In this document: one piece after another, positions 1-64,000 of the stretch
How positions within the stretch are numbered: the first letter of the stretch is position 1
Layout: each line of letters opens with the position of its first letter
Origin: Gracilibacillus lacisalsi DSM 19029
GTDB lineage: Bacteria > Bacillota > Bacilli > Bacillales > Amphibacillaceae
DNA: 64,000 bases
Reading direction: 5' to 3'
Assembly (NCBI RefSeq): GCF_000377765.1
Contig: NZ_KB898678.1
Location: forward strand, 1 to 64,000
Notes under the pieces: generated by a model
What the model saw: only the letters and a program-made list of their open reading frames with translations
Databases searched by the model: none
Told to the model about the DNA's origin: nothing
Made by a program: the position numbers and the translations under genes

Positions 1-61
1 GTATGTGACAGTTAACTTTTTGAGGTTTTATACCATGTGAAATAAAAGACGTAATGTCCGT

Positions 62-240
62 ACGTTAAAACAATGTAGAACGTTATTTAGCGTAGGCGTC
101 CACTTCGACTCCTGTGGGATCAGCGTGATCTGAAGATCCACTTTTGTAAAGCGATCTTCTTTACAAAAGTTAGCTGAAGACACGCCCCACGGAAAGCGAA
201 GTGGACAAGCCGCAGCGGTTGTTACGCCTATTATTCATGT
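62..240. repeat. Dispersed hairpin repeat, single unit
   Basis: This non-coding stretch is a long imperfect inverted repeat. GTCCACTTCG near the left end pairs with CGAAGTGGAC near 200-212, and an inner arm ACTTTTGTAAAG pairs with CTTTACAAAAGT. The same sequence family recurs inside the two longer repeats near 12.5 kb and 24.4 kb (shared words GAAGATCCACTTTT and GTTAGCTGAAG). The rest of 1-381 holds no gene that I can see. A TATAAT at 353-358 is a plausible -10 box for the following gene. Confidence 0.75.
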
Positions 241-381
241 CAAAATGACTACTTTGGACAGGATCGGCGGGGCTAGCCGGTTTTTCGAATGCAATCTCCA
301 TTCAGCAACAAATCGATCGAAAGATATTATCAATCTAGCTTTATGAGTATGATATAATAGACTAAGAAATGGAGGGATTGG

Positions 382-1080
382 ATGAGTACCAATGATTCGC
401 AAAAACTTTTACATTTATTACATATGCACCATTCATCTTTCTTAAAAAGTCAGGTAGCACATGCAATTGGAATGGAAATGTATATCCGATCCAAGCAAGT
501 AAATTCAAAGGAAGATCTGGCTTCCTTTTGCTATAGTTACGTCGGTAATTATTTATTATATAACGATGCAATTATTATTAAAGAATTATTTTCAAAACTG
601 AAGAAAAATGATTGGGATCAGGTTCTGTATTTAGCCGAAATATATAATGCCAGAAAAAATGTATTGGAGTTAAAGAAGACTAGCCGCCAAGCAGGGAGCC
701 GTTTCCTTGATCGGCTATTGACGATTGAAGCGACACCTATCCTCTCCAAATGGTCGGAAGAAATAAAGGATAGAGATTCGTTAAATCATTATGTTATTGT
801 ATATAGTCTTTATGCATTTGAAAAAGGGTTTGACTTGTTTGCAACGATCCAAACCTATTTATATTTTTCTTTAACAAACCTTATTCAGCATGCGGTAAGA
901 GCGATTCCACTAGCACCAAAAGACGCGGAACAAGTCACATTAGATGCATTAACAAAAGTGGATCAAACAACTGAATTGGCGATGACACTACATTTTAAAG
1001 ATATGCAGAATAGTGCGATCGGATTGGAAATATCCGCTATGCAGCATAAATATCTTTTATCAAAATTATTTATATCTTAA
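382..1080 (+). CDS. ureF: Urease accessory protein UreF
   Basis: UreF is a GTPase-regulating chaperone that works with UreD and UreG to insert nickel into apo-urease in the cytoplasm. The 232 residues match the usual UreF length. Family features seen are SSFLKSQVAHAIGMEMYI at 18-35 (the position of the usual SFPTGAFSHSFGLE motif, but lacking its glycines), an all-helical middle, and NLIQHAVRAIPL at 166-177, the C-terminal UreF signature. Start ATG 382 follows GGAGGG. The next gene begins immediately after the stop. No urease subunit or ureG is visible; these may lie upstream of the window. The sequence is divergent, but the family call is firm. Confidence 0.85.
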   Translation: MSTNDSQKLLHLLHMHHSSFLKSQVAHAIGMEMYIRSKQVNSKEDLASFCYSYVGNYLLYNDAIIIKELFSKLKKNDWDQVLYLAEIYNARKNVLELKKTSRQAGSRFLDRLLTIEATPILSKWSEEIKDRDSLNHYVIVYSLYAFEKGFDLFATIQTYLYFSLTNLIQHAVRAIPLAPKDAEQVTLDALTKVDQTTELAMTLHFKDMQNSAIGLEISAMQHKYLLSKLFIS

Positions 1081-1847
1081 TGGAGGTAAAGATGGAATCG
1101 AATAAGCAGTTACAAGCACGGTTTCAGAAAGTCAATCTTCTAGACTATAAAGGTGATCAACCATTAAAAATTGCAAAAGCAGATCAGAGCCACCGTGTGT
1201 TCACGACCTATAATATCGATGGATTGAATCAAACAACAGATCCCATTTCGATTGATTTTACAGTAAAAAAAGCGTCTAATATAAAACTATTAGAGATGGA
1301 AACGGATAAGCATGCTCAAGAAGATCACTCCCTTCAATTCACCTGTAACATCGAAGAAGAAGCGTTATTATTTTTTAAAAAGCGTGAAATAATCCCAGCT
1401 AATCATAGTAAGATTAGTCAGCATATAAAAGTGAATGTCACAGGGGATGCGGAATTTGTCTGGTCAGAAATCGTTCATTTAAATCAAGTATCTGATTATC
1501 ATTACTATTCGCTAATGGAGATCTGGACAGAAGATCAATGTCTAGCTTATGATCCGGTCCAATTTACCGGAAAGGAAGAGATGTTGGCACATCATGGCAT
1601 GACAGAGTCATTTCCATATGTTGCTTCGATATGGTATATTTCACCGGATCCGCCTTTTGATGAATGGGATGTCCAGCAGCGCTTATCGCAAGCGAAGCAC
1701 CATCGAGCAGGGATGACCGATATCGATGGTAAAGGAATACTAATTCGCTGGCTTTCGACGGATTTAACATTATTGAAACAAGAGGTCGACGATGTGCTTG
1801 CCTTTTTTGATGAAAAAATCACAGATATACGAAAGTGGAGAGTTTGA
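1080..1847 (+). CDS. ureD: Urease accessory protein UreD (UreH)
   Basis: UreD is the scaffold that binds urease and channels nickel from UreG/UreF. The 255-residue protein is beta-rich, has the usual UreD length and shows the central pattern EEALLFFKKREIIP ... VTGDAEFVWSEIVHL, typical of UreD cores. The call also rests on its position directly after ureF: the start codon region overlaps the ureF stop. TAATGGAGGTAAAGATGG offers both a start at 1080 and a better spaced ATG at 1092 preceded by GGAGG, so the true N-terminus may be four residues shorter. A rho-independent terminator follows directly. Similarity is weaker than for UreF. Confidence 0.72.
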   Translation: MEVKMESNKQLQARFQKVNLLDYKGDQPLKIAKADQSHRVFTTYNIDGLNQTTDPISIDFTVKKASNIKLLEMETDKHAQEDHSLQFTCNIEEEALLFFKKREIIPANHSKISQHIKVNVTGDAEFVWSEIVHLNQVSDYHYYSLMEIWTEDQCLAYDPVQFTGKEEMLAHHGMTESFPYVASIWYISPDPPFDEWDVQQRLSQAKHHRAGMTDIDGKGILIRWLSTDLTLLKQEVDDVLAFFDEKITDIRKWRV

Positions 1848-1880
1848 AAAAAGTTAGGAGATTATCTTCTAGCTTTTTTT
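1847..1880 (+). terminator. Rho-independent terminator after ureD
   Basis: A 15-bp stem (1847-1861 with 1865-1879, two G-T pairs) with a three-base loop and a T run at the 3' end. It overlaps the last base of the ureD stop codon. Confidence 0.8.
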
Positions 1881-1895
1881 CTAAGGAGGATAAAG

Positions 1896-2720
1896 ATGGG
1901 ACAATTTCCTAAGGCTGTGGCTTATTATTATAAACGCTGGCACGAGTTTGAGATGGACTTGCATCATCATCCTGCAATCGAGATTATGTATGTTATGGAT
2001 GGCAAATGTCAGATTGAAATTGATGACCGGATTGTTCATATGCGTAAGGGTCAATATATTTATATTCAGAGTAATGTGAAGCATCGTCTAATTATTGATA
2101 AAGATCACCCATGCAGAATGTTAAATATCGAATTTATCCTTCATAGCAATAAAACCACTCCTTATATATCCATTGAACAGCTTTTTCAAACACAGCCGTC
2201 CATACGGTCATTATTTGATCAGAACGAACGGTATTTTCTATTAAAGGATGATGAAGCGGTATATTTTACTTTAAGACACCTCGTTCTGGAATTAGATCAT
2301 CAGTCTGCAAACAATCAACTGTTGATCGATAACTTAATGGTCCAATTGTTACTGTGGATTGACCGTAACCGACGTGAGTATCATGAACAAACAGGTAATC
2401 AGCATATTAAAAAGGCATTGACCTATATTCATGAACATTATGATACAGAAATAAAGGTAGAAAGGCTTGCGTCTATCACGCATCTTCATCCTAGCTATTT
2501 ACATAAAATCTTCCGTCGTTCACAAGGAATGACGATTAATCAATATATTACCAAAGTACGGCTGGAGAAAGCAAAAATGCTGCTAGTTAATACTGAAATT
2601 CCTGTTACAGAAATTTCTAATTATGTTGGGGTGAACACGAGTCAATACTTTAGCAATTTGTTTAAAAAGGAAACAGGTTTATCACCGTCAGCCTATCGGG
2701 AACATTCTCGTGAAATATAA
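1896..2720 (+). CDS. AraC-family transcriptional regulator with cupin sensor domain
   Basis: This 274-residue protein has an N-terminal cupin-like sensor (about 15-110, with HHHPAIEIMYVMDG and RKGQYIYIQSNVKH) and a C-terminal double helix-turn-helix of the AraC/XylS type (about 172-274, with VERLASITHLHPSYLHKIFR and the signature ending VSNLFKKETGLSPSAYR-like). Such proteins activate sugar operons on binding a ligand. Start ATG 1896 is preceded by AAGGAGG. It stands 105 bases upstream of a GH4 glycosidase in the same direction, so control of that gene is likely. The ligand is unknown, presumably an alpha-galactoside or related sugar. Confidence 0.88.
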   Translation: MGQFPKAVAYYYKRWHEFEMDLHHHPAIEIMYVMDGKCQIEIDDRIVHMRKGQYIYIQSNVKHRLIIDKDHPCRMLNIEFILHSNKTTPYISIEQLFQTQPSIRSLFDQNERYFLLKDDEAVYFTLRHLVLELDHQSANNQLLIDNLMVQLLLWIDRNRREYHEQTGNQHIKKALTYIHEHYDTEIKVERLASITHLHPSYLHKIFRRSQGMTINQYITKVRLEKAKMLLVNTEIPVTEISNYVGVNTSQYFSNLFKKETGLSPSAYREHSREI

Positions 2721-2764
2721 AAGGTTAGAATTTTACACATATACTGGTCAAGAAACGATAATAT

Positions 2765-2778
2765 TTAAATCGCTTACA
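2765..2778 (+). promoter_or_regulatory. cre-like CcpA site before GH4 gene
   Basis: TTAAATCGCTTACA matches 12 of 14 positions of a standard cre (TGAAAGCGCTTACA). It lies about 45 bases before the GH4 start codon, just upstream of a -10-like TAAGAT at 2791-2796, consistent with catabolite repression. Confidence 0.5.
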
Positions 2779-2825
2779 CTCCTTTCGTGATAAGATACCT
2801 TTAAAGACGAAAAGGAGGTAGAGAC

Positions 2826-4313
2826 ATGTCATTTAAAATTGCTTTTATCGGTGCAGGTAGTATTGGATTTACGCGTGGCTTGCTTCGTGATATTTTGTCG
2901 GTACCAGAGTTCCAAAGAATAGAGGTAGCTTTTACCGATATCAATCAGAAAAACTTAGACATGGTAACACAGTTGTGTCAACGGGATATCGATGAAAATG
3001 GACTAGCTATTACGATTGAAGCAACGACAGACAGAAGAACTGCTTTAACAGATGCAAAATATATTTTTAATGTAGTCAGAATTGGTGGATTAGAAGCATT
3101 TAAACAAGATGTGGAGATACCATTAAAATACGGTGTTGACCAGTGTGTAGGGGATACACTAAGTGCAGGCGGAATTATGTATGGGCAACGTGGAATAGCA
3201 GAAATGTTAGAAATTTGTAAAGATATTCGTGAAGTAGCGGATCCAGGTGTGTTGTTGTTAAACTATGCGAACCCAATGGTCATGTTAACATGGGCCTGTA
3301 ACAAATATGGAGGAGTTAATACAATCGGTCTTTGCCACGGTGTTCAAAATGGTCATAAACAGATCGCCGAAGTATTAGGAAAGAAAAAAGATGAAGTAGA
3401 TATCATTTGTGCTGGAATCAATCACCAGACATGGTATATAGAAGTGAAAACAAATGGAGTCGACCGGACTGATGAGTTATTAGAAGCATTTGAAAGTCAT
3501 CCTGAATATAAGGATACCGAAAAAGTACGGATTGATATGCTTCGTCGTTTTGGTTATTTTAGTACCGAGTCTAACGGTCATTTGAGTGAGTATGTACCGT
3601 GGTATCGCAAGCGTCCGGAAGAAATTAACGACTGGATTGATTTAAGCAGTTGGATAAACGGAGAAACAGGCGGGTATCTACGCGTTTGTACGGAGGGACG
3701 TAATTGGTTTGAGACAGATTTTCCAAATTGGTTAAAGGAACCATCCTTTGAATACAAAGAGGAAAATCGTGGTGAAGAACATGGTTCCTATATTTTAGAA
3801 GGATTGGAAACCGGTCGTGTATACCGTGGTCACTTTAACAGGGTAAACAATGGAATTATTTCGAATTTACCAGGTGATGCGATCATTGAAGCACCGGGTT
3901 ATGTTGATCGCAATGGAATTAATATGCCGTATGTAGGGGATTTACCACTGGGACCTGCTGCCGTTTGTAGTGTCAGCATTTCCGTTCAGCGCTTAGCAGT
4001 TGAAGCAGCTGTCCATGGAGATGATTATTTGTTGCGCCAAGCAATGATGATGGACCCGCTAGTCGGTGCTGTGTGTAACCCGAAAGAAATCTGGCAAATG
4101 ACTGATGAAATGTTAGTTGCCGAAAAAGAATGGTTACCACAGTATAAAGAAGCGATAGCTCAGGCCGAAAAAAGATTAGCAGAAGAAGAACGAATTCCAA
4201 CGAAAGATTATCAGGGAGCGGCGCGAGTAAAAGTGAAATCAGTGGCAGAAATGGCCAAAGATAGAGAAACAGCTGTGAAAAATGCCGGAGAAGCAGATAA
4301 AGGGAATTTTTGA
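2826..4313 (+). CDS. GH4 family alpha-glycosidase (alpha-galactosidase/alpha-glucosidase type)
   Basis: GH4 enzymes hydrolyse glycosides through an NAD-dependent oxidation-elimination mechanism needing a divalent metal, and they act in the cytoplasm. Seen here: the NAD-binding loop GAGSIG at 9-14, NPMVMLTW, the metal-ligand cysteine in GLCHGVQ (about residue 170) and the following histidine in AGINHQTWY (about residue 199). At 495 residues it is longer than E. coli MelA (about 450), with a lysine/glutamate-rich C-terminus. Start ATG 2826 follows AAAAGGAGGTAGAGAC. The upstream AraC gene is the likely regulator. Exact substrate cannot be read from sequence; LplD-like alpha-galacturonidase is an alternative but fits less well. 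Confidence 0.85.
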   Translation: MSFKIAFIGAGSIGFTRGLLRDILSVPEFQRIEVAFTDINQKNLDMVTQLCQRDIDENGLAITIEATTDRRTALTDAKYIFNVVRIGGLEAFKQDVEIPLKYGVDQCVGDTLSAGGIMYGQRGIAEMLEICKDIREVADPGVLLLNYANPMVMLTWACNKYGGVNTIGLCHGVQNGHKQIAEVLGKKKDEVDIICAGINHQTWYIEVKTNGVDRTDELLEAFESHPEYKDTEKVRIDMLRRFGYFSTESNGHLSEYVPWYRKRPEEINDWIDLSSWINGETGGYLRVCTEGRNWFETDFPNWLKEPSFEYKEENRGEEHGSYILEGLETGRVYRGHFNRVNNGIISNLPGDAIIEAPGYVDRNGINMPYVGDLPLGPAAVCSVSISVQRLAVEAAVHGDDYLLRQAMMMDPLVGAVCNPKEIWQMTDEMLVAEKEWLPQYKEAIAQAEKRLAEEERIPTKDYQGAARVKVKSVAEMAKDRETAVKNAGEADKGNF

Positions 4314-4338
4314 TAAAAGTGAAGAAAATTAGTATAGT

Positions 4339-4370
4339 AAAGCCACTAGGATATTTTAGTGGCTTTTTTT
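4339..4370 (+). terminator. Rho-independent terminator after GH4 gene
   Basis: AAAGCCACTA (4339-4348) pairs with TAGTGGCTTT (4357-4366), followed by a run of T. Confidence 0.85.
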
Positions 4371-4392
4371 CGTGTGAACTAATTTTTAGCAA

Positions 4393-4697
4393 TCTCGCGG
4401 ACAAAAAAGAGTGAAATCAAGGAAAAGTGTCCGTGAGAACCGATCTCGTGGACAAAAAAAGTGAAAACGATCAAAAGTGTCCATGAGATTTAATCTCGTG
4501 GACAAAAAAGAGTGAAAACGATCAAAAGTGTCCATGAGAATCAATCTCGCGGACAAAAAAGAGCGAAAACGATCAAAAGTGTCCATGAGAATCGATCTCG
4601 TGGACAAAAAAGAGTAAAATCAAGGAAAAGTGTCTCCGAGAACCGCGCTCAAGGACAAAAGAAAGCAATATCAACAAAATCTGTCACCGAAAAAAGG
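4393..4697. repeat. Six tandem 50-51-bp repeats, each an imperfect hairpin
   Basis: Units begin at 4393, 4444, 4494, 4545, 4596 and 4647. Each carries TCTCGTGGACAAAAAA near its left end and AAGTGTCCATGAGA near its right end, so GTGGACA and TGTCCAT can pair across an A-rich loop containing GAAAACGATCAAAAG. The middle four units are nearly identical; the first and fifth share a variant centre (GAAATCAAGGAAAAG), and the sixth is decayed and runs into the ribosome site of the next gene. The unit is 17 codons long, so open frames through the array are by-products. Confidence 0.9.
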
Positions 4698-4707
4698 AGT
4701 TGAAAAT

Positions 4708-5433
4708 ATGAAAATAATCCCTCTAGGAATTTGGGGAGGCTATCCGCAGGCAAATAGTGCTACATCTTCTTTTTTAATTGAGGAAGACGGGTTTCATCTG
4801 TTATTAGATTGTGGTAGTGGAGTGCTTGCATCGTTGCAAAATTACATATCCATTCAACAATTAGATGCGGTGATTATCACCCATTACCATCATGATCATA
4901 TTGCCGATGTTGGAGCGCTTCATTACGCAAAATTGATCCAAAACCAATTAGCGGATCAACCTAAAACAATAGCCATATATGCGCATGATCGGGATGAGCA
5001 GTACCACTCTTTATCTTTTAAAGAACATATTGAAGCATTTAATATAATCAAAACGTCACAAATAGGTCCTTTTACAATAGAGACAACAGAGACGAATCAT
5101 CCTGTATACTGTTTAGCAATAAAACTAGAGGCAAAAGGAAAAAAGGTCGTCTTTACAGCTGATACTGGCTGGAAAAAGTCATTGATCCCATTCTCTCAAC
5201 ATGCTGATTTATTGGTTTCAGAGGCTAATCTCTATCAGGAATATGAAGGGAAAATTCCAGGCCATATGAGTGGTCGACAGGCGGGGGCATTGGCAGAAAA
5301 AGCAGCCGCTAAACAACTGATACTAACTCATTTACCTCATTTCGGCGATGTTCAAAATATATTAAAAGAGGCGGAACAAACATATACCAATCAAGCAGCA
5401 ATAGCAATAGTCGGTCAATCGATTACTATTTAA
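4708..5433 (+). CDS. yhfI: YhfI-like metallo-beta-lactamase-fold hydrolase
   Basis: A cytoplasmic zinc-dependent hydrolase of the metallo-beta-lactamase superfamily, close in layout to B. subtilis YhfI (about 244 residues), which resembles RNase Z-type phosphodiesterases; its physiological substrate is unknown. The metal motif HYHHDH lies at 59-64, with later ligands in ETNHP, TADTGW and the terminal LTHLPHF. I place the start at ATG 4708 behind AAAAAGGAGT, giving 241 residues (MKIIPLGIWGGYP). A longer in-frame extension to 4630 would translate tandem repeat DNA and is not credible. It converges on a LacI gene and shares a terminator with it. Confidence 0.85.
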   Translation: MKIIPLGIWGGYPQANSATSSFLIEEDGFHLLLDCGSGVLASLQNYISIQQLDAVIITHYHHDHIADVGALHYAKLIQNQLADQPKTIAIYAHDRDEQYHSLSFKEHIEAFNIIKTSQIGPFTIETTETNHPVYCLAIKLEAKGKKVVFTADTGWKKSLIPFSQHADLLVSEANLYQEYEGKIPGHMSGRQAGALAEKAAAKQLILTHLPHFGDVQNILKEAEQTYTNQAAIAIVGQSITI

Positions 5434-5469
5434 AAAAAGGTATACCTACTAACACAGGTATACCTTTTC
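5432..5469. terminator. Bidirectional terminator
   Basis: AAAAGGTATACCT and AGGTATACCTTTT form a stem with A and T tracts on either side. It serves the convergent yhfI and lacI-type genes. Confidence 0.8.
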
Positions 5470-5471
5470 AA

Positions 5472-6509
5472 CTATTGTAAAGTTTCAGATTTATTTGATT
5501 TAGTTGATTGTCTAAATTTAATTTCATAAGGAACAATAATACGTTTAGCTGGCTCATCCTTGTTTTTTGCTTTCTCAATTAAGCACCTTGCTGATTGCAC
5601 ACCTAACTGATAAATTTGAATATCAACAGTTGTTAAAGGTGGTGTGGTAATTTCCGATAAATAAAGGTTATTAAATGATGTTAAGGAAACATCTTCAGGG
5701 CAACTAAGACCGATTTCTTCTAATGTATTAATAACCCCTAAAGACATCAAGTCATCGGCAACTACCAAACCTGTTGGCGGTTCATCCAACGCAAATAGTT
5801 GCTCGACCGCATCACTACCACCGGATTTTAGAAATTCCGCATGTACCGTATATTCGTTTGGTAATGGCAAGCCTGCTTCTTCTATGGCAGACTTATAACC
5901 GTTTAGACGGTCAACGGTTACTGTTAATTCAGTTGAACCACCGATAAAAGCGATATGTCGATGTCCGATGTCTATCAAATGGTTGGTTAAGTCCTTGCTC
6001 GCTTTAAAGTTATTATTATCAACATACGTAATTTCACTTTCTTGTTCAGAAGGTTTCCCTACAATGACAAAGGGAAAATTTTTCTCCGTTAAAAATTGTT
6101 GTACAGGATCAGCAATCCGCGAATAAAGTAAGATAATACCATCAACCCTGTTACCGTTTACCATTCGTTGTACTTCTTCATATACGTCTTCTTCATTACC
6201 ACCCGTTGATACGTATAAAGAATATTCTGCTTCATGGGCAAAAGAGCCAATTCCACGTAAAACTTCAGGAAAGAATGGATTTTGCAATGCTTTATCAGCT
6301 GATGATGGCATGATGACACCAATTGCTTGTGAAGATCGTACCGCGAGATTACGTGCGTTTATATTTGGATGGTATCCCAGATCTTTCATCGCTTTTCTTA
6401 CACGCTTTTTGGTATCTAAACTGATTCTAGGATTGTCTGCTATAACTCTAGAAACCGTTGAGGGTGCTACTCCTGCTTTTTTTGCTACGTCTTTTATTGT
6501 AACTGCCAT
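5472..6509 (-). CDS. LacI/GalR-family repressor of the maltodextrin locus
   Basis: This 345-residue regulator has a LacI helix-turn-helix at 1-56 (TIKDVAKKAGVAPSTVSRVI) and a periplasmic-binding-protein-like sensor domain over the rest (DNNNFKASKDLTNHLIDIGHRHIAFIGG). Its start ATG is preceded by AAAGGGTG. It lies downstream of, and in the same direction as, the mdxE-mdxF-mdxG importer genes, with 111 bases between. By position it is a MalR-type repressor, and the palindrome GCGCAATCGATTGCGC before mdxE is the natural candidate operator. Binding of maltose or a maltodextrin as inducer is inferred from neighbours only. Confidence 0.85.
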   Translation of the reverse strand: MAVTIKDVAKKAGVAPSTVSRVIADNPRISLDTKKRVRKAMKDLGYHPNINARNLAVRSSQAIGVIMPSSADKALQNPFFPEVLRGIGSFAHEAEYSLYVSTGGNEEDVYEEVQRMVNGNRVDGIILLYSRIADPVQQFLTEKNFPFVIVGKPSEQESEITYVDNNNFKASKDLTNHLIDIGHRHIAFIGGSTELTVTVDRLNGYKSAIEEAGLPLPNEYTVHAEFLKSGGSDAVEQLFALDEPPTGLVVADDLMSLGVINTLEEIGLSCPEDVSLTSFNNLYLSEITTPPLTTVDIQIYQLGVQSARCLIEKAKNKDEPAKRIIVPYEIKFRQSTKSNKSETLQ

Positions 6510-6620
6510 AATTTTTCACCCTTTAGATTTGTAAAAATGCATTAATGTCTGAGAATTCTGTATTTCTATTATATGTGATCAGGTATTATTATCAAAGTAT
6601 ATTTCACTCTAAAACGAAAT

Positions 6621-7460
6621 TTATCCTTTCGTTCCTCCTGCTGTTAGTCCAGAAATTAAGTAGCGTTGCAAGAATAGATAAACCGTTGCAACTGGAACTG
6701 CTATTAAAATAGAACCTGCAGCAAATCTAGTGAAGTTATTTGCAAAGCGATCATTAATAAAATTAAATAATCCAACTGCTAGAGTATAGTTATCCTGACT
6801 TGATAGTACGATTGATGGTAATAGGAAATCAAAAAGTGGCATCATAAAATTAAATAATGCAACTACTGCTAAAATAGGTTTTGCTAGTGGAAGCATTACA
6901 CTCCAAAATACTCTTAAATGCCCAGCTCCATCTATTCTCGCCGCTTCGTCAAGTTCACGTGGAATAGTGTCAAAATAGCCTTTAACTAACCATGCATTAA
7001 ATGGTATTTGCCCACCTAGATAAACCAATATTAACCCAGTTAATGTATCAAGCATGCCAATCATATTAAGGAAAATATATAATGCTACCATTGCCATCAT
7101 AACTGGAAACATTTGTAGTAACAGGAAGATATACAGTGCATTCTTTTTTCCAACAAATTGGTAACGAGAGAATGCATATGCTACCAATGAGGTAATGATC
7201 ACACTGCCTGCAGCTACTGAGATCGATACAATCAATGAATTTTTATACCATAATAAATAATCACTTTCATCGCTAAAAAGCCATTTATAATGCTCCAACG
7301 AAAAATTTTCTGGAATAAGTGAAGATGAATATAAGCTGGTACCCTGATTGAGAGACATTCCCACCGTCCACACTAATGGATAAAAGATAATAATGGAAGT
7401 GATAAGAATGACTAGGTACATAAGCGTTACTTCGATTTTTGATTTTTGCTTTTGATTCAT
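6621..7460 (-). CDS. mdxG: Maltodextrin ABC transporter permease MdxG (MalG type)
   Basis: An inner-membrane permease of the CUT1 sugar ABC family, 279 residues with about six transmembrane segments. The cytoplasmic EAA loop that contacts the ATPase is visible as ELDEAARIDGAGHLRVFWSVMLPLAKP. The C-terminus ISGLTAGGTKG is typical of MalG-type proteins. The start ATG overlaps the stop of mdxF (TAATG), so translation is coupled. Together with MdxE and MdxF it would import maltose and maltodextrins. No ATPase gene is present in the locus. Confidence 0.88.
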   Translation of the reverse strand: MNQKQKSKIEVTLMYLVILITSIIIFYPLVWTVGMSLNQGTSLYSSSLIPENFSLEHYKWLFSDESDYLLWYKNSLIVSISVAAGSVIITSLVAYAFSRYQFVGKKNALYIFLLLQMFPVMMAMVALYIFLNMIGMLDTLTGLILVYLGGQIPFNAWLVKGYFDTIPRELDEAARIDGAGHLRVFWSVMLPLAKPILAVVALFNFMMPLFDFLLPSIVLSSQDNYTLAVGLFNFINDRFANNFTRFAAGSILIAVPVATVYLFLQRYLISGLTAGGTKG

Positions 7461-8758
7461 TACAATTCACCTTCTTCCTTGAATGATTTCGTCTGCCTAA
7501 ATTGATAAAAGGCAAAACCAGAGATGATAAGTCCCATAATTAGAGAGATAACTGCTGCCATTGCATAGTTGTTTGTTTCAAATGTTAACTTGTATACCCA
7601 TGATATTAATATGTCAGTGCCACCAGCATTTTGATTTCTTACCGGAGGTCCACCTTCATTAAACAAGTAAATAATGTTAAAGTTATTAAAATTTTGCGCA
7701 TACTGCATGATTAGTAACGGTGCAGTAGCAAACATTACATGTGGAAAAGTAATAAATCGAAATTTTTGAAAACGAGATCCGCCATCTACGTCTGCTGCTT
7801 CATACCAGTCTTTTGAGATACTTTGTAAGACACCTGTAAACAATGCAAATATAAATGGGAACCCTAACCATGTTTGAATTAATATAATCGCTGTCCGCGC
7901 GTAGAATGGTTCACTCAACCACGGAATCCCTTCTCCACCGAGGAGTGGAATAATAATATCACGGTTTATCGCACCAAAGTCATCATTAAACATAGCTGAG
8001 AAAATTAAAATCGTAACAAAAGCTGGAACTGCCCAAGGTAAAATTAAAATGGTACGAATTAATTTCTTGAATCGAATTCTTGGATCATTAACGATCAATG
8101 CTAAGAATAAACCTAAAGCTATTTGCAGCGTCGTAGCAACTACTGTCCATACAATGGTCCAAGCTAAAACACTAATGAAGGTATCCTGCCAGATTGGCAC
8201 CGTAATAAGTTCTTTAAAGTTTTCAAACCCAACCCAATCGACAAGGTTCCTTGGGGGTGAGTTGTATAAATTATAATTTGTAAATGCCAGTAAGACTGAA
8301 AAGATAAGTGGGAATATGACGACAAAAATCATTAGTAATAACCCAGGAACAGTCATTAAATATGGAAAAGCAGTATCATAAAAATCGATAATGGTATCTT
8401 TAAGCCCTTTTGGCTGCCATCCATCTTTTATTTTTTTGGCCTGGTTACGTGCATCCATCACATTTCCTACATATAGCGCGATCAAAATAATGGTGGCAAT
8501 TAATGCTAAGACACCAAAGACCAATAATCGAATCGAGTGATCTGTACCAGGAATAGTACCTAACGTACGTAATCCCCATAATCCAAAATTAATGGTATCG
8601 AATAACGTTACTAAAAAAGCGAGCTCTAATAGAATAAAAATAGTTCCTTTTAAAAATCTACGATTATAAAGCTGACCTAACCCTGCAAAAATTATGGATA
8701 ATATGGTAGCAATGTTAGGATTATGGTTTTTAAAGTTGTTATTGGAATTGTGATTCAA
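7460..8758 (-). CDS. mdxF: Maltodextrin ABC transporter permease MdxF (MalF type)
   Basis: The 432-residue partner permease. Like other Gram-positive MdxF/MalC proteins it has an N-terminal extension with two or three additional transmembrane segments (about 15-115, beginning NIATILSIIFAGLGQLYNRR) before the core permease domain. The EAA loop reads DWYEAADVDGGSRFQKFRFITFPHV. I take the start as TTG 8758, which sits behind GGGGAGGTAATCAAA. It is 68 bases downstream of mdxE in the same operon. Its role is maltodextrin passage through the membrane together with MdxG. Confidence 0.88.
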   Translation of the reverse strand: MNHNSNNNFKNHNPNIATILSIIFAGLGQLYNRRFLKGTIFILLELAFLVTLFDTINFGLWGLRTLGTIPGTDHSIRLLVFGVLALIATIILIALYVGNVMDARNQAKKIKDGWQPKGLKDTIIDFYDTAFPYLMTVPGLLLMIFVVIFPLIFSVLLAFTNYNLYNSPPRNLVDWVGFENFKELITVPIWQDTFISVLAWTIVWTVVATTLQIALGLFLALIVNDPRIRFKKLIRTILILPWAVPAFVTILIFSAMFNDDFGAINRDIIIPLLGGEGIPWLSEPFYARTAIILIQTWLGFPFIFALFTGVLQSISKDWYEAADVDGGSRFQKFRFITFPHVMFATAPLLIMQYAQNFNNFNIIYLFNEGGPPVRNQNAGGTDILISWVYKLTFETNNYAMAAVISLIMGLIISGFAFYQFRQTKSFKEEGEL

Positions 8759-8826
8759 TTTGATTACCTCCCCAATAGGACAGAAAAAATGAGAGGGAAG
8801 AAATTATTTTCTCCCCCGTGAATGTT

Positions 8827-10137
8827 TTATTGAGCACCACTAGCATCAATATTGGTTTTTATTTGTTCTACCGCTTCTGGAAGTACTGAAGAAGGATCTT
8901 CCCCTTCAGCTAAGAACTGTAATGCATTATTCATTGGTTCCCAAACTTGAGACATTTGCGGAGTACTAGGCATCGGTACTCCATTTTCAATTTGCTGACT
9001 GAATGAACTGAAAATTGGATCCTCGATAGATTCAAGTGCACTTGTATTAGTCGGCAGTTCTCCAGCAACGTCAAAGTAATGCTTTTGATTTTCTTCATTT
9101 GTCATAAATAATGCAAGATCTGTAGCCCATTCTGTATTGTCAGAATAGTATGATACCATCCAGGCTTTAACCCCAACTAATGATTGAGCTCCTTGCCCAT
9201 CCATTTCAGGGAATGGGGCAAATCCAAGACTATCACCTAAAGCTTCTGTATAACTAGGTATACTCCATGGTCCGTTAATTACAGCACCAACTTTTCCTTC
9301 TGTAAATAATCCGTCTATAACATCAGTTGTGGTGGAAGGAGGAATCTTTCCATCTCCGAAGAATGATTGATAGAGTTCGCCCCCTTCGATAGCACCTTCA
9401 TTTGCAAGTCCGATATCACTTGTATCATATTCACCGATATCTCCACCAAAAATGTATCCACCAAAACTCTTAAAGAATGGATAAGAGAAATATAAGTCAT
9501 TTGGTTTCATTAAAAATCCAAATTTATCCTGGGAAGCGTCTGTGTTTTCCTCTAATGCAGTAAGTAAGTCATCAATTGTTTCTGGCTCATCCATTATATC
9601 TTTGTTATAAAAAATGCCGTATGTTTCAATTACAGCAGGAACGCCATACATATCGTTGGAACCTTCAAATTCGTACTGAACGGATGCTAGAGAAGCATCA
9701 CTGTAGTCAGCTAACTGTTCATCAGAAATATCAAGTGGTTGTGCTAAACCTTGTGCAACAATATCGCCAGTTCGATCGTGTGGCTGAAAGAATAAATCCG
9801 GTCCACGTCCTTCTGGTCCTGCCAATGATAATTCATCTAATTGATCTAGCATTGATTTAGGAACTACATTAACTGTAATGTCATTTTGTTCTTCGTAATC
9901 TGCTGCTATTTTCTCGATAGCTTCTAATTGTTCTTCTTCATCATTGGCCCAAACTGTTAATTCTTCCGGTTTGTCTGCTGCAGCAGAATCATTTGATTCT
10001 TCAGCAGTATCTTCTGAGGTACTTTCTTCATTGTTATCAGTATTTGTGTCTTCCTCTCTGTCTGGAGCACATGCTGTGATGATAACGATTGCAAATAACA
10101 GTGTAATTAAAGCTAAAAATAATTTTATGTTTCTCAT
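8827..10137 (-). CDS. mdxE: Maltodextrin-binding lipoprotein MdxE
   Basis: An extracellular solute-binding lipoprotein, 436 residues. The signal peptide ends in the lipobox VIITAC, with the lipidated cysteine at position 23, followed by an acidic Asp/Glu/Ser/Asn-rich linker (about 24-58) typical of Bacillaceae surface proteins. The mature domain has the MalE-like pattern (PDLFFQPHDRTGDIVAQG, YGVPAVIETYGIFYNKD, GAVINGPWSIPSY). It is the first gene of the operon mdxE-mdxF-mdxG. Upstream lie a good promoter, a cre-like site and a LacI palindrome, so expression should respond to both maltodextrin and carbon status. Confidence 0.88.
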   Translation of the reverse strand: MRNIKLFLALITLLFAIVIITACAPDREEDTNTDNNEESTSEDTAEESNDSAAADKPEELTVWANDEEEQLEAIEKIAADYEEQNDITVNVVPKSMLDQLDELSLAGPEGRGPDLFFQPHDRTGDIVAQGLAQPLDISDEQLADYSDASLASVQYEFEGSNDMYGVPAVIETYGIFYNKDIMDEPETIDDLLTALEENTDASQDKFGFLMKPNDLYFSYPFFKSFGGYIFGGDIGEYDTSDIGLANEGAIEGGELYQSFFGDGKIPPSTTTDVIDGLFTEGKVGAVINGPWSIPSYTEALGDSLGFAPFPEMDGQGAQSLVGVKAWMVSYYSDNTEWATDLALFMTNEENQKHYFDVAGELPTNTSALESIEDPIFSSFSQQIENGVPMPSTPQMSQVWEPMNNALQFLAEGEDPSSVLPEAVEQIKTNIDASGAQ

Positions 10138-10162
10138 ATATTTCTCCCCTTTTTACTAATTT

Positions 10163-10178
10163 GCGCAATCGATTGCGC
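10163..10178. promoter_or_regulatory. LacI-type operator before mdxE
   Basis: GCGCAATCGATTGCGC is a perfect 16-bp palindrome. It lies just downstream of the predicted mdxE transcription start (-10 TATAAT read on the minus strand at 10192-10197) and carries the central CG of LacI-family operators. Confidence 0.75.
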
Positions 10179-10191
10179 TTAATTGGCTTTA

Positions 10192-10229
10192 ATTATACAT
10201 AGGATTTTTTATATAAGCAAGCGTTTTCT
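10192..10229 (-). promoter_or_regulatory. mdxE promoter with overlapping cre-like site
   Basis: On the minus strand TTGCTT (10215-10220) and TATAAT (10192-10197) are 17 bases apart. AGAAAACGCTTGCT (10216-10229, minus strand) matches 11 of 14 cre positions and covers the -35 box, the expected place for CcpA repression. Confidence 0.65.
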
Positions 10230-10290
10230 AGAAAAAACTTTCAAATATTTTTTTCTACATTATATGTATTTTTTGAAAAGGAAAAATATA

Positions 10291-10423
10291 TTGACAGATC
10301 ATCTCAGTTATTGTAATAATAAAGTTAACAACAGTGATAGACACCATTATACAAATGGAGGGCACTGCTTTTGTATTTTTTACAAACAACCCCGGCTAGT
10401 AAAAGTCGGGGTTGTTTGTTTTT
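10291..10423 (+). ncRNA. Candidate short transcript with own promoter and terminator
   Basis: Between mdxE and the GH13 gene, TTGACA (10291-10296) is followed after 17 bases by TAATAA (10314-10319). About 60 bases later comes a strong terminator: a 13-bp stem (10382-10394 with 10407-10419) and a T tract. This predicts an RNA of roughly 95 nucleotides. A 14-codon frame (ATG near 10355) exists inside it but lacks a ribosome site. It could also be a leader that attenuates the GH13 gene. Confidence 0.4.
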
Positions 10424-10470
10424 GAGGAAGGAGGTTAGATTGAAATTGTAAAATTAGTGGACTGATGAGG

Positions 10471-10487
10471 AAAACGATTGCGCTTTT
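10471..10487. promoter_or_regulatory. Second LacI-type operator, before GH13 gene
   Basis: AAAACGATTGCGCTTTT shares CGATTGCGCTT with the right half of the mdxE palindrome and is itself an imperfect palindrome. It lies about 140 bases upstream of the GH13 start, which suggests that the same repressor controls both divergent units. Confidence 0.55.
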
Positions 10488-10581
10488 GTAGGTTGTCTTT
10501 TTTTTCGTCATCAATCATCTAATATACTTTCAGTGTTGCTATCTATCAAAATTGTAGATGATGGGGCAATCGACAAAATAA

Positions 10582-12378
<1,797 letters not shown>

Positions 12379-12440
12379 ATGCTTTTTCGTTTTTATCCAG
12401 CTAGGTTCATACACTTAAGAAAAAACTGAGCAATTCTCCT

Positions 12441-12920
12441 CTAGTGGCTATTATGGAATAATATCAACTGCTTGACCACCACTCCGGCTGCCCACTTCCC
12501 TTTCCGTGGGGTTTGGTCTTCAGCTAACTTTTTCGAGCAAAATTGGATCGGAAAAGTGGATCTTCAGGTCAAACAATTTCCACAGGAGTGAAAGTGGGCG
12601 GCCTACGCTATTATCAGGCTCTACAACGCTAGCATGAAGTAACACAGCTGCTTTTATACTCACGGATAGCGGTCATATTGTAAAAAAGATCAACCTATTA
12701 CTTCTGACAAGAATTGTTGCACCTTCTCATAGCGGAGACTAATTACGGAGACTCCTGTGAGAATTGCACGAGCCGAAAATCCACTTTGCAAAGTGTTTTT
12801 CTTTGCAAAGTTAGTTGAGGCTGTGCCCACGGATAGCGAAGTAATTAGTCGGAGCGTTGTAAATATACATCAAACATGTCAAAATAACTACTTCACTTAA
12901 CGTAGTCATTGCACTGATTA
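12441..12920. repeat. Long composite repeat, left copy (inverted relative to 24030-24475)
   Basis: About 480 bases without a gene, made of two hairpin sub-elements: one at about 12485-12610 (CCACTTCCCTTTCCGTGG pairing loosely with CCACAGGAGTGAAAGTGG) and one at about 12725-12870 (TAATTACGGAGACTCCTG ... GCGAAGTAATTA). The linker includes CCTATTACTTCTGACAAG. The whole unit recurs as reverse complement at 24030-24475. The end at 12884-12905 (CATGTCAAAATAACTACTTC) also resembles 236-255. Confidence 0.85.
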
Positions 12921-12943
12921 TATCTTTTCTAAACTTACAAAGA

Positions 12944-12972
12944 AAAAAGCTTGCTTTCGATCGAAAGCAAGC
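12944..12972 (-). terminator. Terminator of the 26-residue peptide gene
   Basis: The perfect palindrome GCTTGCTTTCGATCGAAAGCAAGC is followed on the minus strand by a T run (AAAAAA on the plus strand at its left edge). It lies 8 bases beyond the stop codon of the small gene. Confidence 0.85.
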
Positions 12973-12979
12973 CTCTTCA

Positions 12980-13060
12980 TTATTGTTTCGCTTCATATCC
13001 TGCAGCGAAAATAGCGACAAAAAATGTAACGCAAACACCGATAATTAATGCGATTCCCAT
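12980..13060 (-). CDS. Small single-span membrane peptide (26 residues)
   Basis: Reading the minus strand, ATG 13060 opens a 26-codon frame starting MGIALIIGVCVTFFVAIFAA and ending GYEAKQ. Support comes from a textbook ribosome site (AAGGAGGAGACTC), a promoter with TTCACA and TATAAT 17 bases apart, and a perfect terminator just after the stop. The product is one hydrophobic helix with a short charged tail. Its -35/-10 spacer contains GTATAGACTTC (13126-13136), matching the operator-like words before the chitin and GlcNAc genes. It is downstream of and co-oriented with murQ but has its own promoter. I do not recognise the family; function unknown. Confidence 0.75.
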   Translation of the reverse strand: MGIALIIGVCVTFFVAIFAAGYEAKQ

Positions 13061-13125
13061 GAGTCTCCTCCTTTTTCACTGAAAAAATCGACCGCTTATG
13101 TACATTATTCTTTCTCTATTATAGC

Positions 13126-13136
13126 GAAGTCTATAC
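13126..13136 (-). promoter_or_regulatory. Operator-like GTATAGACTTC in the small-peptide promoter
   Basis: Read on the minus strand this is AGTATAGACTTC, the same core as the site before the LPMO gene (GGTATAGACTTCT). It lies between a TTCACA -35 and a TATAAT -10 box. Confidence 0.45.
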
Positions 13137-13188
13137 TTTTTGTGAAGAGCTGATATGAATTTACATTCGGCCCTTCACCGCTGTTTCT

Positions 13189-14088
13189 CTAACCCATTTC
13201 ATATAATTGGATTGCCTTCTTTACATGGTTATTTGCTTTCGTTAGATATTGAGCTGCTTCCTTTTTGTTACAGCCTGTTTTGGCAATCATTAGGGAAAGT
13301 TTTACATCATTGTTTGTCTCGTCCATTAATGTTTGAGCTTCCTTTTCCGAGATACTTGTCAATTGCATTAGCATCGACTCTGCGCGCTTCACTAATTTTT
13401 TATTAATAAGCTGCATATCGATCATCTCATTCTGATACACCTTACCAAGCTTGACCATGGTTGCGGTTGATATCATATTAATCGCTATTTTCTGGGCCGT
13501 TCCAGCTTTTAGTCTCGTTGAGCCGCGGATTACTTCGGGACCTACTATCAATTCGATCCCGACATCACTTAGTTTAGTTGACATTGTCTGCTGATTACAG
13601 CTTATCGAAATCGATGCGGCCTGTTTTTCTTTCGCGTAAGTTAGTGCAGCTACGGAATAGGGAGTAGAGCCACTCGCGCTAATAGCAATCAGTACATCGT
13701 TTTCGTTAAAATCGTATTGCTGTAGATCATAGACAATATCAGAAGCGTTGTCTTCATGCTGCTCAAGTGGTTCCCACATGGCATTCTTTCCGCCGGCAAC
13801 GAACGCAATCCAACGGTCAGGTTCTATCGAAAAGGTTGGACCAAGTTCGACAGCGTCTAATACTCCAATACGTCCGCTCGTTCCAGCACCTACAACAAAG
13901 ACACGAGCTCCATGTTCCCATTTGTCTACAATTAGTTCAACTGCTTCTGCAATAGCTGTTAACGATTTTTGAATTCCCTCTTGAATATGGCGTTCTTCTT
14001 CCAACATTAGTGAGACGATATCGATAGCTTCCATTTCATCGATAGCAAGCGATTTTTGGTTTATCGCTTCTGTAACTGTTTTAACCAT
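13189..14088 (-). CDS. murQ: N-acetylmuramic acid 6-phosphate etherase MurQ
   Basis: MurQ cleaves the lactyl ether of MurNAc-6-phosphate to GlcNAc-6-phosphate and D-lactate in the cytoplasm, linking cell-wall recovery to NagA. The 299 residues match the family. The SIS-domain signature VVGAGTSGRIGVLDAVELGPTF is intact, as are SASGSTPYSVAAL and GSTRLKAGTAQKIAINMIST, followed by a C-terminal UBA-like helical tail. Start ATG 14088 follows AAGGAGC. It is the last gene of the nagA-nagB-nagR-murQ operon, 16 bases after nagR. No MurNAc PTS (MurP) is in the window. Confidence 0.93.
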   Translation of the reverse strand: MVKTVTEAINQKSLAIDEMEAIDIVSLMLEEERHIQEGIQKSLTAIAEAVELIVDKWEHGARVFVVGAGTSGRIGVLDAVELGPTFSIEPDRWIAFVAGGKNAMWEPLEQHEDNASDIVYDLQQYDFNENDVLIAISASGSTPYSVAALTYAKEKQAASISISCNQQTMSTKLSDVGIELIVGPEVIRGSTRLKAGTAQKIAINMISTATMVKLGKVYQNEMIDMQLINKKLVKRAESMLMQLTSISEKEAQTLMDETNNDVKLSLMIAKTGCNKKEAAQYLTKANNHVKKAIQLYEMG

Positions 14089-14104
14089 TATACGACGCTC
14101 CTTA

Positions 14105-14827
14105 TTAACGTTCTAGATCAAGCATAAATTTGTATCGATCTGCACGGTAAGAGGATTTTACAACTTCAAATGTTGTGCCATTTTCTAGTTGTGTCGTTCT
14201 TTTCATAAAAAGGACTGGTGAATGTTCAGGTATTTCTAAGTATTCAATTTCTTCTTCATTAGCAATAGTAGCTTCAAATATTTGGCTTGCTTTTCCTATT
14301 TTTAACCCTAAGTCATGCTCAATATATTGATAAAGTGAATTTTGCACAATATCATCTGTCAAACCTTTAATTAAATTTGCTGAAATATAAGTACGCTCCA
14401 AAGCCATGGGAATGTTCTCAGCTAATCGTATCCGTTTAATCTCATAAATTGGTGCGTGTTCAGGTATATGAAGCTGCTCAGCTAAACTCTGATTGGCTGG
14501 AATGATTTCGAAATTAATTAATTTGTTACCCGGTTCCATACCGCGTGCTTTCATGTCTTCTGTAAAGCTTGTAAGTCCATTTAAGTTTTGTTCTAACTTT
14601 TGCTCGGTTATGAATGTTCCTTTCCCTTTTATCCGGTGTAAATAGCGTTCATTAACTAAATTAGTAATTGCTTGTCGCACTGTCATTCTACTGATGTTCA
14701 GCTGTTCAGCGTATTCACGCTCGGATGGTAATGCATCACCTGGCTTGTATTCACCATTTTCTATTTTAGATTTAATTTGCTCTTCTAATTGATGATAAAT
14801 AGGAATTGGCGATTGCTTATCTATCAT
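14105..14827 (-). CDS. nagR: GntR-family regulator NagR (YvoA type)
   Basis: A 240-residue HutC-type GntR regulator with a winged helix at about 8-75 (REYAEQLNISRMTVRQAITNLVNERYLHRIKGKGTFI) and a UTRA effector domain at about 90-235. In Bacillus the orthologue represses nag genes and is released by glucosamine-6-phosphate or GlcNAc-6-phosphate. It lies between nagB (112 bases upstream) and murQ, as in B. subtilis nagA-nagB-yvoA. The AGGTATAGACAACT words before nagA, the GlcNAc importer and the PTS are its most likely operators, a match I infer from resemblance to the known dre-type sites. Start ATG follows GAAAGGAG. Confidence 0.9.
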   Translation of the reverse strand: MIDKQSPIPIYHQLEEQIKSKIENGEYKPGDALPSEREYAEQLNISRMTVRQAITNLVNERYLHRIKGKGTFITEQKLEQNLNGLTSFTEDMKARGMEPGNKLINFEIIPANQSLAEQLHIPEHAPIYEIKRIRLAENIPMALERTYISANLIKGLTDDIVQNSLYQYIEHDLGLKIGKASQIFEATIANEEEIEYLEIPEHSPVLFMKRTTQLENGTTFEVVKSSYRADRYKFMLDLER

Positions 14828-14939
14828 TGCACTTTCTCCTTTCTGTTATAGATCTAATTACTAAAATATATAGTGGATTTAGTTAGCATTGTTTTTGGTG
14901 TTCTGCTTGCAATATCATTAAATTTCACATGGTAATTTA

Positions 14940-15671
14940 TTAAATATCCGTATTCATTATAGCATCTTCATCTGCAATGATGGTAACATTTTCATGATTG
15001 TTCAGGATAGACGCTGGGAACTGTTCGTCAATTCTACCATGCAAGAGTTTGTTTAGTGCTTGATTCTTTTCTTTTCCGGATACTAGCAGTAATATTTCTT
15101 TGCTTTCCATGATCGAGCCAATTCCCATTGTAATGGCTTGTTTTGGGACTTCCTCTACTGTACCAAAAAAGCGAGCATTAGCTTGTATCGTTGAACGGGT
15201 TAAGGACACGATATGAGTGTGCTGATCAAATGGTGTTCCCGGTTCATTAAAACCAATATGACCGTTTTTACCTAAACCTAAGAGTTGTAAATCAATCCCA
15301 TTGTATTGTTGGATCTTTTGCTCATATGTTTCGCATTCTGCTGCAAGATCTTCTGTTAATCCATTGGGAATGAAAGTTTGATCTCTAGGAATGTTCACCT
15401 TGCTGAATAAATGCTGATGCATATAGTAATGGTAACTATTAGGGTCATCTTTAGGAAGTCCGATATACTCATCTAAATTAAATGTGACAACGTGCTGATA
15501 GGAGGTTTGATTCTCCAGGTAATCTTCGGCTAAATAGGCATAGGTTTGAATAGGAGTGCCACCAGTAGCTAATCCCAATGTGATATGTGAACTTGATTTT
15601 ATTCTATCCAAAATAATATTTGCTGCAATTTTACTCATTTCTTGATGATTGGTTGTGCGAATTACTTTCAT
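14940..15671 (-). CDS. nagB: Glucosamine-6-phosphate deaminase NagB
   Basis: NagB converts glucosamine-6-phosphate to fructose-6-phosphate and ammonia in the cytoplasm, the entry of amino sugars to glycolysis. The 243 residues match Gram-positive NagB, which is shorter than E. coli NagB. Seen motifs are LGLATGGTPIQTY (phosphate loop), TFNLDEYIGL (catalytic Asp), LLGLGKNGHIGFNEPG (catalytic His/Glu region) and ITMGIGSIM. It starts at ATG 15671 behind AAAGGATG and follows nagA by only 6 bases, so the two are co-transcribed. Confidence 0.95.
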   Translation of the reverse strand: MKVIRTTNHQEMSKIAANIILDRIKSSSHITLGLATGGTPIQTYAYLAEDYLENQTSYQHVVTFNLDEYIGLPKDDPNSYHYYMHQHLFSKVNIPRDQTFIPNGLTEDLAAECETYEQKIQQYNGIDLQLLGLGKNGHIGFNEPGTPFDQHTHIVSLTRSTIQANARFFGTVEEVPKQAITMGIGSIMESKEILLLVSGKEKNQALNKLLHGRIDEQFPASILNNHENVTIIADEDAIMNTDI

Positions 15672-15677
15672 CTTTTG

Positions 15678-16859
15678 TTACATCCTTTCGTAAGCAATTT
15701 CTCCGCGGCAAAGTGTAAGAATGATATCATTGTTATCATCTAATAAAACGATATCGGCATCTTTTTTCTCAGCGATGGTACCTTTTCTGTTTATCATACC
15801 CAACTCTTTAGCGGCATTTGCGGAAGTCATGGCGATTGCTTCCTCGAAAGTACAACCACTAAATTGAATAATATTTTTCAGTGCATCACCCAATTTCAAA
15901 GTGCTACCTGCCAATGTGCCATCCTCTAGTCTTGCTTTTTGTTCTACGACATTGACCTTTTGACCACCTAAGTCATAATGACCATCGTGCAAGCACTTTG
16001 CTCTCATTGCATCTGTTATTAACAGTAGTCTGTCTTTTCCTTTTAGTTTAAAAGCTGTCTGAATTGCTTCAGGTGTGGAATGAACACCATCAGCAATCAT
16101 TTCTACCATAAGTTCATTCTGTAGCCAAGCAGCACCTACTACACCTGGTTCCCGGTGATGAAAACCACGCATCTGGTTATATAAATGTGTAATATGAGAC
16201 AAACCATGTTTGATTGCTGTCTTAATTTCGCCAGCGGTAGCATCGGTATGTCCTGCTGATGCAATGATGCCTTGACTTTTTAAATGTTGAACAAATTCCA
16301 TTCCACCATTTACTTCCGGTGCCAGTGTGACAAGCTTGATTTGTTGATGCGCTAATTGATGCCATTTTTGAAACAGTGAAATATCTGGTTCCTTAATATG
16401 TGCTTCAGACTGTGCACCTTTTCGCTTCATATTGATGAACGGTCCTTCTAAATGAATTCCGATAATTTCAGCTGCTCCCGGCTCTTGCTGATCCATGTAG
16501 GAAACAACATTTTTAATCGCATGTTCGATGTCATCGTTACTTTGGGTCATTGTGGTCGCTAAAAAAGAAGTCGTTCCTTCTTTAGGTAATGTATTTGCCA
16601 TTGTTCGCAAGGCTTGCTTCGTGCCATCCATCACATCAGCTCCGTTTGCGCCATGTATATGAACGTCGATTAATCCAGGAATCGCTTTTACATTTTTATC
16701 TGAAAAATCAAGGACTCGGTACTCCTCTTCTGCTGTTAATTGGTCTAATGTACCAATTTCTTCGATGATATGATCCTTGATTTTAATGAATCCGTTATGA
16801 AGTTTCTGGTTATCTGCATATATTTCCGTATTTTTAATTAAAATCTTTTGTCTATCCAA
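15678..16859 (-). CDS. nagA: N-acetylglucosamine-6-phosphate deacetylase NagA
   Basis: NagA removes the acetyl group of GlcNAc-6-phosphate, giving substrate for NagB. It is an amidohydrolase-fold metal enzyme of 393 residues. Visible are the HIHG motif at 67-70, the HLEGPF metal glutamate region, SAGHTDA, THLYNQMRGFHHREPG and LITDAM. The start is TTG 16859 behind AAAGGTG; no ATG alternative preserves the N-terminal strand. It is the first gene of the nagA-nagB-nagR-murQ operon and is preceded by an operator-like AGGTATAGACAACC read on its own strand. Substrate would come from the GlcNAc PTS, MurQ or an unseen GlcNAc kinase. Confidence 0.95.
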   Translation of the reverse strand: MDRQKILIKNTEIYADNQKLHNGFIKIKDHIIEEIGTLDQLTAEEEYRVLDFSDKNVKAIPGLIDVHIHGANGADVMDGTKQALRTMANTLPKEGTTSFLATTMTQSNDDIEHAIKNVVSYMDQQEPGAAEIIGIHLEGPFINMKRKGAQSEAHIKEPDISLFQKWHQLAHQQIKLVTLAPEVNGGMEFVQHLKSQGIIASAGHTDATAGEIKTAIKHGLSHITHLYNQMRGFHHREPGVVGAAWLQNELMVEMIADGVHSTPEAIQTAFKLKGKDRLLLITDAMRAKCLHDGHYDLGGQKVNVVEQKARLEDGTLAGSTLKLGDALKNIIQFSGCTFEEAIAMTSANAAKELGMINRKGTIAEKKDADIVLLDDNNDIILTLCRGEIAYERM

Positions 16860-16916
16860 TTATGATCACACCTTTAGAGAATGAGTTGTTAATCATAGAA
16901 TACCAGTTTAAAGTAT

Positions 16917-16933
16917 GGTTGTCTATACCTAAT
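16917..16933 (-). promoter_or_regulatory. NagR-type (dre-like) operator before nagA
   Basis: On the minus strand this reads ATTAGGTATAGACAACC, about 60 bases before the nagA start. It differs by one base from the 14-mer at 17272 and 52603. The rest of the 470-base divergent gap (16860-17329) shows only AT-rich promoter DNA. Confidence 0.7.
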
Positions 16934-17242
16934 GAAAATATATGGTATATTTTTTGTGAAAAGTGTGTGAACATTTGTTACAAAAAGGTTGCAAATGGTA
17001 TATACAAGGTGTGGTGCCATTTGTTTAGGTGCTAAACGTCCGACTTCAAGTAACACAAGGATCAGTTAGGGGTAACAGACGATATACGCTGATCATAGTC
17101 TCACTTTATCGAAAATAACTTGGAAATGGTAGTTTGTTAGAAAAATAGTTTAAAATATCCTATTATTATAGATTGGTTTATTAACATTTCTAACCGGATT
17201 ATTTAAATAGTGGTTGAATATGGAAGAATTGTAGAAAAAGTA

Positions 17243-17285
17243 TTGACATTTCCAAACCATCAAGCTATATTAGGTATAGACAACT
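17243..17285 (+). promoter_or_regulatory. Promoter and NagR-type operator of the GlcNAc/chitobiose operon
   Basis: TTGACA (17243-17248) and TATATT (17266-17271) are 17 bases apart. AGGTATAGACAACT follows immediately at 17272-17285, over the expected transcription start, a classic repressor position. Confidence 0.75.
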
Positions 17286-17329
17286 GTACATAAGTTGTTG
17301 ATAAACTTTATAGAAAAGGGGTAGTTAGG

Positions 17330-18637
17330 TTGAAGCAATTTAAATGGAGTCTGTTGTTAGTATTTTTGTTTGTTTTAATAAGTTTAGTAGCATGTTCTAA
17401 TAATGAAACCGATTCAACACCGGCAGATAATGATGATAACTCTGAAGGTGCCGAAGAGACAGATACAGAAGAAGCATCTGAAGAAGTTGATTTACGAGTG
17501 GTTACGACAATGGCAGGTACGGATCCAGCCGGTGAAGTATTTCAGGAAGTATTAGACGAATTTGTAAGCGAACATCCACATGTAACCATTGAAAATGATT
17601 CACAATCAGCCGATGCAGGTACAATCCGAACGAAAGTAAATACGGATTTTTCTTCTGATAATGAGCCTGATATGATGTTCTATTTTAATACAGTTGATGC
17701 AGAAGGACTTATCGAAGAAGGTAAGGTTGTAAACTTAGAAGAAGCGGAAGGTATTGACTTATCTGGATTTAATTCGATGTTAGAACAACAAAGACATAGC
17801 GACGGTAACATTTATGCTGCACCACAATCTGGTTTTTATGAAGGGTTATTCGTAAATAAGAAGTTATTTGAAGAAAACGGCATTGAACTACCTACTACTT
17901 GGGAGCAATATGAAGCAGCAATTGAAGCATTTGCTGAAACAGATATTGTTCCAATCGCAGCATCTACAGAGGACTCATATTATGTAGTAGAGCATTACGC
18001 ACTTGCTGCAGGCGGTATGGAAAATTATACAGCAGAATTGGCAGACCAAAACCCATCATGGGCGGAAGGTTTAGATAACATAAAAAAACATGCAGATATG
18101 GGAGCGTTTACACCTGATGCAGCAACAATTGATTTAGCAATGGCACAAGAATTATTTAAACAGGAACAAGCAGCAATGATTTTCGAAGGCTCTTGGTTCT
18201 GGGGGCAATTGGAAGAAGCAGGTATGGGCGAAGATGTTACCGTTTTACCTATGCCAGTTTATGCTGATGGAGGTGAAACTGGGGAGATTGTCGGTGGAGC
18301 ATCTCAAGGATGGTTTATCAGTACTAAATCCTATGAAGATGAAGCAAAGCGTGATGTTGTGGTAGATTTGTTTAACTATTTAACTTCCGAAGAAACGATT
18401 GTCCGGATTGCCGGAGCAACAGGGCAGCCACCGGCTAAAGGTGCATTGGACGATTTACCAGCTTATTTGGAAGCAGGTCATCAATTAGTCAGTGATGCTC
18501 CAGCAGTAGCATTACCGATCAACGACCGTATTTATCCGGAAGCGTTCACACATATGCGGACAAGCGTCCCTAATATTGTAAGTGGTAACACAACTGGTGA
18601 ACAAGTATTAGAGGAAGCAGCTGGAATGGAAGAGTAA
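17330..18637 (+). CDS. Sugar ABC transporter substrate-binding lipoprotein (GlcNAc/chitobiose predicted)
   Basis: A 435-residue solute-binding lipoprotein of the CUT1 class. The signal peptide ends at SLVAC with lipid-anchored Cys22, followed by a strongly acidic linker (about 23-52). The mature part carries the usual ligand-binding landmarks (DMMFYFNTVDAEGLIEEG, NIYAAPQSGFYEGLFVNKKLFEENG, AAMIFEGSWFW). Start TTG 17330 lies 8 bases after AAAAGGGG. It heads an operon with two permeases, a GH20 hexosaminidase, a lactonase and a GNAT protein, under an operator shared with nagA. Binding of GlcNAc, chitobiose or chito-oligosaccharides is therefore likely, but not shown by sequence alone. Confidence 0.85.
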   Translation: MKQFKWSLLLVFLFVLISLVACSNNETDSTPADNDDNSEGAEETDTEEASEEVDLRVVTTMAGTDPAGEVFQEVLDEFVSEHPHVTIENDSQSADAGTIRTKVNTDFSSDNEPDMMFYFNTVDAEGLIEEGKVVNLEEAEGIDLSGFNSMLEQQRHSDGNIYAAPQSGFYEGLFVNKKLFEENGIELPTTWEQYEAAIEAFAETDIVPIAASTEDSYYVVEHYALAAGGMENYTAELADQNPSWAEGLDNIKKHADMGAFTPDAATIDLAMAQELFKQEQAAMIFEGSWFWGQLEEAGMGEDVTVLPMPVYADGGETGEIVGGASQGWFISTKSYEDEAKRDVVVDLFNYLTSEETIVRIAGATGQPPAKGALDDLPAYLEAGHQLVSDAPAVALPINDRIYPEAFTHMRTSVPNIVSGNTTGEQVLEEAAGMEE

Positions 18638-18660
18638 TAGATAACTAGATAGTAAATAGG

Positions 18661-18687
18661 AGGTTGTCCCTGGATCAGGGTCAGCCT
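18661..18687 (+). other. Intercistronic stem-loop
   Basis: AGGTTGTCCCTG and CAGGGTCAGCCT form an 11-pair stem (one mismatch) around GAT, without a T tract. It lies between the binding-protein gene and its permease, where such hairpins often raise the level of the binding-protein mRNA relative to the permeases. Confidence 0.6.
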
Positions 18688-18714
18688 CATTGCTCATCTG
18701 GAAGGGAGGACGTC

Positions 18715-19578
18715 ATGAAAGGTGATAAGTTGTATATTTTTCTCTTTCTCACACCTGCTTTTGTGATAACAGGTATCTTTTTGTATTATCCGTTTGTAGA
18801 AAATATTTTGCAAAGCTTTTACAAAACGGATGGATTCTTTAATTCTACATTTATTGGGATAGATAACTATGTTCGGTTATGGAATGATGAGATTGCTAGA
18901 GAGGCATTATTCAATTCACTGGAGTTAATGTTGTATGTCACTATTTTTCAGGTAGGAATCGCACTTGTTCTAGCGATAATGGTCAACGCGATTACGAAAG
19001 GGGCAGGTTTTTACCGGACAACTTTTTTCTTTCCAATCGTTATTTCCGGTGCTGCGATCGGGTTATTATTTACGTTGATTTATAATTACAGAAACGGTTT
19101 GTTGAATGAGATTTTAGTTAATCTTGGTTTAGAAAGAGTGTTATGGCTGACCGAGCAATCCTCCTTATATATGGTAGCTATACCAACGATTTGGAACTAT
19201 GTTGGCTTTTACTTTGTCATCTTATTAACGGCCATTCAAAAAATCCCAAATGACTTTTACGAGGCAGCTGAGTTAGAAGGGGTTACTGGCATTCAAAAAA
19301 TGTTTAAACTGACGATTCCATTGATTGTCAGTGATTTGAAAACATGTATTGTTCTTGCCATTACCGGTACGTTAAAGATATTTGAACTTGTTTACATTAT
19401 TACTAGAGGTGGCCCGGGTAGTTCCTCTGAAGTATTAGGAACCTACATGTATCAGAAGGCATTTGAAGATACGGCAATGGGATATGGTGCTACCATCGCA
19501 GTGTTAATTGTTGTTTTAGGTTTAAGTTTAGCATTTATCACGAACAAATTATTACAGAAAGAAGAAGTTACGTACTAA
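18715..19578 (+). CDS. Sugar ABC transporter permease (MalF type)
   Basis: A CUT1 permease with six predicted membrane spans. I place the start at ATG 18715 behind GGGAGGA, giving 287 residues (MKGDKLYIFLFLTPAF); an upstream in-frame extension runs through the intercistronic hairpin and adds no membrane or signal sequence. The EAA loop is DFYEAAELEGVTGIQKMFKLTIPLI. It pairs with the next gene to carry the sugar delivered by the upstream lipoprotein. No ATPase gene is present in the operon. Confidence 0.87.
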   Translation: MKGDKLYIFLFLTPAFVITGIFLYYPFVENILQSFYKTDGFFNSTFIGIDNYVRLWNDEIAREALFNSLELMLYVTIFQVGIALVLAIMVNAITKGAGFYRTTFFFPIVISGAAIGLLFTLIYNYRNGLLNEILVNLGLERVLWLTEQSSLYMVAIPTIWNYVGFYFVILLTAIQKIPNDFYEAAELEGVTGIQKMFKLTIPLIVSDLKTCIVLAITGTLKIFELVYIITRGGPGSSSEVLGTYMYQKAFEDTAMGYGATIAVLIVVLGLSLAFITNKLLQKEEVTY

Positions 19579-19599
19579 AAGGAAAAGAGGTGTTCACCT

Positions 19600-20484
19600 T
19601 TGCATACTCATACACAGGAACAGTTAACATTTTGGGAAAGGTTTCAGGAAAGGTATTTTTCCCAATCTAAAATCGGCAAAATCTTTATTTATGTTGTGCT
19701 TACATTATGGTCGATGACTACCATCTTTCCTTTAGCATGGGTATTTTTAAATTCATTTAAGGATTCTCGGGAGATTATCACGGACACGTTTAAAATTCCA
19801 TCTGATCCAACTGTGCAAAATTATGTCAATGCGTTTGAAACTGTCAATATTGGTAAAAGCTACTTAAACAGTTTTATAATATCTGGTTCTGTTGTGTTGC
19901 TTGTGTTATTTATTGGTGGTCTAGCGGCTTTTGCGATGGCACGGATGCAATTTAAATTAAGAGGAGTATTACAAGCTCTCTTAATCGCAAGTTTACTAAT
20001 CCCGGCATTTGCGACGATTGTTCCTGTTTATCGAATGATGATTCAAATGGACCTTGTTAATACATATCTGGCGCTGATTATTCCGCATACTGCTGGTAAC
20101 CTGCCTTTTGCGATCCTGGTTATTAGTGGTTATATGGCGACCATCCCCAAGGAATTAGAAGAGGCATCTGTGATGGATGGTTGTGGCCGCTTTAGAATGT
20201 TTACAAAAGTATTCTTGCCGATATCATTACCATCCTTTGCAACAGTAGGTATTTTCGTATTTCTTTGGTCGTATAACGACTTATTCTCTTCATTAGTATT
20301 AGTTTCACACGAAAGAGTAGCACCAATCGTCGTGTTATTATCTAATGTAAGTTCACAGTATGGTACAGATTACGGTTTAATGACCGCAGCGATTGCGATG
20401 ACTGTAATTCCTGTTCTTATTTTCTATCTATTAGCTCAGAAGACATTTGAAAAAGGAGCAACATCTGGAGCAGTCAAAGGCTAA
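19600..20484 (+). CDS. Sugar ABC transporter permease (MalG type)
   Basis: The second permease of the amino-sugar importer, 294 residues, six membrane spans. It has an N-terminal cytoplasmic tail of about 25 residues and the EAA loop ELEEASVMDGCGRFRMFTKVFLPIS; the C-terminus GATSGAVKG is usual for the family. Start TTG 19600 follows AAAAGAGGTG. It lies 21 bases after the first permease, in the operon under the 17272 operator. With its partner it would form the channel for GlcNAc or chitobiose. Confidence 0.87.
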   Translation: MHTHTQEQLTFWERFQERYFSQSKIGKIFIYVVLTLWSMTTIFPLAWVFLNSFKDSREIITDTFKIPSDPTVQNYVNAFETVNIGKSYLNSFIISGSVVLLVLFIGGLAAFAMARMQFKLRGVLQALLIASLLIPAFATIVPVYRMMIQMDLVNTYLALIIPHTAGNLPFAILVISGYMATIPKELEEASVMDGCGRFRMFTKVFLPISLPSFATVGIFVFLWSYNDLFSSLVLVSHERVAPIVVLLSNVSSQYGTDYGLMTAAIAMTVIPVLIFYLLAQKTFEKGATSGAVKG

Positions 20485-20521
20485 CGATTGAGAGACAATC
20501 AAAAAAGAAAGGGTGATCCAT

Positions 20522-22435
20522 TTGTATATTTTATTACAAGGAGAATTTCACTCATTTTTACCTGGTATTGAAGAATTACAGAAGGAAATTAATTTTATCC
20601 TCCATGAAGACGGTATCCCATTAACAATAGAGAAGAGTGATAGTAAGGATACTGTTGTTGAGTTCAGAAATGGTGAAGGTTTTATTTCTTATGGTCAAGC
20701 CTATCACGTCTATAGAGCAATTGGTTTATTTGTTCAACACAGTAAAGAACAAGCAACGTTTATGATGAAAGAAACACCACATTTTCAAACAATTGGCCCG
20801 ATGTTTGACCTGTCTAGAAATGCCGTGATGCGAGTAGATCGATTCAAAGGTATGCTTCGAAAAATGGCATTAATGGGATTTAACGCAGCAATGCTTTACA
20901 TGGAAGATACGTATGAAGTTAAAGATTTTCCTTACTTTGGATATATGCGGGGGCGCTATTCCCAACAGGAATTACAAGAACTTGATGATTATGCATTTCA
21001 ATTTGGAATCGAGTTGATTCCTTGTATCCAAACACTTGCACACTTAGAAGAGTTTTTGAAGTGGGATGCAGCAGCACACCTGAAGGATACAAGAGGTGTT
21101 TTGTTAGTGGATCAGGAAGCAACATATGAATTTTTGCGAAAAATGATTAAAGCTGCAGCTCAACCTTTCCGAACTAAACGTATTCATATTGGTATGGATG
21201 AAGCCGAAGAATTAGGGAGAGGGATCTATTTAAATAAATTTGGCTATAAAGATCGTATAGATTTGATGACAGATCATTTACGACAGGTAAAAGAAATAAC
21301 AGATAAACTGGAACTTGATGTCATGATGTGGAGTGACATGTTTTTAAAGCTAGCATCTAATTCCGGGGATGATCAGTATGATATGTCAACGGAAATTTCA
21401 GAGGTTATGAAAAATAAAATACCTGACAATATCAAGCTAATGTATTGGGATTATTATCATACGGAGCAAGAAGATTATCAGGCATTGATTGCTAAACATA
21501 AACAATTGGGACAAACACCTGCATTTGCTGGTGGTATTTGGGTTTGGAATACCTTCGCAACGAATTATGGACTGTCACTAAAAACAAGTGAAGCAGCTCT
21601 AACAGTATGTAAGCAAGAAGGTATAGAAGATGTTTTTGTTACTTTATGGGGTGATGATGGTTATGAAAATAACTACTATTCGGCGATGCTTGGTTTACAA
21701 TTGTATGCAGAACATCAATTCCAAACTACTGTTGATAAGGAATATTGGTATGCCCGTACTAAATTTTGTACTGGTTTAGATGCGAAGTCCTTTTTACAAT
21801 TAAATGATTTAGATGCCATTCCTGGAGTGGCAAATGAAAACTTGGATCAAACAAATCCATCGAAATTTTTGTTATGGCAAGACGTACTTCTCGGCTTATT
21901 TGATAAACATATAGAAGGGGTAGAACATGACGTTTCTCTTCATTATCAACAATTGGAGATTAGGATAAAACAGTCACGAGATCCACGTTTAGAGCTTGAC
22001 TTTATTTTTGAAGTACCAGAGAAATTATCGGCAGTATTAGCACAAAAGGCTGCTATCGGTATCAAACTAAAAACAGCCTATGATAATCAACAAGTAGAAA
22101 CCTTACGGCAAATAGCTGATGAAGACTTACCGGTAATTATAGATAAGGTCAAAGTTTTGCGAAATGCCCATAAAAAGCAATGGTTGACCATTAATAAGCC
22201 TTTTGGCTGGGAAGTGATCGATATTCGATACGGTGGACTTATTGCTCGTTTAGAAACTGCGATAGAGCGAATTACAGACTATTCGAATGGGGAGATTGAA
22301 AGAATTGAGGAGCTGGAACAAGAACGGCTACCGTTTAATACTAATCTAGATAAAACAACCGGTTTAGGTTGGTCTAGTTATTATTATCGGATGGCATCTC
22401 CAAACGTGTTTTTTCACGTATTACCAATCTATTAA
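20522..22435 (+). CDS. GH20 beta-N-acetylhexosaminidase, cytoplasmic
   Basis: A GH20 enzyme releasing terminal GlcNAc from chitobiose and related oligosaccharides by substrate-assisted catalysis. The 637-residue protein has an N-terminal alpha/beta domain (about 1-85), a barrel with FDLSRNAVMRVDRFKGMLRKMALMGFN, and the catalytic Asp-Glu pair in HIGMDEAEELGRG (about 218-230), then a helical C-terminal domain. There is no signal peptide, so it acts on imported sugars. I choose TTG 20522, spaced well from AAAGGGTG; GTG 20513 lies inside that ribosome site. It follows the two permease genes. Its product, free GlcNAc, would need a kinase that is not in the window. Confidence 0.85.
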   Translation: MYILLQGEFHSFLPGIEELQKEINFILHEDGIPLTIEKSDSKDTVVEFRNGEGFISYGQAYHVYRAIGLFVQHSKEQATFMMKETPHFQTIGPMFDLSRNAVMRVDRFKGMLRKMALMGFNAAMLYMEDTYEVKDFPYFGYMRGRYSQQELQELDDYAFQFGIELIPCIQTLAHLEEFLKWDAAAHLKDTRGVLLVDQEATYEFLRKMIKAAAQPFRTKRIHIGMDEAEELGRGIYLNKFGYKDRIDLMTDHLRQVKEITDKLELDVMMWSDMFLKLASNSGDDQYDMSTEISEVMKNKIPDNIKLMYWDYYHTEQEDYQALIAKHKQLGQTPAFAGGIWVWNTFATNYGLSLKTSEAALTVCKQEGIEDVFVTLWGDDGYENNYYSAMLGLQLYAEHQFQTTVDKEYWYARTKFCTGLDAKSFLQLNDLDAIPGVANENLDQTNPSKFLLWQDVLLGLFDKHIEGVEHDVSLHYQQLEIRIKQSRDPRLELDFIFEVPEKLSAVLAQKAAIGIKLKTAYDNQQVETLRQIADEDLPVIIDKVKVLRNAHKKQWLTINKPFGWEVIDIRYGGLIARLETAIERITDYSNGEIERIEELEQERLPFNTNLDKTTGLGWSSYYYRMASPNVFFHVLPIY

Positions 22436-22466
22436 TCAATATTCGAAAGGACTGAGATCCATTCAA

Positions 22467-23495
22467 TTGAGTAGCTATAAAATGTTTGCTGGAGGATATG
22501 GGCAAGAAGATGAGGAAGCGATACAATTGGTTACTTACAACGCCAAAACATATTCATTTGAAAAACAGTCTACGATAAAGGGGATTACTTCCCCTTCTTT
22601 TTTAGCAATTCATCCTTATTTAGACATCTTGTATGCTGTCAGTGAGGTGGATAACGGAGAAGTAGCAGGGTTTCAGCTTGATTCGAAGTTCATCGAAATG
22701 GATAGACAGTCTACAAAAGGATCAGGGCCCTGTTATGTTCATGCAGATGAAAAAGGAGAATTTTTATTAATCGCAAATTATGGGGAAGGGAACATTTCGT
22801 TACACCCGTTAAAAGAAGATGGTTCAATAGAAACGTGTAGTGATGCAATTAAACTACCGATTGTTCAGCAAGGTAAGCATTCACATCCACATACTTGTTA
22901 TCCGTTAGGTGATCAGGATACTTTTTTAGTCACGGATTTAGGTCAGGATACGTTGTCATTGTTTCAATTAATTCGCAATCAACACTGCTTACATCATATT
23001 CATTCATTTGAATTAGGACAAGGTAAGGGACCACGGCATCTAGTTGTTTCTCAGAATCGACAATTCATTTATATTGCAAATGAATTCAGTTCTACTGTTT
23101 CAGTATACTGCTTTAATGAAGACAAGTTAGAGATGGAGCTTATTCAGGAAATTGCTACTATACCTCCAGACGAAGAGATAGATAATTATTGTGCGGATAT
23201 ACACTTTTCTCCAGATAATCATTTCCTATATGTATCGAATAGAGGAAGGGATTCTATTACTGTTTTTCAGGTGCTTACCGATGGCGTGCTAACCTTTCAT
23301 GATGAGGTATCAACACTAGGGCGCTGGCCACGAAATTTTGCTGTAACGCCTGATGGTGCATTTATTTTGGTTGCTAATGAACATAGTGACTTGATCACGG
23401 TACTGAAAATTAGCTCAGATGGTACATTACAACCATTACCTGATAAATATGAAATGATGAAACCGACTTGTTTAAAATTTTTAAGGGGGCTGTGA
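22467..23495 (+). CDS. Beta-propeller lactonase family protein (YkgB/Pgl-like)
   Basis: A 342-residue seven-bladed propeller of the lactonase family, to which 6-phosphogluconolactonases of the YbhE/YkgB type belong. Repeated blades with SPSFLAIHPYLDILYAVSE, GPRHLVVSQNRQFIYIANE, DIHFSPDNHFLYVSNRGRDS and RWPRNFAVTPDGAFILVANE are visible. No signal peptide. The TTG start fits family N-termini (SSYKMFAGGY); ATG 22482 is possible. Membership in a GlcNAc operon is unusual for a pentose-phosphate enzyme. A sugar-lactone substrate from amino-sugar or oxidised-chitin metabolism is an attractive inference, but no residue identifies the substrate. Confidence 0.8.
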   Translation: MSSYKMFAGGYGQEDEEAIQLVTYNAKTYSFEKQSTIKGITSPSFLAIHPYLDILYAVSEVDNGEVAGFQLDSKFIEMDRQSTKGSGPCYVHADEKGEFLLIANYGEGNISLHPLKEDGSIETCSDAIKLPIVQQGKHSHPHTCYPLGDQDTFLVTDLGQDTLSLFQLIRNQHCLHHIHSFELGQGKGPRHLVVSQNRQFIYIANEFSSTVSVYCFNEDKLEMELIQEIATIPPDEEIDNYCADIHFSPDNHFLYVSNRGRDSITVFQVLTDGVLTFHDEVSTLGRWPRNFAVTPDGAFILVANEHSDLITVLKISSDGTLQPLPDKYEMMKPTCLKFLRGL

Positions 23496-23497
23496 GA

Positions 23498-23953
23498 ATG
23501 GCAGATATGTTAGTCAATTTATATTCATTACCTGAAGCTTCATTTGATAAGACGCAAAGCTATCAAATCCGAACGGTTTTACCACCAGAAAAACATAAAG
23601 TGGTAGATTGGGTCCGTGAGCATTTTTCTGAAAACTGGGTAAGTGAATGTGAAGTGGCTTGCACAAAGGTACCTGCTAACTGCTTAATTGCAGTTCAAGA
23701 TAATGAAATTTTAGGTTTTGCCTGTTATGATACAACATTTCCAAACTTTTTTGGGCCAACTGGAGTGAAAGAAGGTGCAAGAGGTCAAGGAATTGGTTAT
23801 CAGTTGTTGTTGGCTAGCTTGTTTCAATTACGTGCTAAAGGTTATGCGTATGCCATCATTGGTGATGCTGGTCCCGTGGATTTTTATAAGAAAACGATTG
23901 GAGCGGTACCGATTGATGGTGTGCCTGTCTTAAAACAACTGAAGTCACTTTAA
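23498..23953 (+). CDS. GNAT-family N-acetyltransferase
   Basis: A 151-residue GNAT protein with the acetyl-CoA loop GVKEGARGQGIGYQLLLASL (about 95-115) and the later AIIGDAGPVDFYKK strand-helix. Start ATG 23498 follows AAGGGGGCTGTGAG, two bases past the lactonase stop; an upstream TTG at 23468 would overlap that gene and is less likely. It is the last gene of the GlcNAc importer operon, before a terminator. The acceptor is unknown. The context suggests an amino sugar or a protein of that pathway, but this is only a guess. Confidence 0.82.
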   Translation: MADMLVNLYSLPEASFDKTQSYQIRTVLPPEKHKVVDWVREHFSENWVSECEVACTKVPANCLIAVQDNEILGFACYDTTFPNFFGPTGVKEGARGQGIGYQLLLASLFQLRAKGYAYAIIGDAGPVDFYKKTIGAVPIDGVPVLKQLKSL

Positions 23954-23960
23954 GTAGTTT

Positions 23961-24007
23961 AGTTCTGGAGTGCAGGCAACTTGTACTCCTGACTGAACAA
24001 CTTTTTT
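23961..24007 (+). terminator. Terminator of the GlcNAc importer operon
   Basis: GGAGTGCA (23967-23974) pairs with TGTACTCC (23982-23989), with outer GTTC/GAAC pairing and a T run from 24002. Confidence 0.75.
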
Positions 24008-24029
24008 ATTTTTTGTTCAAAGCAAAAAA

Positions 24030-24475
24030 GTATAAAATCAGCGCAATGCCCGTGTTAATCGAAGTATTTGCCAACGCTCCGACTAATTACTTCGCTTTCC
24101 GCGGCACGGCCTCAACTAACTTTGCAAAGTAGATTTTCGGCTCGCGCTATTCCCGCAGGAGGCTATGTAATTAGTTTCCGCTATGAGGAGGTGCAGCAAT
24201 TCTTGTCAGAAGTAATAGGTTGACTTTTATAAAATAGATAAGAGCAAGAATCGCTATCCATAAGTATAAAAGCAGCAATGTTACTTCATGCTAGAGTTGT
24301 AGAGCAGAACTTAGCGAAGGCCGACCACTTTCACTCCTGTGGAAATTGTTTGGCCTGAAGATCCACTTTTTCGGTTTGTGCTCGAAAAAGTTAGCTGAAG
24401 TGCAACCTCTACGGAAAGGGAAATGGGCAGCCGGAGTGGTGGTGATATCTTTCACAATGGCCACTAAAGTAATCG
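24030..24475. repeat. Long composite repeat, right copy
   Basis: This gene-free stretch is the reverse complement of 12441-12920, with both hairpin sub-elements and the linker preserved but diverged by point changes and small gaps. Shared words include CAACGCTCCGACTAATTACT, ACTTCTGACAAG (inverted) and GCAGCCGGAGTGG. No frame inside it has coding character. Downstream, up to 24659, only AT-rich DNA with a TTGACA at 24590-24595 is seen. Confidence 0.85.
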
Positions 24476-24628
24476 CAGATCCACTTAGCATCATATATTT
24501 TGTTCAATCTTTCTTAAGCCTACAAATTGAGAGTAATAAACATGAACGGTAATAAAGGATAAAAAATAGGATTAATTTTCTAATATTCATTGACAAGGAA
24601 AACGCATTCATGTTAATTTCTTTATAAA

Positions 24629-24644
24629 GGTTAAACGTTTTATC
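24629..24644. promoter_or_regulatory. LacI-type operator before the regulator gene
   Basis: GGTTAAACGTTTTATC shares TTAAACGTTT with the perfect palindrome at 25699-25714 and lies directly before the lacI-type gene, which points to autoregulation. Confidence 0.6.
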
Positions 24645-24659
24645 AAAGTGGTGAAGAAA

Positions 24660-25685
24660 ATGGCTAATTTAAAAAAAATCGCTCAGAAGGCAAATGTTTC
24701 AGTTGCTACCGTTTCAAATGTTCTCAATAATAGAGGGCGAGTAGGTGAGGAAACGAAAAAGAAAATCTTACGAATTGCTGAAGATTTTAATTATGCTCCT
24801 AATCGAATGGCAAAAAGCTTAAAAATGAACAAATCTCAAACGATTGGTGTTATAGTTGAAGACTTATCTGTTTTTAACGCACCAGAAATAATTGATGGAA
24901 TAAATTCTTTTGCAGAAGATCATGGATATTCTATATTACTGATGAACTTACGTATGAAAAAAAAGACTGGTGTGCAATATCCTGACACCGAAATATGTAA
25001 ACAAGAGGCGGCACCAATGTTTAAAGTTTTATTAGCAAGTCAAGTTGAAGGGATTATCTATATTGGGATTCATTCACGTGATGTAAAAGGAATACTTCCT
25101 GATTCTTCCATACCTGTTGTATATACTTATTGTGATACATCTAATCCGAAAGATTTATCGGTAAATTATAATGACTTTAGCGCTGCTTTTTATGCAACGG
25201 ACTATCTAATCGAGCAAGGTATTAAAGATATAGGCCTAATTACAGGATTTAAAAATTCTGAATCAACTATGGAACGATTAAAAGGTTTTAAAAAAGCATT
25301 TAAAGAAAGTGAAATAGAATGGAATCCAGAGTGGATTACTAATGGGGATTGGGAGTTCAATTCTGGTTATCATCAAGGCCTTGTTTTATTACAGAAAAAC
25401 AATAAACCAAGAGCTATATTAGCTATGAATGATTTAATGGCAGGTGGTGTAATAAAGGCGGCAAATGAATTAGGAATTAACGTTCCTGGCGACTTATCAG
25501 TTATAGGTTTTGATAATCGAGAGATCAGCCAGTATTTAACACCAAAATTAACTACTATGAGTCTACCATTAAATGAAATAGGGCAGCAATCCATTAAATT
25601 ATTAATAAAAAAAATAAGAGGAGAAAAAATTTTGTCTAATAAAATTAGATTAAATTGTAAATTAGTTAAACGTGAGAGCGTTTAA
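24660..25685 (+). CDS. LacI/GalR-family regulator of the GH127 operon
   Basis: A 341-residue regulator with the LacI helix-turn-helix at its N-terminus (MANLKKIAQKANVSVATVSNVLNN) and a sugar-binding sensor domain. I choose ATG 24660, spaced from GGTGAAG; the GTG at 24648 is part of that ribosome site. The gene is 138 bases upstream of an ABC importer and GH127 operon. TTAAACGTTTAA-type palindromes occur before both the regulator and the importer, so it likely represses both. The inducer is predicted to be an L-arabinofuranoside, from the downstream GH127 enzyme. Confidence 0.87.
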   Translation: MANLKKIAQKANVSVATVSNVLNNRGRVGEETKKKILRIAEDFNYAPNRMAKSLKMNKSQTIGVIVEDLSVFNAPEIIDGINSFAEDHGYSILLMNLRMKKKTGVQYPDTEICKQEAAPMFKVLLASQVEGIIYIGIHSRDVKGILPDSSIPVVYTYCDTSNPKDLSVNYNDFSAAFYATDYLIEQGIKDIGLITGFKNSESTMERLKGFKKAFKESEIEWNPEWITNGDWEFNSGYHQGLVLLQKNNKPRAILAMNDLMAGGVIKAANELGINVPGDLSVIGFDNREISQYLTPKLTTMSLPLNEIGQQSIKLLIKKIRGEKILSNKIRLNCKLVKRESV

Positions 25686-25692
25686 TCTATTG

Positions 25693-25731
25693 TATAATGA
25701 TTAAACGTTTAATCAAATGAAAGCGTTTAAC
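25693..25731 (+). promoter_or_regulatory. Promoter region with palindromic operator and cre-like site
   Basis: TATAAT (25693-25698) is followed at once by the perfect 16-bp palindrome GATTAAACGTTTAATC (25699-25714), then TGAAAGCGTTTAAC (25718-25731), which is cre-like or a third operator. A further related half-site pair (TTAAACG ... AGCGTTTAA) lies at about 25667-25685. Confidence 0.75.
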
Positions 25732-25823
25732 TACAGGAGGTGGTGTATAAAAATTAATGTGATGCTGTAGCTATTTCCTTTTGTTCAGGCATGTAGTACA
25801 AAATTAAAGGAGGAAAATTAACG

Positions 25824-27125
25824 ATGAAAAATTATTTTAAAAACCGTTTATCACTTTTTGTTGTAGTAATTGTAATAGTGTTTTTAGTCGCTTGTAGTAA
25901 TGAAAATGTGGATGAGGAACAAAATGAAGCTGAAAACAATAATAATGCGGATGTACAAACTATTCATATGGCAAAATTAGAATCTGATCCTAATGGAATG
26001 ATGGAGGAAGCCCGTCAAAGATTTAATGAAGAACATGATGATATAAAAGTAGAATTTGTGGAGATGTCAAATGACGCATCGCAAATGCATGACCAAACCG
26101 TAACACAACTGTCGGCAGGATCTGAAAACCTCGACATTGTAAATATGGATGTTGTATGGACTGCTGAATTTGCAGAAGCAGGATGGATAGAGCCATTAGA
26201 TGATCTATTTACAGAAGAAATGCAATCAGAATTTATTGAAAGGCAAGTTGATGCCATGACGTATGATGGACATGTATGGGCGGTTCCATGGTTTAATGAC
26301 TTACATCCATTATGGTATCGCAAGGATTTGTTAGAAAAATATAATTTGGAAGTACCAGAAACGTATGAAGAGGCTGTAGAGGTTGCACAAACGATTCAAG
26401 AAGAGGAAGGTATTCAAGGATTCAGTATGCACTGGGGACGCGCTGAACAACTTATTGTCAGCTTTACTGAATTTTTACATGCTAATAATGGTGATTTTTT
26501 CGACGAAGATGGCAATGTCACGATTAATAGTCCAGAGGCAGTAGAAGCACTTCAGTTTATGGTCGATATGATAGAGGAATATGAAGTGGTATCCCCTTCA
26601 GCAATTGGTAATTCAACACCAGAGGATGCTAGAATTCCATTTACTCAAGGACAAGTATTATTCCATCCTAACTGGGGCTATGTGTATTCAGAAAATCAAG
26701 CTGATGATTCCCCAGTAAAAGATCAAACGTGGGTAGCTAGTAATTTTGCATTTGAAGGAGGCCAAAAAGCCAATGCTGTTGGAGGTTGGAACTTCGCTAT
26801 ATCCAAAAATGTTAGTGATAAAGAAACAGCATGGGAAGTAATCAAATGGTTTACATCTTTTGATAATCAGAAAGAAATGTTGCTTGGTGGCGGTCAAGTG
26901 GGAACCAGAGTAGAGCTATATGAGGATCCAGAAGTATTAGAAGCAAATCCTCAGCTAGAAGAGTATTTAGATGTATTTGAACATGCTTCAGTAAGACCAT
27001 CACATCCTCAGTATTCTAAATTATCTGATATTGCGCAATCCTATATTCATCAGGCGTTGTCAGGAGATATAACACCGGAAGAAGCCCTGAATGAATTAGC
27101 AACGGAGTTAGAGGAGCTTGAATAA
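25824..27125 (+). CDS. Sugar ABC transporter substrate-binding lipoprotein
   Basis: A 433-residue lipoprotein, signal peptide ending FLVAC with Cys24 as the lipid site, then an acidic, Asn-rich linker. The mature domain is of the family-1 solute-binding type (LDIVNMDVVWTAEFAEAGWIEPL, HVWAVPWFNDLHPLWYRKDLLEKYN, GGWNFAISKNVSDKETAWEVIKWF). Start ATG 25824 follows AAAGGAGG. It is the first gene of an operon with two permeases, a large unrecognised protein and a GH127 enzyme, so its ligand is probably an arabinofuranose-containing oligosaccharide. Confidence 0.87.
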   Translation: MKNYFKNRLSLFVVVIVIVFLVACSNENVDEEQNEAENNNNADVQTIHMAKLESDPNGMMEEARQRFNEEHDDIKVEFVEMSNDASQMHDQTVTQLSAGSENLDIVNMDVVWTAEFAEAGWIEPLDDLFTEEMQSEFIERQVDAMTYDGHVWAVPWFNDLHPLWYRKDLLEKYNLEVPETYEEAVEVAQTIQEEEGIQGFSMHWGRAEQLIVSFTEFLHANNGDFFDEDGNVTINSPEAVEALQFMVDMIEEYEVVSPSAIGNSTPEDARIPFTQGQVLFHPNWGYVYSENQADDSPVKDQTWVASNFAFEGGQKANAVGGWNFAISKNVSDKETAWEVIKWFTSFDNQKEMLLGGGQVGTRVELYEDPEVLEANPQLEEYLDVFEHASVRPSHPQYSKLSDIAQSYIHQALSGDITPEEALNELATELEELE

Positions 27126-27179
27126 AAAGAATAACAGGTATCGAGGAATCCTCGGTACCTGTTATAAGGAGTGTAAATC

Positions 27180-28052
27180 ATGAGATATAGATTTTTACCT
27201 TATATGTTGTTATTACCTGTATTTACCATGATTATCGTCATTGTGTTTATTCCTCTTATTACGACTATTATATACAGCTTTCAATCTTATAGATTGACAG
27301 ATCCAGATGCACAAGCGACTTTTGTTGGTTTAAGTAATTATATCGAAATTTTGCAGGATAGCCGTTTTATATCCTCTCTAATAACTAGTTTAATTTATAT
27401 TATTGGTAGTGTTATAGGAATGTTAATACTAGGCTTAATTACCGCACAAATTGCAAATCAAGCATTTAAAGGTCGTTCAATATTCCGCGCTTCCATCTTA
27501 TTACCATGGGCGGTTGCTCCAGTAGTTGCAGCACAGTCTTGGAAATTTATGTTCGAAACAGACTTCGGGATTATCAACTATGTTTTGGAAGGGATTGGGA
27601 TCATCGAACGAAATATACCGTGGCTTGTTTCATCGGATCATGCCATGATCAGTGTAATCGTAACAAATGTTTGGAAGACAACCCCTCTGTTAACTTTAAT
27701 TATTGTATCTGGTCTACAGACGATCTCAAAAGAATTATACGAGAGTGCAGATATAGACGGAGCAGGTGATTGGAAAAAGTATTATCATATTACACTGCCA
27801 TTGATAAGGCCATTCATCGCTATGGGACTTATCTTTACAACACTACAGACGATCAATGTCATCGATATTATTTATGTGATGACTGGTGGAGGACCTGGTG
27901 AATCAACAGAAATCTTTACGCTTTACAATTACAAAGTGTTTTTCCAATATCTAGACTTTGGTCTTGGTGGTGCTATGGCTGTTATTGGAGTAGTTATAGT
28001 CGGTATATTAATCTACTTCTATACAAGAAGTATGAATAAGCAGTATAACTAA
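27180..28052 (+). CDS. Sugar ABC transporter permease (MalF type)
   Basis: A 290-residue CUT1 permease with six membrane spans starting LPYMLLLPVFTMIIVIVFIP. The EAA loop is ELYESADIDGAGDWKKYYHITLPLI, followed by the MTGGGPGESTEI motif usual for MalF-type proteins. Start ATG 27180. A short hairpin (GGTATCGAGG / CCTCGGTACC, about 27137-27162) separates it from the binding-protein gene, probably favouring expression of the latter. It works with the next gene. Confidence 0.88.
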   Translation: MRYRFLPYMLLLPVFTMIIVIVFIPLITTIIYSFQSYRLTDPDAQATFVGLSNYIEILQDSRFISSLITSLIYIIGSVIGMLILGLITAQIANQAFKGRSIFRASILLPWAVAPVVAAQSWKFMFETDFGIINYVLEGIGIIERNIPWLVSSDHAMISVIVTNVWKTTPLLTLIIVSGLQTISKELYESADIDGAGDWKKYYHITLPLIRPFIAMGLIFTTLQTINVIDIIYVMTGGGPGESTEIFTLYNYKVFFQYLDFGLGGAMAVIGVVIVGILIYFYTRSMNKQYN

Positions 28053-28067
28053 TAGGAGGTACTCCTG

Positions 28068-28886
28068 ATGAAAAAAAAGGTAAAAGTTTGGTTTTGGATC
28101 GGATTAACGATTGTTATATTAATCAATATAATTCCTTATCTATGGACGATCCTAACCTCTTTAAAACAACAAAATGAAATCTACAACGTAAAGATTTTCC
28201 CTGAAACACTTTTTTTGGAAAATTATGTGCAAGTACTATTTAAAAGTGGCTTTTTGAAGAATATATGGAATAGTATCGTGATTTCAAGTGTGACAGCGAT
28301 AATGTGTATTGTAATTGGGGTACCCGCCGCATATGCTTTTGCAAGGCTACAGTTCCGAATGAAAAATGGATTGTTTATGCTTGTGCTATTTATGACCATT
28401 TTTCCGGGTATCTTTATTATCAGTCCGTTATTTAGCTTTTTGCGAAGCATAGGTGCGATAGATACGTACTTTGCCTTAATTTTACCTTACATTGCATATT
28501 TCACACCATTAGTTGTTTGGATTTTAACGGGATTTTTCAGAACAATACCGAGTGCTATCGAAGAGGTAGCAATCATGGATGGATGTAGTATTCCAAAATT
28601 AATCTGGAAAATTGTATTACCCTTATCGGTTCCTGGAATTATTACCGTTGGGATTATTGCCTTCACATTATCCTGGAATGAATTTCTATTTGCGTTAATC
28701 TTTACATCTTCAGATAGTGCTCGGACGGTACCTGTTGCGATTTCTCAGTTCCAAGGTGTGCATTCACTAAATTGGGGGCAAATGACAGCTGCAGCAATAG
28801 TTGCAACGATTCCAATTGTGTTAATATCCGTTTTCTTACAGAAGTATATTATAAGTGGGCTAACGGCAGGGGCAATCAAAGAATAA
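28068..28886 (+). CDS. Sugar ABC transporter permease (MalG type)
   Basis: A 272-residue permease, six membrane spans, with the EAA loop AIEEVAIMDGCSIPKLIWKIVLPLS and C-terminus ISGLTAGAIKE. Start ATG 28068 follows TAGGAGGTACTCCTG and is 15 bases past the previous stop. It completes the importer of this operon, which again lacks an ATPase gene. The likely cargo is the substrate of the GH127 enzyme two genes downstream. Confidence 0.88.
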   Translation: MKKKVKVWFWIGLTIVILINIIPYLWTILTSLKQQNEIYNVKIFPETLFLENYVQVLFKSGFLKNIWNSIVISSVTAIMCIVIGVPAAYAFARLQFRMKNGLFMLVLFMTIFPGIFIISPLFSFLRSIGAIDTYFALILPYIAYFTPLVVWILTGFFRTIPSAIEEVAIMDGCSIPKLIWKIVLPLSVPGIITVGIIAFTLSWNEFLFALIFTSSDSARTVPVAISQFQGVHSLNWGQMTAAAIVATIPIVLISVFLQKYIISGLTAGAIKE

Positions 28887-28919
28887 AAACAACAATATAT
28901 GTACGTTGGGGGATAATAT

Positions 28920-31310
28920 ATGTATAAGTTAACGAACAAAGTGTTTACAGCATTCGTAAACGACAAAGGATTGGTTGATTCTCTTTCTGTTAACCAAGAC
29001 AAATCAGATATGAATTGGGTTATCAATCAAAATTATTTAAAAGAGCATAATTACCCGGATTATCAGAAATTGCTTGGGAATTTTTCGATTGAGATAAATA
29101 ACCAAACTTTTGATAATCAGGGGGTCGAACCAAGAGTAGATGTGTCAAAGCAACAACTAAAGGTGAATTTTGACTTTTTAGAAGCTGGATTCACTATAGC
29201 ATATATTTATACAGCAGCTGATAATAGTTATTTTGATTGGCGTATACAAGTTATCAACCATAATGAAAAGGAATTAGTGATTGATCATTTTCAAGTGTGG
29301 TGTTCTCTTTCTTATATTATGTTTCGAGATACAGATGTACATCGGAATATGCAGCAGTCTTGTGCGATATTCCCGCATATTTCAAATGATTATACTAGAT
29401 TGATTGCCAAAAAGAGAGATAACAATGGACCCGATTTAGCTATTTTGAATTTAGAAGGCAAGACGATAAATATCGGAACTTTCTGTCGATATACGAATAG
29501 ATTTCGTGAGCAAGTATCGCCTTCATTAGATGGAGCCTTGTTTCACCAGCTCATACTAGCAGAAACGAGTGAAACTAAAGAAGAATGTGATTGGATTTAT
29601 GATAGCTTAGGACAAAGTATTACCGTTCCAGCTGCCAATAAGCAGTCTTGGTTATATCGATTTGCGGCTGTTGATCATACTGAAGAATACCAGCAAACAC
29701 TTTTAGATTGCGATCAACCGCTTATTCAATATCCGCCGGTTGTATTGAAGGGTAGACATTTTATTGGTGAAGTGTTGGTACCTAGCAATACTACAATTCA
29801 CCAGCTTATATTAAAGCTTCATGATAAGACGATCGATATCACAAATTATTTAAAGAAATTATCGAAAAGTAAGTATCAAATAGAATATTTGATGCAAGAT
29901 TTGGGCGAGCATAAATTAGAGGTAGTTTTAGATAATGAAAAAATAGATTTCGTTGTTTTTAATGTAATGGATCCGATACATCGTCTTATCGAAGCACGAG
30001 CAAATTATTTAGAGCGCAATGCTTTTATTGAAGAAGAGACTGATGAAAACACTTTTGGGTTTAAACCTATATCGAATCAAGGAGAATCACTTGGTAAGTT
30101 ATGTTTTTTGTTACAAAAAAATCTGATAGCGGAAGTTAAACCGAATCAAATAGAAAAAGTAGAAAAAAGTGCAGTATTTTATATAAAAAATAAATGGTTT
30201 AAAAATGGGGACCTAAATAATCCGTTGAAAATACATGGTGACTTTTATCGTACATTAGATTTTGACTATATTGCACATGTTTTCTTTTTATTGTCAAAAG
30301 TCCATCCAACATTTTTGAAAATTCATCAACCTAATGTTTATTTGGAGTGGGCGGCCGAGGTAATGATACTTCGCTTTGATAAGAATTTACATCAAAGTGA
30401 ACGAGAAAAAAATGAGACAGAAATGAATGGTGTTTTTAACCTATTTATAGAAGATTTATTAGCGGAACTTGCAAAACAAAAAAAGCTGAAATACTGGAAT
30501 CGGCTACAAGAACTATGGCAAAGTTTCTGTTTGAAGTTGGTAAATAATGTGGATTCCTATCAATCAGCAATAACAGAGCATCACTTTGATAATGCCGGAT
30601 TTGGTCCAACTAGTGAATCATTGGCAATATATGGGGAATTAGAAGCTGCGGAGAAGTATGGTGAATTAATATTGGCGAATATTGGTATAAGTAACGATTT
30701 TCGAAATCAAAATCCAGATCGTTGGTGGGAAGCATTATCTTATATGATTCATTCATTATGGGGAGGTCTTGTATCCCATTCGGCCCTTGTCCTCTTTGAA
30801 AAAAGTAAAAAAATATATTATCTGCATGCAGCTTACCGTTCGATGATGGCTGTCCTCTATTGTTATGACTGGAATGCAAGTGCCACTTTAAACGTGCTAA
30901 AAGAGGGGGAAGCAGCTTCGACTTATAGTGTGGCCTACCCCAATATTAATAAGCCATCCTTAACCCATAACCGTTTTGGACAATCAGTATTTTTTGAAGA
31001 TGATCCGGAACTGTTTGCTGGAAATGCAACAGGTGACGATTGGGATATGGGAGAAGAATTAGTAGCGTATTTAAAAGGATTTGGTACAACAACATATGTA
31101 TATCAAGAAAATGGCAAGGTACACTGTGTAAATGGAATTATTACTGAAAAGAACGGTCAATTGATTGTTGAAAGTTATGCAGCATATCCTAAAGAATATA
31201 AGTTTTACCAAATGGGAATAGCGGATGTATACAAACAAGATAATCAAGATTTTTCACAGATAATTATCGAAAGAGATCATGATCAGTGTTGGAAGATTAT
31301 TAATCTATAA
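28920..31310 (+). CDS. Large unrecognised protein, possible glycan-active enzyme
   Basis: I do not recognise this 796-residue protein with confidence. The N-terminal third (about 1-260) looks like an all-beta domain (SYFDWRIQVINHNEKELVIDHFQVW), as found at the start of many (alpha/alpha)6-barrel carbohydrate enzymes. A middle part (about 265-350) may be a small beta module. The C-terminal half is helical with conserved-looking aromatic stretches (NPDRWWEALSYMIHSLWGG, AAYRSMMAVLYCYDWNA). It has no signal peptide, so it should be cytoplasmic. It stands between an importer and a GH127 gene, all co-directional, suggesting a glycosidase or lyase on the imported arabinoside. It may be DUF5695-like, but I cannot confirm that. 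Confidence 0.75.
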   Translation: MYKLTNKVFTAFVNDKGLVDSLSVNQDKSDMNWVINQNYLKEHNYPDYQKLLGNFSIEINNQTFDNQGVEPRVDVSKQQLKVNFDFLEAGFTIAYIYTAADNSYFDWRIQVINHNEKELVIDHFQVWCSLSYIMFRDTDVHRNMQQSCAIFPHISNDYTRLIAKKRDNNGPDLAILNLEGKTINIGTFCRYTNRFREQVSPSLDGALFHQLILAETSETKEECDWIYDSLGQSITVPAANKQSWLYRFAAVDHTEEYQQTLLDCDQPLIQYPPVVLKGRHFIGEVLVPSNTTIHQLILKLHDKTIDITNYLKKLSKSKYQIEYLMQDLGEHKLEVVLDNEKIDFVVFNVMDPIHRLIEARANYLERNAFIEEETDENTFGFKPISNQGESLGKLCFLLQKNLIAEVKPNQIEKVEKSAVFYIKNKWFKNGDLNNPLKIHGDFYRTLDFDYIAHVFFLLSKVHPTFLKIHQPNVYLEWAAEVMILRFDKNLHQSEREKNETEMNGVFNLFIEDLLAELAKQKKLKYWNRLQELWQSFCLKLVNNVDSYQSAITEHHFDNAGFGPTSESLAIYGELEAAEKYGELILANIGISNDFRNQNPDRWWEALSYMIHSLWGGLVSHSALVLFEKSKKIYYLHAAYRSMMAVLYCYDWNASATLNVLKEGEAASTYSVAYPNINKPSLTHNRFGQSVFFEDDPELFAGNATGDDWDMGEELVAYLKGFGTTTYVYQENGKVHCVNGIITEKNGQLIVESYAAYPKEYKFYQMGIADVYKQDNQDFSQIIIERDHDQCWKIINL

Positions 31311-31332
31311 CATACATGGGGAGGAAAAAACG

Positions 31333-33258
31333 ATGAATAAGATGACACCGATTCAGCTTTCGCAAGTGAAGATTAAGGATACATTTTGGAGTCCATGGCA
31401 AAATCTTGTAAAAGATTCCATCATTCCATATCAGTGGGATGCTTTAAATGACCGGATACCTGGAGCTGAACCAAGCAGAACGGTCAAAAATTTTGAAATA
31501 GCAGCAGGTAGGTCAGATGGTAAGCATTATGGCATGGTTTTTCAAGATAGTGATTTGTACAAATGGATGGAAACAGTAGCATACACCCTTCATATGGAAA
31601 AAAATGACGAATGGGAGGAGATCATGGATGAAGTTATCCAATTAATTGAAGAAGCACAAGAAGAAAATGGTTACCTCAACACCTATTTTAGTGTTAATCA
31701 TCCAGATAAAAAATGGACGAATTTAAAAGATGATCATGAATTGTATTGTATTGGTCATTTAATTGAGGCAGCAGTAGCCTATTATGAAGCAACAGGGAAA
31801 GATCAAATTATTCAGATCGTCAATAAAGCTATCGAGCATATTACAGAGGTGATTGGAGAAGATCAAGGAAAGCTTGCTGGATATCCAGGGCATCCTGAAA
31901 TTGAACTTGCTTTGATGAAATTATACAGGATAACTGGCAAAGAGGCGTATATCAGTTTGTGTAAATTTTTCATCGAGGAAAGAGGCAGAAGAACTCCACA
32001 TCATTTCTTTGACGAAGAAACGAAAAAACGTGGCGAAAAGCCCGAAAATGATTATAGTTATTATCAAGCACATTTACCAATTAGAGAACAACGGACAGCT
32101 GAAGGACATTCGGTGCGTGCTACCTATTTATATAGTGGTATGGTTGATTTGGCAAGCGAGTTAGAAGACGAAGAACTGTTAGAGGTGTGTCGTGCCCTTT
32201 GGGAGAATACTGTTAATAAGAGAATGTACGTAACTGGCGGGATTGGATCATCCGCACACCAAGAAAGATTTACGGTCGATTATGATTTACCAAATGATAG
32301 AGCATATACCGAAACATGTGCCTCGGTGGCATTAATCATGTGGGCTCATCGTATGGTGCAGATAGAGGCCGACTCCAACTATACGGATGTGTTAGAACGA
32401 GCATTATATAATGGAGCGTTAAGTGGCATTGCATTAGATGGTAAAAGTTATTTCTATGTTAATCCATTAGAAGTTTGGCCGCATACAACAAACTGTAGAC
32501 ATGATATGAATTCAGTTAAAACAATAAGACAACCTTGGTTCGGTTGTGCTTGCTGTCCACCGAACATTGCTAGATTACTAGCTTCTCTTGGTCAATATAT
32601 TTATTCTGTTAATCAGAAAGAACTGTATGTCCATTTATATATTAGTGGTGAAACTGAATTTATGATGGATGGTGAGCTTATTAAGATAGCACAACAATCA
32701 AATTATCCTTGGGAAGGGAATATTAACTTTCGTATAGACTTAAAAAAGCCAACTCCATTTACATTGGCAGTTAGAATTCCAGGTTGGTGTAAAGAATGCA
32801 CACTATTCATAAATGGCGAGGAATATCCAGTTGAGAAAGTGAAAGGATATGCAAAGGTTCACAAGGAATGGCATCCAGGGGATGAAGTAATATTATCTCT
32901 AGATATGCCAGTAGAAACTGTTAGATCACATCCTGCTGTACGTGAAAATGCTGGTAAAGTGGCACTTCAACGTGGGCCAATCGTCTATTGTCTGGAAGAA
33001 ATCGATAATGGAGCAAATTTACAAGATATTCAACTAGATTCGAAACAAACCTTCTCAGTAGACTTTGACGCATCCCTCTTAAATGGTGTGATGGTTGTAA
33101 AAGGAACAGGCTTCAAAACGGATACTGATAAGATTCAAGACCAACTCTATATAACAGCTCAACCATCCTTTATAAAAAAAGAACTAACAGCAATTCCTTA
33201 CTACGCATGGAGTAATAGAGGTGAGAATGAAATGTTAGTTTGGATAAGAGAAAAGTAA
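31333..33258 (+). CDS. GH127 beta-L-arabinofuranosidase
   Basis: GH127 (formerly DUF1680) enzymes cleave beta-L-arabinofuranosyl linkages, as found on plant hydroxyproline-rich glycoproteins, using a zinc-bound cysteine nucleophile. The 641-residue protein fits the family (HypBA1 has about 658). The zinc ligands are visible: Glu327 and Cys329 in ETCASVALIMW, and Cys407-Cys408 in GCACCPPNIARLL. Start ATG 31333 follows GGGGAGGAAAAAAC; an extension to 31279 would overlap the preceding gene. No signal peptide, so it acts on imported oligosaccharides. It closes the LacI-regulated operon. Confidence 0.92.
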   Translation: MNKMTPIQLSQVKIKDTFWSPWQNLVKDSIIPYQWDALNDRIPGAEPSRTVKNFEIAAGRSDGKHYGMVFQDSDLYKWMETVAYTLHMEKNDEWEEIMDEVIQLIEEAQEENGYLNTYFSVNHPDKKWTNLKDDHELYCIGHLIEAAVAYYEATGKDQIIQIVNKAIEHITEVIGEDQGKLAGYPGHPEIELALMKLYRITGKEAYISLCKFFIEERGRRTPHHFFDEETKKRGEKPENDYSYYQAHLPIREQRTAEGHSVRATYLYSGMVDLASELEDEELLEVCRALWENTVNKRMYVTGGIGSSAHQERFTVDYDLPNDRAYTETCASVALIMWAHRMVQIEADSNYTDVLERALYNGALSGIALDGKSYFYVNPLEVWPHTTNCRHDMNSVKTIRQPWFGCACCPPNIARLLASLGQYIYSVNQKELYVHLYISGETEFMMDGELIKIAQQSNYPWEGNINFRIDLKKPTPFTLAVRIPGWCKECTLFINGEEYPVEKVKGYAKVHKEWHPGDEVILSLDMPVETVRSHPAVRENAGKVALQRGPIVYCLEEIDNGANLQDIQLDSKQTFSVDFDASLLNGVMVVKGTGFKTDTDKIQDQLYITAQPSFIKKELTAIPYYAWSNRGENEMLVWIREK

Positions 33259-33291
33259 TTTACTATCTTACCAGGCAATTTTGAAGTGTAA

Positions 33292-33328
33292 AAGCCCCTG
33301 TATCAAATATTTTGAAACAGGGGTAGTG
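33292..33328. terminator. Bidirectional terminator
   Basis: CCCCTGTATCAAA and TTTGAAACAGGGG form a strong stem between the convergent GH127 and LPMO genes, with T-rich DNA on the right and A-rich DNA on the left. Confidence 0.75.
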
Positions 33329-33367
33329 TTCTTTATTATAGATCTATTTTTTAATGTATTTTGAGTC

Positions 33368-34324
33368 TCAGTTCACGACAACCCATACGCTACTTGTATC
33401 AGGCGTTTCACCTTGTGTCCACCAGAGTGCTTCATATAAGACACCTTGATACGTAACACGGTCTCCACCATTATATGCAGTGGTGCTGGACCATTCTGGA
33501 GCTTCAGGTTGTTCAGGTGTTTCAGGTGCATCCCCGTTTACCAATTCCCATACGTCTGATTCACCAGGAGTATCTCCTTGTGTCCACCACTTTGCTTGAT
33601 AAACGTTTCCATTATAAGAAACTCGATCCCCATTTAAATAAACAGCATTTGGATCCCACTCCGGTGTGTCGCCAGGTTCTTCCGGATCAGGTTCTCCTGG
33701 TTCCCCCGGATCTCCAGGCTCATATTCCCCATCAAAGTTAGCATCAATTACTTGATAGAAACCATTTGCTGTATCCGCTACTTCCCAATACGCAAGAATA
33801 ACATGATATCCTGACCTTTGAGGAATTTCACAATCATGTGTTGTCGTGAAATCAGGACGTTGCCCATTATCATTATGCGTACAGAATAATTCAAAATCTG
33901 CTCGTTCTAACGGAGAATTAGGATCCCAGCCTTCTTTTGTAATATAGTAATCCCAATTGTAGGAAGCATGTGCAGCAGTTAATGTCCATTCAAAGGTAAA
34001 GGCGCCACTTGACATCGGAACTTTTGCCCAACGAGTTTCTGATTGTTCGTCTAATTTAGGAAAGACACCTCCAGCACTGGCAATCTGCCCATCTGGTACC
34101 CCTGCTTCAGGAAAGTTACCAGGTCCCTCAAGGCTTTGTGGTTCATAAACTACAGCCCCACAATCAACATTAACGCCATCTGCGCATAATAGAGCTCTAC
34201 TTTCGGGATTACTAACATATCCATGTGCTGAAACAATTGTAGTAAAAGCTAACGACATAAAAAATAATCCAACAACCATCAATCCAACTTTTAGATAACT
34301 TAGATTATTCATATTTACACTCAT
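33368..34324 (-). CDS. Secreted AA10 lytic polysaccharide monooxygenase with two chitin-binding modules
   Basis: A 318-residue secreted copper LPMO that oxidatively cleaves crystalline chitin. The signal peptide ends VSA|HGYV, so the mature protein starts with His34, the first histidine-brace ligand; the second is His119 in TLTAAHASYNWDYYIT. EPQSLEGP, LDEQSETRW and GYHVILAYW agree with chitin-active AA10 enzymes. A Pro/Glu/Gly linker leads to two CBM5/12 repeats (about 225-268 and 275-318) with YNGNVYQAKWWTQG and YQGVLYEALWWTQG. Start ATG 34324 follows AAGGAGGAGAAG. An operator-like AGGTATAGACTTCT precedes it. C1-oxidising activity is likely by family but not proven by sequence. Confidence 0.95.
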   Translation of the reverse strand: MSVNMNNLSYLKVGLMVVGLFFMSLAFTTIVSAHGYVSNPESRALLCADGVNVDCGAVVYEPQSLEGPGNFPEAGVPDGQIASAGGVFPKLDEQSETRWAKVPMSSGAFTFEWTLTAAHASYNWDYYITKEGWDPNSPLERADFELFCTHNDNGQRPDFTTTHDCEIPQRSGYHVILAYWEVADTANGFYQVIDANFDGEYEPGDPGEPGEPDPEEPGDTPEWDPNAVYLNGDRVSYNGNVYQAKWWTQGDTPGESDVWELVNGDAPETPEQPEAPEWSSTTAYNGGDRVTYQGVLYEALWWTQGETPDTSSVWVVVN

Positions 34325-34350
34325 CTCTTCTCCTCCTTGATTATAATACT

Positions 34351-34367
34351 AGAAGTCTATACCTATT
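34351..34367 (-). promoter_or_regulatory. NagR-type operator-like site before LPMO gene
   Basis: On the minus strand this reads AATAGGTATAGACTTCT, immediately upstream of a TATAAT -10 box (34341-34346 region). It shares GGTATAGAC with the nag sites. Confidence 0.6.
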
Positions 34368-34548
34368 GAAGTAAAAGATATTAGTAAGAGCCCCAATAAT
34401 TTCGGATTCCACCTCCTTTTCTACCACAACAAAGAAAACCCTTACATTTTATATCATAGAGGATGAAAGTGTTTAATTCAATAGCAGTGGAGGAAATTAG
34501 TAAAAAAATCCTATAAATGAAAAACTGAACAAAAATGCAAAAAAAGGA

Positions 34549-34584
34549 TTGCATTACACTCTAGAAATTGGTATAGTTATCTTA
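34549..34584 (+). promoter_or_regulatory. Promoter of the LplBCA-type importer with operator-like word
   Basis: TTGCAT (34549-34554) and TATAGT (34572-34577) are 17 bases apart. The -10 box is part of GGTATAGTTATCTTA, nearly the same as GGTATAGTCATCTTA before the chitinase gene, so a shared regulator is possible. The similarity could also simply reflect the -10 element. Confidence 0.5.
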
Positions 34585-34606
34585 ACCAATAACAAAACTT
34601 ATCAAC

Positions 34607-34657
34607 GAGAACATAATCATCTTAGAAATGTCTAGGAGTTTATGTTCTCCTTTTTTT
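34607..34657 (+). terminator. Terminator hairpin in the importer leader
   Basis: GAGAACATAA (34607-34616) pairs with TTATGTTCTC (34640-34649), followed by seven T. It lies between the promoter and the first gene (start 34739), so it must be bypassed, by antitermination or attenuation, or a second promoter exists downstream. Confidence 0.7.
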
Positions 34658-34738
34658 ATGTGTAACAATTGCCATGACTTTGCCAGGAACGTGAAGTACA
34701 GTCGTTTTTGATTTCAAAAAATGGGGGTAAGGAGACAA

Positions 34739-35698
34739 ATGAATGTGAAATCCGAGGTTATCACAAAAAGTATAAAAACTAATAAGAAGAAAAGCTTTTT
34801 CAAAAGATACTTTGGCCAACTTGACTTACAAATGATGGTTATTCCTGGTCTGGTCTTTATTTTTATTTTTAACTATATACCGATGTATGGCGTGTTAATG
34901 GCTTTTCAGAATTATGACATATTTGAGGGAATGATGGGGAGCACATGGGTTGGACTAGAGCATTTTAAAATGTTTTTTTCTGATCCAAGGTTTCTGGAAA
35001 TCATGCGAAATACCTTTGTTATTAGTGGATTGAAGATTTTAATATGTTTCCCGGCACCAATCATGCTAGCTCTTATGTTAAATGAGGTAAAAAACATGGC
35101 CTTCAAAAGAACGGTACAAACCATCACTTATTTACCACACTTTTTGTCATGGGTGATCGTTGCTGGATTTGCGATGTCGATATTATCAACTGACAATGGC
35201 AGTTTAAATTTTGCATTAGAAAAAATAGGGTTGATTGATGAACCGATTAGTTTTCTAGCAATCCCTGAATACTTTTGGACGATTATCGTTTCTACTAATC
35301 TATGGAAATCGATTGGTTTTGCTTCGATTGTTTATATTGCGGCAATTGCAGGAGTGGATCCGCAGCTTTATGAAGCAGCAGCATTAGATGGGGCAAGTCG
35401 ATTTAAGCAGATCTTTTTAATAACGATTCCCTCGATTATGCCTATCATTGTTATCTTTTTTATTTTAGAAGTTGGAAATCTATTAAATGCTGGTTTCGAA
35501 GATTTATTAATTTTAGGAGATTCGGCAATATTACGGTCTGTTTCTGATGTCATTGATACCTATGTTTACCGGGTAGGGATTGGAAGCGGAAGGTATTCCT
35601 ATGCAACAGCAATTGGATTATTTAAAGCGATTATAAGTGTTGGTTTGTTAACGTTGGCAAATTATATCGCTCGCAGGAATGGCAATAGTCTTTGGTAA
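34739..35698 (+). CDS. ABC transporter permease, LplB type
   Basis: A 319-residue permease of the LplB/YtcP-like CUT1 branch used for complex oligosaccharides, with the characteristic start of the core domain MVIPGLVFIFIFNYIPMYGVLMAFQNYD and about six membrane spans. The EAA loop is QLYEAAALDGASRFKQIFLITIPSI. I choose ATG 34739, nine bases after TAAGGAG; the ATG at 34721 overlaps that site. It opens a four-gene operon (two permeases, binding protein, YesL-like protein) placed between the LPMO and the glucosaminate operon, so an oxidised or longer chito-oligosaccharide is a reasonable cargo by context. Confidence 0.87.
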   Translation: MNVKSEVITKSIKTNKKKSFFKRYFGQLDLQMMVIPGLVFIFIFNYIPMYGVLMAFQNYDIFEGMMGSTWVGLEHFKMFFSDPRFLEIMRNTFVISGLKILICFPAPIMLALMLNEVKNMAFKRTVQTITYLPHFLSWVIVAGFAMSILSTDNGSLNFALEKIGLIDEPISFLAIPEYFWTIIVSTNLWKSIGFASIVYIAAIAGVDPQLYEAAALDGASRFKQIFLITIPSIMPIIVIFFILEVGNLLNAGFEDLLILGDSAILRSVSDVIDTYVYRVGIGSGRYSYATAIGLFKAIISVGLLTLANYIARRNGNSLW

Positions 35699-35722
35699 AG
35701 AGAGAGAAGAGGTGAAGAACTA

Positions 35723-36619
35723 ATGATAAAACCGACATTTGGTGACCGAATCATGATAGTCAGCATATATATTTTTCTGATTTTATTAGGCTTTGTAACG
35801 TTCTATCCATTTTGGAATTCGTTAGTGATTTCCTTTAATAGTGGGCAGGACACTATGCTAGGCGGTGTAACTTTTTGGCCAAGAGATTTCACATTGGAAA
35901 ATTATCAAATCGTTTTCCAGGATAAAAGATTATTGAATGCCTTTTTGATCTCTGTGTTAAGGACGGTAATTGGTACTTTTCTATCTGTTCTAGTTACTGC
36001 ATTACTGGCGTATGGCTTGTCCAAAAAAGAATTGATTGGTAGAAAATTTTTTATGATTTTCTGTTTGTTAACCATGTTCTTTAGTGGCGGATTAATCCCT
36101 ACATTTCTACTAGTTAGAGGAATAGGGCTAATGGACTCCTTTTGGGCGATGATTATCCCAACGCTTGTATTAGTGTGGAATATGATTATTTTCCGTACCT
36201 TCTTTCAACAATTGCCTAAAGGGCTGGAGGAATCAGCTAAGATAGATGGATGTGGCAATTGGCAAATTTTCTTCCGGATTGTGCTACCTTTGTCAGGACC
36301 TGTTATCGCAACGTTATCCCTGTTTACAGCAGTGTTCCATTGGAATGATTGGTTTTTCCCTAGTATTTATATCTCTTCAGAGAACTTGATACCAATTCAG
36401 ACTTTACTTCGACAAGTATTGAATTCCAATACTGTAACATCACAAATGAGTCAGCTTGATGCGGGAGCTTTAGCGCACATGTCCAATGTAGCGAAAGTTA
36501 CTGGAAAATCTTTATCAATGGCTACCATGATGGTAGCAACGATTCCAATTATACTAGTTTATCCATTTGTCCAAAAACACTTTGTAAAAGGGGTACTAAT
36601 CGGATCATTGAAAGAGTAG
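35723..36619 (+). CDS. ABC transporter permease, LplC type
   Basis: A 298-residue LplC-like permease with six membrane spans and the EAA loop GLEESAKIDGCGNWQIFFRIVLPLS. The long loop after the fifth span (LRQVLNSNTVTSQMSQLDAGALAHMSNV) and C-terminus HFVKGVLIGSLKE are usual in this subfamily. Start ATG 35723 follows AGAGGTGAAG, 24 bases after the lplB-type stop. It works with the LplB-type permease and the large binding protein that follows. Confidence 0.88.
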   Translation: MIKPTFGDRIMIVSIYIFLILLGFVTFYPFWNSLVISFNSGQDTMLGGVTFWPRDFTLENYQIVFQDKRLLNAFLISVLRTVIGTFLSVLVTALLAYGLSKKELIGRKFFMIFCLLTMFFSGGLIPTFLLVRGIGLMDSFWAMIIPTLVLVWNMIIFRTFFQQLPKGLEESAKIDGCGNWQIFFRIVLPLSGPVIATLSLFTAVFHWNDWFFPSIYISSENLIPIQTLLRQVLNSNTVTSQMSQLDAGALAHMSNVAKVTGKSLSMATMMVATIPIILVYPFVQKHFVKGVLIGSLKE

Positions 36620-36685
36620 TGCAATGACATTGGTTTAAGGCTACATGCTTTAAATAATAATTAATTGAAAAAGGGGTTGTGTGCA

Positions 36686-38344
36686 ATGAGGAAAAAGAGT
36701 TTTCATTGGTATCTATTACTTGTATTTCTATTAACTGTTGGCATTGTTGCTGGATGTTCTGATAGTGATACCACTGAAAGTGTAGAAGAAGAGACAAATG
36801 ATTCTGAAACAAACGATGAAGCAGGTGAGGAGGATGACGTATTTGTATTAGGTGAGGAGCCACTGGAAATTTCAATGTTTGGCAATTATGACTGGTACAC
36901 CATGCCTGGATGGGGGGATGATGTAGCAACAGCTTGGATAAAAGAAAATAAAAAAGTAGATATAACTGCGATTGACGGTGGTGGGAATGCTGAACAAAAA
37001 TTAACCACGATGATTGCAGGCGATGAGCTGCCTGATTTTATTTGGACAGATCGTGGGGCAGCTGTTGAAAGATTACGGGAAGGTGGAGCACTTGTCCCAT
37101 TGGATCCTTATCTTGATAAGTATACAAATTTAAGAGACTGGTTCGGTGAAGAAGGTATTAATATGCTTCGTTCAGATGACGGCAAGTTATATCAATTTCC
37201 AAACTGGTATAATTCGAGCCCATTTGGCAATGCTGGGTATGTCGTAAATAAAGGAATTTATGAGGATTTAGGATCTCCTCCATTAGAGACTACAGAAGAT
37301 TTATATCAATACTTACAATTAGTAAAAGACAAATATCCAGATGTTATTCCGTTTGAAACAGGTATAGATGGTCAAGGGATTAATGTTTTATATTCTGCTT
37401 TTGCCGAGGGAGAATCTCCGGCTAATATTAACAATGTAGCAGTCCCGAACGGAGATCAGTTAACGTCGATTTTTACGGATGGGAATTATATTGAATCTTT
37501 ACAATATGTTAGTAAATTGTTCCGTGAAGGATTGCTTACTCAAGACGCTTTAACACAAGATCAGGATATGGTTATTGAGAAAGTCACATCAGGTAACATA
37601 GCTGTTTTCGCATCTGCAAGTCCAACTGATCATGCCAGAACTGGTCATTATAATCTTTTGGAAGAAGATCCTGATGGAGGATATTTCATGATTCATCCCA
37701 TTCATAAAGAAGGATTAGATTCAAATGAAGTTTACCCAGGTTCTTATAATATGATGGGGTGGAATGTAAGTGTTATCACTAAAGGTGCGGAAGATCCCGA
37801 GAAGGTTTTTGCTTTCTTGGATTGGTTAACAGGACCTGAAGGGCAGGCTTCACTCATATTTGGTCCTGAGGGAGAATATTGGGATGGATTTGATGAAGAA
37901 GGATTCCCACAATTTACGGAAAAATACTATGAGGACCCTGAAGGTTTAGCGAAAGTGGAAGAAGATACAGCGAATTTTCAATGGAATGGGAATTCTAATT
38001 TCTTAGATACAGCGAAAGCTAAATTTGAAGAAACATTACCTGAGGAACATCGTAATTGGACGACGCACTGGCAAAATACAATTACATGGGATACCCAATA
38101 TGATGCAACACAATATTTGAATATTAGCCCGATTCCCGAAAGTGAGGAAGGGATTATCCAGCAACGTGTAGGAGAAATTTTTGAGGAGGCTCGTGCCAAA
38201 GCAGTTTATGCACAAAGCGATGAAGAAGTCGAGCAGATAATGGCCGAAGCTGAAACAGCGGCTCAGGATGTAGGTTATCAACAACTCCTTGAATTTCAAA
38301 CTGAAAAATGGCAAGAGAATCTAGCGATTATGGCTGGGCAATAA
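36686..38344 (+). CDS. ABC transporter substrate-binding lipoprotein, LplA type
   Basis: A large 552-residue solute-binding lipoprotein typical of the LplA/YtcQ class. The signal peptide ends IVAGC, with Cys24 as lipid site, followed by an acidic linker (about 25-55). I choose ATG 36686 behind AAAAGGGG; a TTG at 36665 would lengthen the signal peptide without need. The mature part has LPDFIWTDRGAAVERLREGGALVPLDPY and YNMMGWNVSVITKGAEDPEKVFAFLDW. Large LplA-like proteins bind oligosaccharides, and the genomic setting suggests chitin-derived ones. Confidence 0.86.
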   Translation: MRKKSFHWYLLLVFLLTVGIVAGCSDSDTTESVEEETNDSETNDEAGEEDDVFVLGEEPLEISMFGNYDWYTMPGWGDDVATAWIKENKKVDITAIDGGGNAEQKLTTMIAGDELPDFIWTDRGAAVERLREGGALVPLDPYLDKYTNLRDWFGEEGINMLRSDDGKLYQFPNWYNSSPFGNAGYVVNKGIYEDLGSPPLETTEDLYQYLQLVKDKYPDVIPFETGIDGQGINVLYSAFAEGESPANINNVAVPNGDQLTSIFTDGNYIESLQYVSKLFREGLLTQDALTQDQDMVIEKVTSGNIAVFASASPTDHARTGHYNLLEEDPDGGYFMIHPIHKEGLDSNEVYPGSYNMMGWNVSVITKGAEDPEKVFAFLDWLTGPEGQASLIFGPEGEYWDGFDEEGFPQFTEKYYEDPEGLAKVEEDTANFQWNGNSNFLDTAKAKFEETLPEEHRNWTTHWQNTITWDTQYDATQYLNISPIPESEEGIIQQRVGEIFEEARAKAVYAQSDEEVEQIMAEAETAAQDVGYQQLLEFQTEKWQENLAIMAGQ

Positions 38345-38373
38345 ATGATTAAATGGAAGGGGAGTAAATCATC

Positions 38374-39102
38374 ATGGAATCGATGGGAATGATCGGTAGA
38401 TTTTATCAAATATCGTATTGGATGATGAAATTACTACTGGTAAATATGATATGGGTCATTTTTAATTTTCCAATCGTGTATATGGTACTGGCTACATTAA
38501 CAGTAAACAGTATGGATGAACTGTATTTGCTTCTTATCATCATCATACTGTTACTCCCCTTTATTTTCTTTCCCGCCACTAATGCAATGTTTGCGGTAGT
38601 AAGAAGAGGAGTGTTATATAAGAAGGATGATAGATTACTATCTTATTTCTGGAAGACATATAAACAAAATTATGCTCGCAGTCTTGTAGGTGGGATAACG
38701 ATTACTGTTCTTTGGTTTGTTTGGATTTACAATTATCAATTATCAGGGATTGAGTTAGGTTCTGGATTGTCTTATATTTACCTCGCTCTTACTATGTTTT
38801 TATTAGCATTTACGAGTTATTTCTTTGCGGATAGTGTACATTATCACCTTACATTTATTGCATCCATTAAAAAATCTATCATAATGAGTATAGGTTTTCC
38901 GCATTATACCATTTCTATAATTGGTGTTTCAGGTGTTTGCCTATATATTTTATACTGGCTACATCCCGTATTTCTTGTGTTGTATGGTGGGATTTTGCCT
39001 GCAATTATCTGTTTTCTAGGTTATTATTTCATTTACCTAAGAGCAAAAAGAGTTAAGGAAACGAATGAAAGTAAAAAACAATGGAACCCCCAAAAAGCAT
39101 AA
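38374..39102 (+). CDS. YesL-like membrane protein (DUF624)
   Basis: A 242-residue membrane protein with about five hydrophobic spans, beginning FYQISYWMMKLLLVNMIWVIFNFP, the typical YesL/DUF624 start. Members accompany LplABC-type importers in Bacillus (the yesLMN region of the rhamnogalacturonan cluster), but their role is not established; assistance to the transporter or signalling is often supposed. Start ATG 38374 lies after AAGGGGAG. It is the last gene before a strong terminator. No enzymatic motif is visible. Confidence 0.82.
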   Translation: MESMGMIGRFYQISYWMMKLLLVNMIWVIFNFPIVYMVLATLTVNSMDELYLLLIIIILLLPFIFFPATNAMFAVVRRGVLYKKDDRLLSYFWKTYKQNYARSLVGGITITVLWFVWIYNYQLSGIELGSGLSYIYLALTMFLLAFTSYFFADSVHYHLTFIASIKKSIIMSIGFPHYTISIIGVSGVCLYILYWLHPVFLVLYGGILPAIICFLGYYFIYLRAKRVKETNESKKQWNPQKA

Positions 39103-39132
39103 GCGGCCAGCTCATTGGTCGCTTATGCTTTT
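39092..39132 (+). terminator. Terminator of the LplBCA-type importer operon
   Basis: AAAAGCATAAGCGGCCA pairs with TGGTCGCTTATGCTTTT (one G-T pair), with a T-rich 3' end. It overlaps the end of the YesL-like gene. Confidence 0.85.
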
Positions 39133-39409
39133 GTGTTTGTGAAAATATATCACTTGGTATCATAATTATTAGTAATGATAATGCCGTATCTTGGACTTTC
39201 ACAGAATTAATAATTCGAGTTGCCAGGTCTACCATTGATGTAGCGCATGCATAAAACGTAGACTGCCCACTACACTTTACAATTTTCTATTTGTCTACTG
39301 TTCCTTTGCTCTTACCTAAAATCCTTAGTTCATTAACAAACTAAATCTTTTGTGATTGAATTGAAGAAAGAAGCAGAAAATATCACCAATTACATCAACT
39401 TCACCAACT
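39133..39409. other. Gene-free gap between convergent operons
   Basis: AT-rich spacer in which I see no gene, operator-like word or repeat. Short frames on both strands lack ribosome sites. Confidence 0.6.
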
Positions 39410-39450
39410 GCAACTTTCGGCAACATTTCACTGCTGTTGCCGAAAGTTGC
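39410..39450 (-). other. Perfect 15-bp stem-loop after the kinase gene
   Basis: GCAACTTTCGGCAAC (39410-39424) and GTTGCCGAAAGTTGC (39436-39450) are exact inverted repeats around 11 bases, two bases beyond the kinase stop codon. On the minus strand there is no T tract after it, so it may protect the mRNA 3' end or be a weak terminator. Confidence 0.7.
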
Positions 39451-39452
39451 TA

Positions 39453-40469
39453 TCATCTAATTACATCACGGATTTGGTGGTTGCTTGCTTGTAAAATCTC
39501 TTGCTTGGTAGATAGCGGTGTATCACCTACAATGGTATGTGCTAGCATACATGAATTGGTCGCAAACTGAATGATTTGTTGTGGTTGATAGTCTTGGAGT
39601 TTTCCGTGAATAATGCCTGTTGCAAAGGCATCACCAGCTCCGATTCGGTCCAAAACACGAAATTGTTCTTGCTTTGCATAATGAAATTTCCCTGCCTGAT
39701 ATAAATAGCCTTTGATAGAATGGTAGTCATCATGATGAATTGTTCGATGGGTACCTGCTATCATAGATATGTTATAATCCTCTGCCACTTTTGGAATCAG
39801 TTCCTCTAACTGTTTTTCACGTTCTTGATGCTGACAGTGGTATTCTAATGTGTAAAGTGCATCTTTCTCATTCATCATCACCATATCAGCGATGTTTAGT
39901 AGTTGGTCATAGTATGGTTTTGCTTTTAGATGGCCGTTTTCTCCCCATAGAGAAGGACGGTAATTGCAATCAAAGAGAACAGTACCGCCCTGCTCCTTGA
40001 CTAAATTAGCTAACCGTATCATTTGCTGTCGAACATTTTCATTCATAGCTAGTGTTATCCCACATACATGTAATAAGTCGATCTCTTCAGCGATTTTATG
40101 AAATGAATAGTTGGATTTACTTGCGGTATTAAAGCTACTTTCCATACGATTGGAGTAAGTTACACGACTTGGCCGAGCACCAATTCCATTCTCTAAAAAA
40201 TACATTCCGATATAATTACCTGATCGGGCGATATAATCGGTCGAAATGCCGAGCTTTTGTAAATGAGAAATAGCAGCATCACCAATTGGATTAGCTGGTA
40301 GTGTTGAAATGAGTGCACTTTCATATCCTAATTTTTCGATGCTGCCAGTAATATTTACCCCTGTACCCGAAAACGAATATTGTAAAGAATTGGCTTGTGT
40401 CAGCAGTAGATTCTCAGGCACTTGCATACGCATCATTACTTCCCCAAAGGCTGCGATTTTCTTAGACAT
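39453..40469 (-). CDS. kdgK: PfkB-family sugar kinase, 2-keto-3-deoxygluconate kinase type
   Basis: A 338-residue ribokinase/PfkB-fold kinase, starting MSKKIAAFGEVMMRMQVPE and carrying the C-terminal signature RIGAGDAFATGIIHG with the catalytic Asp. The N-terminal GEVMMR, SGTGVNI and YFLENGIGARPSRVTY segments are those of KDG kinases. It would phosphorylate 2-keto-3-deoxygluconate to KDPG. ATG 40469 is chosen; TTG 40478 is an alternative. The start overlaps the end of the aldolase gene, so the two are coupled. Glucosaminate itself as kinase substrate remains possible. Confidence 0.83.
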   Translation of the reverse strand: MSKKIAAFGEVMMRMQVPENLLLTQANSLQYSFSGTGVNITGSIEKLGYESALISTLPANPIGDAAISHLQKLGISTDYIARSGNYIGMYFLENGIGARPSRVTYSNRMESSFNTASKSNYSFHKIAEEIDLLHVCGITLAMNENVRQQMIRLANLVKEQGGTVLFDCNYRPSLWGENGHLKAKPYYDQLLNIADMVMMNEKDALYTLEYHCQHQEREKQLEELIPKVAEDYNISMIAGTHRTIHHDDYHSIKGYLYQAGKFHYAKQEQFRVLDRIGAGDAFATGIIHGKLQDYQPQQIIQFATNSCMLAHTIVGDTPLSTKQEILQASNHQIRDVIR

Positions 40470-41214
40470 ATTGATCAACCAGCTTTTTTACTTGTTGTAG
40501 TAAGAAGGTTACATCATCAACGTTAGTCTTGCCAGTTTCTTTATCAATAATCGATGAATAAACATGGGGAATGATCTGCGGTACATTGGCTGATAAGGCA
40601 ATATCCAATATTTCAGTGAAGTTTGTTTTATCTATACCGCCAGTAGGCTCTAGTGCAAAGTTTTCTTCACCACACGCTTTGGCGACGGCTTTGTACTCAT
40701 CTATTGTCGCTAAACCTTGCATTGGAAAATATTTAAGTGCCTTTCCTCCCATATCACGAACTAATGAAATAGCAGATTTGACAGGAACCATTGCTTTTTC
40801 CGCATGTTCACTAATAGGACCTGTTGAAATATTGACGTAACCAATCTTCCCAGAAGGTGTTACTAAGCTATTAATCCAACAATCTTGCTTATCCGTATTT
40901 GCTTTCGTGTGTCCGACATATGGAAATACTTGATTTATATGTTTGCCCGTATATTGTTTTGCTATCTCAGCAACTACTGGTGCTTGCCTACTATCACCTG
41001 CTCCGAGTCCGATCGAGACTGCATCCTCTGTTGTTGCACCATACGCTTTCATAGCCTGTATAGCTTCATCTGTTGTTCGGTAATCCTTGGACAGAACACC
41101 AACTAGTACATGTTTTTCAGCAGCTTGATAGATATCTTTCGCGTTATCGATACTGTTGGCTAATACATTTAAAGCAACCCGATTTTGATAAAAATGATTA
41201 AAAATAGAAGCCAT
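40462..41214 (-). CDS. dgaF: DgaF-family 2-keto-3-deoxy-6-phosphogluconate aldolase
   Basis: A 250-residue aldolase of the DgaF family (D-glucosaminate pathway), which splits KDPG into pyruvate and glyceraldehyde-3-phosphate. The protein runs NRVALNVLANSIDNAKDIYQAAEKHVLVGVLSK-like, with QVFPYVGHTKAN, NISTGPISEHA, the presumed Schiff-base Lys161 in GGKALKYFPMQGL, and ALEPTGGIDKTNF. It overlaps the ammonia-lyase stop by one base (TAATG) and the kinase start by eight, indicating tight translational coupling. It acts in the cytoplasm. Confidence 0.88.
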   Translation of the reverse strand: MASIFNHFYQNRVALNVLANSIDNAKDIYQAAEKHVLVGVLSKDYRTTDEAIQAMKAYGATTEDAVSIGLGAGDSRQAPVVAEIAKQYTGKHINQVFPYVGHTKANTDKQDCWINSLVTPSGKIGYVNISTGPISEHAEKAMVPVKSAISLVRDMGGKALKYFPMQGLATIDEYKAVAKACGEENFALEPTGGIDKTNFTEILDIALSANVPQIIPHVYSSIIDKETGKTNVDDVTFLLQQVKKLVDQYV

Positions 41215-42320
41215 TATGAACTACCTCCTAAAATCTCCTGGATTCTTTGAACAATAATCTCGATATCATTTCCCTGTAATGGGCGGGGATCAATATCGAA
41301 AAAGCCTTGCTTTACTCCATAATCTCTAGTGTAGATAGCGATCTTTCCGATTCTTAAAGCAGTAGCTAATTCTTCTGCACTCATGTTTGCTTGGATGGGG
41401 TTAACCTTGATTCTTCCTCGATAAATCTCTCTTCCCGCTTCATCTTGGACAATATCAACGGTTACACCATCCAATTCATTTAATACATGTAAGGCTTGAA
41501 GGCTATCTCGCTCTTCTCGACTATGATCTTCTTTGTTAAAAAAATGATCAATTGCCTGAAGTAACCCGAAAATTGCTTCTTTTCCTACTTTCATACTTCT
41601 GCCGATTCCATATAATTGGACTTTTACCCAATCAATGTATTGTTTTTTTCCTGCTACAATCCCCGAGGTTGGCCCTTCGATAGCTTTCGAACCACTGAAG
41701 ACAACAAGATCGGAACAGGATATATATTTTTGCAGATCTTCTTCAGCAGCAGCATCAATAATGAAGGGAATGCCATATTTTTTGGCAACGTCCCATGCAT
41801 CCTCAACCGTTATCATGTTTTTTTGAACGGCATGATGAGATTGAACATATAAAATAGCACACGTATTGTCGTTTATCGTTTCTTCTAAATGTTCCTTCCT
41901 ACCTTCATTCGCATAGCCGGCTTCTACTAGTCTTCCACCTCCTAAATGAATCATGGTTTCTATTGGAGCTCCGTATTGAACATTGTGTCCTTTAAATAAG
42001 ATCACTTCATTTTCTGGAATGTCTTTTTGGTGTAGCTTTAAACTATCAAACTTATTTCCCTTTGTTACGAGAGCTGCAATTGACATTGCGATTCCACTAG
42101 AAGCAGAATTAACGACGACCGCATCTTCACTGTCTAATTTATCCGCTATATAGCTCCCTGCTTTATCTACTAAATCAGCTATTTCGATATAGTTTTGTGC
42201 TCCTATTTTCATTGCGTCCATAACACTGTCATTTGGTGCCGATACCCCTAAAATGCTCATTCTGCCACTTGCATTAATGACTCGCTTTAACCCGTATTTA
42301 GCATGTAATGAGTTCGCCAT
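41214..42320 (-). CDS. dgaE: DgaE-family PLP-dependent ammonia lyase (D-glucosaminate type)
   Basis: A 368-residue SelA-like PLP enzyme. DgaE converts D-glucosaminate-6-phosphate to KDPG and ammonia. Visible are the KRVINASGRMSILG start, NSASSGIAMSIAALV, IIDAAAEEDLQKY (cofactor Asp) and the PLP-lysine region VVFSGSKAIEGPTSGI with Lys212. Start ATG follows AAGGAGTGGTAAAAG, and it overlaps the amidohydrolase gene by 23 bases. With a KDG kinase next door and no glucosaminate PTS, its substrate here may be unphosphorylated glucosaminate. This is inference; a galactosaminate or other amino-aldonate is an alternative. Confidence 0.86.
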   Translation of the reverse strand: MANSLHAKYGLKRVINASGRMSILGVSAPNDSVMDAMKIGAQNYIEIADLVDKAGSYIADKLDSEDAVVVNSASSGIAMSIAALVTKGNKFDSLKLHQKDIPENEVILFKGHNVQYGAPIETMIHLGGGRLVEAGYANEGRKEHLEETINDNTCAILYVQSHHAVQKNMITVEDAWDVAKKYGIPFIIDAAAEEDLQKYISCSDLVVFSGSKAIEGPTSGIVAGKKQYIDWVKVQLYGIGRSMKVGKEAIFGLLQAIDHFFNKEDHSREERDSLQALHVLNELDGVTVDIVQDEAGREIYRGRIKVNPIQANMSAEELATALRIGKIAIYTRDYGVKQGFFDIDPRPLQGNDIEIIVQRIQEILGGSS

Positions 42321-43398
42321 CTTTTACCACTCCTTTAGGTACGATGATTTGATTGGTAATTCTCTCTTCTCCAACTGAATCAACTAAAACCGTTTTTTTA
42401 TTTTCCATCTTAAATATTGTCAAGTTAGCAATTTCACCTGCTGCACAGGTAGCTAACTCAGGCATTCCTATAGCTTGGGCAGGGTATATGGTTATGGCAT
42501 TGATGACTTGTTCCAAAGAGTAGCCAAGATAGAGAAATTTACTGGCTACATGAGCTAAGCTGTACACTGGACCATTCTGCCGATTCTTCCGGTAAATATC
42601 AGTACTGATCGAAAAAGGATAGATTTGATGCTTTTTGGCATACTCCGCAACTTGAAAGGAAAAGCTTGCACTGCCGTGGCCAACATCTAACAACACCCCA
42701 CGGTGGATTGCCTGTTGCAGTTCTTTTAGTGGATTACCATTCTGATCAAATAAATTATTGCTTTTCCCGTTTAGAAAATGTGTCACAATATCCTTTCGAT
42801 CTAGTAATCTTAAAATATCGTTAATAGCTGGCGGTGCTGAGCCAATATGTACCATTAATGGTAGGGAGGTAAGACGAGAAAATTTTTTGGCGATTTGTAA
42901 TGGGATAATGTTGTTGTCCTTTACCACACTGTTACTTATTCTAGCTTTAAGTCCAATGATTTTCTCGTGGTATTTAGCAATGGCATCTACCACTTTCTGT
43001 TCATCTATCCATTCCAGATTAGATAGTTCATCCATTCTTGTAAGGCCGATAGCTGAAATATTTAAAAACACATATAAATTTGTCTTATGTACCTTCTCAG
43101 CATCAAGGATATCGCTTACATTGTTTGCGCCACAACTTCCAGCGTCCACAATGGTTGTTACACCTTGTTTAACACCAATTTCATCTATTTCGTCTCCGTA
43201 TGGATATAATGCTTTATTTGCATGTACATGTAGATCAATCCACCCGCTCGACACATAACAGCCAGAATAATTGAGTTTTTCCTGCGCTATTCCTTTTCCA
43301 GCCTTGGTAATGTCAGCAATTCGACCATTTCTAATCACCATATCCACTTTCCGCCCAGTAGCGAATTTCACATTCTGTAGTACATACGAATATGTCAT
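42298..43398 (-). CDS. Amidohydrolase/deacetylase of the EF_0837 family
   Basis: A 366-residue amidohydrolase-superfamily metal enzyme that often travels with DgaE/DgaF-like genes. Metal motifs seen are DLHVHAN (His57, His59), VDAGSCGANN, the probable carbamylated lysine in IIGLKARIS, LMVHIGSAPP and the terminal FSISTDIY aspartate. I choose ATG 43398, eight bases past AAGGGGTG; GTG 43407 overlaps that site. First gene of the four-gene operon. By context it would deacetylate an N-acetyl-aldonate such as N-acetylglucosaminate. The substrate is inferred, since the family is annotated with broad dihydroorotase-like names. Confidence 0.82.
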   Translation of the reverse strand: MTYSYVLQNVKFATGRKVDMVIRNGRIADITKAGKGIAQEKLNYSGCYVSSGWIDLHVHANKALYPYGDEIDEIGVKQGVTTIVDAGSCGANNVSDILDAEKVHKTNLYVFLNISAIGLTRMDELSNLEWIDEQKVVDAIAKYHEKIIGLKARISNSVVKDNNIIPLQIAKKFSRLTSLPLMVHIGSAPPAINDILRLLDRKDIVTHFLNGKSNNLFDQNGNPLKELQQAIHRGVLLDVGHGSASFSFQVAEYAKKHQIYPFSISTDIYRKNRQNGPVYSLAHVASKFLYLGYSLEQVINAITIYPAQAIGMPELATCAAGEIANLTIFKMENKKTVLVDSVGEERITNQIIVPKGVVKDGELITC

Positions 43399-43436
43399 AT
43401 ATTTCACCCCTTATGATAAAAGAATATCAATTTTAA

Positions 43437-43452
43437 GTATAGATGTCTATAC
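43437..43452. promoter_or_regulatory. Palindromic operator-like site between amidohydrolase operon and sensor kinase
   Basis: GTATAGATGTCTATAC is a near-perfect palindrome of the GTATAGAC half-site. It stands 39 bases before the amidohydrolase start, in the divergent gap, and probably controls the glucosaminate-type operon. Confidence 0.6.
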
Positions 43453-43507
43453 ATTAGGTGGTGAATTTATAAATATTATCTGCTTGTTTGACGCAATTGA
43501 TATAGTA

Positions 43508-43570
43508 TTTACTTGATAATGGATTGGTGATATAATCCAACTAAATTTCTGTTAATGGTATAGATGACTG
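43508..43570 (+). promoter_or_regulatory. Promoter and operator-like site of the two-component operon
   Basis: TTTACT (43508-43513) and TATAAT (43531-43536) are 17 bases apart, followed by TGGTATAGATGACT (43556-43569), another member of the GGTATAGA family, just before the ribosome site. Confidence 0.5.
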
Positions 43571-43587
43571 TATAGGAGGTGTGTAGC

Positions 43588-45303
43588 TTGTATAGATGGT
43601 TTAAAAAGTCGGTTCAGCATCAATTAATTGTATTTGTGTTGTTAGCTGTACTCATTCCAATTAGTTTGTTAGGTACTATTTCTTATTTCACAGCAAATCA
43701 TCTTGCGAAACAACGAGCAACGGAATCTGCCCAATCTTCCTTGGACCAGCTAGAAAAATCTCTTGAATTTATTGTGAATGATGTTGATAATATGTCAGTT
43801 TTTTTAATTGGAAATGAAGATGTGCAACAATATTTAAAAACAGAGAAAAACACGGTGCAACAAAGATGGAATATCTATGGTTTTTTATCTAATTTGACCT
43901 ATTCTAAATCCTATATTGCAAATATCTTAATTGAACCGCTCAATAAAAACCAGAATATTTCTACCCTTTCAACTTTATCTTCTAATACTGAATATAGCGT
44001 GAATCATAAACAGAACGTTATCAAAAGTTTTCGATATGAAAATGATGTCATTACTTTGCATCGCCCGATAAGAAGTACTGATGACTACCAACTAATTGGC
44101 TATTTGAACATTTATCTGGATCAACAAGTTATGGAAAAATATATACAAGCTGTAGATTTGGAGTGGGGTGGCACAACATATTTATTGAAGGATGATATCT
44201 TATTAGCTGCTGGTAATCGTTCCAATACTGATGTTCATCTGAAAGATTTATCTCAACGGTTAAAAGCAAATCAAAACCCATTAACAACAAAGATGGAGGG
44301 GATGGAGAACACAATTATATCTAGTAAAGTGCCAGAAGTTGATTGGGCATTAATTAGTGTCATCCCTACAAAGAAATTTACCGCTGAGAACCGAAAGTTT
44401 TTACAACTAACCTTGTTGGCAATTATTATCGCAATTCTTCTAGTCACGGCATTAGTGTTGTTTTTCGTTCGTAAAGTGATTGGACCTTTGTCGAAGTTAA
44501 CAGAAGTTATACAAACTTCTGATCCAACAGCTGGTTTGAAGTTGGTATCCTTACATTCAAGTGATGAGATTGGCTTATTATTGGATAGCTATAATAAATT
44601 GAATAAGCGAATTTATCATTTGCTGGATCAAATAAAAAGAAATGAAGCACGGAAGAGAGAAATAGATTTACAAGCCTTACAGGCGCAAATAAACCCGCAT
44701 TTCTTATACAATACATTAGCTTCGATTCACTGGATGGCACTAGTGAATCATGATATCAAGATTTCCAGAATGGTTTCTGCCTTGAGTAATTTTTTAAGAT
44801 ACAGTCTTAATAAAGGTAATGAATATTGCACGATAAAACAAGAGCTTGAGCATCTTGATAACTATGTGAGAATCCAACAATTACGATATCCTAATCTATT
44901 TCAATTGAACATAGATATTCCAAAAGAAGTGGAGGAATATTATATGCTGAAATTAGTATTACAACCTTTAATTGAAAATAGCATTATTCATGGATTATTG
45001 CCTAACGAAAACAAGCAAGGAAAAATCGATATAACAGGGTGTTGGGAGCAAGATAGTTTATGTATACATGTTCACGATAATGGAATCGGTATGTCAAAGG
45101 AAAAACTTAAAGAATTAAACGAGTGGTTCTTAATAGATGAAAAATTAGAAGAAGTGGTTGGAACAAGTTATGGTCTTCGAAATGTTAATTTAAGATTATC
45201 TATGCATTATGGCTCAACATCAAGGTTGACAATGAATAGTGAAAAAAATAAAGGAACAACTATTTCATTTGTTGTTCCGTTAGAAAAGAGGTTTATAAAA
45301 TGA
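43588..45303 (+). CDS. YesM-type membrane sensor histidine kinase
   Basis: A 571-residue sensor kinase with two membrane spans (about 12-35 and 270-295) enclosing an extracellular sensing domain, a HAMP linker, and the His_kinase domain with phosphoacceptor His371 in QAQINPHFLYNTLASIHWMA, followed by the ATPase (LVLQPLIENSIIHG, VHDNGIGMS, GLRNVNLRL). Start TTG 43588 lies eight bases after AGGAGG; GTG 43579 falls within that site. It pairs with the next gene by a four-base overlap. It probably senses an extracellular sugar linked to the importer and chitinase downstream. Confidence 0.9.
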   Translation: MYRWFKKSVQHQLIVFVLLAVLIPISLLGTISYFTANHLAKQRATESAQSSLDQLEKSLEFIVNDVDNMSVFLIGNEDVQQYLKTEKNTVQQRWNIYGFLSNLTYSKSYIANILIEPLNKNQNISTLSTLSSNTEYSVNHKQNVIKSFRYENDVITLHRPIRSTDDYQLIGYLNIYLDQQVMEKYIQAVDLEWGGTTYLLKDDILLAAGNRSNTDVHLKDLSQRLKANQNPLTTKMEGMENTIISSKVPEVDWALISVIPTKKFTAENRKFLQLTLLAIIIAILLVTALVLFFVRKVIGPLSKLTEVIQTSDPTAGLKLVSLHSSDEIGLLLDSYNKLNKRIYHLLDQIKRNEARKREIDLQALQAQINPHFLYNTLASIHWMALVNHDIKISRMVSALSNFLRYSLNKGNEYCTIKQELEHLDNYVRIQQLRYPNLFQLNIDIPKEVEEYYMLKLVLQPLIENSIIHGLLPNENKQGKIDITGCWEQDSLCIHVHDNGIGMSKEKLKELNEWFLIDEKLEEVVGTSYGLRNVNLRLSMHYGSTSRLTMNSEKNKGTTISFVVPLEKRFIK

Positions 45304-46838
45304 AAGTGTTAATTGTAGATGATGAGGTCATCATTCGAGAAGCTATTTCTCAAGTAGTACCGTGGGAAAAGTATGGCTATCAAATAATAGAACCAGCTGC
45401 CTCTGCTGAAGAAGCCATCCATAAGATTCAACAATATGCACCGGAAATTGTTTTAACAGATATTAAAATGGCAGGAAAAAGCGGACTTGAGTTAGCATCA
45501 GAAATTCAACAGCTACAATTACCAATAGAAGTAATAGTCTTAACAGGTTATGATGAATTTTCCTATGCCCAGAAGGCTATCCGTGAAGGTGTATGTGATT
45601 ATTTATTAAAAAATAGTGGTCCAGAAGAAATATTAAAAGCGGTTGAAAAAGCAAAAAAACGATTAGAAGCAAATGGAAGAAAGTTTCGTCAAGACAGAAC
45701 AGAATCACAGTTAACCCTATCCTATACTATTAACAAGTTATTAAATGGTGATGTCACGAAAGTAGAATTGAATCATCTCCATGATTTACTATCACCGACA
45801 GATCGTACATTTTATCAAATTATTATAATCGATAGATTAATAGACAATTCCGTAATACTAGAATGTGAGCAACTATGGAATCGTTATTTAAAAGGATGGT
45901 GGTTTCAATTAAATGGTCAAACATTTATTCTCACCTATAGATCTGCTGTTTACCAAGATGACTATATGATAAATATGGCTATTCAAAAACTAAATACTGT
46001 CTTAGATCATACATTTTTAATGGGAGTAGTAGTTGAAAAAATAAGTGATTTACCGCAGTCTTATGAAACAGCTCACGTTCTTTTAGGTTATCAGAATATA
46101 TTAAAAGATAGGCGTATGATTACTAGTCAAGACGTGCAAGACCGTAAAGGGATTTCCAAAGCAAAATTTATCCAAAAAAACGAAAACGACTTTATGAAAA
46201 GAATCAACAGTGGTAATGCAGCAGATCTAGAAAAATGGATGGAACAACTAGTGGAAAAAATGGTAAAAGATCCACATGCTACCCCGGAATCTATTCAGTT
46301 AGTGATCCAATCATTATATATTACCATGGTCAGGCTTATCCATCGGGTTGCCTTTGCGGTAGGTAGTGAAGTGGATGAATTACCTTCCCTTTTACCTGTT
46401 CATCAATGGCTGTCATTGCCTAAAGAATTTCTGATCCCGACGTTCACTAGAATGCTAGAATTATACCGCCAGTTAGTTAGTAGTGAAGGAGGATTTGTTG
46501 AAATTTCTATTCAATATATGGAAATGAATCTAGGCAATGCGATTTCTTTAAAAGAAGTTGCTCAATTTGTCAATGTACATCCCAACTATTTAAGTGACAT
46601 GCTACGAAAGCGAACAGGGAAATCTTATATGGAATTAATTACGGAATTACGTTTAAAAAAAGCAAAAGAGCTACTGGTGAATACTCCAGCTAAAATAAAA
46701 TCTATATCAGAACAAGTTGGCTATTCTGATTGGAAGTATTTTACTAGTCAATTCAAAAAGGAGACAGGACAAACCCCTTCACAATATAGAGAGCAAAAAA
46801 AGATGCTAGATGAAAAGAATACAAGCAGTTTTAAGTAA
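45300..46838 (+). CDS. YesN-type response regulator with AraC output domain
   Basis: A 512-residue response regulator: receiver domain with acidic pocket Asp7-Asp8 and phosphoacceptor Asp54 in EIVLTDIKMAG, a long middle linker, and an AraC-type double helix-turn-helix at about 405-505 (VHPNYLSDMLRKRTGKSYMELITELRLKKAKELL ... FKKETGQTPSQYR by segments). ATG 45300 overlaps the kinase stop codon (ATGA). Such YesN proteins activate neighbouring CUT1 importer genes when phosphorylated, so the ABC operon beginning 96 bases downstream is the expected target. Confidence 0.9.
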   Translation: MKVLIVDDEVIIREAISQVVPWEKYGYQIIEPAASAEEAIHKIQQYAPEIVLTDIKMAGKSGLELASEIQQLQLPIEVIVLTGYDEFSYAQKAIREGVCDYLLKNSGPEEILKAVEKAKKRLEANGRKFRQDRTESQLTLSYTINKLLNGDVTKVELNHLHDLLSPTDRTFYQIIIIDRLIDNSVILECEQLWNRYLKGWWFQLNGQTFILTYRSAVYQDDYMINMAIQKLNTVLDHTFLMGVVVEKISDLPQSYETAHVLLGYQNILKDRRMITSQDVQDRKGISKAKFIQKNENDFMKRINSGNAADLEKWMEQLVEKMVKDPHATPESIQLVIQSLYITMVRLIHRVAFAVGSEVDELPSLLPVHQWLSLPKEFLIPTFTRMLELYRQLVSSEGGFVEISIQYMEMNLGNAISLKEVAQFVNVHPNYLSDMLRKRTGKSYMELITELRLKKAKELLVNTPAKIKSISEQVGYSDWKYFTSQFKKETGQTPSQYREQKKMLDEKNTSSFK

Positions 46839-46884
46839 GTTTGTTTTTTTCCACCTATTCACTTTGATTTACCCCCTCAAAAAA

Positions 46885-46898
46885 ATTAAGCGCTTACA
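46885..46898 (+). promoter_or_regulatory. cre-like site before ABC importer
   Basis: ATTAAGCGCTTACA matches 11 of 14 cre positions with an intact AAGCGCTTACA core. It lies 37 bases before the binding-protein start. Confidence 0.55.
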
Positions 46899-46934
46899 AT
46901 AAAATGATCTTAATTCCAAAAGGAGGTATGAAAA

Positions 46935-48260
46935 ATGAGGAACAACAATCTATTTTTATTTCTAATGGTGTTGATAAGTATTTGGTTAACTGCATGTAAC
47001 AGTGACCAAGCGGAAAATACAGCAAGTACCGAAGAATCGGCAGAAGCAACGGTGACCATTTGGCACAACTTTGCTGGAGATGATCTGAGAGCTAGGACAG
47101 TTCGTGACTTAATAGACCAATTTGATGAGGAGAATCCAAACATAAGTGTTGAATCTGAGGCAATTCCAGTAGATGGTTACCGTCAGCGAATTAGTACGGT
47201 AGCTGCAGCGCAGGAACTGCCAGATGTTTTTTTTACTTATGCCGGGAGTTTTACAGACCAATTTTATGATGGTGGATTGATTCAACCGATTACGCCGTTA
47301 ATGGAGGAACATAGTGATTGGGCTGATTCATTTTTGCCAACTGGTTTAGAAGCGTATGAATATGGAGACAATGGCGATATTTATTCAGCTCCAGTTGGTA
47401 TGTCATCCACTTCATATTTATTCTATAATAAGCAATTATTTGAGGCGAATGGAGTAGAAGTTCCAGAAACATGGGATCAATTTTTAGATGTGATTCATAC
47501 TTTTAATGACCAGGATATTACCCCTATTGCTATCGGGAATCAAGCACCTTGGGTGGCGCAATCTACAACCTTTGGAGCGATAGCTGACAGAGTAACAGGA
47601 ACGGAGTGGTTCATGAAGGCAGTTGAACAAGATGGTGCTTCATTCACAGATCCAGTATTTATTGAAGCCTTAGGTTATTTTAAACAGTTAGTAGATGCTG
47701 ATGCCTATCAAGAAGGAGCCAATAGTATAGATAATACACAAGCAGAGCAATATTTCGCACAAGGAAAAGCAGCGATGATGATCAATGGATCATGGACAGT
47801 AAGTAGCTTAGCAGCATCTGCATCCGAAGACGTGATTGAAAACATTGGAGTTACAGTTGTACCCAGTATAGAAGATGGCGAAGGAAGAGCCAATACGATA
47901 ACCGGTGGCCCAGGTGGTGGATTTGTGTTGAATAGTGAGGCAGAAGGTAACGTGAAAGAAGCAGGGTTAGAACTTATCTATGCTTTGAGTAATGAAGAGG
48001 CCCAAAAAGCCATTGCTGAAAGTGATTCTATGGTTATGTATGACGTAGATATTGATCGAGAAAATGTATCACCCTTATATTATGAGGCATTTAATTTGGT
48101 AAGAAGTGTAGAATTTGCACCAGTTTATGATTTGTATTTATCAGCAGCAGCAGGTGAAGCAATAAATAATGGTCTGCAAGAAATCATGCTAGGTGGAGAG
48201 TTGGAAACAGTTGCTGAAAAGGTGCAACAAGCGCAGGTTCAATCATTAGAAGAAGAGTAA
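46935..48260 (+). CDS. Sugar ABC transporter substrate-binding lipoprotein
   Basis: A 441-residue lipoprotein with signal peptide ending IWLTAC (Cys21) and a short acidic linker. The mature domain shows ATVTIWHNFAGDDLRARTVRDLIDQFDEENP-type family-1 binding-protein features by segments, PDVFFTYAGSFTDQF, and GKAAMMINGSWTVSSL. Start ATG 46935 is nine bases after AGGAGG. It follows a YesM/YesN pair and precedes two permeases and a chitinase gene, so a chito-oligosaccharide or GlcNAc ligand is plausible. The 110-base gap to the permease gene holds no clear terminator. Confidence 0.87.
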   Translation: MRNNNLFLFLMVLISIWLTACNSDQAENTASTEESAEATVTIWHNFAGDDLRARTVRDLIDQFDEENPNISVESEAIPVDGYRQRISTVAAAQELPDVFFTYAGSFTDQFYDGGLIQPITPLMEEHSDWADSFLPTGLEAYEYGDNGDIYSAPVGMSSTSYLFYNKQLFEANGVEVPETWDQFLDVIHTFNDQDITPIAIGNQAPWVAQSTTFGAIADRVTGTEWFMKAVEQDGASFTDPVFIEALGYFKQLVDADAYQEGANSIDNTQAEQYFAQGKAAMMINGSWTVSSLAASASEDVIENIGVTVVPSIEDGEGRANTITGGPGGGFVLNSEAEGNVKEAGLELIYALSNEEAQKAIAESDSMVMYDVDIDRENVSPLYYEAFNLVRSVEFAPVYDLYLSAAAGEAINNGLQEIMLGGELETVAEKVQQAQVQSLEEE

Positions 48261-48388
48261 AACATATGCTACTTATCCAAAAATATAAATAGAGGCTGCT
48301 ACATGTTATGTGATTGCTGCTGTTTAATGGTCTTACGTTAATAATAAATATTAAGAAGTTTTAGTTAGATTTGATAAGGGGGGATAGA

Positions 48389-49279
48389 GTGCAAGACATA
48401 CTTAAAGCAAAACACTGGATTATCATATCGTTACTACCAGCATTATTACTATATACATTTATTGTTATCGTGCCAATATTTTGGTCTTCGTATTATGGTT
48501 TCTTTAAATGGTCAGGCATGAATGAACCTAGTTTTATAGGATGGGCCAATTATTTAGAAGTAGTAAATGACCCTATTTTCTGGCGAGCTTTAAAAAATAA
48601 TATGATCATTGTGGTCGCTTCTGTCTTTGGCCAAGTACCTATCGCATTATTATTAGCACTGATGTTACGTCAAACTACATTATTTCAGCGCTTTGTACGT
48701 TCAGCTGTATTCTTACCGACGGTAATATCAACGGTTGTAGTTGGTTTGATCTGGGGATATATTTATAATCCAGAATTCGGTATTGTCAATGCGTTACTTG
48801 AAATGATTGGCTTAGAATCATGGACCAGAGCGTGGTTATCCGATCCAGATGTTAATATGTATGCAGTATCAATTCCTATTATTTGGAACTACATTGGTCC
48901 GTATTTAATTATCTTTATCGCAGCTATTCAAAACATTCCTACTGAAATAGAAGATGCAGCAAAAATGGATGGAGCGAACGGGTTTCGTAAATTATTTTAT
49001 ATTACTTTACCTATGATGTGGACAACAATAAAAGTTGCAGTTGTACTATGTATTTCAGGCAGTTTAAAAGCTTTTGATCAAGTATTTGTAATGACCGGTG
49101 GAGGCCCTGCCCAATCAACCGAACTGTTAGCAACTTACATGTATAACAACACCTTTATGACTTATCGATATGGATATGGCTCAGCGGTATCTACTATGAT
49201 TATTATTGTTAGTCTTATCCTAATCCTAATTAGTCAAATTTTAATGAAACGAAAAGAAGAGAAGGGGATGGGCATTTAA
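48389..49279 (+). CDS. Sugar ABC transporter permease (MalF type)
   Basis: A 296-residue CUT1 permease with six membrane spans and the EAA loop EIEDAAKMDGANGFRKLFYITLPMM, followed by VMTGGGPAQSTELLATYMYNN. Start GTG 48389 is supported by AAGGGGGG; a TTG at 48371 lies before that site. It overlaps none of its neighbours and ends one base before the next permease. Its expression is probably controlled by the upstream YesN-type regulator. Confidence 0.87.
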   Translation: MQDILKAKHWIIISLLPALLLYTFIVIVPIFWSSYYGFFKWSGMNEPSFIGWANYLEVVNDPIFWRALKNNMIIVVASVFGQVPIALLLALMLRQTTLFQRFVRSAVFLPTVISTVVVGLIWGYIYNPEFGIVNALLEMIGLESWTRAWLSDPDVNMYAVSIPIIWNYIGPYLIIFIAAIQNIPTEIEDAAKMDGANGFRKLFYITLPMMWTTIKVAVVLCISGSLKAFDQVFVMTGGGPAQSTELLATYMYNNTFMTYRYGYGSAVSTMIIIVSLILILISQILMKRKEEKGMGI

Positions 49280-49280
49280 G

Positions 49281-50159
49281 ATGAGAAAAGATGTGGTTTA
49301 TGAAGCAAATAGATCCTTTAATCCGGTTTTTAGACAGAAAAAATCTATATTTAAAGTAATAAAAACGGTTTTTTTAATCACTTTCTCTTTTTGTATGATC
49401 TATCCGCTCTATTGGCTGTTTATTAGTGCTTTTAAATCAACAGATGAATTCTTTCAATTTCCTTATGCATTACCGAGTGAGTGGACATTCGATAATTTCG
49501 TTAGAGCTTGGAATTTAGCCGATTTAGGTGGGGCTATGATAAATTCAACTGTTGTTACAGTTGTCGGAACGATTTTTACTGTATTTCTAGGTGCTTTAAC
49601 TGCGTATGTACTTTCGCGTTTCTCCTTTAAATGGAAAGGTTTTATCATGTTATTTTTTCTATTAGGTATGTTAATTCCTATTCATAGTACCCTTGTACCA
49701 TTGTTTTCTATTATGAATGAGATAGGAATGTTAAACACATATTGGGCATTAATATTGCCATATACCGCATTTGAACTACCGATAGCTATCTTCTTAATAA
49801 CTGCTTATATGTCAAGCATACCAAAGGAAATGGAAGAAGCTGCTGTCATTGACGGAGCCGGCTATTGGGGGATTTTCTTTCGGATCATGCTTCCTATGAC
49901 AGTTCCTGCAATGGCGACCGTAGCTATCTTAGCATTTTTACGGTATTGGAATGAGTACATTTTTGCGCTTGTATTTATAAATGATGCCTCATTAAAAACT
50001 TTACCACTTAGTTTATCGATTTTTTCTGATGGTTACAGTACAGATTATTCTTTAACGATGGCCGCAATGGCTATAGCTGTTATACCGACAGTTATTATGT
50101 ATGTTTTTTTTCAAGAGCAAATTATGAAAGGAATGGTAGCAGGTTCGGTGAAGGGCTAA
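49281..50159 (+). CDS. Sugar ABC transporter permease (MalG type)
   Basis: A 292-residue permease, six membrane spans after a 30-residue basic cytoplasmic start, EAA loop EMEEAAVIDGAGYWGIFFRIMLPMT and C-terminus MKGMVAGSVKG. It begins one base after the preceding permease stop, with GAAGAGAAGGGG as ribosome site. It completes the third importer tied to the chitin block. As elsewhere in the window, no ATPase gene follows. Confidence 0.88.
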   Translation: MRKDVVYEANRSFNPVFRQKKSIFKVIKTVFLITFSFCMIYPLYWLFISAFKSTDEFFQFPYALPSEWTFDNFVRAWNLADLGGAMINSTVVTVVGTIFTVFLGALTAYVLSRFSFKWKGFIMLFFLLGMLIPIHSTLVPLFSIMNEIGMLNTYWALILPYTAFELPIAIFLITAYMSSIPKEMEEAAVIDGAGYWGIFFRIMLPMTVPAMATVAILAFLRYWNEYIFALVFINDASLKTLPLSLSIFSDGYSTDYSLTMAAMAIAVIPTVIMYVFFQEQIMKGMVAGSVKG

Positions 50160-50231
50160 TTGATGTAATGAAAGCTGTTGGTAAAGAAAAAAAGTCTAGT
50201 AAAAAAAGGCTTTAATATATCTGATTCAATA

Positions 50232-50268
50232 AGGGTGATCGCTGAGTAAAAATGCTAGTGATCACCCT
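50232..50268 (+). terminator. Stem-loop after the importer operon
   Basis: AGGGTGATCGCT (50232-50243) and AGTGATCACCCT (50257-50268) form a 12-bp stem with one G-T pair. The T tract is poor, so termination may be partial. Confidence 0.55.
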
Positions 50269-50316
50269 GAAAAATATGTTGACATAAAATAATGAATTCT
50301 GTAATCTTGTATAGAG

Positions 50317-50362
50317 GTATAGTCATCTTATCTATTGTTCCTAAAATAGATTGCGCTTACAT
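50317..50362 (+). promoter_or_regulatory. Operator-like and cre-like sites before chitinase gene
   Basis: AGGTATAGTCATCTTA (50316-50331) resembles the GGTATAG sites, with TTGACA at 50279-50284 upstream as a likely -35. AGATTGCGCTTACA (50347-50360) matches 11 of 14 cre positions. Confidence 0.5.
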
Positions 50363-50404
50363 CGATATGTATTCTATTAATCTATTAAAGGAGTGGAGGA
50401 AAGA

Positions 50405-52594
50405 GTGATAGTGAAAGGGAAATGTCAAGATGTTATGAAATGGTTAGTATCAGGCTGTGTCGCAATTGTAATAGTTGCTGTTGGTTTATTATTCCTAGCA
50501 ACAGAAGAAATGACTGCATCAGAACCAGAAGATGATTATCGAGTTGTCGGATATTATACGCAATGGTCAACATATGGCAGAGATTATCAAGCGGTAGATA
50601 TTGATGCAAGTAAATTAACACATATCGTTTATGCATTTGCGGATTATTGTTGGGAAGGTGAAGGTCATGCAGATACAACTGATTGTGAAGGAGTAACAAA
50701 TGGTACAGTAGTATCCGCTGATCCGTGGGCAGATTATCAAAACCCGAATGTATTAGGACTTACTGAAGAGGAATTAGAAGATTGGGATCGGGATTTTTAT
50801 GGAAACTTAGGTGGTTTAGCAATATTAAAGGATGAAAACCCGGGATTACGTACCTTATTATCTATTGGGGGATGGACATTCTCGAAAAATTTCTCCCATA
50901 TAGCAGCATCAGAAGATACTAGGGAAACTTTTGCAAAATCAGCAGTTGCTTTTATGAGAAAGTATGAAATGGATGGTGTAGATATCGATTGGGAATACCC
51001 GGTTAGTGGTGGGCAAGAAGGAAATGTTCACCGCCCGGAAGATAAAGAAAATCACACTTTGTTATTACAAGCGATACGTGATCAATTAGACAAAGCAGAG
51101 GAAGAAGACGGCAAGGAATATGAATTAGCGATTGCTTCTAGTGCAAATCCTTCTTATCTAGAAAATAATGAAATGGAAAAAATTGCGGAAATAGTTGATT
51201 TTATTGACATTATGACTTACGACTTTAACGGAAGCTGGCAATCTACCAGTGCACATAATGCTCCATTATTTGTTGATCCGGCTGCAATGGACGCAGGAGT
51301 ACCAGACACAGATGTATTCAATGTAGACACAGCAATCGAAGGACATTTAAATGCGGGTGTACCTGCCAATAAATTAGTGATGGGATTACCTTTTTATGGT
51401 CGTTCATGGGCTGATTGTGATAACGCGGAGGATAGCCCTAATGGCGGTTATTATCAAAACTGTCAAGGTGCAGGTGATGGAACATGGGAACCAGGGGTCT
51501 ATGATTATGATGATATTATGGCCAATAAATTAACGGATGAGCAATATACTGCTTATTGGAATGATGTTTCCAAAGTACCCTATTTATTTAATGAAGAAAC
51601 AGGCGAGTTTATTACCTATGATGATGAACGTTCGATAGCGAATAAAATCGCCTATCTGGAAAACCGTCAACTTGGCGGGGCGATGATTTGGGAGCTAAGT
51701 GCAGATCGTGAGAGTAGACTATTATCTGTAATTTTTAATGAATTTACAAACGGCACAACACCACCTGAACCTACACCTCCTGATGATGGTACGGTTAAGG
51801 ATATAGCAGAACTCGAGATCAGTGATAATCAGTATATGTATACTAACTCAAGTAATCAGGAAAGCATCGTTTTTAATGCATCCCTTTTGGAAGAATTACA
51901 AGAAGATTATGAGTTAGTGATTGATTATAAAGATATTGCTATAGAAGTACCTGTTGCATTGTTGCAGAAAGAAGAAAATATAACCTTCCAATTTGCCGAA
52001 GCTGTAGAGGAGATAAACAGTAAGCATGATAATCAAGTTAGCTCAATATATGATTTAACGATATTAGCTGGAGATGAAGTGTTTTCAGATTTTGGCGAGC
52101 ATCAAGTTACATTGACTTTCACTGTGAATGAAGACAAGATAGAAAATTGGGATCAATTAGTTGTTTATTTATTGGAGGAGAATGGTGAAAAACAGAAAGA
52201 AATAGATGTCGAGTACGATAAGGAACAACAAATCGTTATGGCAGAGGTTGCTCATTTTAGTTTATACGGGGTATTCGAGAATAGCACTCCTGATGAAGAA
52301 CAAACAGAGGATGAAAAGGAAGGCAATGAGTCTGAAATAGATAACAATAATGGAAATTCGAACGAAAAAACAACGGAAGAACCTTCCACTAATAATACGG
52401 ATAAAGACGACACGAACGATGGGAACAACGAAAAAGAAAGTACTACATCTTCTCAAAGTCAAGATGAGCAAACGGAAGGTCAGCCTCTTCCAGATACTGA
52501 TACGAACCAATTCGAATTTTTATTAATCGGCTTACTATTAATAACTGGCGGTGGCATCGTGTTTTTCGTATCAAAATTGCGTAGATATTCTTAA
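50405..52594 (+). CDS. Cell-wall-anchored GH18 chitinase
   Basis: A secreted family 18 chitinase of about 729 residues. It has an N-terminal membrane/signal segment (about 15-38), the GH18 barrel from RVVGYYTQWSTYGRDY to about residue 455, with SIGGW and the catalytic motif DGVDIDWEYP (Glu197), MTYDFNGSW and the late GAMIWELSAD tryptophan. A beta-rich domain of unknown type follows (about 470-625), then an acidic Asn/Ser/Thr-rich spacer, and finally LPDTD (695-699), a hydrophobic span and KLRRYS, a sortase signal of the LPDT type. No chitin-binding module is seen. Start GTG 50405 follows GGAGGAA. Confidence 0.92.
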   Translation: MIVKGKCQDVMKWLVSGCVAIVIVAVGLLFLATEEMTASEPEDDYRVVGYYTQWSTYGRDYQAVDIDASKLTHIVYAFADYCWEGEGHADTTDCEGVTNGTVVSADPWADYQNPNVLGLTEEELEDWDRDFYGNLGGLAILKDENPGLRTLLSIGGWTFSKNFSHIAASEDTRETFAKSAVAFMRKYEMDGVDIDWEYPVSGGQEGNVHRPEDKENHTLLLQAIRDQLDKAEEEDGKEYELAIASSANPSYLENNEMEKIAEIVDFIDIMTYDFNGSWQSTSAHNAPLFVDPAAMDAGVPDTDVFNVDTAIEGHLNAGVPANKLVMGLPFYGRSWADCDNAEDSPNGGYYQNCQGAGDGTWEPGVYDYDDIMANKLTDEQYTAYWNDVSKVPYLFNEETGEFITYDDERSIANKIAYLENRQLGGAMIWELSADRESRLLSVIFNEFTNGTTPPEPTPPDDGTVKDIAELEISDNQYMYTNSSNQESIVFNASLLEELQEDYELVIDYKDIAIEVPVALLQKEENITFQFAEAVEEINSKHDNQVSSIYDLTILAGDEVFSDFGEHQVTLTFTVNEDKIENWDQLVVYLLEENGEKQKEIDVEYDKEQQIVMAEVAHFSLYGVFENSTPDEEQTEDEKEGNESEIDNNNGNSNEKTTEEPSTNNTDKDDTNDGNNEKESTTSSQSQDEQTEGQPLPDTDTNQFEFLLIGLLLITGGGIVFFVSKLRRYS

Positions 52595-52602
52595 TATATT
52601 TT

Positions 52603-52616
52603 AGGTATAGACAACT
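52603..52616 (+). promoter_or_regulatory. NagR-type operator before GlcNAc PTS operon
   Basis: AGGTATAGACAACT is identical to the 14-mer at 17272-17285, again directly after a TATATT box (52595-52600). Confidence 0.7.
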
Positions 52617-52667
52617 AATCCTATATTATGTTAATCTATATATAATTGGAATTGGCTAATTAAATCA

Positions 52668-52752
52668 CGACTCACATGTTACTAATGAGATTAGGCATGG
52701 AGAAAATATAAAGGCTGGTTTATCGCCTTTAATATTTCTTCATGCTTTTTTT
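52668..52752 (+). promoter_or_regulatory. RNA antiterminator (RAT-like) and terminator in PTS leader
   Basis: The leader contains CACATGTTACTAATGAGATT-type sequence (about 52673-52692), like the GlcT-class antiterminator RNA of ptsG leaders. It overlaps a long terminator stem (52695-52715 with 52725-52745, small internal mismatch) and a T run. A BglG-type protein encoded in the same operon would bind and allow read-through. Confidence 0.65.
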
Positions 52753-52756
52753 GTGG

Positions 52757-52935
52757 GAAAAGAAAGTATAAAAATTTGGTACTTGTCTAGCTCCGAACGC
52801 CCAGAAATTATGCGATTTCACGAATCGCCCTAAGATAAGTCATCATCGGTTCGTAAACTCACCGTGATTCCTTTATTTGAGTTGATTCTGAAGTTGCTAC
52901 GTTTCTAAACGGGTGCTCTGCGCTTTTCTTATTTA
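52757..52935. repeat. Dispersed Bacillaceae repeat, copy 1 (in the PTS leader)
   Basis: This non-coding block from the leader terminator to the EIIA gene holds a dispersed repeat with GATAAGTCATCATCGGTTCG at 52834-52853 and a 3' half TTGCTACGTTTCTAAACGGG. A shorter copy lies at 55848-56000, so the pair flanks the PTS operon. Confidence 0.75.
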
Positions 52936-52963
52936 AATGAAAATCATGCCAAAAGGAGATGGA

Positions 52964-53458
52964 ATGATGTTTAAAAACTTATTTAAAAAACCCTCTACCA
53001 TTATACAAATAAAAGCACCTATTACTGGTGAAATATTACCGCTTGAAAAGGTACCCGACCCAGTTTTCAGTCAAAAGATGATGGGGGAAGGGGTTGCGAT
53101 CATCCCGAACGAAGAAAATATTGTTGCCCCTGTTGAAGGAACGATTGTCCAAATTGCACCAAGTAAGCATGCCATTGGATTAAAGACGCCAAATGACAGG
53201 GAAATACTTATCCATGTTGGATTAGAGACTGTTTCCTTAGATGGAAAGGGATTTCATGTCTTAGTTAAAGAAGGGGATCGTGTTTCAGTTGGAGATCGAT
53301 TAATGACAGTAGATTTGGGTTATATTCGTAATAAAGTAGATCATATTATAACTCCGATGGTCATTACCAATAGTAACCAAAGCCAAAACGAATATATCTT
53401 CACTACAGAAACGGAATGTGTAGCCGGAAAGACAACCGTGTTAACGATTAATGGGTAA
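52964..53458 (+). CDS. PTS glucose-family EIIA protein
   Basis: A stand-alone 164-residue EIIA of the glucose/GlcNAc PTS family, cytoplasmic, which passes phosphate from HPr to the EIIB domain of the permease two genes downstream. The active histidine pair is visible: His69 (PSKHAIGLK) and phosphorylated His84 (EILIHVGLETVSLDGKGF). I choose ATG 52964 or 52967 behind AAAAGGAG; an upstream ATG at 52937 precedes that site. It is followed by the antiterminator gene. The separated EIIA fits the EIICB layout of the permease. Confidence 0.88.
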   Translation: MMFKNLFKKPSTIIQIKAPITGEILPLEKVPDPVFSQKMMGEGVAIIPNEENIVAPVEGTIVQIAPSKHAIGLKTPNDREILIHVGLETVSLDGKGFHVLVKEGDRVSVGDRLMTVDLGYIRNKVDHIITPMVITNSNQSQNEYIFTTETECVAGKTTVLTING

Positions 53459-53499
53459 TGTTAGGAATGACGCTTTCTGCGAAGAATGGAGATGATGGA

Positions 53500-54315
53500 A
53501 TGAAATTGAAAAAAATTTTGAATAATAACGCTGTACTTGTAGTGGACAAAGGAGAAGAAAAAGTAGCGATTGGTACTGGCATTGCATTCGGTAAGAAAAA
53601 GAATGATGTCATTAACTCACAGAAAGTCGAACAACTTTTTGTAATGAAGGAAAATGAAAAGTTACAGCTGTTGTTAGATCGAATTCCAGAGGAACATTTT
53701 CTGATTTCAGAAGAAATTATCTCCTATGCGGAAAAGTATCTTGGCACTATGTTAAGTGAGCATATTCATATTGCTTTAACAGACCATATTTCATTCGCGA
53801 TTGAACGGACACAAGATGGCATACATCTCCAAAATAAGCTTCTAAATGAAATAAAGATATTGTATCGAAATGAATATGAAATTGGTTTATGGGCAGTGCA
53901 GCGGATTCGTGAAAAATATGATATAGACATTCCAATTGATGAAGCAGCTCATATTGCACTGCATATCCATACAATGAAGCTTCAAGGGGGTGATTACCGT
54001 CAGACGATTAAGCATACTGCCATAGTAAGAGAAATGATCCAGCATATCATGCAGAAAATGGCGATGAAATTTAGAGAAGATGATATATCTTATCAAAGGC
54101 TTGTAACTCATTTGCATTTTGCTTTATCTCGAGTTAGTCACTATGAAATGCATGAATTGGATCAGGAAATGTTATCGATGATTCAAAAGAAATTTGCGGA
54201 TTCATATCAGTGTACTAAAGAAGTAACAGACATTATACAAAATAAGTATGATATTTATTTTCCAGAATCAGAGCTCGGATATATCACGATGCACCTTAAT
54301 AGACTTAAACAGTAA
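53500..54315 (+). CDS. BglG/GlcT-family transcriptional antiterminator
   Basis: A 271-residue antiterminator with an N-terminal RNA-binding (CAT) domain (about 1-58, MKLKKILNNNAVLVVDKGEEKVAIGTG by segments) and two PRD domains whose histidines are phosphorylated by PTS proteins (LSEHIHIALTDH and HIALHIH in PRD1; LVTHLHFAL and ITMHLNR in PRD2). ATG 53500 is preceded by a GGAGATGATGG ribosome site; the in-frame ATG at 53458 overlaps the EIIA stop and adds 14 residues. Its likely target is the RAT/terminator in the leader at 52668-52752 of its own operon. Confidence 0.88.
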   Translation: MKLKKILNNNAVLVVDKGEEKVAIGTGIAFGKKKNDVINSQKVEQLFVMKENEKLQLLLDRIPEEHFLISEEIISYAEKYLGTMLSEHIHIALTDHISFAIERTQDGIHLQNKLLNEIKILYRNEYEIGLWAVQRIREKYDIDIPIDEAAHIALHIHTMKLQGGDYRQTIKHTAIVREMIQHIMQKMAMKFREDDISYQRLVTHLHFALSRVSHYEMHELDQEMLSMIQKKFADSYQCTKEVTDIIQNKYDIYFPESELGYITMHLNRLKQ

Positions 54316-54342
54316 TTTAATTTTTAAAAATAGGAGGAACGA

Positions 54343-55806
54343 ATGATGGTTATGAAATATCTTCAAAATATCGGTAGATCATTAATGTTACCGGTTGCCG
54401 TATTGCCAGCTGCTGCGATATTAATGGGGCTTGGTTATTGGATGGACCCGGAAGGTTGGGGGGAAGCAAATGTAATAGCAGCCTTTTTAATTAAAGCCGG
54501 TGAATCTATTGTTTCCGGTGAAAGTATGTCAATCTTATTTGCGGTAGGTATTGCTTTTGGGATGTCCAAAGACAAGGATGGATCTGCTGCATTGAGTGGA
54601 TTGGTAGCTTATTTAGTCGTTACGACCTTGTTATCAACGGAATCTGTGGCACTGTTACAAGGTGTAGATCCAGACAATGTTAATGCAGCTTTTGATAGTG
54701 TTGAAAATCAATTTATCGGAATTATCTCAGGTATTGTTGCTTCTATTATGTATAATCGATTTAGTCATGTAAAATTACCAGATGCTTTTGCGTTTTTCAG
54801 TGGTAAGCGTTTAGTGCCAATCATGACAGCGGTATCTAGCTTACTCATATCTGCCGTTCTCTTCTTCGTTTGGCCGGTTGTTTATTCTGGATTAGTTTCC
54901 TTTGGTAAGGCCATTCTAGATTTAGATGCTATCGGTGCAGGTTTATATGGCTTCTTTAACCGTTTATTAATACCGACTGGCCTTCATCACGCTTTAAACT
55001 CTGTTTTTTGGTTTGATGTTGCTGGTATTAATGATATTGCGAATTTTTGGTCTGGAGAAGGGGAAAAAGGTGTTACAGGTATGTACATGGCAGGCTTTTT
55101 CCCAGTTATGATGTTTGGTTTACCAGCAGCAGCGTTAGCAATGTATCATACAGCTAAAACAACAAGAAAGAAAACAGCCGCATCCTTACTTTTAGCAGCT
55201 GGTTTTGCTTCGTTCTTTACAGGTGTAACAGAACCGTTAGAATTTTCATTTATGTTCTTAGCTCCAGCATTATATGTAGTGCATGCCGCTTTAACAGGTA
55301 TTTCCATGGCTGTAGCAGCTGCCTTTGATTGGACAGCAGGTTTTGGATTTAGTGCTGGTTTTATTGATTTCTTTTTAAGTTCAAGATTACCATTAGCTAA
55401 CCAGCCATTAATGTTACTTGTTCAAGGTTTAGTCATTGGTGTTATTTATTATGTACTATTTCGCTTCTTAATCACGAAGTTTAATTTCAAAACACCAGGC
55501 CGTGAAGATGATGTAGAGCAGGTGGAAAATGCAAGTGAAGAATCTTCTGGTGATGATGATATAGCTACAATGGCAAAAGAAATTTATGCTGGACTAGGTG
55601 GAGATGACAATGTTGTCACACTAGATAACTGTGTGACACGATTAAGATTAGACGTTAAAGATATGGATGCCGTTGATCAGCAACGTATAAAAAATACTGG
55701 TGTACCCGGAATCAATATTGTAGGTAAAAATAGCATCCAAGTAATAGTTGGAACTCAAGTGCAATTTGTAGCAGATGAAATCAAAAAAATACGAAAACAA
55801 CATTAA
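54343..55806 (+). CDS. nagE: N-acetylglucosamine-specific PTS EIICB component
   Basis: A 487-residue PTS permease that imports and phosphorylates GlcNAc to GlcNAc-6-phosphate, the substrate of NagA. The EIIC domain (about 1-375, ten or so membrane segments, MLPVAVLPAAAILMGLGYW start, LLIPTGLHHALNSVFWFD, GVTEPLEFSFMFLAP) has the NagE rather than PtsG pattern. An acidic linker leads to EIIB (about 405-487) with phosphocysteine Cys430 in LDNCVTRLRLDV. No EIIA domain is fused; it is encoded separately upstream. Start ATG 54343 follows AGGAGG. Glucose as alternative substrate is less likely given the NagR-type operator. Confidence 0.88.
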   Translation: MMVMKYLQNIGRSLMLPVAVLPAAAILMGLGYWMDPEGWGEANVIAAFLIKAGESIVSGESMSILFAVGIAFGMSKDKDGSAALSGLVAYLVVTTLLSTESVALLQGVDPDNVNAAFDSVENQFIGIISGIVASIMYNRFSHVKLPDAFAFFSGKRLVPIMTAVSSLLISAVLFFVWPVVYSGLVSFGKAILDLDAIGAGLYGFFNRLLIPTGLHHALNSVFWFDVAGINDIANFWSGEGEKGVTGMYMAGFFPVMMFGLPAAALAMYHTAKTTRKKTAASLLLAAGFASFFTGVTEPLEFSFMFLAPALYVVHAALTGISMAVAAAFDWTAGFGFSAGFIDFFLSSRLPLANQPLMLLVQGLVIGVIYYVLFRFLITKFNFKTPGREDDVEQVENASEESSGDDDIATMAKEIYAGLGGDDNVVTLDNCVTRLRLDVKDMDAVDQQRIKNTGVPGINIVGKNSIQVIVGTQVQFVADEIKKIRKQH

Positions 55807-55815
55807 AATAACTGA

Positions 55816-55845
55816 GCATGGAGATTTGGTTCTCCATGCTTTTTT
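55816..55845 (+). terminator. Terminator after nagE
   Basis: GCATGGAGA (55816-55824) pairs with TCTCCATGC (55831-55839), followed by six T. Confidence 0.9.
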
Positions 55846-55847
55846 GC

Positions 55848-56000
55848 TTGGAAGGAAAGTATAAAATTGCGCAGATGTCTAGTTCGAGCGTCCAAATACT
55901 AGGCGACTTCAAGAATCGTCCTACGATAAGTCATCATCGGTTCGCAAGCGTATCTGGAATCTTACTTATCCTGACAAATCAATCAGCTTTCTTATCGATA
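55848..56000. repeat. Dispersed Bacillaceae repeat, copy 2 (shortened)
   Basis: It shares GAAAGTATAAAA, the TGTCTAG segment and GATAAGTCATCATCGGTTCG (55925-55944) with the copy at 52757-52935, but lacks its 3' half. The rest of the gap to 56112 holds no gene that I can see. Confidence 0.7.
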
Positions 56001-56112
56001 CTCGATTCATTTTTTGCCTTGTTCCCACATAGATATAGATATGGCAACTACTGAAACAATTACATCATGCTTGGAAGTATAAGCAAGGTTTACATTATTG
56101 GGAGGTTGTTCT

Positions 56113-58008
56113 ATGGATATCTTAAGAAGGGTGCAAGAATATCGTCAAACACAAGATGCCTTGAAATGGGAAGGTACATTTGCAGAGTATCTTGAATTGT
56201 TAAAAGAAAAACCATACCTTGCACAATCTGCTCATTCCCGTATCTACCAGATGATAAAAGATGAAGGGGTAGAAGAAGAAAATGGGGTGCGTAAATATAA
56301 CTTCTTCAGTCATGAATTATTTGGATTGGAAGAAGCGTTAGAGAAACTGGTTGAGGAATACTTTCATCCAGCTGCTAAAAGGCTAGATGTTAAAAAGCGG
56401 ATTTTATTATTAATGGGACCGGTTAGTGGCGGGAAATCGACTTTGGTCACATTATTAAAAAGAGGATTAGAGAAGTACACGTTGACAGATCGAGGTGCGG
56501 TGTATGCAATTAAAAATTGCCCCATGCATGAAAATCCGTTGCACCTGATACCACAGCATTTGAGAGCTGATTTTGAAAGAGAATATGGCATAAAAATTGA
56601 AGGAAGTTTATCTCCCTTAAATAGACTACGACTCGAGGAGGAATACGGTGGTAGAATTGAAGATGTTAAAATAGAGCGGATCTTTTTTTCAGAAGATAAC
56701 CGGGTCGGTATTGGTACATTTAGTCCGTCCGATCCGAAATCACAGGATATTGCGGACCTTACTGGATCAATTGATTTTTCCACGATTGCCACGTATGGAT
56801 CAGAGTCAGACCCTCGTGCATATCGCTTTGACGGAGAGTTGAATAAAGCTAACCGTGGATTGATGGAATTTCAGGAAATGCTCAAATGTGATGAGAAATT
56901 TCTCTGGCATTTACTTTCATTAACACAGGAAGGTAACTTTAAAGCAGGCCGATTTGCCTTGATCTCAGCAGATGAGATGATAGTAGCCCATACGAATGAA
57001 TCTGAGTATCGTTCTTTTATATCTAATAAAAAGAATGAGGCATTACACTCAAGAATGATTGTGATGCCGATTCCATATAACTTAAAATTAGATCAGGAAG
57101 AGCGAATATATCAAAAAATGATTGAAGAAAGTGATATCCAGGACGTCCACATTGCACCACACACTCTAAAAATAGCTGCGATGTTTACAATTCTTACACG
57201 ATTAAAAGAGTCGAAGCAAAGCAATGTCAGTATGTTGAAAAAGATGTATTTATATAATGATCAAGATGTTGAAGGATTTAGCGATCAAGATGTGAATGCA
57301 ATGAAAAAGGAATATCCTGATGAAGGCATGACTGGAATTGATCCTCGTTATGTCATCAATCGCATCTCATCGACGATTATCCGTAAAGAAATGCAGGCAA
57401 TCAATGCGCTTGATGTATTGCGATCATTGAAAGATGGCTTGGATGATCATCCTTCGATTACGAAAGAACAAAAAGAAGATTATTTGGACTTTATTTCGAT
57501 TGCCCGTAAAGAATATGATGAACTGGCGAAAAAAGAAGTACAGAAAGCATTCGTTTATTCCTATGAAGAATCTGCCAAAACGCTGATGGACAATTATTTA
57601 GATAATGTGGAAGCATTCTGTAATAAAGCAAAATTACAGGATCCACTAACAGGAGAAGAAATGCATCCTGATGAAAAATTAATGCGCTCGATTGAAGAAC
57701 AAATCGGTATATCTGAAAATGCCAAAAAAGCATTTCGCGAAGAAATCCTAATCCGAATTTCAGCTTATGCACGCAAAGGCAAAAAGTTTGATTATCAATC
57801 ACATGAACGCCTGCGCGAAGCGATTCAAAAGAAATTATTTGCTGACTTGAAGGACGTAGTAAAAATCACCACTTCCACGAAAACACCAGATGAGCAGCAG
57901 TTAAAGAAAATGAATGAAGTAGTGGCAACTTTAGTGGAAGAGTATGGCTATAATACACAATCTGCTAATGATCTGTTACGTTATGTCGGTAGCTTGTTAA
58001 ATCGATAA
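56113..58008 (+). CDS. prkA: Serine protein kinase PrkA
   Basis: A 631-residue AAA+/kinase protein, the same length as B. subtilis PrkA, which is expressed in sporulation and affects SigK-dependent events, with reported kinase and protease-like activity. It begins MDILRRVQEYRQTQDALKWEGTF (by segments) and has the Walker A loop GPVSGGKST at 102-110, LTGSIDFSTI, and the C-terminal PrkA domain with hinge EEYGYNTQSANDLLRYVGSLL. Start ATG 56113 lies seven bases after GGGAGG; a TTG at 56098 lies before that site. It stands alone, with a terminator downstream. It supports a spore-forming Bacillaceae host. Confidence 0.95.
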   Translation: MDILRRVQEYRQTQDALKWEGTFAEYLELLKEKPYLAQSAHSRIYQMIKDEGVEEENGVRKYNFFSHELFGLEEALEKLVEEYFHPAAKRLDVKKRILLLMGPVSGGKSTLVTLLKRGLEKYTLTDRGAVYAIKNCPMHENPLHLIPQHLRADFEREYGIKIEGSLSPLNRLRLEEEYGGRIEDVKIERIFFSEDNRVGIGTFSPSDPKSQDIADLTGSIDFSTIATYGSESDPRAYRFDGELNKANRGLMEFQEMLKCDEKFLWHLLSLTQEGNFKAGRFALISADEMIVAHTNESEYRSFISNKKNEALHSRMIVMPIPYNLKLDQEERIYQKMIEESDIQDVHIAPHTLKIAAMFTILTRLKESKQSNVSMLKKMYLYNDQDVEGFSDQDVNAMKKEYPDEGMTGIDPRYVINRISSTIIRKEMQAINALDVLRSLKDGLDDHPSITKEQKEDYLDFISIARKEYDELAKKEVQKAFVYSYEESAKTLMDNYLDNVEAFCNKAKLQDPLTGEEMHPDEKLMRSIEEQIGISENAKKAFREEILIRISAYARKGKKFDYQSHERLREAIQKKLFADLKDVVKITTSTKTPDEQQLKKMNEVVATLVEEYGYNTQSANDLLRYVGSLLNR

Positions 58009-58011
58009 TAA

Positions 58012-58044
58012 GAAAATGACCTCCTTTGTCCGGAGGTCATTTTT
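58012..58044. terminator. Terminator after prkA
   Basis: AAAATGACCTCC pairs perfectly with GGAGGTCATTTT around TTTGTCC. A and T tracts on both sides let it act in both directions. Confidence 0.9.
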
Positions 58045-58058
58045 GTGTGTGCATTTTA

Positions 58059-58142
58059 AAAAGTGTCCAATATATCACTAGAAGTCTCCAATAAATGATC
58101 GAAAGTGTCCAATAAACAGTAAAAAGTGTCCAATAAATTCAC
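58059..58142. repeat. Four tandem 21-bp repeats
   Basis: Four units of the form AAAAGTGTCCAATAAAnnnnn begin at 58059, 58080, 58101 and 58122. The last reaches the panF stop codon. The core AAAGTGTCCA is shared with the 51-bp array at 4393-4697. Confidence 0.85.
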
Positions 58143-59566
58143 AGCACTTTGTTTCTCAAGCTTAAACTAGCTCCAACATAGGCAATCAGTGATATCGCTA
58201 TCGATGAGACAACCGAATGCATGCCGAACGGTTCTGGATAAAAGGCTTGAAACAAAATGTACGAGCTGAAGCCTGTAATAATCGCTGCAATTGCGCCATA
58301 TTTGTTTCCTTTTTTCCAATAGATCCCCATTACAACCGGCCAAATAAATGCAGCTTCCAACCCGCCAATAGTATATAAATTCAGCCAAATGATTAAATCA
58401 GGTGGATTAATCGCAATTAAGTATACAATCAACCCTAAAATAGCGGTTATGGTCATGCTTAATGTACGAACTTTTTTCTTAGAGGCTGTTGGCTGTATGT
58501 AATTAAGATAGACGTCTTTAACAATGGTTGAGCTGACTAATAATAGCAAGGAGTCAACTGTCGACATGATGGCTGCGAGTGGTGCTGCTAATACTATTCC
58601 TGCCAACCAAGCTGGTAATACTTCTAAAGCAATTAACGGGATGACTGTATCAGCTACTTCAACACCTGGCAAAATCGGACGAGCAAATACTCCGATTAAA
58701 TGCATGTTTAACATAATAACACCGACGACAATAGTACCAATGATTAGTGCACGATGAAATGATTTCGTGTTTTTATAGGACATCGCTCGAACCACAATTT
58801 GCGGTAACGCTACAATCCCAACACCAACCAATATCCAAAAAGAGGATACGTACTGTGGTGATAAGCTTCCATCTGCCCCGTATGGTGTAATTAGATTAGG
58901 ATTCTCAGCACGAAGGTCAGCCATGATCGAAGAAATACCGCCTCCTGCTATAATGATCGATGCCAGTAAGATGACAGTTCCGATAATCATAATCGTTCCT
59001 TGAATGGAATCCGTCAAAGTTACTGCACGAAACCCACCGAAAGTAACATAAATAAGTACAGTTAATACAAAAATAAGTAATGCAGAATGATAGGATAACC
59101 CAGTAATAGACTCGATTAACCGACCACCGCCAATCCATTGAGCGGCCATGGCAGAAAATAAAAAGACAATAATACTGAATGAAGACAATAATACAACCCA
59201 TTTGGATTGATATCTTTCTTTAAGGAAGTCTACCATCGTGATCGCTTTAAATTTTTTTGCGGTGATTGCAAATCTTTTTCCGAGAATCATTAAGGTGAAA
59301 TAACCTGTGGAGACCTGGATAACAGATAATAATACCCAACCTAACCCCTCATTGTAGGCTACCCCGGGCCCACCGATAAAACTGCTGGCACTTCCATATG
59401 TTGCAGTCATTGTCATCGCTAAGACAAATCCGCCTAAGCTGCGTCCGCCTAAATAATAATCTTCCATAAAGGAAGCACTTGTATTGGTCGTTCTGCTCGC
59501 CAATAAACCAATTAAAAAAATAACGGCAACGGAACTGAATAATGTAATAGATGCTACTAAATTCAT
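58139..59566 (-). CDS. panF: Sodium/pantothenate symporter PanF
   Basis: A 475-residue sodium:solute symporter with about 12-13 membrane spans. The early motif FMEDYYLGGRSLGGFVLAMTMTATYGSASSF (by segments), the sodium-site region GGFRAVTLTDSIQG and DSLLLLVSSTIVKDVY agree with PanF, which takes up pantothenate for coenzyme A synthesis. The start ATG overlaps the end of the upstream yhdT-type gene by four bases, the usual yhdT-panF pairing. The 21-bp repeats lie at its 3' end. Confidence 0.92.
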   Translation of the reverse strand: MNLVASITLFSSVAVIFLIGLLASRTTNTSASFMEDYYLGGRSLGGFVLAMTMTATYGSASSFIGGPGVAYNEGLGWVLLSVIQVSTGYFTLMILGKRFAITAKKFKAITMVDFLKERYQSKWVVLLSSFSIIVFLFSAMAAQWIGGGRLIESITGLSYHSALLIFVLTVLIYVTFGGFRAVTLTDSIQGTIMIIGTVILLASIIIAGGGISSIMADLRAENPNLITPYGADGSLSPQYVSSFWILVGVGIVALPQIVVRAMSYKNTKSFHRALIIGTIVVGVIMLNMHLIGVFARPILPGVEVADTVIPLIALEVLPAWLAGIVLAAPLAAIMSTVDSLLLLVSSTIVKDVYLNYIQPTASKKKVRTLSMTITAILGLIVYLIAINPPDLIIWLNLYTIGGLEAAFIWPVVMGIYWKKGNKYGAIAAIITGFSSYILFQAFYPEPFGMHSVVSSIAISLIAYVGASLSLRNKVL

Positions 59567-59838
59567 GATTGTTCGAACTCCTCATCATCAAAAGGTAAAT
59601 CAGTGAAAAAGAATTTCACGATAATAAATACAAGCATGGACATAATGATAATACCTGCAATACAGCTATAGAAAAACCATGCGGGAAATCCTAAAATATA
59701 TTGATACTCAGCAGGATCTTTTTTTCCTAAGCCATATGCAAAAGCAAACCACCAGATAAAGTGAAACACTACTAAAAAGACACCGATGAGTGCTTCGCGA
59801 TTGGCTATTTGAATAGGATTTTTATCTAATTCTTTCAT
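59563..59838 (-). CDS. yhdT: YhdT-family small membrane protein (DUF997)
   Basis: A 91-residue protein with two membrane spans (about 17-38 and 52-77) and an acidic tail FFFTDLPFDDEEFEQS. YhdT/DUF997 proteins are encoded next to panF in many bacteria and may assist the symporter, but no function is proven. It starts at ATG 59838 behind a GAGGAAAA ribosome site and overlaps panF by four bases, so the two are translationally coupled. Confidence 0.9.
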   Translation of the reverse strand: MKELDKNPIQIANREALIGVFLVVFHFIWWFAFAYGLGKKDPAEYQYILGFPAWFFYSCIAGIIIMSMLVFIIVKFFFTDLPFDDEEFEQS

Positions 59839-60155
59839 TTATTATTTTCCTCCTCAATCAAATTCCTACCTTAAAAGTAAATCATATCAGAGCGTTGGTG
59901 ACAACTGCATGGCTTGTATTAATGCAGTTAGCTTCTTTAAAAATAACTTTTAATAATGGCCCATTATTCCGTTTAAAATAGTACAAAAGTGTGAAGTTAT
60001 TTCCCCTTTTTGTAAGCATTCTCATAAACGATCATAATGTACCTTTTAACGCATAAAAACTAGCTTTTTTAAGCTTTTTTTATACTTATTAAACTTTTCC
60101 AAAAAATCGTAACTTATATGTTGTTTCCCTAGGTAAAATAGGTTATATTTATTGA

Positions 60156-60176
60156 TGTAATGTTTTACTCATTACA
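60156..60176. promoter_or_regulatory. Inverted repeat upstream of odhA
   Basis: TGTAATG and CATTACA flank seven bases, 60 bases before the odhA start. It could be an operator or overlap the promoter. Nothing else distinct is seen in the 397-base AT-rich gap 59839-60235. Confidence 0.4.
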
Positions 60177-60235
60177 ACATTTGGATGGGAGTTTAGTTTA
60201 GCAGGAGAAAGTGACTTCTAATGGGGGTATAAGAC

Positions 60236-63106
60236 GTGACACAGCAGGAATCCAGTGAGAGATTCTGGAAAAAATTTTACGGTCCTAATATGGGCTATGT
60301 ACAAGAGCAGTATGAACTTTATTTGGAAAACAAAGACTCTGTCGATTCATCCCTGAAAGAAATGTTTGATCAGTACGGAGCTCCAAAAGAATTAATTGAA
60401 GGACAGCAAGCAGAGGTAGCAAGCAGTAAAGGCTTATCATCTGATATAAGTGCGAAACAATTAACCTCAGCAATTAAGCTTGTTGAGGCTATTCGTCGTT
60501 ATGGTCATTTGAAAGCTGAGATTTACCCTGTTGGATCAGGTATAGCAAGTGATACTACACTTGTTGATCCAAGCTATTACAATCTAAGTAAAGACGTTTT
60601 GGAAGCGATTCCGGCTGAATGGGTTTGGGATGCCACTGTTCAAGGGGTGAACAATGCGCAGGATGTTGTTGATTATTTGTTAGCTCAATATGCAGGAACG
60701 ATTTCATTTGAGTACGATCATGTAAACAATGACGAAGAGCGCTTGTGGTTCCAAGAGAACATTGAGTCTGGTAAGTATCGTTTTCCATTCTCAGAGAAGG
60801 AGAAAAAAGAACTACTTGGAAAGATCGTTGATGTGGAAGGTTTTGAAAATTTCTTAGCGAAAACTTTTGTCGCACAGAAACGTTTTTCGATCGAAGGCTT
60901 GGAAATGATGGTTCCTATTTTAGATCGAATCGTTCAAAATTCCTTTTATGATGAAACAGAAGAGATTCTAATGGGGATGGCTCACCGTGGTAGATTAAGT
61001 GTACTGACACATATTTTAGGTAAGCCATTTGATAAGCTATTTTCTGAATTTCATCCGTCAGCAGATAAGGAATTAGTGCCATCTTCACCGGGTTCAAGAG
61101 CGATTACGTATGGATGGACTGGTGATGTGAAATATCACTTTGGCGCAAAACGCGATGTCGGGGAAGAGAAACCATCACCAACTAAGATTACATTAGCACA
61201 TAACCCTTCACATTTGGAGTTTGTTAACCCAGTTGTAGAAGGTTTTACAAGAGCAGCACAAGATTTTCGTTTCCAAAAAGGTAGTCCCGAGCAAAATGTC
61301 AATAAAGCATTTAGTATTTTGATTCATGGTGATGCGGCATTTATTGGTGAAGGTGTAGTAGCAGAAACCTTTAACCTGAGTGCATTAGATGGCTACCGAA
61401 CAGGTGGAACATTGCATATCATTGCGAATAACTTAGTAGGTTTTACAACGGGGCAACGCCAAGGTCGTTCCACTAGGTATGCAAGTGACTTAGCGAAAGG
61501 TTTTGAAGTACCTATTATCCATGTCAATGCAGATGATCCGGAAGCTTGTATTTCAGCAGCAACATTAGCGTATGATTACCGTAAAAAGTTTCAAAAAGAT
61601 GTGTTAATTGATTTAGTCGGTTATAGACGCTATGGTCACAATGAAATGGACGAACCACGTGCTACACAACCGAAATTGTATCAATCAATTGACCAACACC
61701 CAACTTGTGCCAATGTTTATGCTAAACGACTACAAGAAGAAGGAATTTTAGCAGAAAATACTTTTGAAGAAATGAAAGAAGCTGTTTTTAATAAATTACA
61801 AGGCATTTATGATGATATGACGGAAAGTGTTAATGAAAATCCAGAAGCATTGCCAGTACCACAAGCGTTGCAGAATGGGTTGAGTGACATTGAAACGTCG
61901 GTGCCAAAGGATTTACTGCTTTCACTTAATAAAGGTCTATTAAAACGACCAGAAGGTTTCCAATCCTTTAAGAAGCTCGAAAAAATATTATCTAAGCGTC
62001 ATCATACATTCGAAAAAGATGAAAAAGCTGATTGGGCAGTAGCAGAAGCTTTAGCCTATGCTTCGATTTTACAAGACGGTATTCCAATTCGTATTACAGG
62101 ACAGGATTCAGAACGTGGAACATTTGCACACCGCCATTTAATGTTACATGATGTGGATTCAAGTGATACGTATTGCCCAATGCATGGACTGGATGAAGCA
62201 AAAGCGACATTCGACATTCACAACAGTCCATTGTCAGAAGCTGCGGTACTAGGATTTGAATACGGTTATAGTGTAAAAGCACCAAAAACATTAGTTATTT
62301 GGGAAGCACAATTTGGAGACTTTGCCAATGCAGGTCAGGTAATTTTTGATCAATTTATCTCATCTGGTCGTGCGAAGTGGGATGAACGTTCTAATATGGT
62401 GATGTTATTACCGCATGGTTATGAAGGCCAAGGACCAGAACACTCTAGTGCAAGAGCAGAACGGTTCTTAACGATGGCAGCGGAAAATAACTGGATTGTC
62501 GCTAATGTTACAACCAGTGCACAATTCTTCCATCTGTTAAGACGTCAAGCTGCTTTAGTGGACAGTGAAGCAGCGCGTCCTTTAGTTGTTTTAACACCTA
62601 AGAGCTTGTTACGCAGTCCGCGAGTAGTGTCAACAATAGAGGAGTTTACGAATGGTAAATTCCAATCATTAATACCTCAGCCAGGCTTAGAGTTAACATC
62701 AAAAAAAGCTAAGCGATTATTAATTGGTACAGGGAAAGTTATGGTAGACATTCAAGAAAAAATGAGTGAAAGCCTAGAGAAATATGAAGATATTCATGTT
62801 GTTCGTTTAGAGCAAATCTATCCATTTCCTGAAAAGAAAATTCAAGAGGTCATTGATGGTTGTCCTAAATTGCAAGAAGTGGTTTGGGTACAAGAAGAAC
62901 CACGTAATATGGGGGCATGGAATTTTGTAAAGGAATTGCTTTACAGAATGCTTGAGAATACAAAATTAGAATTACACTATGTTGGACGTACTGAACGTTC
63001 GTCACCATCCGTAGGTGATCCACACATACACAAAACAGAACAAAGACGCATAGTACAAAAAGCATTAGAGCTGTCTGAAGGAGGAGAAACCAATGAAGGA
63101 AATTAA
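60236..63106 (+). CDS. odhA: 2-oxoglutarate dehydrogenase E1 component OdhA
   Basis: The thiamine-diphosphate E1 subunit of the 2-oxoglutarate dehydrogenase complex of the TCA cycle, 956 residues (B. subtilis OdhA is about 944). Features include the N-terminal FGPNMGYVQEQYELYL-like segment, FSIEGLEMMVPILDRI, GMAHRGRLSVL, HLEFVNPVVEG, the TPP/Mg loop IHVNADDPEACISA with VDLVGYRRYGHNEMDEP, and the transketolase-like C-half with RGTFAHRH and ILLPHGYEGQGPEHSSAR-type motifs. Start is GTG 60236. Its end overlaps odhB by 14 bases. Confidence 0.96.
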   Translation: MTQQESSERFWKKFYGPNMGYVQEQYELYLENKDSVDSSLKEMFDQYGAPKELIEGQQAEVASSKGLSSDISAKQLTSAIKLVEAIRRYGHLKAEIYPVGSGIASDTTLVDPSYYNLSKDVLEAIPAEWVWDATVQGVNNAQDVVDYLLAQYAGTISFEYDHVNNDEERLWFQENIESGKYRFPFSEKEKKELLGKIVDVEGFENFLAKTFVAQKRFSIEGLEMMVPILDRIVQNSFYDETEEILMGMAHRGRLSVLTHILGKPFDKLFSEFHPSADKELVPSSPGSRAITYGWTGDVKYHFGAKRDVGEEKPSPTKITLAHNPSHLEFVNPVVEGFTRAAQDFRFQKGSPEQNVNKAFSILIHGDAAFIGEGVVAETFNLSALDGYRTGGTLHIIANNLVGFTTGQRQGRSTRYASDLAKGFEVPIIHVNADDPEACISAATLAYDYRKKFQKDVLIDLVGYRRYGHNEMDEPRATQPKLYQSIDQHPTCANVYAKRLQEEGILAENTFEEMKEAVFNKLQGIYDDMTESVNENPEALPVPQALQNGLSDIETSVPKDLLLSLNKGLLKRPEGFQSFKKLEKILSKRHHTFEKDEKADWAVAEALAYASILQDGIPIRITGQDSERGTFAHRHLMLHDVDSSDTYCPMHGLDEAKATFDIHNSPLSEAAVLGFEYGYSVKAPKTLVIWEAQFGDFANAGQVIFDQFISSGRAKWDERSNMVMLLPHGYEGQGPEHSSARAERFLTMAAENNWIVANVTTSAQFFHLLRRQAALVDSEAARPLVVLTPKSLLRSPRVVSTIEEFTNGKFQSLIPQPGLELTSKKAKRLLIGTGKVMVDIQEKMSESLEKYEDIHVVRLEQIYPFPEKKIQEVIDGCPKLQEVVWVQEEPRNMGAWNFVKELLYRMLENTKLELHYVGRTERSSPSVGDPHIHKTEQRRIVQKALELSEGGETNEGN

Positions 63107-64000
63107 AGTCCCAGAATTAGCAGAATCCATTACGGAAGGTACGATAGCAGAGTGGCTAGTTAGTGAGGGGGATTCCGTCGAGAAAGGTGATCCGATCTGT
63201 GAGCTAGAAACAGATAAAGTTAATGTAGAAGTTAATGCTGATTATTCAGGTGTAATTGCTGAATTTGTTAAAGATGAAGGTGATGATGTAGAAGTAGGGG
63301 AAGTCATTGCGAAGATAGATGAAAATGGTGAAGCTGCTGGTGGTTCAACTGAAAGCTCCGACGATAAAGAAGAACCAAAAGCAAAAGAAGAAGAGAAAAA
63401 CACAGAGCCAAAGAAAGAAGAAGCAGCTAGTAATGAAGCAACTGAACCGAAAAAAGCAGGAGATAAACAAAAAGTTGTCGCATCACCAGCTACGAGAAAA
63501 CGTGCTCGTGAGTTAGGTATTGATCTGAATGATATTACTCCGACAGATCCACTAGGACGTATTCGTTCAGAAGATGTGGAGAACGCAGCGAAACCGAAAA
63601 AAGCAGATAAGAAGTCTAAGGCAGATAATCAAGCAAAAGCTTCTAGTTCCAAAGAAGAGTTTGATAAACCAGTAGAACGTGAGAAAATGACTCGCCGTCG
63701 TCAAACCATTGCTAATCGTCTTGTTGAAGCTCAGCACACAGCAGCAATGCTTACGACATTTAATGAAGTAGACATGACTGCAGTGATGAAACTACGAAGC
63801 CAACGTAAAGATAAGTTCCAGGAAAAGCATGGTATTAAACTAGGCTTTATGTCGTTCTTTACCAAAGCAGTAGTTAGTGCATTGAAAGAGTTCCCGTACT
63901 TAAATGCAGAGATTCAAGAAAACGAAATTGTGAAGAAGAAATTCTATGATATCGGTATTGCTGTATCAACAGATGATGGCTTAGTTGTGCCAGTAGTACG
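63093..64000 (+). CDS. odhB: Dihydrolipoyl succinyltransferase OdhB (E2), cut by window end
   Basis: The E2 core of the 2-oxoglutarate dehydrogenase complex, which transfers the succinyl group to coenzyme A; only the first 302 residues are in the window. Seen are the lipoyl domain (about 1-78, lipoyl Lys42 in ELETDKVNVEV), an Ala/Lys/Glu-rich linker, the E3-binding domain (VASPATRKRARELGIDLND, about 128-165), a second Lys/Ala linker and the start of the catalytic domain (MTRRRQTIANRLVEAQ, AAMLTTFNEVDMTAVM, LGFMSFFTKAVV). Start ATG 63093 has AAGGAGGAG upstream and overlaps odhA. Confidence 0.96.
   Translation, partial: MKEIKVPELAESITEGTIAEWLVSEGDSVEKGDPICELETDKVNVEVNADYSGVIAEFVKDEGDDVEVGEVIAKIDENGEAAGGSTESSDDKEEPKAKEEEKNTEPKKEEAASNEATEPKKAGDKQKVVASPATRKRARELGIDLNDITPTDPLGRIRSEDVENAAKPKKADKKSKADNQAKASSSKEEFDKPVEREKMTRRRQTIANRLVEAQHTAAMLTTFNEVDMTAVMKLRSQRKDKFQEKHGIKLGFMSFFTKAVVSALKEFPYLNAEIQENEIVKKKFYDIGIAVSTDDGLVVPVV

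Follow-up and report, generated by a model that had tools for sequence, protein, structure and literature searches.

The locus described here raises the question of what becomes of the oxidized ends of chitin in LPMO-bearing Gram-positive bacteria. Their fate was not found among the results of our literature search, and a worked-out pathway for oxidized chitin is known from Gammaproteobacteria and one betaproteobacterium. The window, meaning the whole 64,000-nucleotide stretch of the Gracilibacillus lacisalsi DSM 19029 genome that was analyzed, contains an approximately 42-kb chitin/GlcNAc region comprising nagA-nagB-nagR, a GH20C-lactonase run, an AA10 LPMO gene, an Lpl-type importer, an EF_0837-DgaE-DgaF-KdgK operon, a GH18 gene with a separate importer, and a GlcNAc PTS (Table 1). 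A sequence-only reading had described a smaller island, positions 33368 to 43398, for the catabolism of LPMO-oxidized chitin. The AA10 gene with its two CBM5/12 modules, the LplBCA-type importer, and the four-gene operon were confirmed at the positions given to them, but the island proved larger, since it also takes in nagA/nagB/nagR, the GH20C-lactonase pair, GH18, and the GlcNAc PTS. Other sugar loci in the window are a GH127 locus and an alpha-galactosidase locus, and an SSS gene at 58139-59566 is PanF.

Table 1. Genes, regulatory sites, and other features of the chitin/GlcNAc region
Feature	Position	Strand	Evidence or remark
NagR (GntR/UTRA)	14105..14827	-	Relative of B. subtilis YvoA 2wv0, 1e-73
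nagB and nagA	14940..16859	-	
NagR-type site before nagA/nagB	16916		
NagR-type site before GH20C-lactonase importer run	17269		
ABC importer (SBP and two permeases), one run with GH20C-lactonase	17330..20484	+	Permeases from position and blastp naming only
GH20C beta-N-acetylhexosaminidase, lactonase-linked clade	20513..22435	+	
PF10282 lactonase, diverged second copy	22467..23495	+	
AA10 chitin LPMO, two CBM5/12 modules	33368..34324	-	PF03067, 9.6e-44
NagR-type operator, 35 bp upstream of LPMO gene	34350..34367	-	22.6 bits; exact core
NagR-type site, weaker, upstream of importer operon	34566..34583	+	14.4 bits
LplB-type ABC permease	34721..35698	+	BPD_transp_1
LplC-type ABC permease	35723..36619	+	BPD_transp_1
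LplA-type solute-binding protein	36665..38344	+	SBP_bac_1
DUF624 membrane protein	38374..39102	+	
Terminator-like hairpin separating two convergent units	39093..39132		18 pairs
PfkB sugar kinase, probable 2-keto-3-deoxygluconate kinase	39453..40478	-	Profile matches
DgaF-type KDPG aldolase	40462..41214	-	NF047796, 365 bits vs cut-off 300
DgaE-family PLP ammonia lyase, probable glucosaminate ammonia lyase	41214..42320	-	
EF_0837-family amidohydrolase, probable N-acetylglucosaminate deacetylase	42298..43407	-	TIGR03583, 470.6 bits vs cut-off 432
NagR-type operator, 42 bp upstream of four-gene operon	43440..43457	-	18.1 bits
YesM/YesN-type two-component system	43579..46838	+	
Second ABC importer (putative) and GH18	46935..52594	+	
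NagR-type site before GH18	50312		
NagR-type site, strongest, before GlcNAc PTS unit	52600		
PTS IIA, PRD antiterminator, GlcNAc PTS IIBC	52937..55806	+	

The nearest solved chain to the AA10 protein, which is encoded by the only AA10 gene in this genome, is LpmO10A (5wsz). The first residue of that chain aligns with H34, which fits a mature N-terminal histidine with H119 as the second copper histidine; H34, H119, and F189, presumably the copper-site residues, are invariant in the eight aligned sequences. Judged from its sequence, the product is expected to act extracellularly and to oxidize chitin at C1. The LplBCA-DUF624 importer unit, in which we take the DUF624 protein to be an accessory of Lpl-type importers, contains no ATPase gene. 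Structure predictions for LplA (pLDDT 46) and for a 796-amino-acid protein (pLDDT 34) were too poor for use. The genes of the four-gene operon overlap by 23, 1, and 17 nucleotides, and the likely start of the amidohydrolase is the ATG at 43398. A literature search on known substrates of the EF_0837 family found nothing useful; some relatives remove acetyl groups from alpha-hydroxy acids. The top models for the PfkB kinase were a KDPG-aldolase/sugar-kinase fusion (236.6 versus a cut-off of 700) and KDG kinases, all of them matched below cut-off.

We consider it likely that this is an oxidative chitin-utilization locus in a Gram-positive bacterium, extending from the LPMO through import to KDPG cleavage and repressed by NagR, and it is best read as the Gram-positive equivalent of the Ong pathway of Gammaproteobacteria, made of non-orthologous enzymes. 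The secreted AA10 LPMO would cleave chitin to give C1-oxidized ends, first as the lactone and then as the aldonic acid, and the oxidized oligosaccharides would be brought in by the LplBCA importer, whose genes diverge from that of the LPMO. GH20C would strip GlcNAc units, and the linked PF10282 lactonase, a candidate for opening the LPMO-made lactone, would then yield N-acetyl-D-glucosaminate (GlcNAc1A). Deacetylation of GlcNAc1A to D-glucosaminate by the EF_0837 amidohydrolase would be followed by conversion of D-glucosaminate to 2-keto-3-deoxygluconate (KDG) and ammonia by the DgaE-type PLP enzyme, phosphorylation of KDG to KDPG by the kinase, and cleavage of KDPG to pyruvate and glyceraldehyde-3-phosphate by DgaF. 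NagR would repress the oxidized-end genes jointly with the ordinary chitin/GlcNAc genes. Gene content, order, and conservation, the co-occurrence with AA10, the importer-LPMO and lactonase-GH20C linkages, and the operator-like sites are direct observations, and we infer the substrates, the transport specificity, the deamination-then-phosphorylation order, and the binding of NagR.

That deamination acts on an unphosphorylated substrate, as claimed earlier, is plausible. An alternative order, to which we give a real but minor chance, is that the kinase replaces the PTS and phosphorylates glucosaminate or GlcNAc1A first, so that the DgaE-type enzyme uses a 6-phosphate as in Salmonella. The phosphate was docked near R301, R332, and R346 in Salmonella DGL (PMC9529869), and all 113 relatives tabulated, those with a kinase gene and those lacking one alike, retain these three arginines; the comparison gave no discrimination on phosphate binding and does not favor an unphosphorylated substrate. 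The DgaE of a DUF4311-type cluster without a kinase (L073) also nests in the kinase-linked group. Against this order, the window's enzyme falls below the cut-off of the glucosaminate-6-phosphate lyase model (NF047797, 400.5 versus 600 bits), and the residues around R332 are YTRDY in kinase-linked enzymes (D333 in 102 of 104) compared to YARKY in Salmonella and LRxH in five of the nine DUF4311-linked enzymes. Moreover, the kinase is nearest to KDG-type kinases among the models, and the Ong study (PMC9537276) found KDG to be a good substrate of the Ong KdgK and GlcNAc1A a poor one.

Whether the module might be equally common in genomes without AA10 had been named as a point that could count against an oxidized-chitin role, and this comparison, run in a family sample of 159 genomes with DgaE counted when over the cut-off, spoke for that role. 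The DgaE-type enzyme was present in 21 of the 23 AA10 genomes versus 13 of the 136 without AA10 (Fisher 2e-15, genome-level p values being inflated by related species). One of the two exceptions has no DgaE (G141), and the other has a broken copy in a genome that is 75% complete (G142). In place of a tree-aware test, genus-level and within-genus tests were used; the association was recovered among genera (7/7 versus 8/39; p 1e-4) and upon permutation within genera (p ~5e-5). UxaC, included as a uronate control, occurred in 13 of 23 AA10 genomes and 64 of 136 others (p 0.5), and its association with DgaE was likewise not significant. When only the 40 GH20C genomes were considered, DgaE was found in 21/21 with AA10 and 9/19 without (p 1e-4), a test that leaves out both AA10 genomes lacking a whole DgaE, neither of which has GH20C. 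For the order outside the family, the corresponding values were 7/18 and 22/316 (3e-4), DgaE being missing in 11 of these 18 AA10 genomes.

Among the 21 genomes that have both genes, AA10 and DgaE are <=15 kb apart in eight, representing four genera; in the remainder the two genes are far apart on one contig (six genomes) or on separate contigs (seven). The AA10-linked clusters fall in two separated DgaE groups. LplA orthologues were found in 6 of the 159 family genomes and were divergent from AA10 in all six. Nine second-clade loci combine GH20C, lactonase, SBP, LplBC, DUF624, EF_0837, DgaE, KdgK, and GntR, with AA10 alongside in three and DgaF missing in two. Of the 48 clusters that lack DUF4311, 47 have KdgK, and it is absent from all eight that have DUF4311. 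Lactonase adjoins GH20C in 18 of the 38 loci examined, every one of the 18 lying in a module-bearing genome, a contrast that is biased because the positives were fetched for nearness to DgaE or AA10 and the rest for GH20C. In one genus (g24), AA10 occupies a common neighborhood in five loci that is not chitin-like, with ThrRS next door in one of them (L092). A GntP gluconate-type permease accompanies 12 of 56 module loci, and AA10 was found in 2 of 80 named module loci (flanks <=10 kb), these locus gene counts being lower bounds because the longest-ORF rule misses genes in some Paenibacillus-type contigs. Many Bacillales carry the module without AA10, so that it is not tied to LPMO products, and its frequent association there with a gluconate-type permease suggests a general (N-acetyl)glucosaminate module that was recruited to chitin.

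Regulation was approached with an operator matrix trained on 28 sites from other genomes. The window contains seven sites above 12 bits versus 0.35 expected, and each precedes a chitin unit, including AA10, LplB, and EF_0837. Such a site is present in 6 of 122 other EF_0837 promoters, five of which belong to loci of the window's genus without a local GntR gene. A close-upstream NagR-type site with <=1 mismatch was found at 7 of 25 family AA10 loci (the window counted), and none was found upstream of AA10 in G026, G144, and the three second-clade loci. In B. thuringiensis, deletion of nagR raised expression of the lpmo gene 25-fold (PMC6141813). It looks as though the oxidized-end genes are under the same switch as the ordinary chitin genes. 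Taken with the co-occurrence and with an importer found only beside AA10, the sites before the LPMO gene, importer, and operon support, at the level of sequence, the oxidized-chitin interpretation.

General scavenging of monomeric (N-acetyl)glucosaminate from other organisms, with the LPMO adjacent through a shared chitin habitat and regulator and its own products unused, would fit the 13 family genomes that have DgaE without AA10, as well as the module-GntP combination with AA10 not nearby in, e.g., Peribacillus, Paenibacillus, and Staphylococcus xylosus. We regard this as improbable, because the AA10 association holds within GH20C genomes, the importer occurs only beside AA10, and, in the genus of the window, operator sites take the place of a locally encoded GntR. 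A far smaller chance is given to an importer, kinase, and aldolase that handle glycosaminoglycan or uronate disaccharides, with KDG arising from uronates. The nearest solved relative of LplA is indeed Smon0123, a binder of unsaturated glycosaminoglycan disaccharides, but the kinship is weak (2e-13), EF_0837 and DgaE would be left without a role, and AA10 and the NagR-type sites indicate chitin. No unsaturated glucuronyl hydrolase, KduI/KduD, or other uronate-processing gene was found in the scan of the nine proteins encoded from AA10 through EF_0837, and together with the lack of UxaC association this led us to reject such use. The idea that unrelated catabolic units of a saccharolytic genome lie together by coincidence, to which the GH127 and alpha-galactosidase loci would lend some color, is the least probable of all and was rejected given the AA10-divergent LplA orthologues, AA10-DgaE linkage in four genera and two DgaE groups, and strong operator-like sites on chitin units only.

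Membership in the Ong or the Salmonella Dga system was also rejected, as the window lacks their defining features. The Ong oxidative chitin pathway, described in Pseudoalteromonas prydzensis and other Gammaproteobacteria (PMC9537276; OngB structure, PMC12017989), has in common with the steps predicted here an AA10 LPMO start, GlcNAc1A as the key intermediate, deacetylation, deamination, KDG kinase, KDPG, and a beta-hexosaminidase. However, the Ong deacetylase is the D-aminoacylase-like OngB, whereas the window's is of the EF_0837 type (TIGR03583), which D-aminoacylase chains match over residues 16-95 only (5e-6). The Ong deaminase is the fold-III enzyme OngC, whereas the window's is SelA/DgaE-like, and PF14031, which we take to be the marker of the fold-III group of OngC, is absent from the window's own genome. 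Ong uptake relies on TonB receptors and an SSS symporter rather than the ABC importer LplBCA, and the RpiR-type OngR stands in place of NagR-type sites. The window comes from a Gram-positive bacterium and has a linked lactonase; its operon also holds an aldolase, as do Ong clusters in Vibrio, Klebsiella, and Serratia.

The Salmonella D-glucosaminate system (DgaE/DGL 7lc0, DgaF; PMC9529869) shares DgaE/DgaF homologues and the KDPG product with the window, whose DgaF passes the Salmonella-type DgaF aldolase equivalog (NF047796). It has the PTS DgaABCD, whereas the window operon has four genes only, with an ABC importer, adds the amidohydrolase and KDG-type kinase, and has a DgaE that scores under the cut-off of the DGL equivalog. 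EF_0837 clusters with DUF4311 and a PRD regulator, which from the family name we take to be the Enterococcus type, share EF_0837, DgaE, and DgaF homologues with the window but have DUF431x membrane proteins and no kinase (0/8) in place of a kinase and ABC importer. The Bacillus NagR regulon (PMC4333415, PMC6141813) has a NagR relative, a similar operator core, and nagAB, GlcNAc PTS, chitinase, and LPMO targets in common with the window, which appears to add the importer and the oxidized-end catabolic operon. In the archaeon Natrarchaeobius, chitinase clusters likewise include a DGL homologue, whose predicted role there follows glucosamine oxidation, and "LPMO" is absent from the main text (PMC12343721).

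On balance, we favor a complete Gram-positive oxidative chitin pathway that was assembled at least twice, in which a general EF_0837-DgaE-DgaF-KdgK module was recruited to LPMO loci and gained the GH20C-lactonase pair and a dedicated importer of oxidized chito-oligosaccharides, and in which, in Gracilibacillus, NagR took over from the module's original GntR repressor, so that oxidized ends would be recovered together with ordinary GlcNAc. If this is true, Bacillota recover oxidized chitin by convergent chemistry with non-orthologous enzymes, and EF_0837-type amidohydrolases and kinase-linked DgaE enzymes would gain a physiological substrate. Named genes would then become testable, including those of relatives with deposited genomes, for instance G. 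suaedae, G. timonensis, and Paraliobacillus salinarum.

Every gene named in the sequence-only reading was found in the window, namely the LPMO, the Lpl importer and the four-gene operon or module (EF_0837 amidohydrolase, DgaE-type ammonia lyase, DgaF aldolase and KdgK kinase), and chitin genes, of which that reading had made no use, were abundant around them (see the table). A block within this chitin region, comprising a LacI regulator, an ABC importer, a 796-aa protein and GH127, carried no NagR-type site (an operator-like sequence resembling those of the repressor NagR) above 12 bits. The 796-aa protein, between the ABC importer and the GH127 gene, had only a sub-threshold DUF5695 match and a poor structure prediction (pLDDT 34), and UreF lies at the window edge. 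Among the best 80 named loci, the nearest named DgaE was that of Gracilibacillus suaedae, with 98% identity to the window's.

Coordinates of features in the window
Feature	Position	Strand
UreF	382-1080	
nagA, nagB, nagR and SIS-domain gene	13189-16859	
Gene matching B. subtilis YvoA/NagR	14105-14827	
SBP and permeases, then GH20C, PF10282 lactonase, GNAT gene	17330-23953	
LacI regulator, ABC importer, 796-aa protein, GH127 block	24648-33258	
796-aa protein	28920-31310	
AA10 LPMO with two CBM5/12 stretches	33368-34324	minus
LplB-LplC-LplA-DUF624	34721-39102	plus
Hairpin separating the two convergent units	39093-39132	
KdgK-DgaF-DgaE-EF_0837, genes overlapping	39453-43407	minus
Weak NagR-type site	43553-43570	
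YesM/YesN pair, second ABC importer, GH18	43579-52594	
GlcNAc PTS	52937-55806	

The window's family was represented by 159 genomes, of which 34 had a DgaE scoring above the TIGR01437 cut-off, 33 an EF_0837 above its cut-off and 23 an AA10. The module was not equally common with and without AA10: in the family, DgaE occurred in 21 of 23 AA10 genomes versus 13 of 136 others (Fisher P = 2e-15, without a species tree), and in the order outside the family it occurred in 7 of 18 versus 22 of 316 (P = 3e-4; 348 genomes were drawn and 14 listed family members set aside, and unlisted match-less genomes could include some further family members). The two AA10 genomes without a whole DgaE were G141, which has none, and G142, in which the gene is broken and the genome 75% complete. 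Within-genus permutation gave a mean of 11.3 genomes with both genes versus the 21 observed (P ~5e-5, the lowest value attainable with 20,000 shuffles), and the genus-level table gave 7/7 versus 8/39 (P = 1e-4). The control gene, UxaC, was found in 13 of 23 AA10 genomes versus 64 of 136 others in the family (P = 0.5). In family genomes bearing GH20C (n = 40), DgaE was present in 21/21 with AA10 versus 9/19 without (P = 1e-4), G141 and G142 falling outside this table because neither has GH20C. Together, the family and order tables indicated an AA10-DgaE association that is strong within the family and loses strength beyond it. In the 21 genomes with both genes, the two were no more than 15 kb apart in 8 (from 4 genera); in another 6 they shared a contig at a long distance, and in the remaining 7 they were on different contigs.

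An operator core, GGTATAGAC, was found from k-mers common to six AA10/LplB and seven EF_0837 promoter regions, the window's included, and is present in the window in four exact copies versus 0.23 expected. It is similar to a published operator, GTGGTCTAGACCAC (PMC4333415), and to B. thuringiensis sites such as agttgtatagacgtga (PMC6141813); nagR deletion in B. thuringiensis raised lpmo expression 25-fold (PMC6141813). A matrix built on 28 of 43 listed sites (the four G035 sites, almost the same as the window's, were omitted along with 11 of lower score) detected seven window sites above 12 bits versus 0.35 in random first-order sequence, a test not fully independent in that G030, a close relative, was kept in the matrix. 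All seven are intergenic and precede the PTS, the GH20C run, nagA, GH18, LplB, AA10 (35 bp) and EF_0837 (42 bp); the next-best match (11.4 bits) lies within a permease gene. A weak site (8.5 bits) next to the strong EF_0837 site lies 17 bp ahead of YesM. The window also encodes a protein matching B. subtilis YvoA/NagR (1e-73). Of 25 family AA10 loci, window counted, seven had a site carrying no more than one mismatch close upstream of AA10, namely six loci from the window's genus and that of G143; the other 18 had none. Such a site was present in 6 of 122 EF_0837 promoters other than the window's; five of the six belong to window-genus loci that have no local GntR gene, and the sixth (L087) to a locus that has one. 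A GntR gene was nearby in 92 of these 122 loci. The window's lineage thus appears to have exchanged the module's own GntR for predicted NagR control. In another genus, g24, the AA10 genes (L092, L093, L095, L096, L110) resemble one another in an upstream element, TTGTTTAGAC, which differs from the NagR-type site, and their neighbourhood includes ThrRS, identified in L092.

In the oxidative chitin (Ong) pathway of Gammaproteobacteria, as described by Jiang et al., OngB deacetylates, OngC deaminates and KDG is then phosphorylated, all steps proceeding on unphosphorylated sugar (PMC9537276). The window has a candidate gene for each of these three reactions, but OngB is D-aminoacylase-like (PMC12017989) and OngC is of fold-type III (PMC9537276), whereas the window's deacetylation and deamination candidates belong to other families; PF14031 had no match in the window's own genome. 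Two ordinary KDPG aldolases are encoded elsewhere in that genome, so that the window's DgaF copy is additional. In the Salmonella enzyme, phosphate was docked near R301, R332 and R346 (PMC9529869). None of these arginines varied across the 113 tabulated relatives, a set made up of 104 enzymes encoded near a kinase gene and 9 linked to DUF4311, from which 11 rows having neither neighbour were excluded. The residues adjoining R332 did differ: almost every kinase-linked enzyme reads TRDY there, five of the nine DUF4311-linked enzymes read LRxH, and the Salmonella enzyme reads ARKY. The predicted substrate of the window's DgaE-type enzyme is probably unphosphorylated.

LPMOs release their products as lactones, and a lactonase therefore fits the proposed route. 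At 296 bits, against 441 bits for another copy on contig C19, the window's lactonase is a diverged second copy. Of 51 GH20C loci listed, 38 were examined besides the window and 12 left out. Lactonase adjoined GH20C in 18 of the 38, all in module-bearing genomes, versus 20 without it, 11 from genomes lacking module and AA10 and 9 (mostly second copies) from module-bearing genomes, a contrast biased because the 18 were fetched for nearness to DgaE or AA10. All lactonase-linked GH20C fall within one clade (SH-aLRT 99), in which there are also two members that have no lactonase. We infer that the lactonase acts on an LPMO-made lactone.

Neighbourhoods were compared in 57 family stretches of 20 kb and 20 order stretches of up to 20 kb, whose ORFs were named from blastp matches to the window's proteins and to a small set of references. 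In type A (window, G035, G036, G143, G026, G030), AA10 is divergent from LplB, and the operon is convergent with the importer or elsewhere, importer and operon being at separate places in the variants G026 and G030. LplA orthologues (E <1e-40) occurred in exactly 6 of 159 family genomes, with the importer divergent from AA10 in all six; in G023, which does not have this importer, AA10 adjoins the operon. Type B (L082-L090, nine loci of variable gene order) comprises GH20C, lactonase, SBP, LplB, LplC, DUF624 and sometimes GH3, then module and GntR. AA10 lies alongside in L086, L089 and L090, DgaF is absent from L082 and L089 (tblastn), and three type B genomes (G054, G093, G110) have no AA10. 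In a DgaE tree of 56 proteins, AA10-linked loci fell into two separated groups: the type B group, and one formed by the window's genus (SH-aLRT 97), to which G143 lies close. Two g24 loci (L111, L112) hold the type B importer-GH20C-lactonase run with EF_0837 and GntR and without DgaE, DgaF or KdgK, the whole module lying at another place in these genomes (L059, L061); such a split pathway fits deacetylation straight after import.

In type C (12 of 56 module loci: L058, L063, L069, L072, L142, L143, L147-L150, L153, L159), the module is coupled to a gluconate-type GntP permease (PF02447), apparently as a (N-acetyl)glucosaminate scavenging operon; many Bacillales have this arrangement, among them Staphylococcus xylosus, S. 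nepalensis and Mammaliicoccus sciuri. Among the best 80 of more than 80 named loci, at least 77 had EF_0837, 70 KdgK, 69 DgaF, 61 GntR and 22 GntP, and AA10 was present in at least two, G. suaedae and G. timonensis. Type D (L154, L155, L156, L158, L073, L080, L081, L091) combines EF_0837-DgaE with DUF4311 proteins and a PRD regulator. KdgK was present in 47 of 48 non-DUF4311 loci versus 0 of 8 DUF4311 loci (P = 6e-9, related genomes being counted repeatedly), the sole exception, L140, ending at a contig end. The missing kinase in these clusters would fit DUF431x proteins that phosphorylate the substrate on uptake. L080 and L081 also carry a second DgaE.

The window system is predicted to work like the Ong pathway, yet is not a member of it, and it is considered novel because no Gram-positive pathway for oxidised chitin was among the matches listed in a literature search of open-licence papers. 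Together, these results support the proposal that the system imports and catabolizes the C1-oxidised chitin ends left by the AA10 LPMO, while the module itself is broader than chitin.
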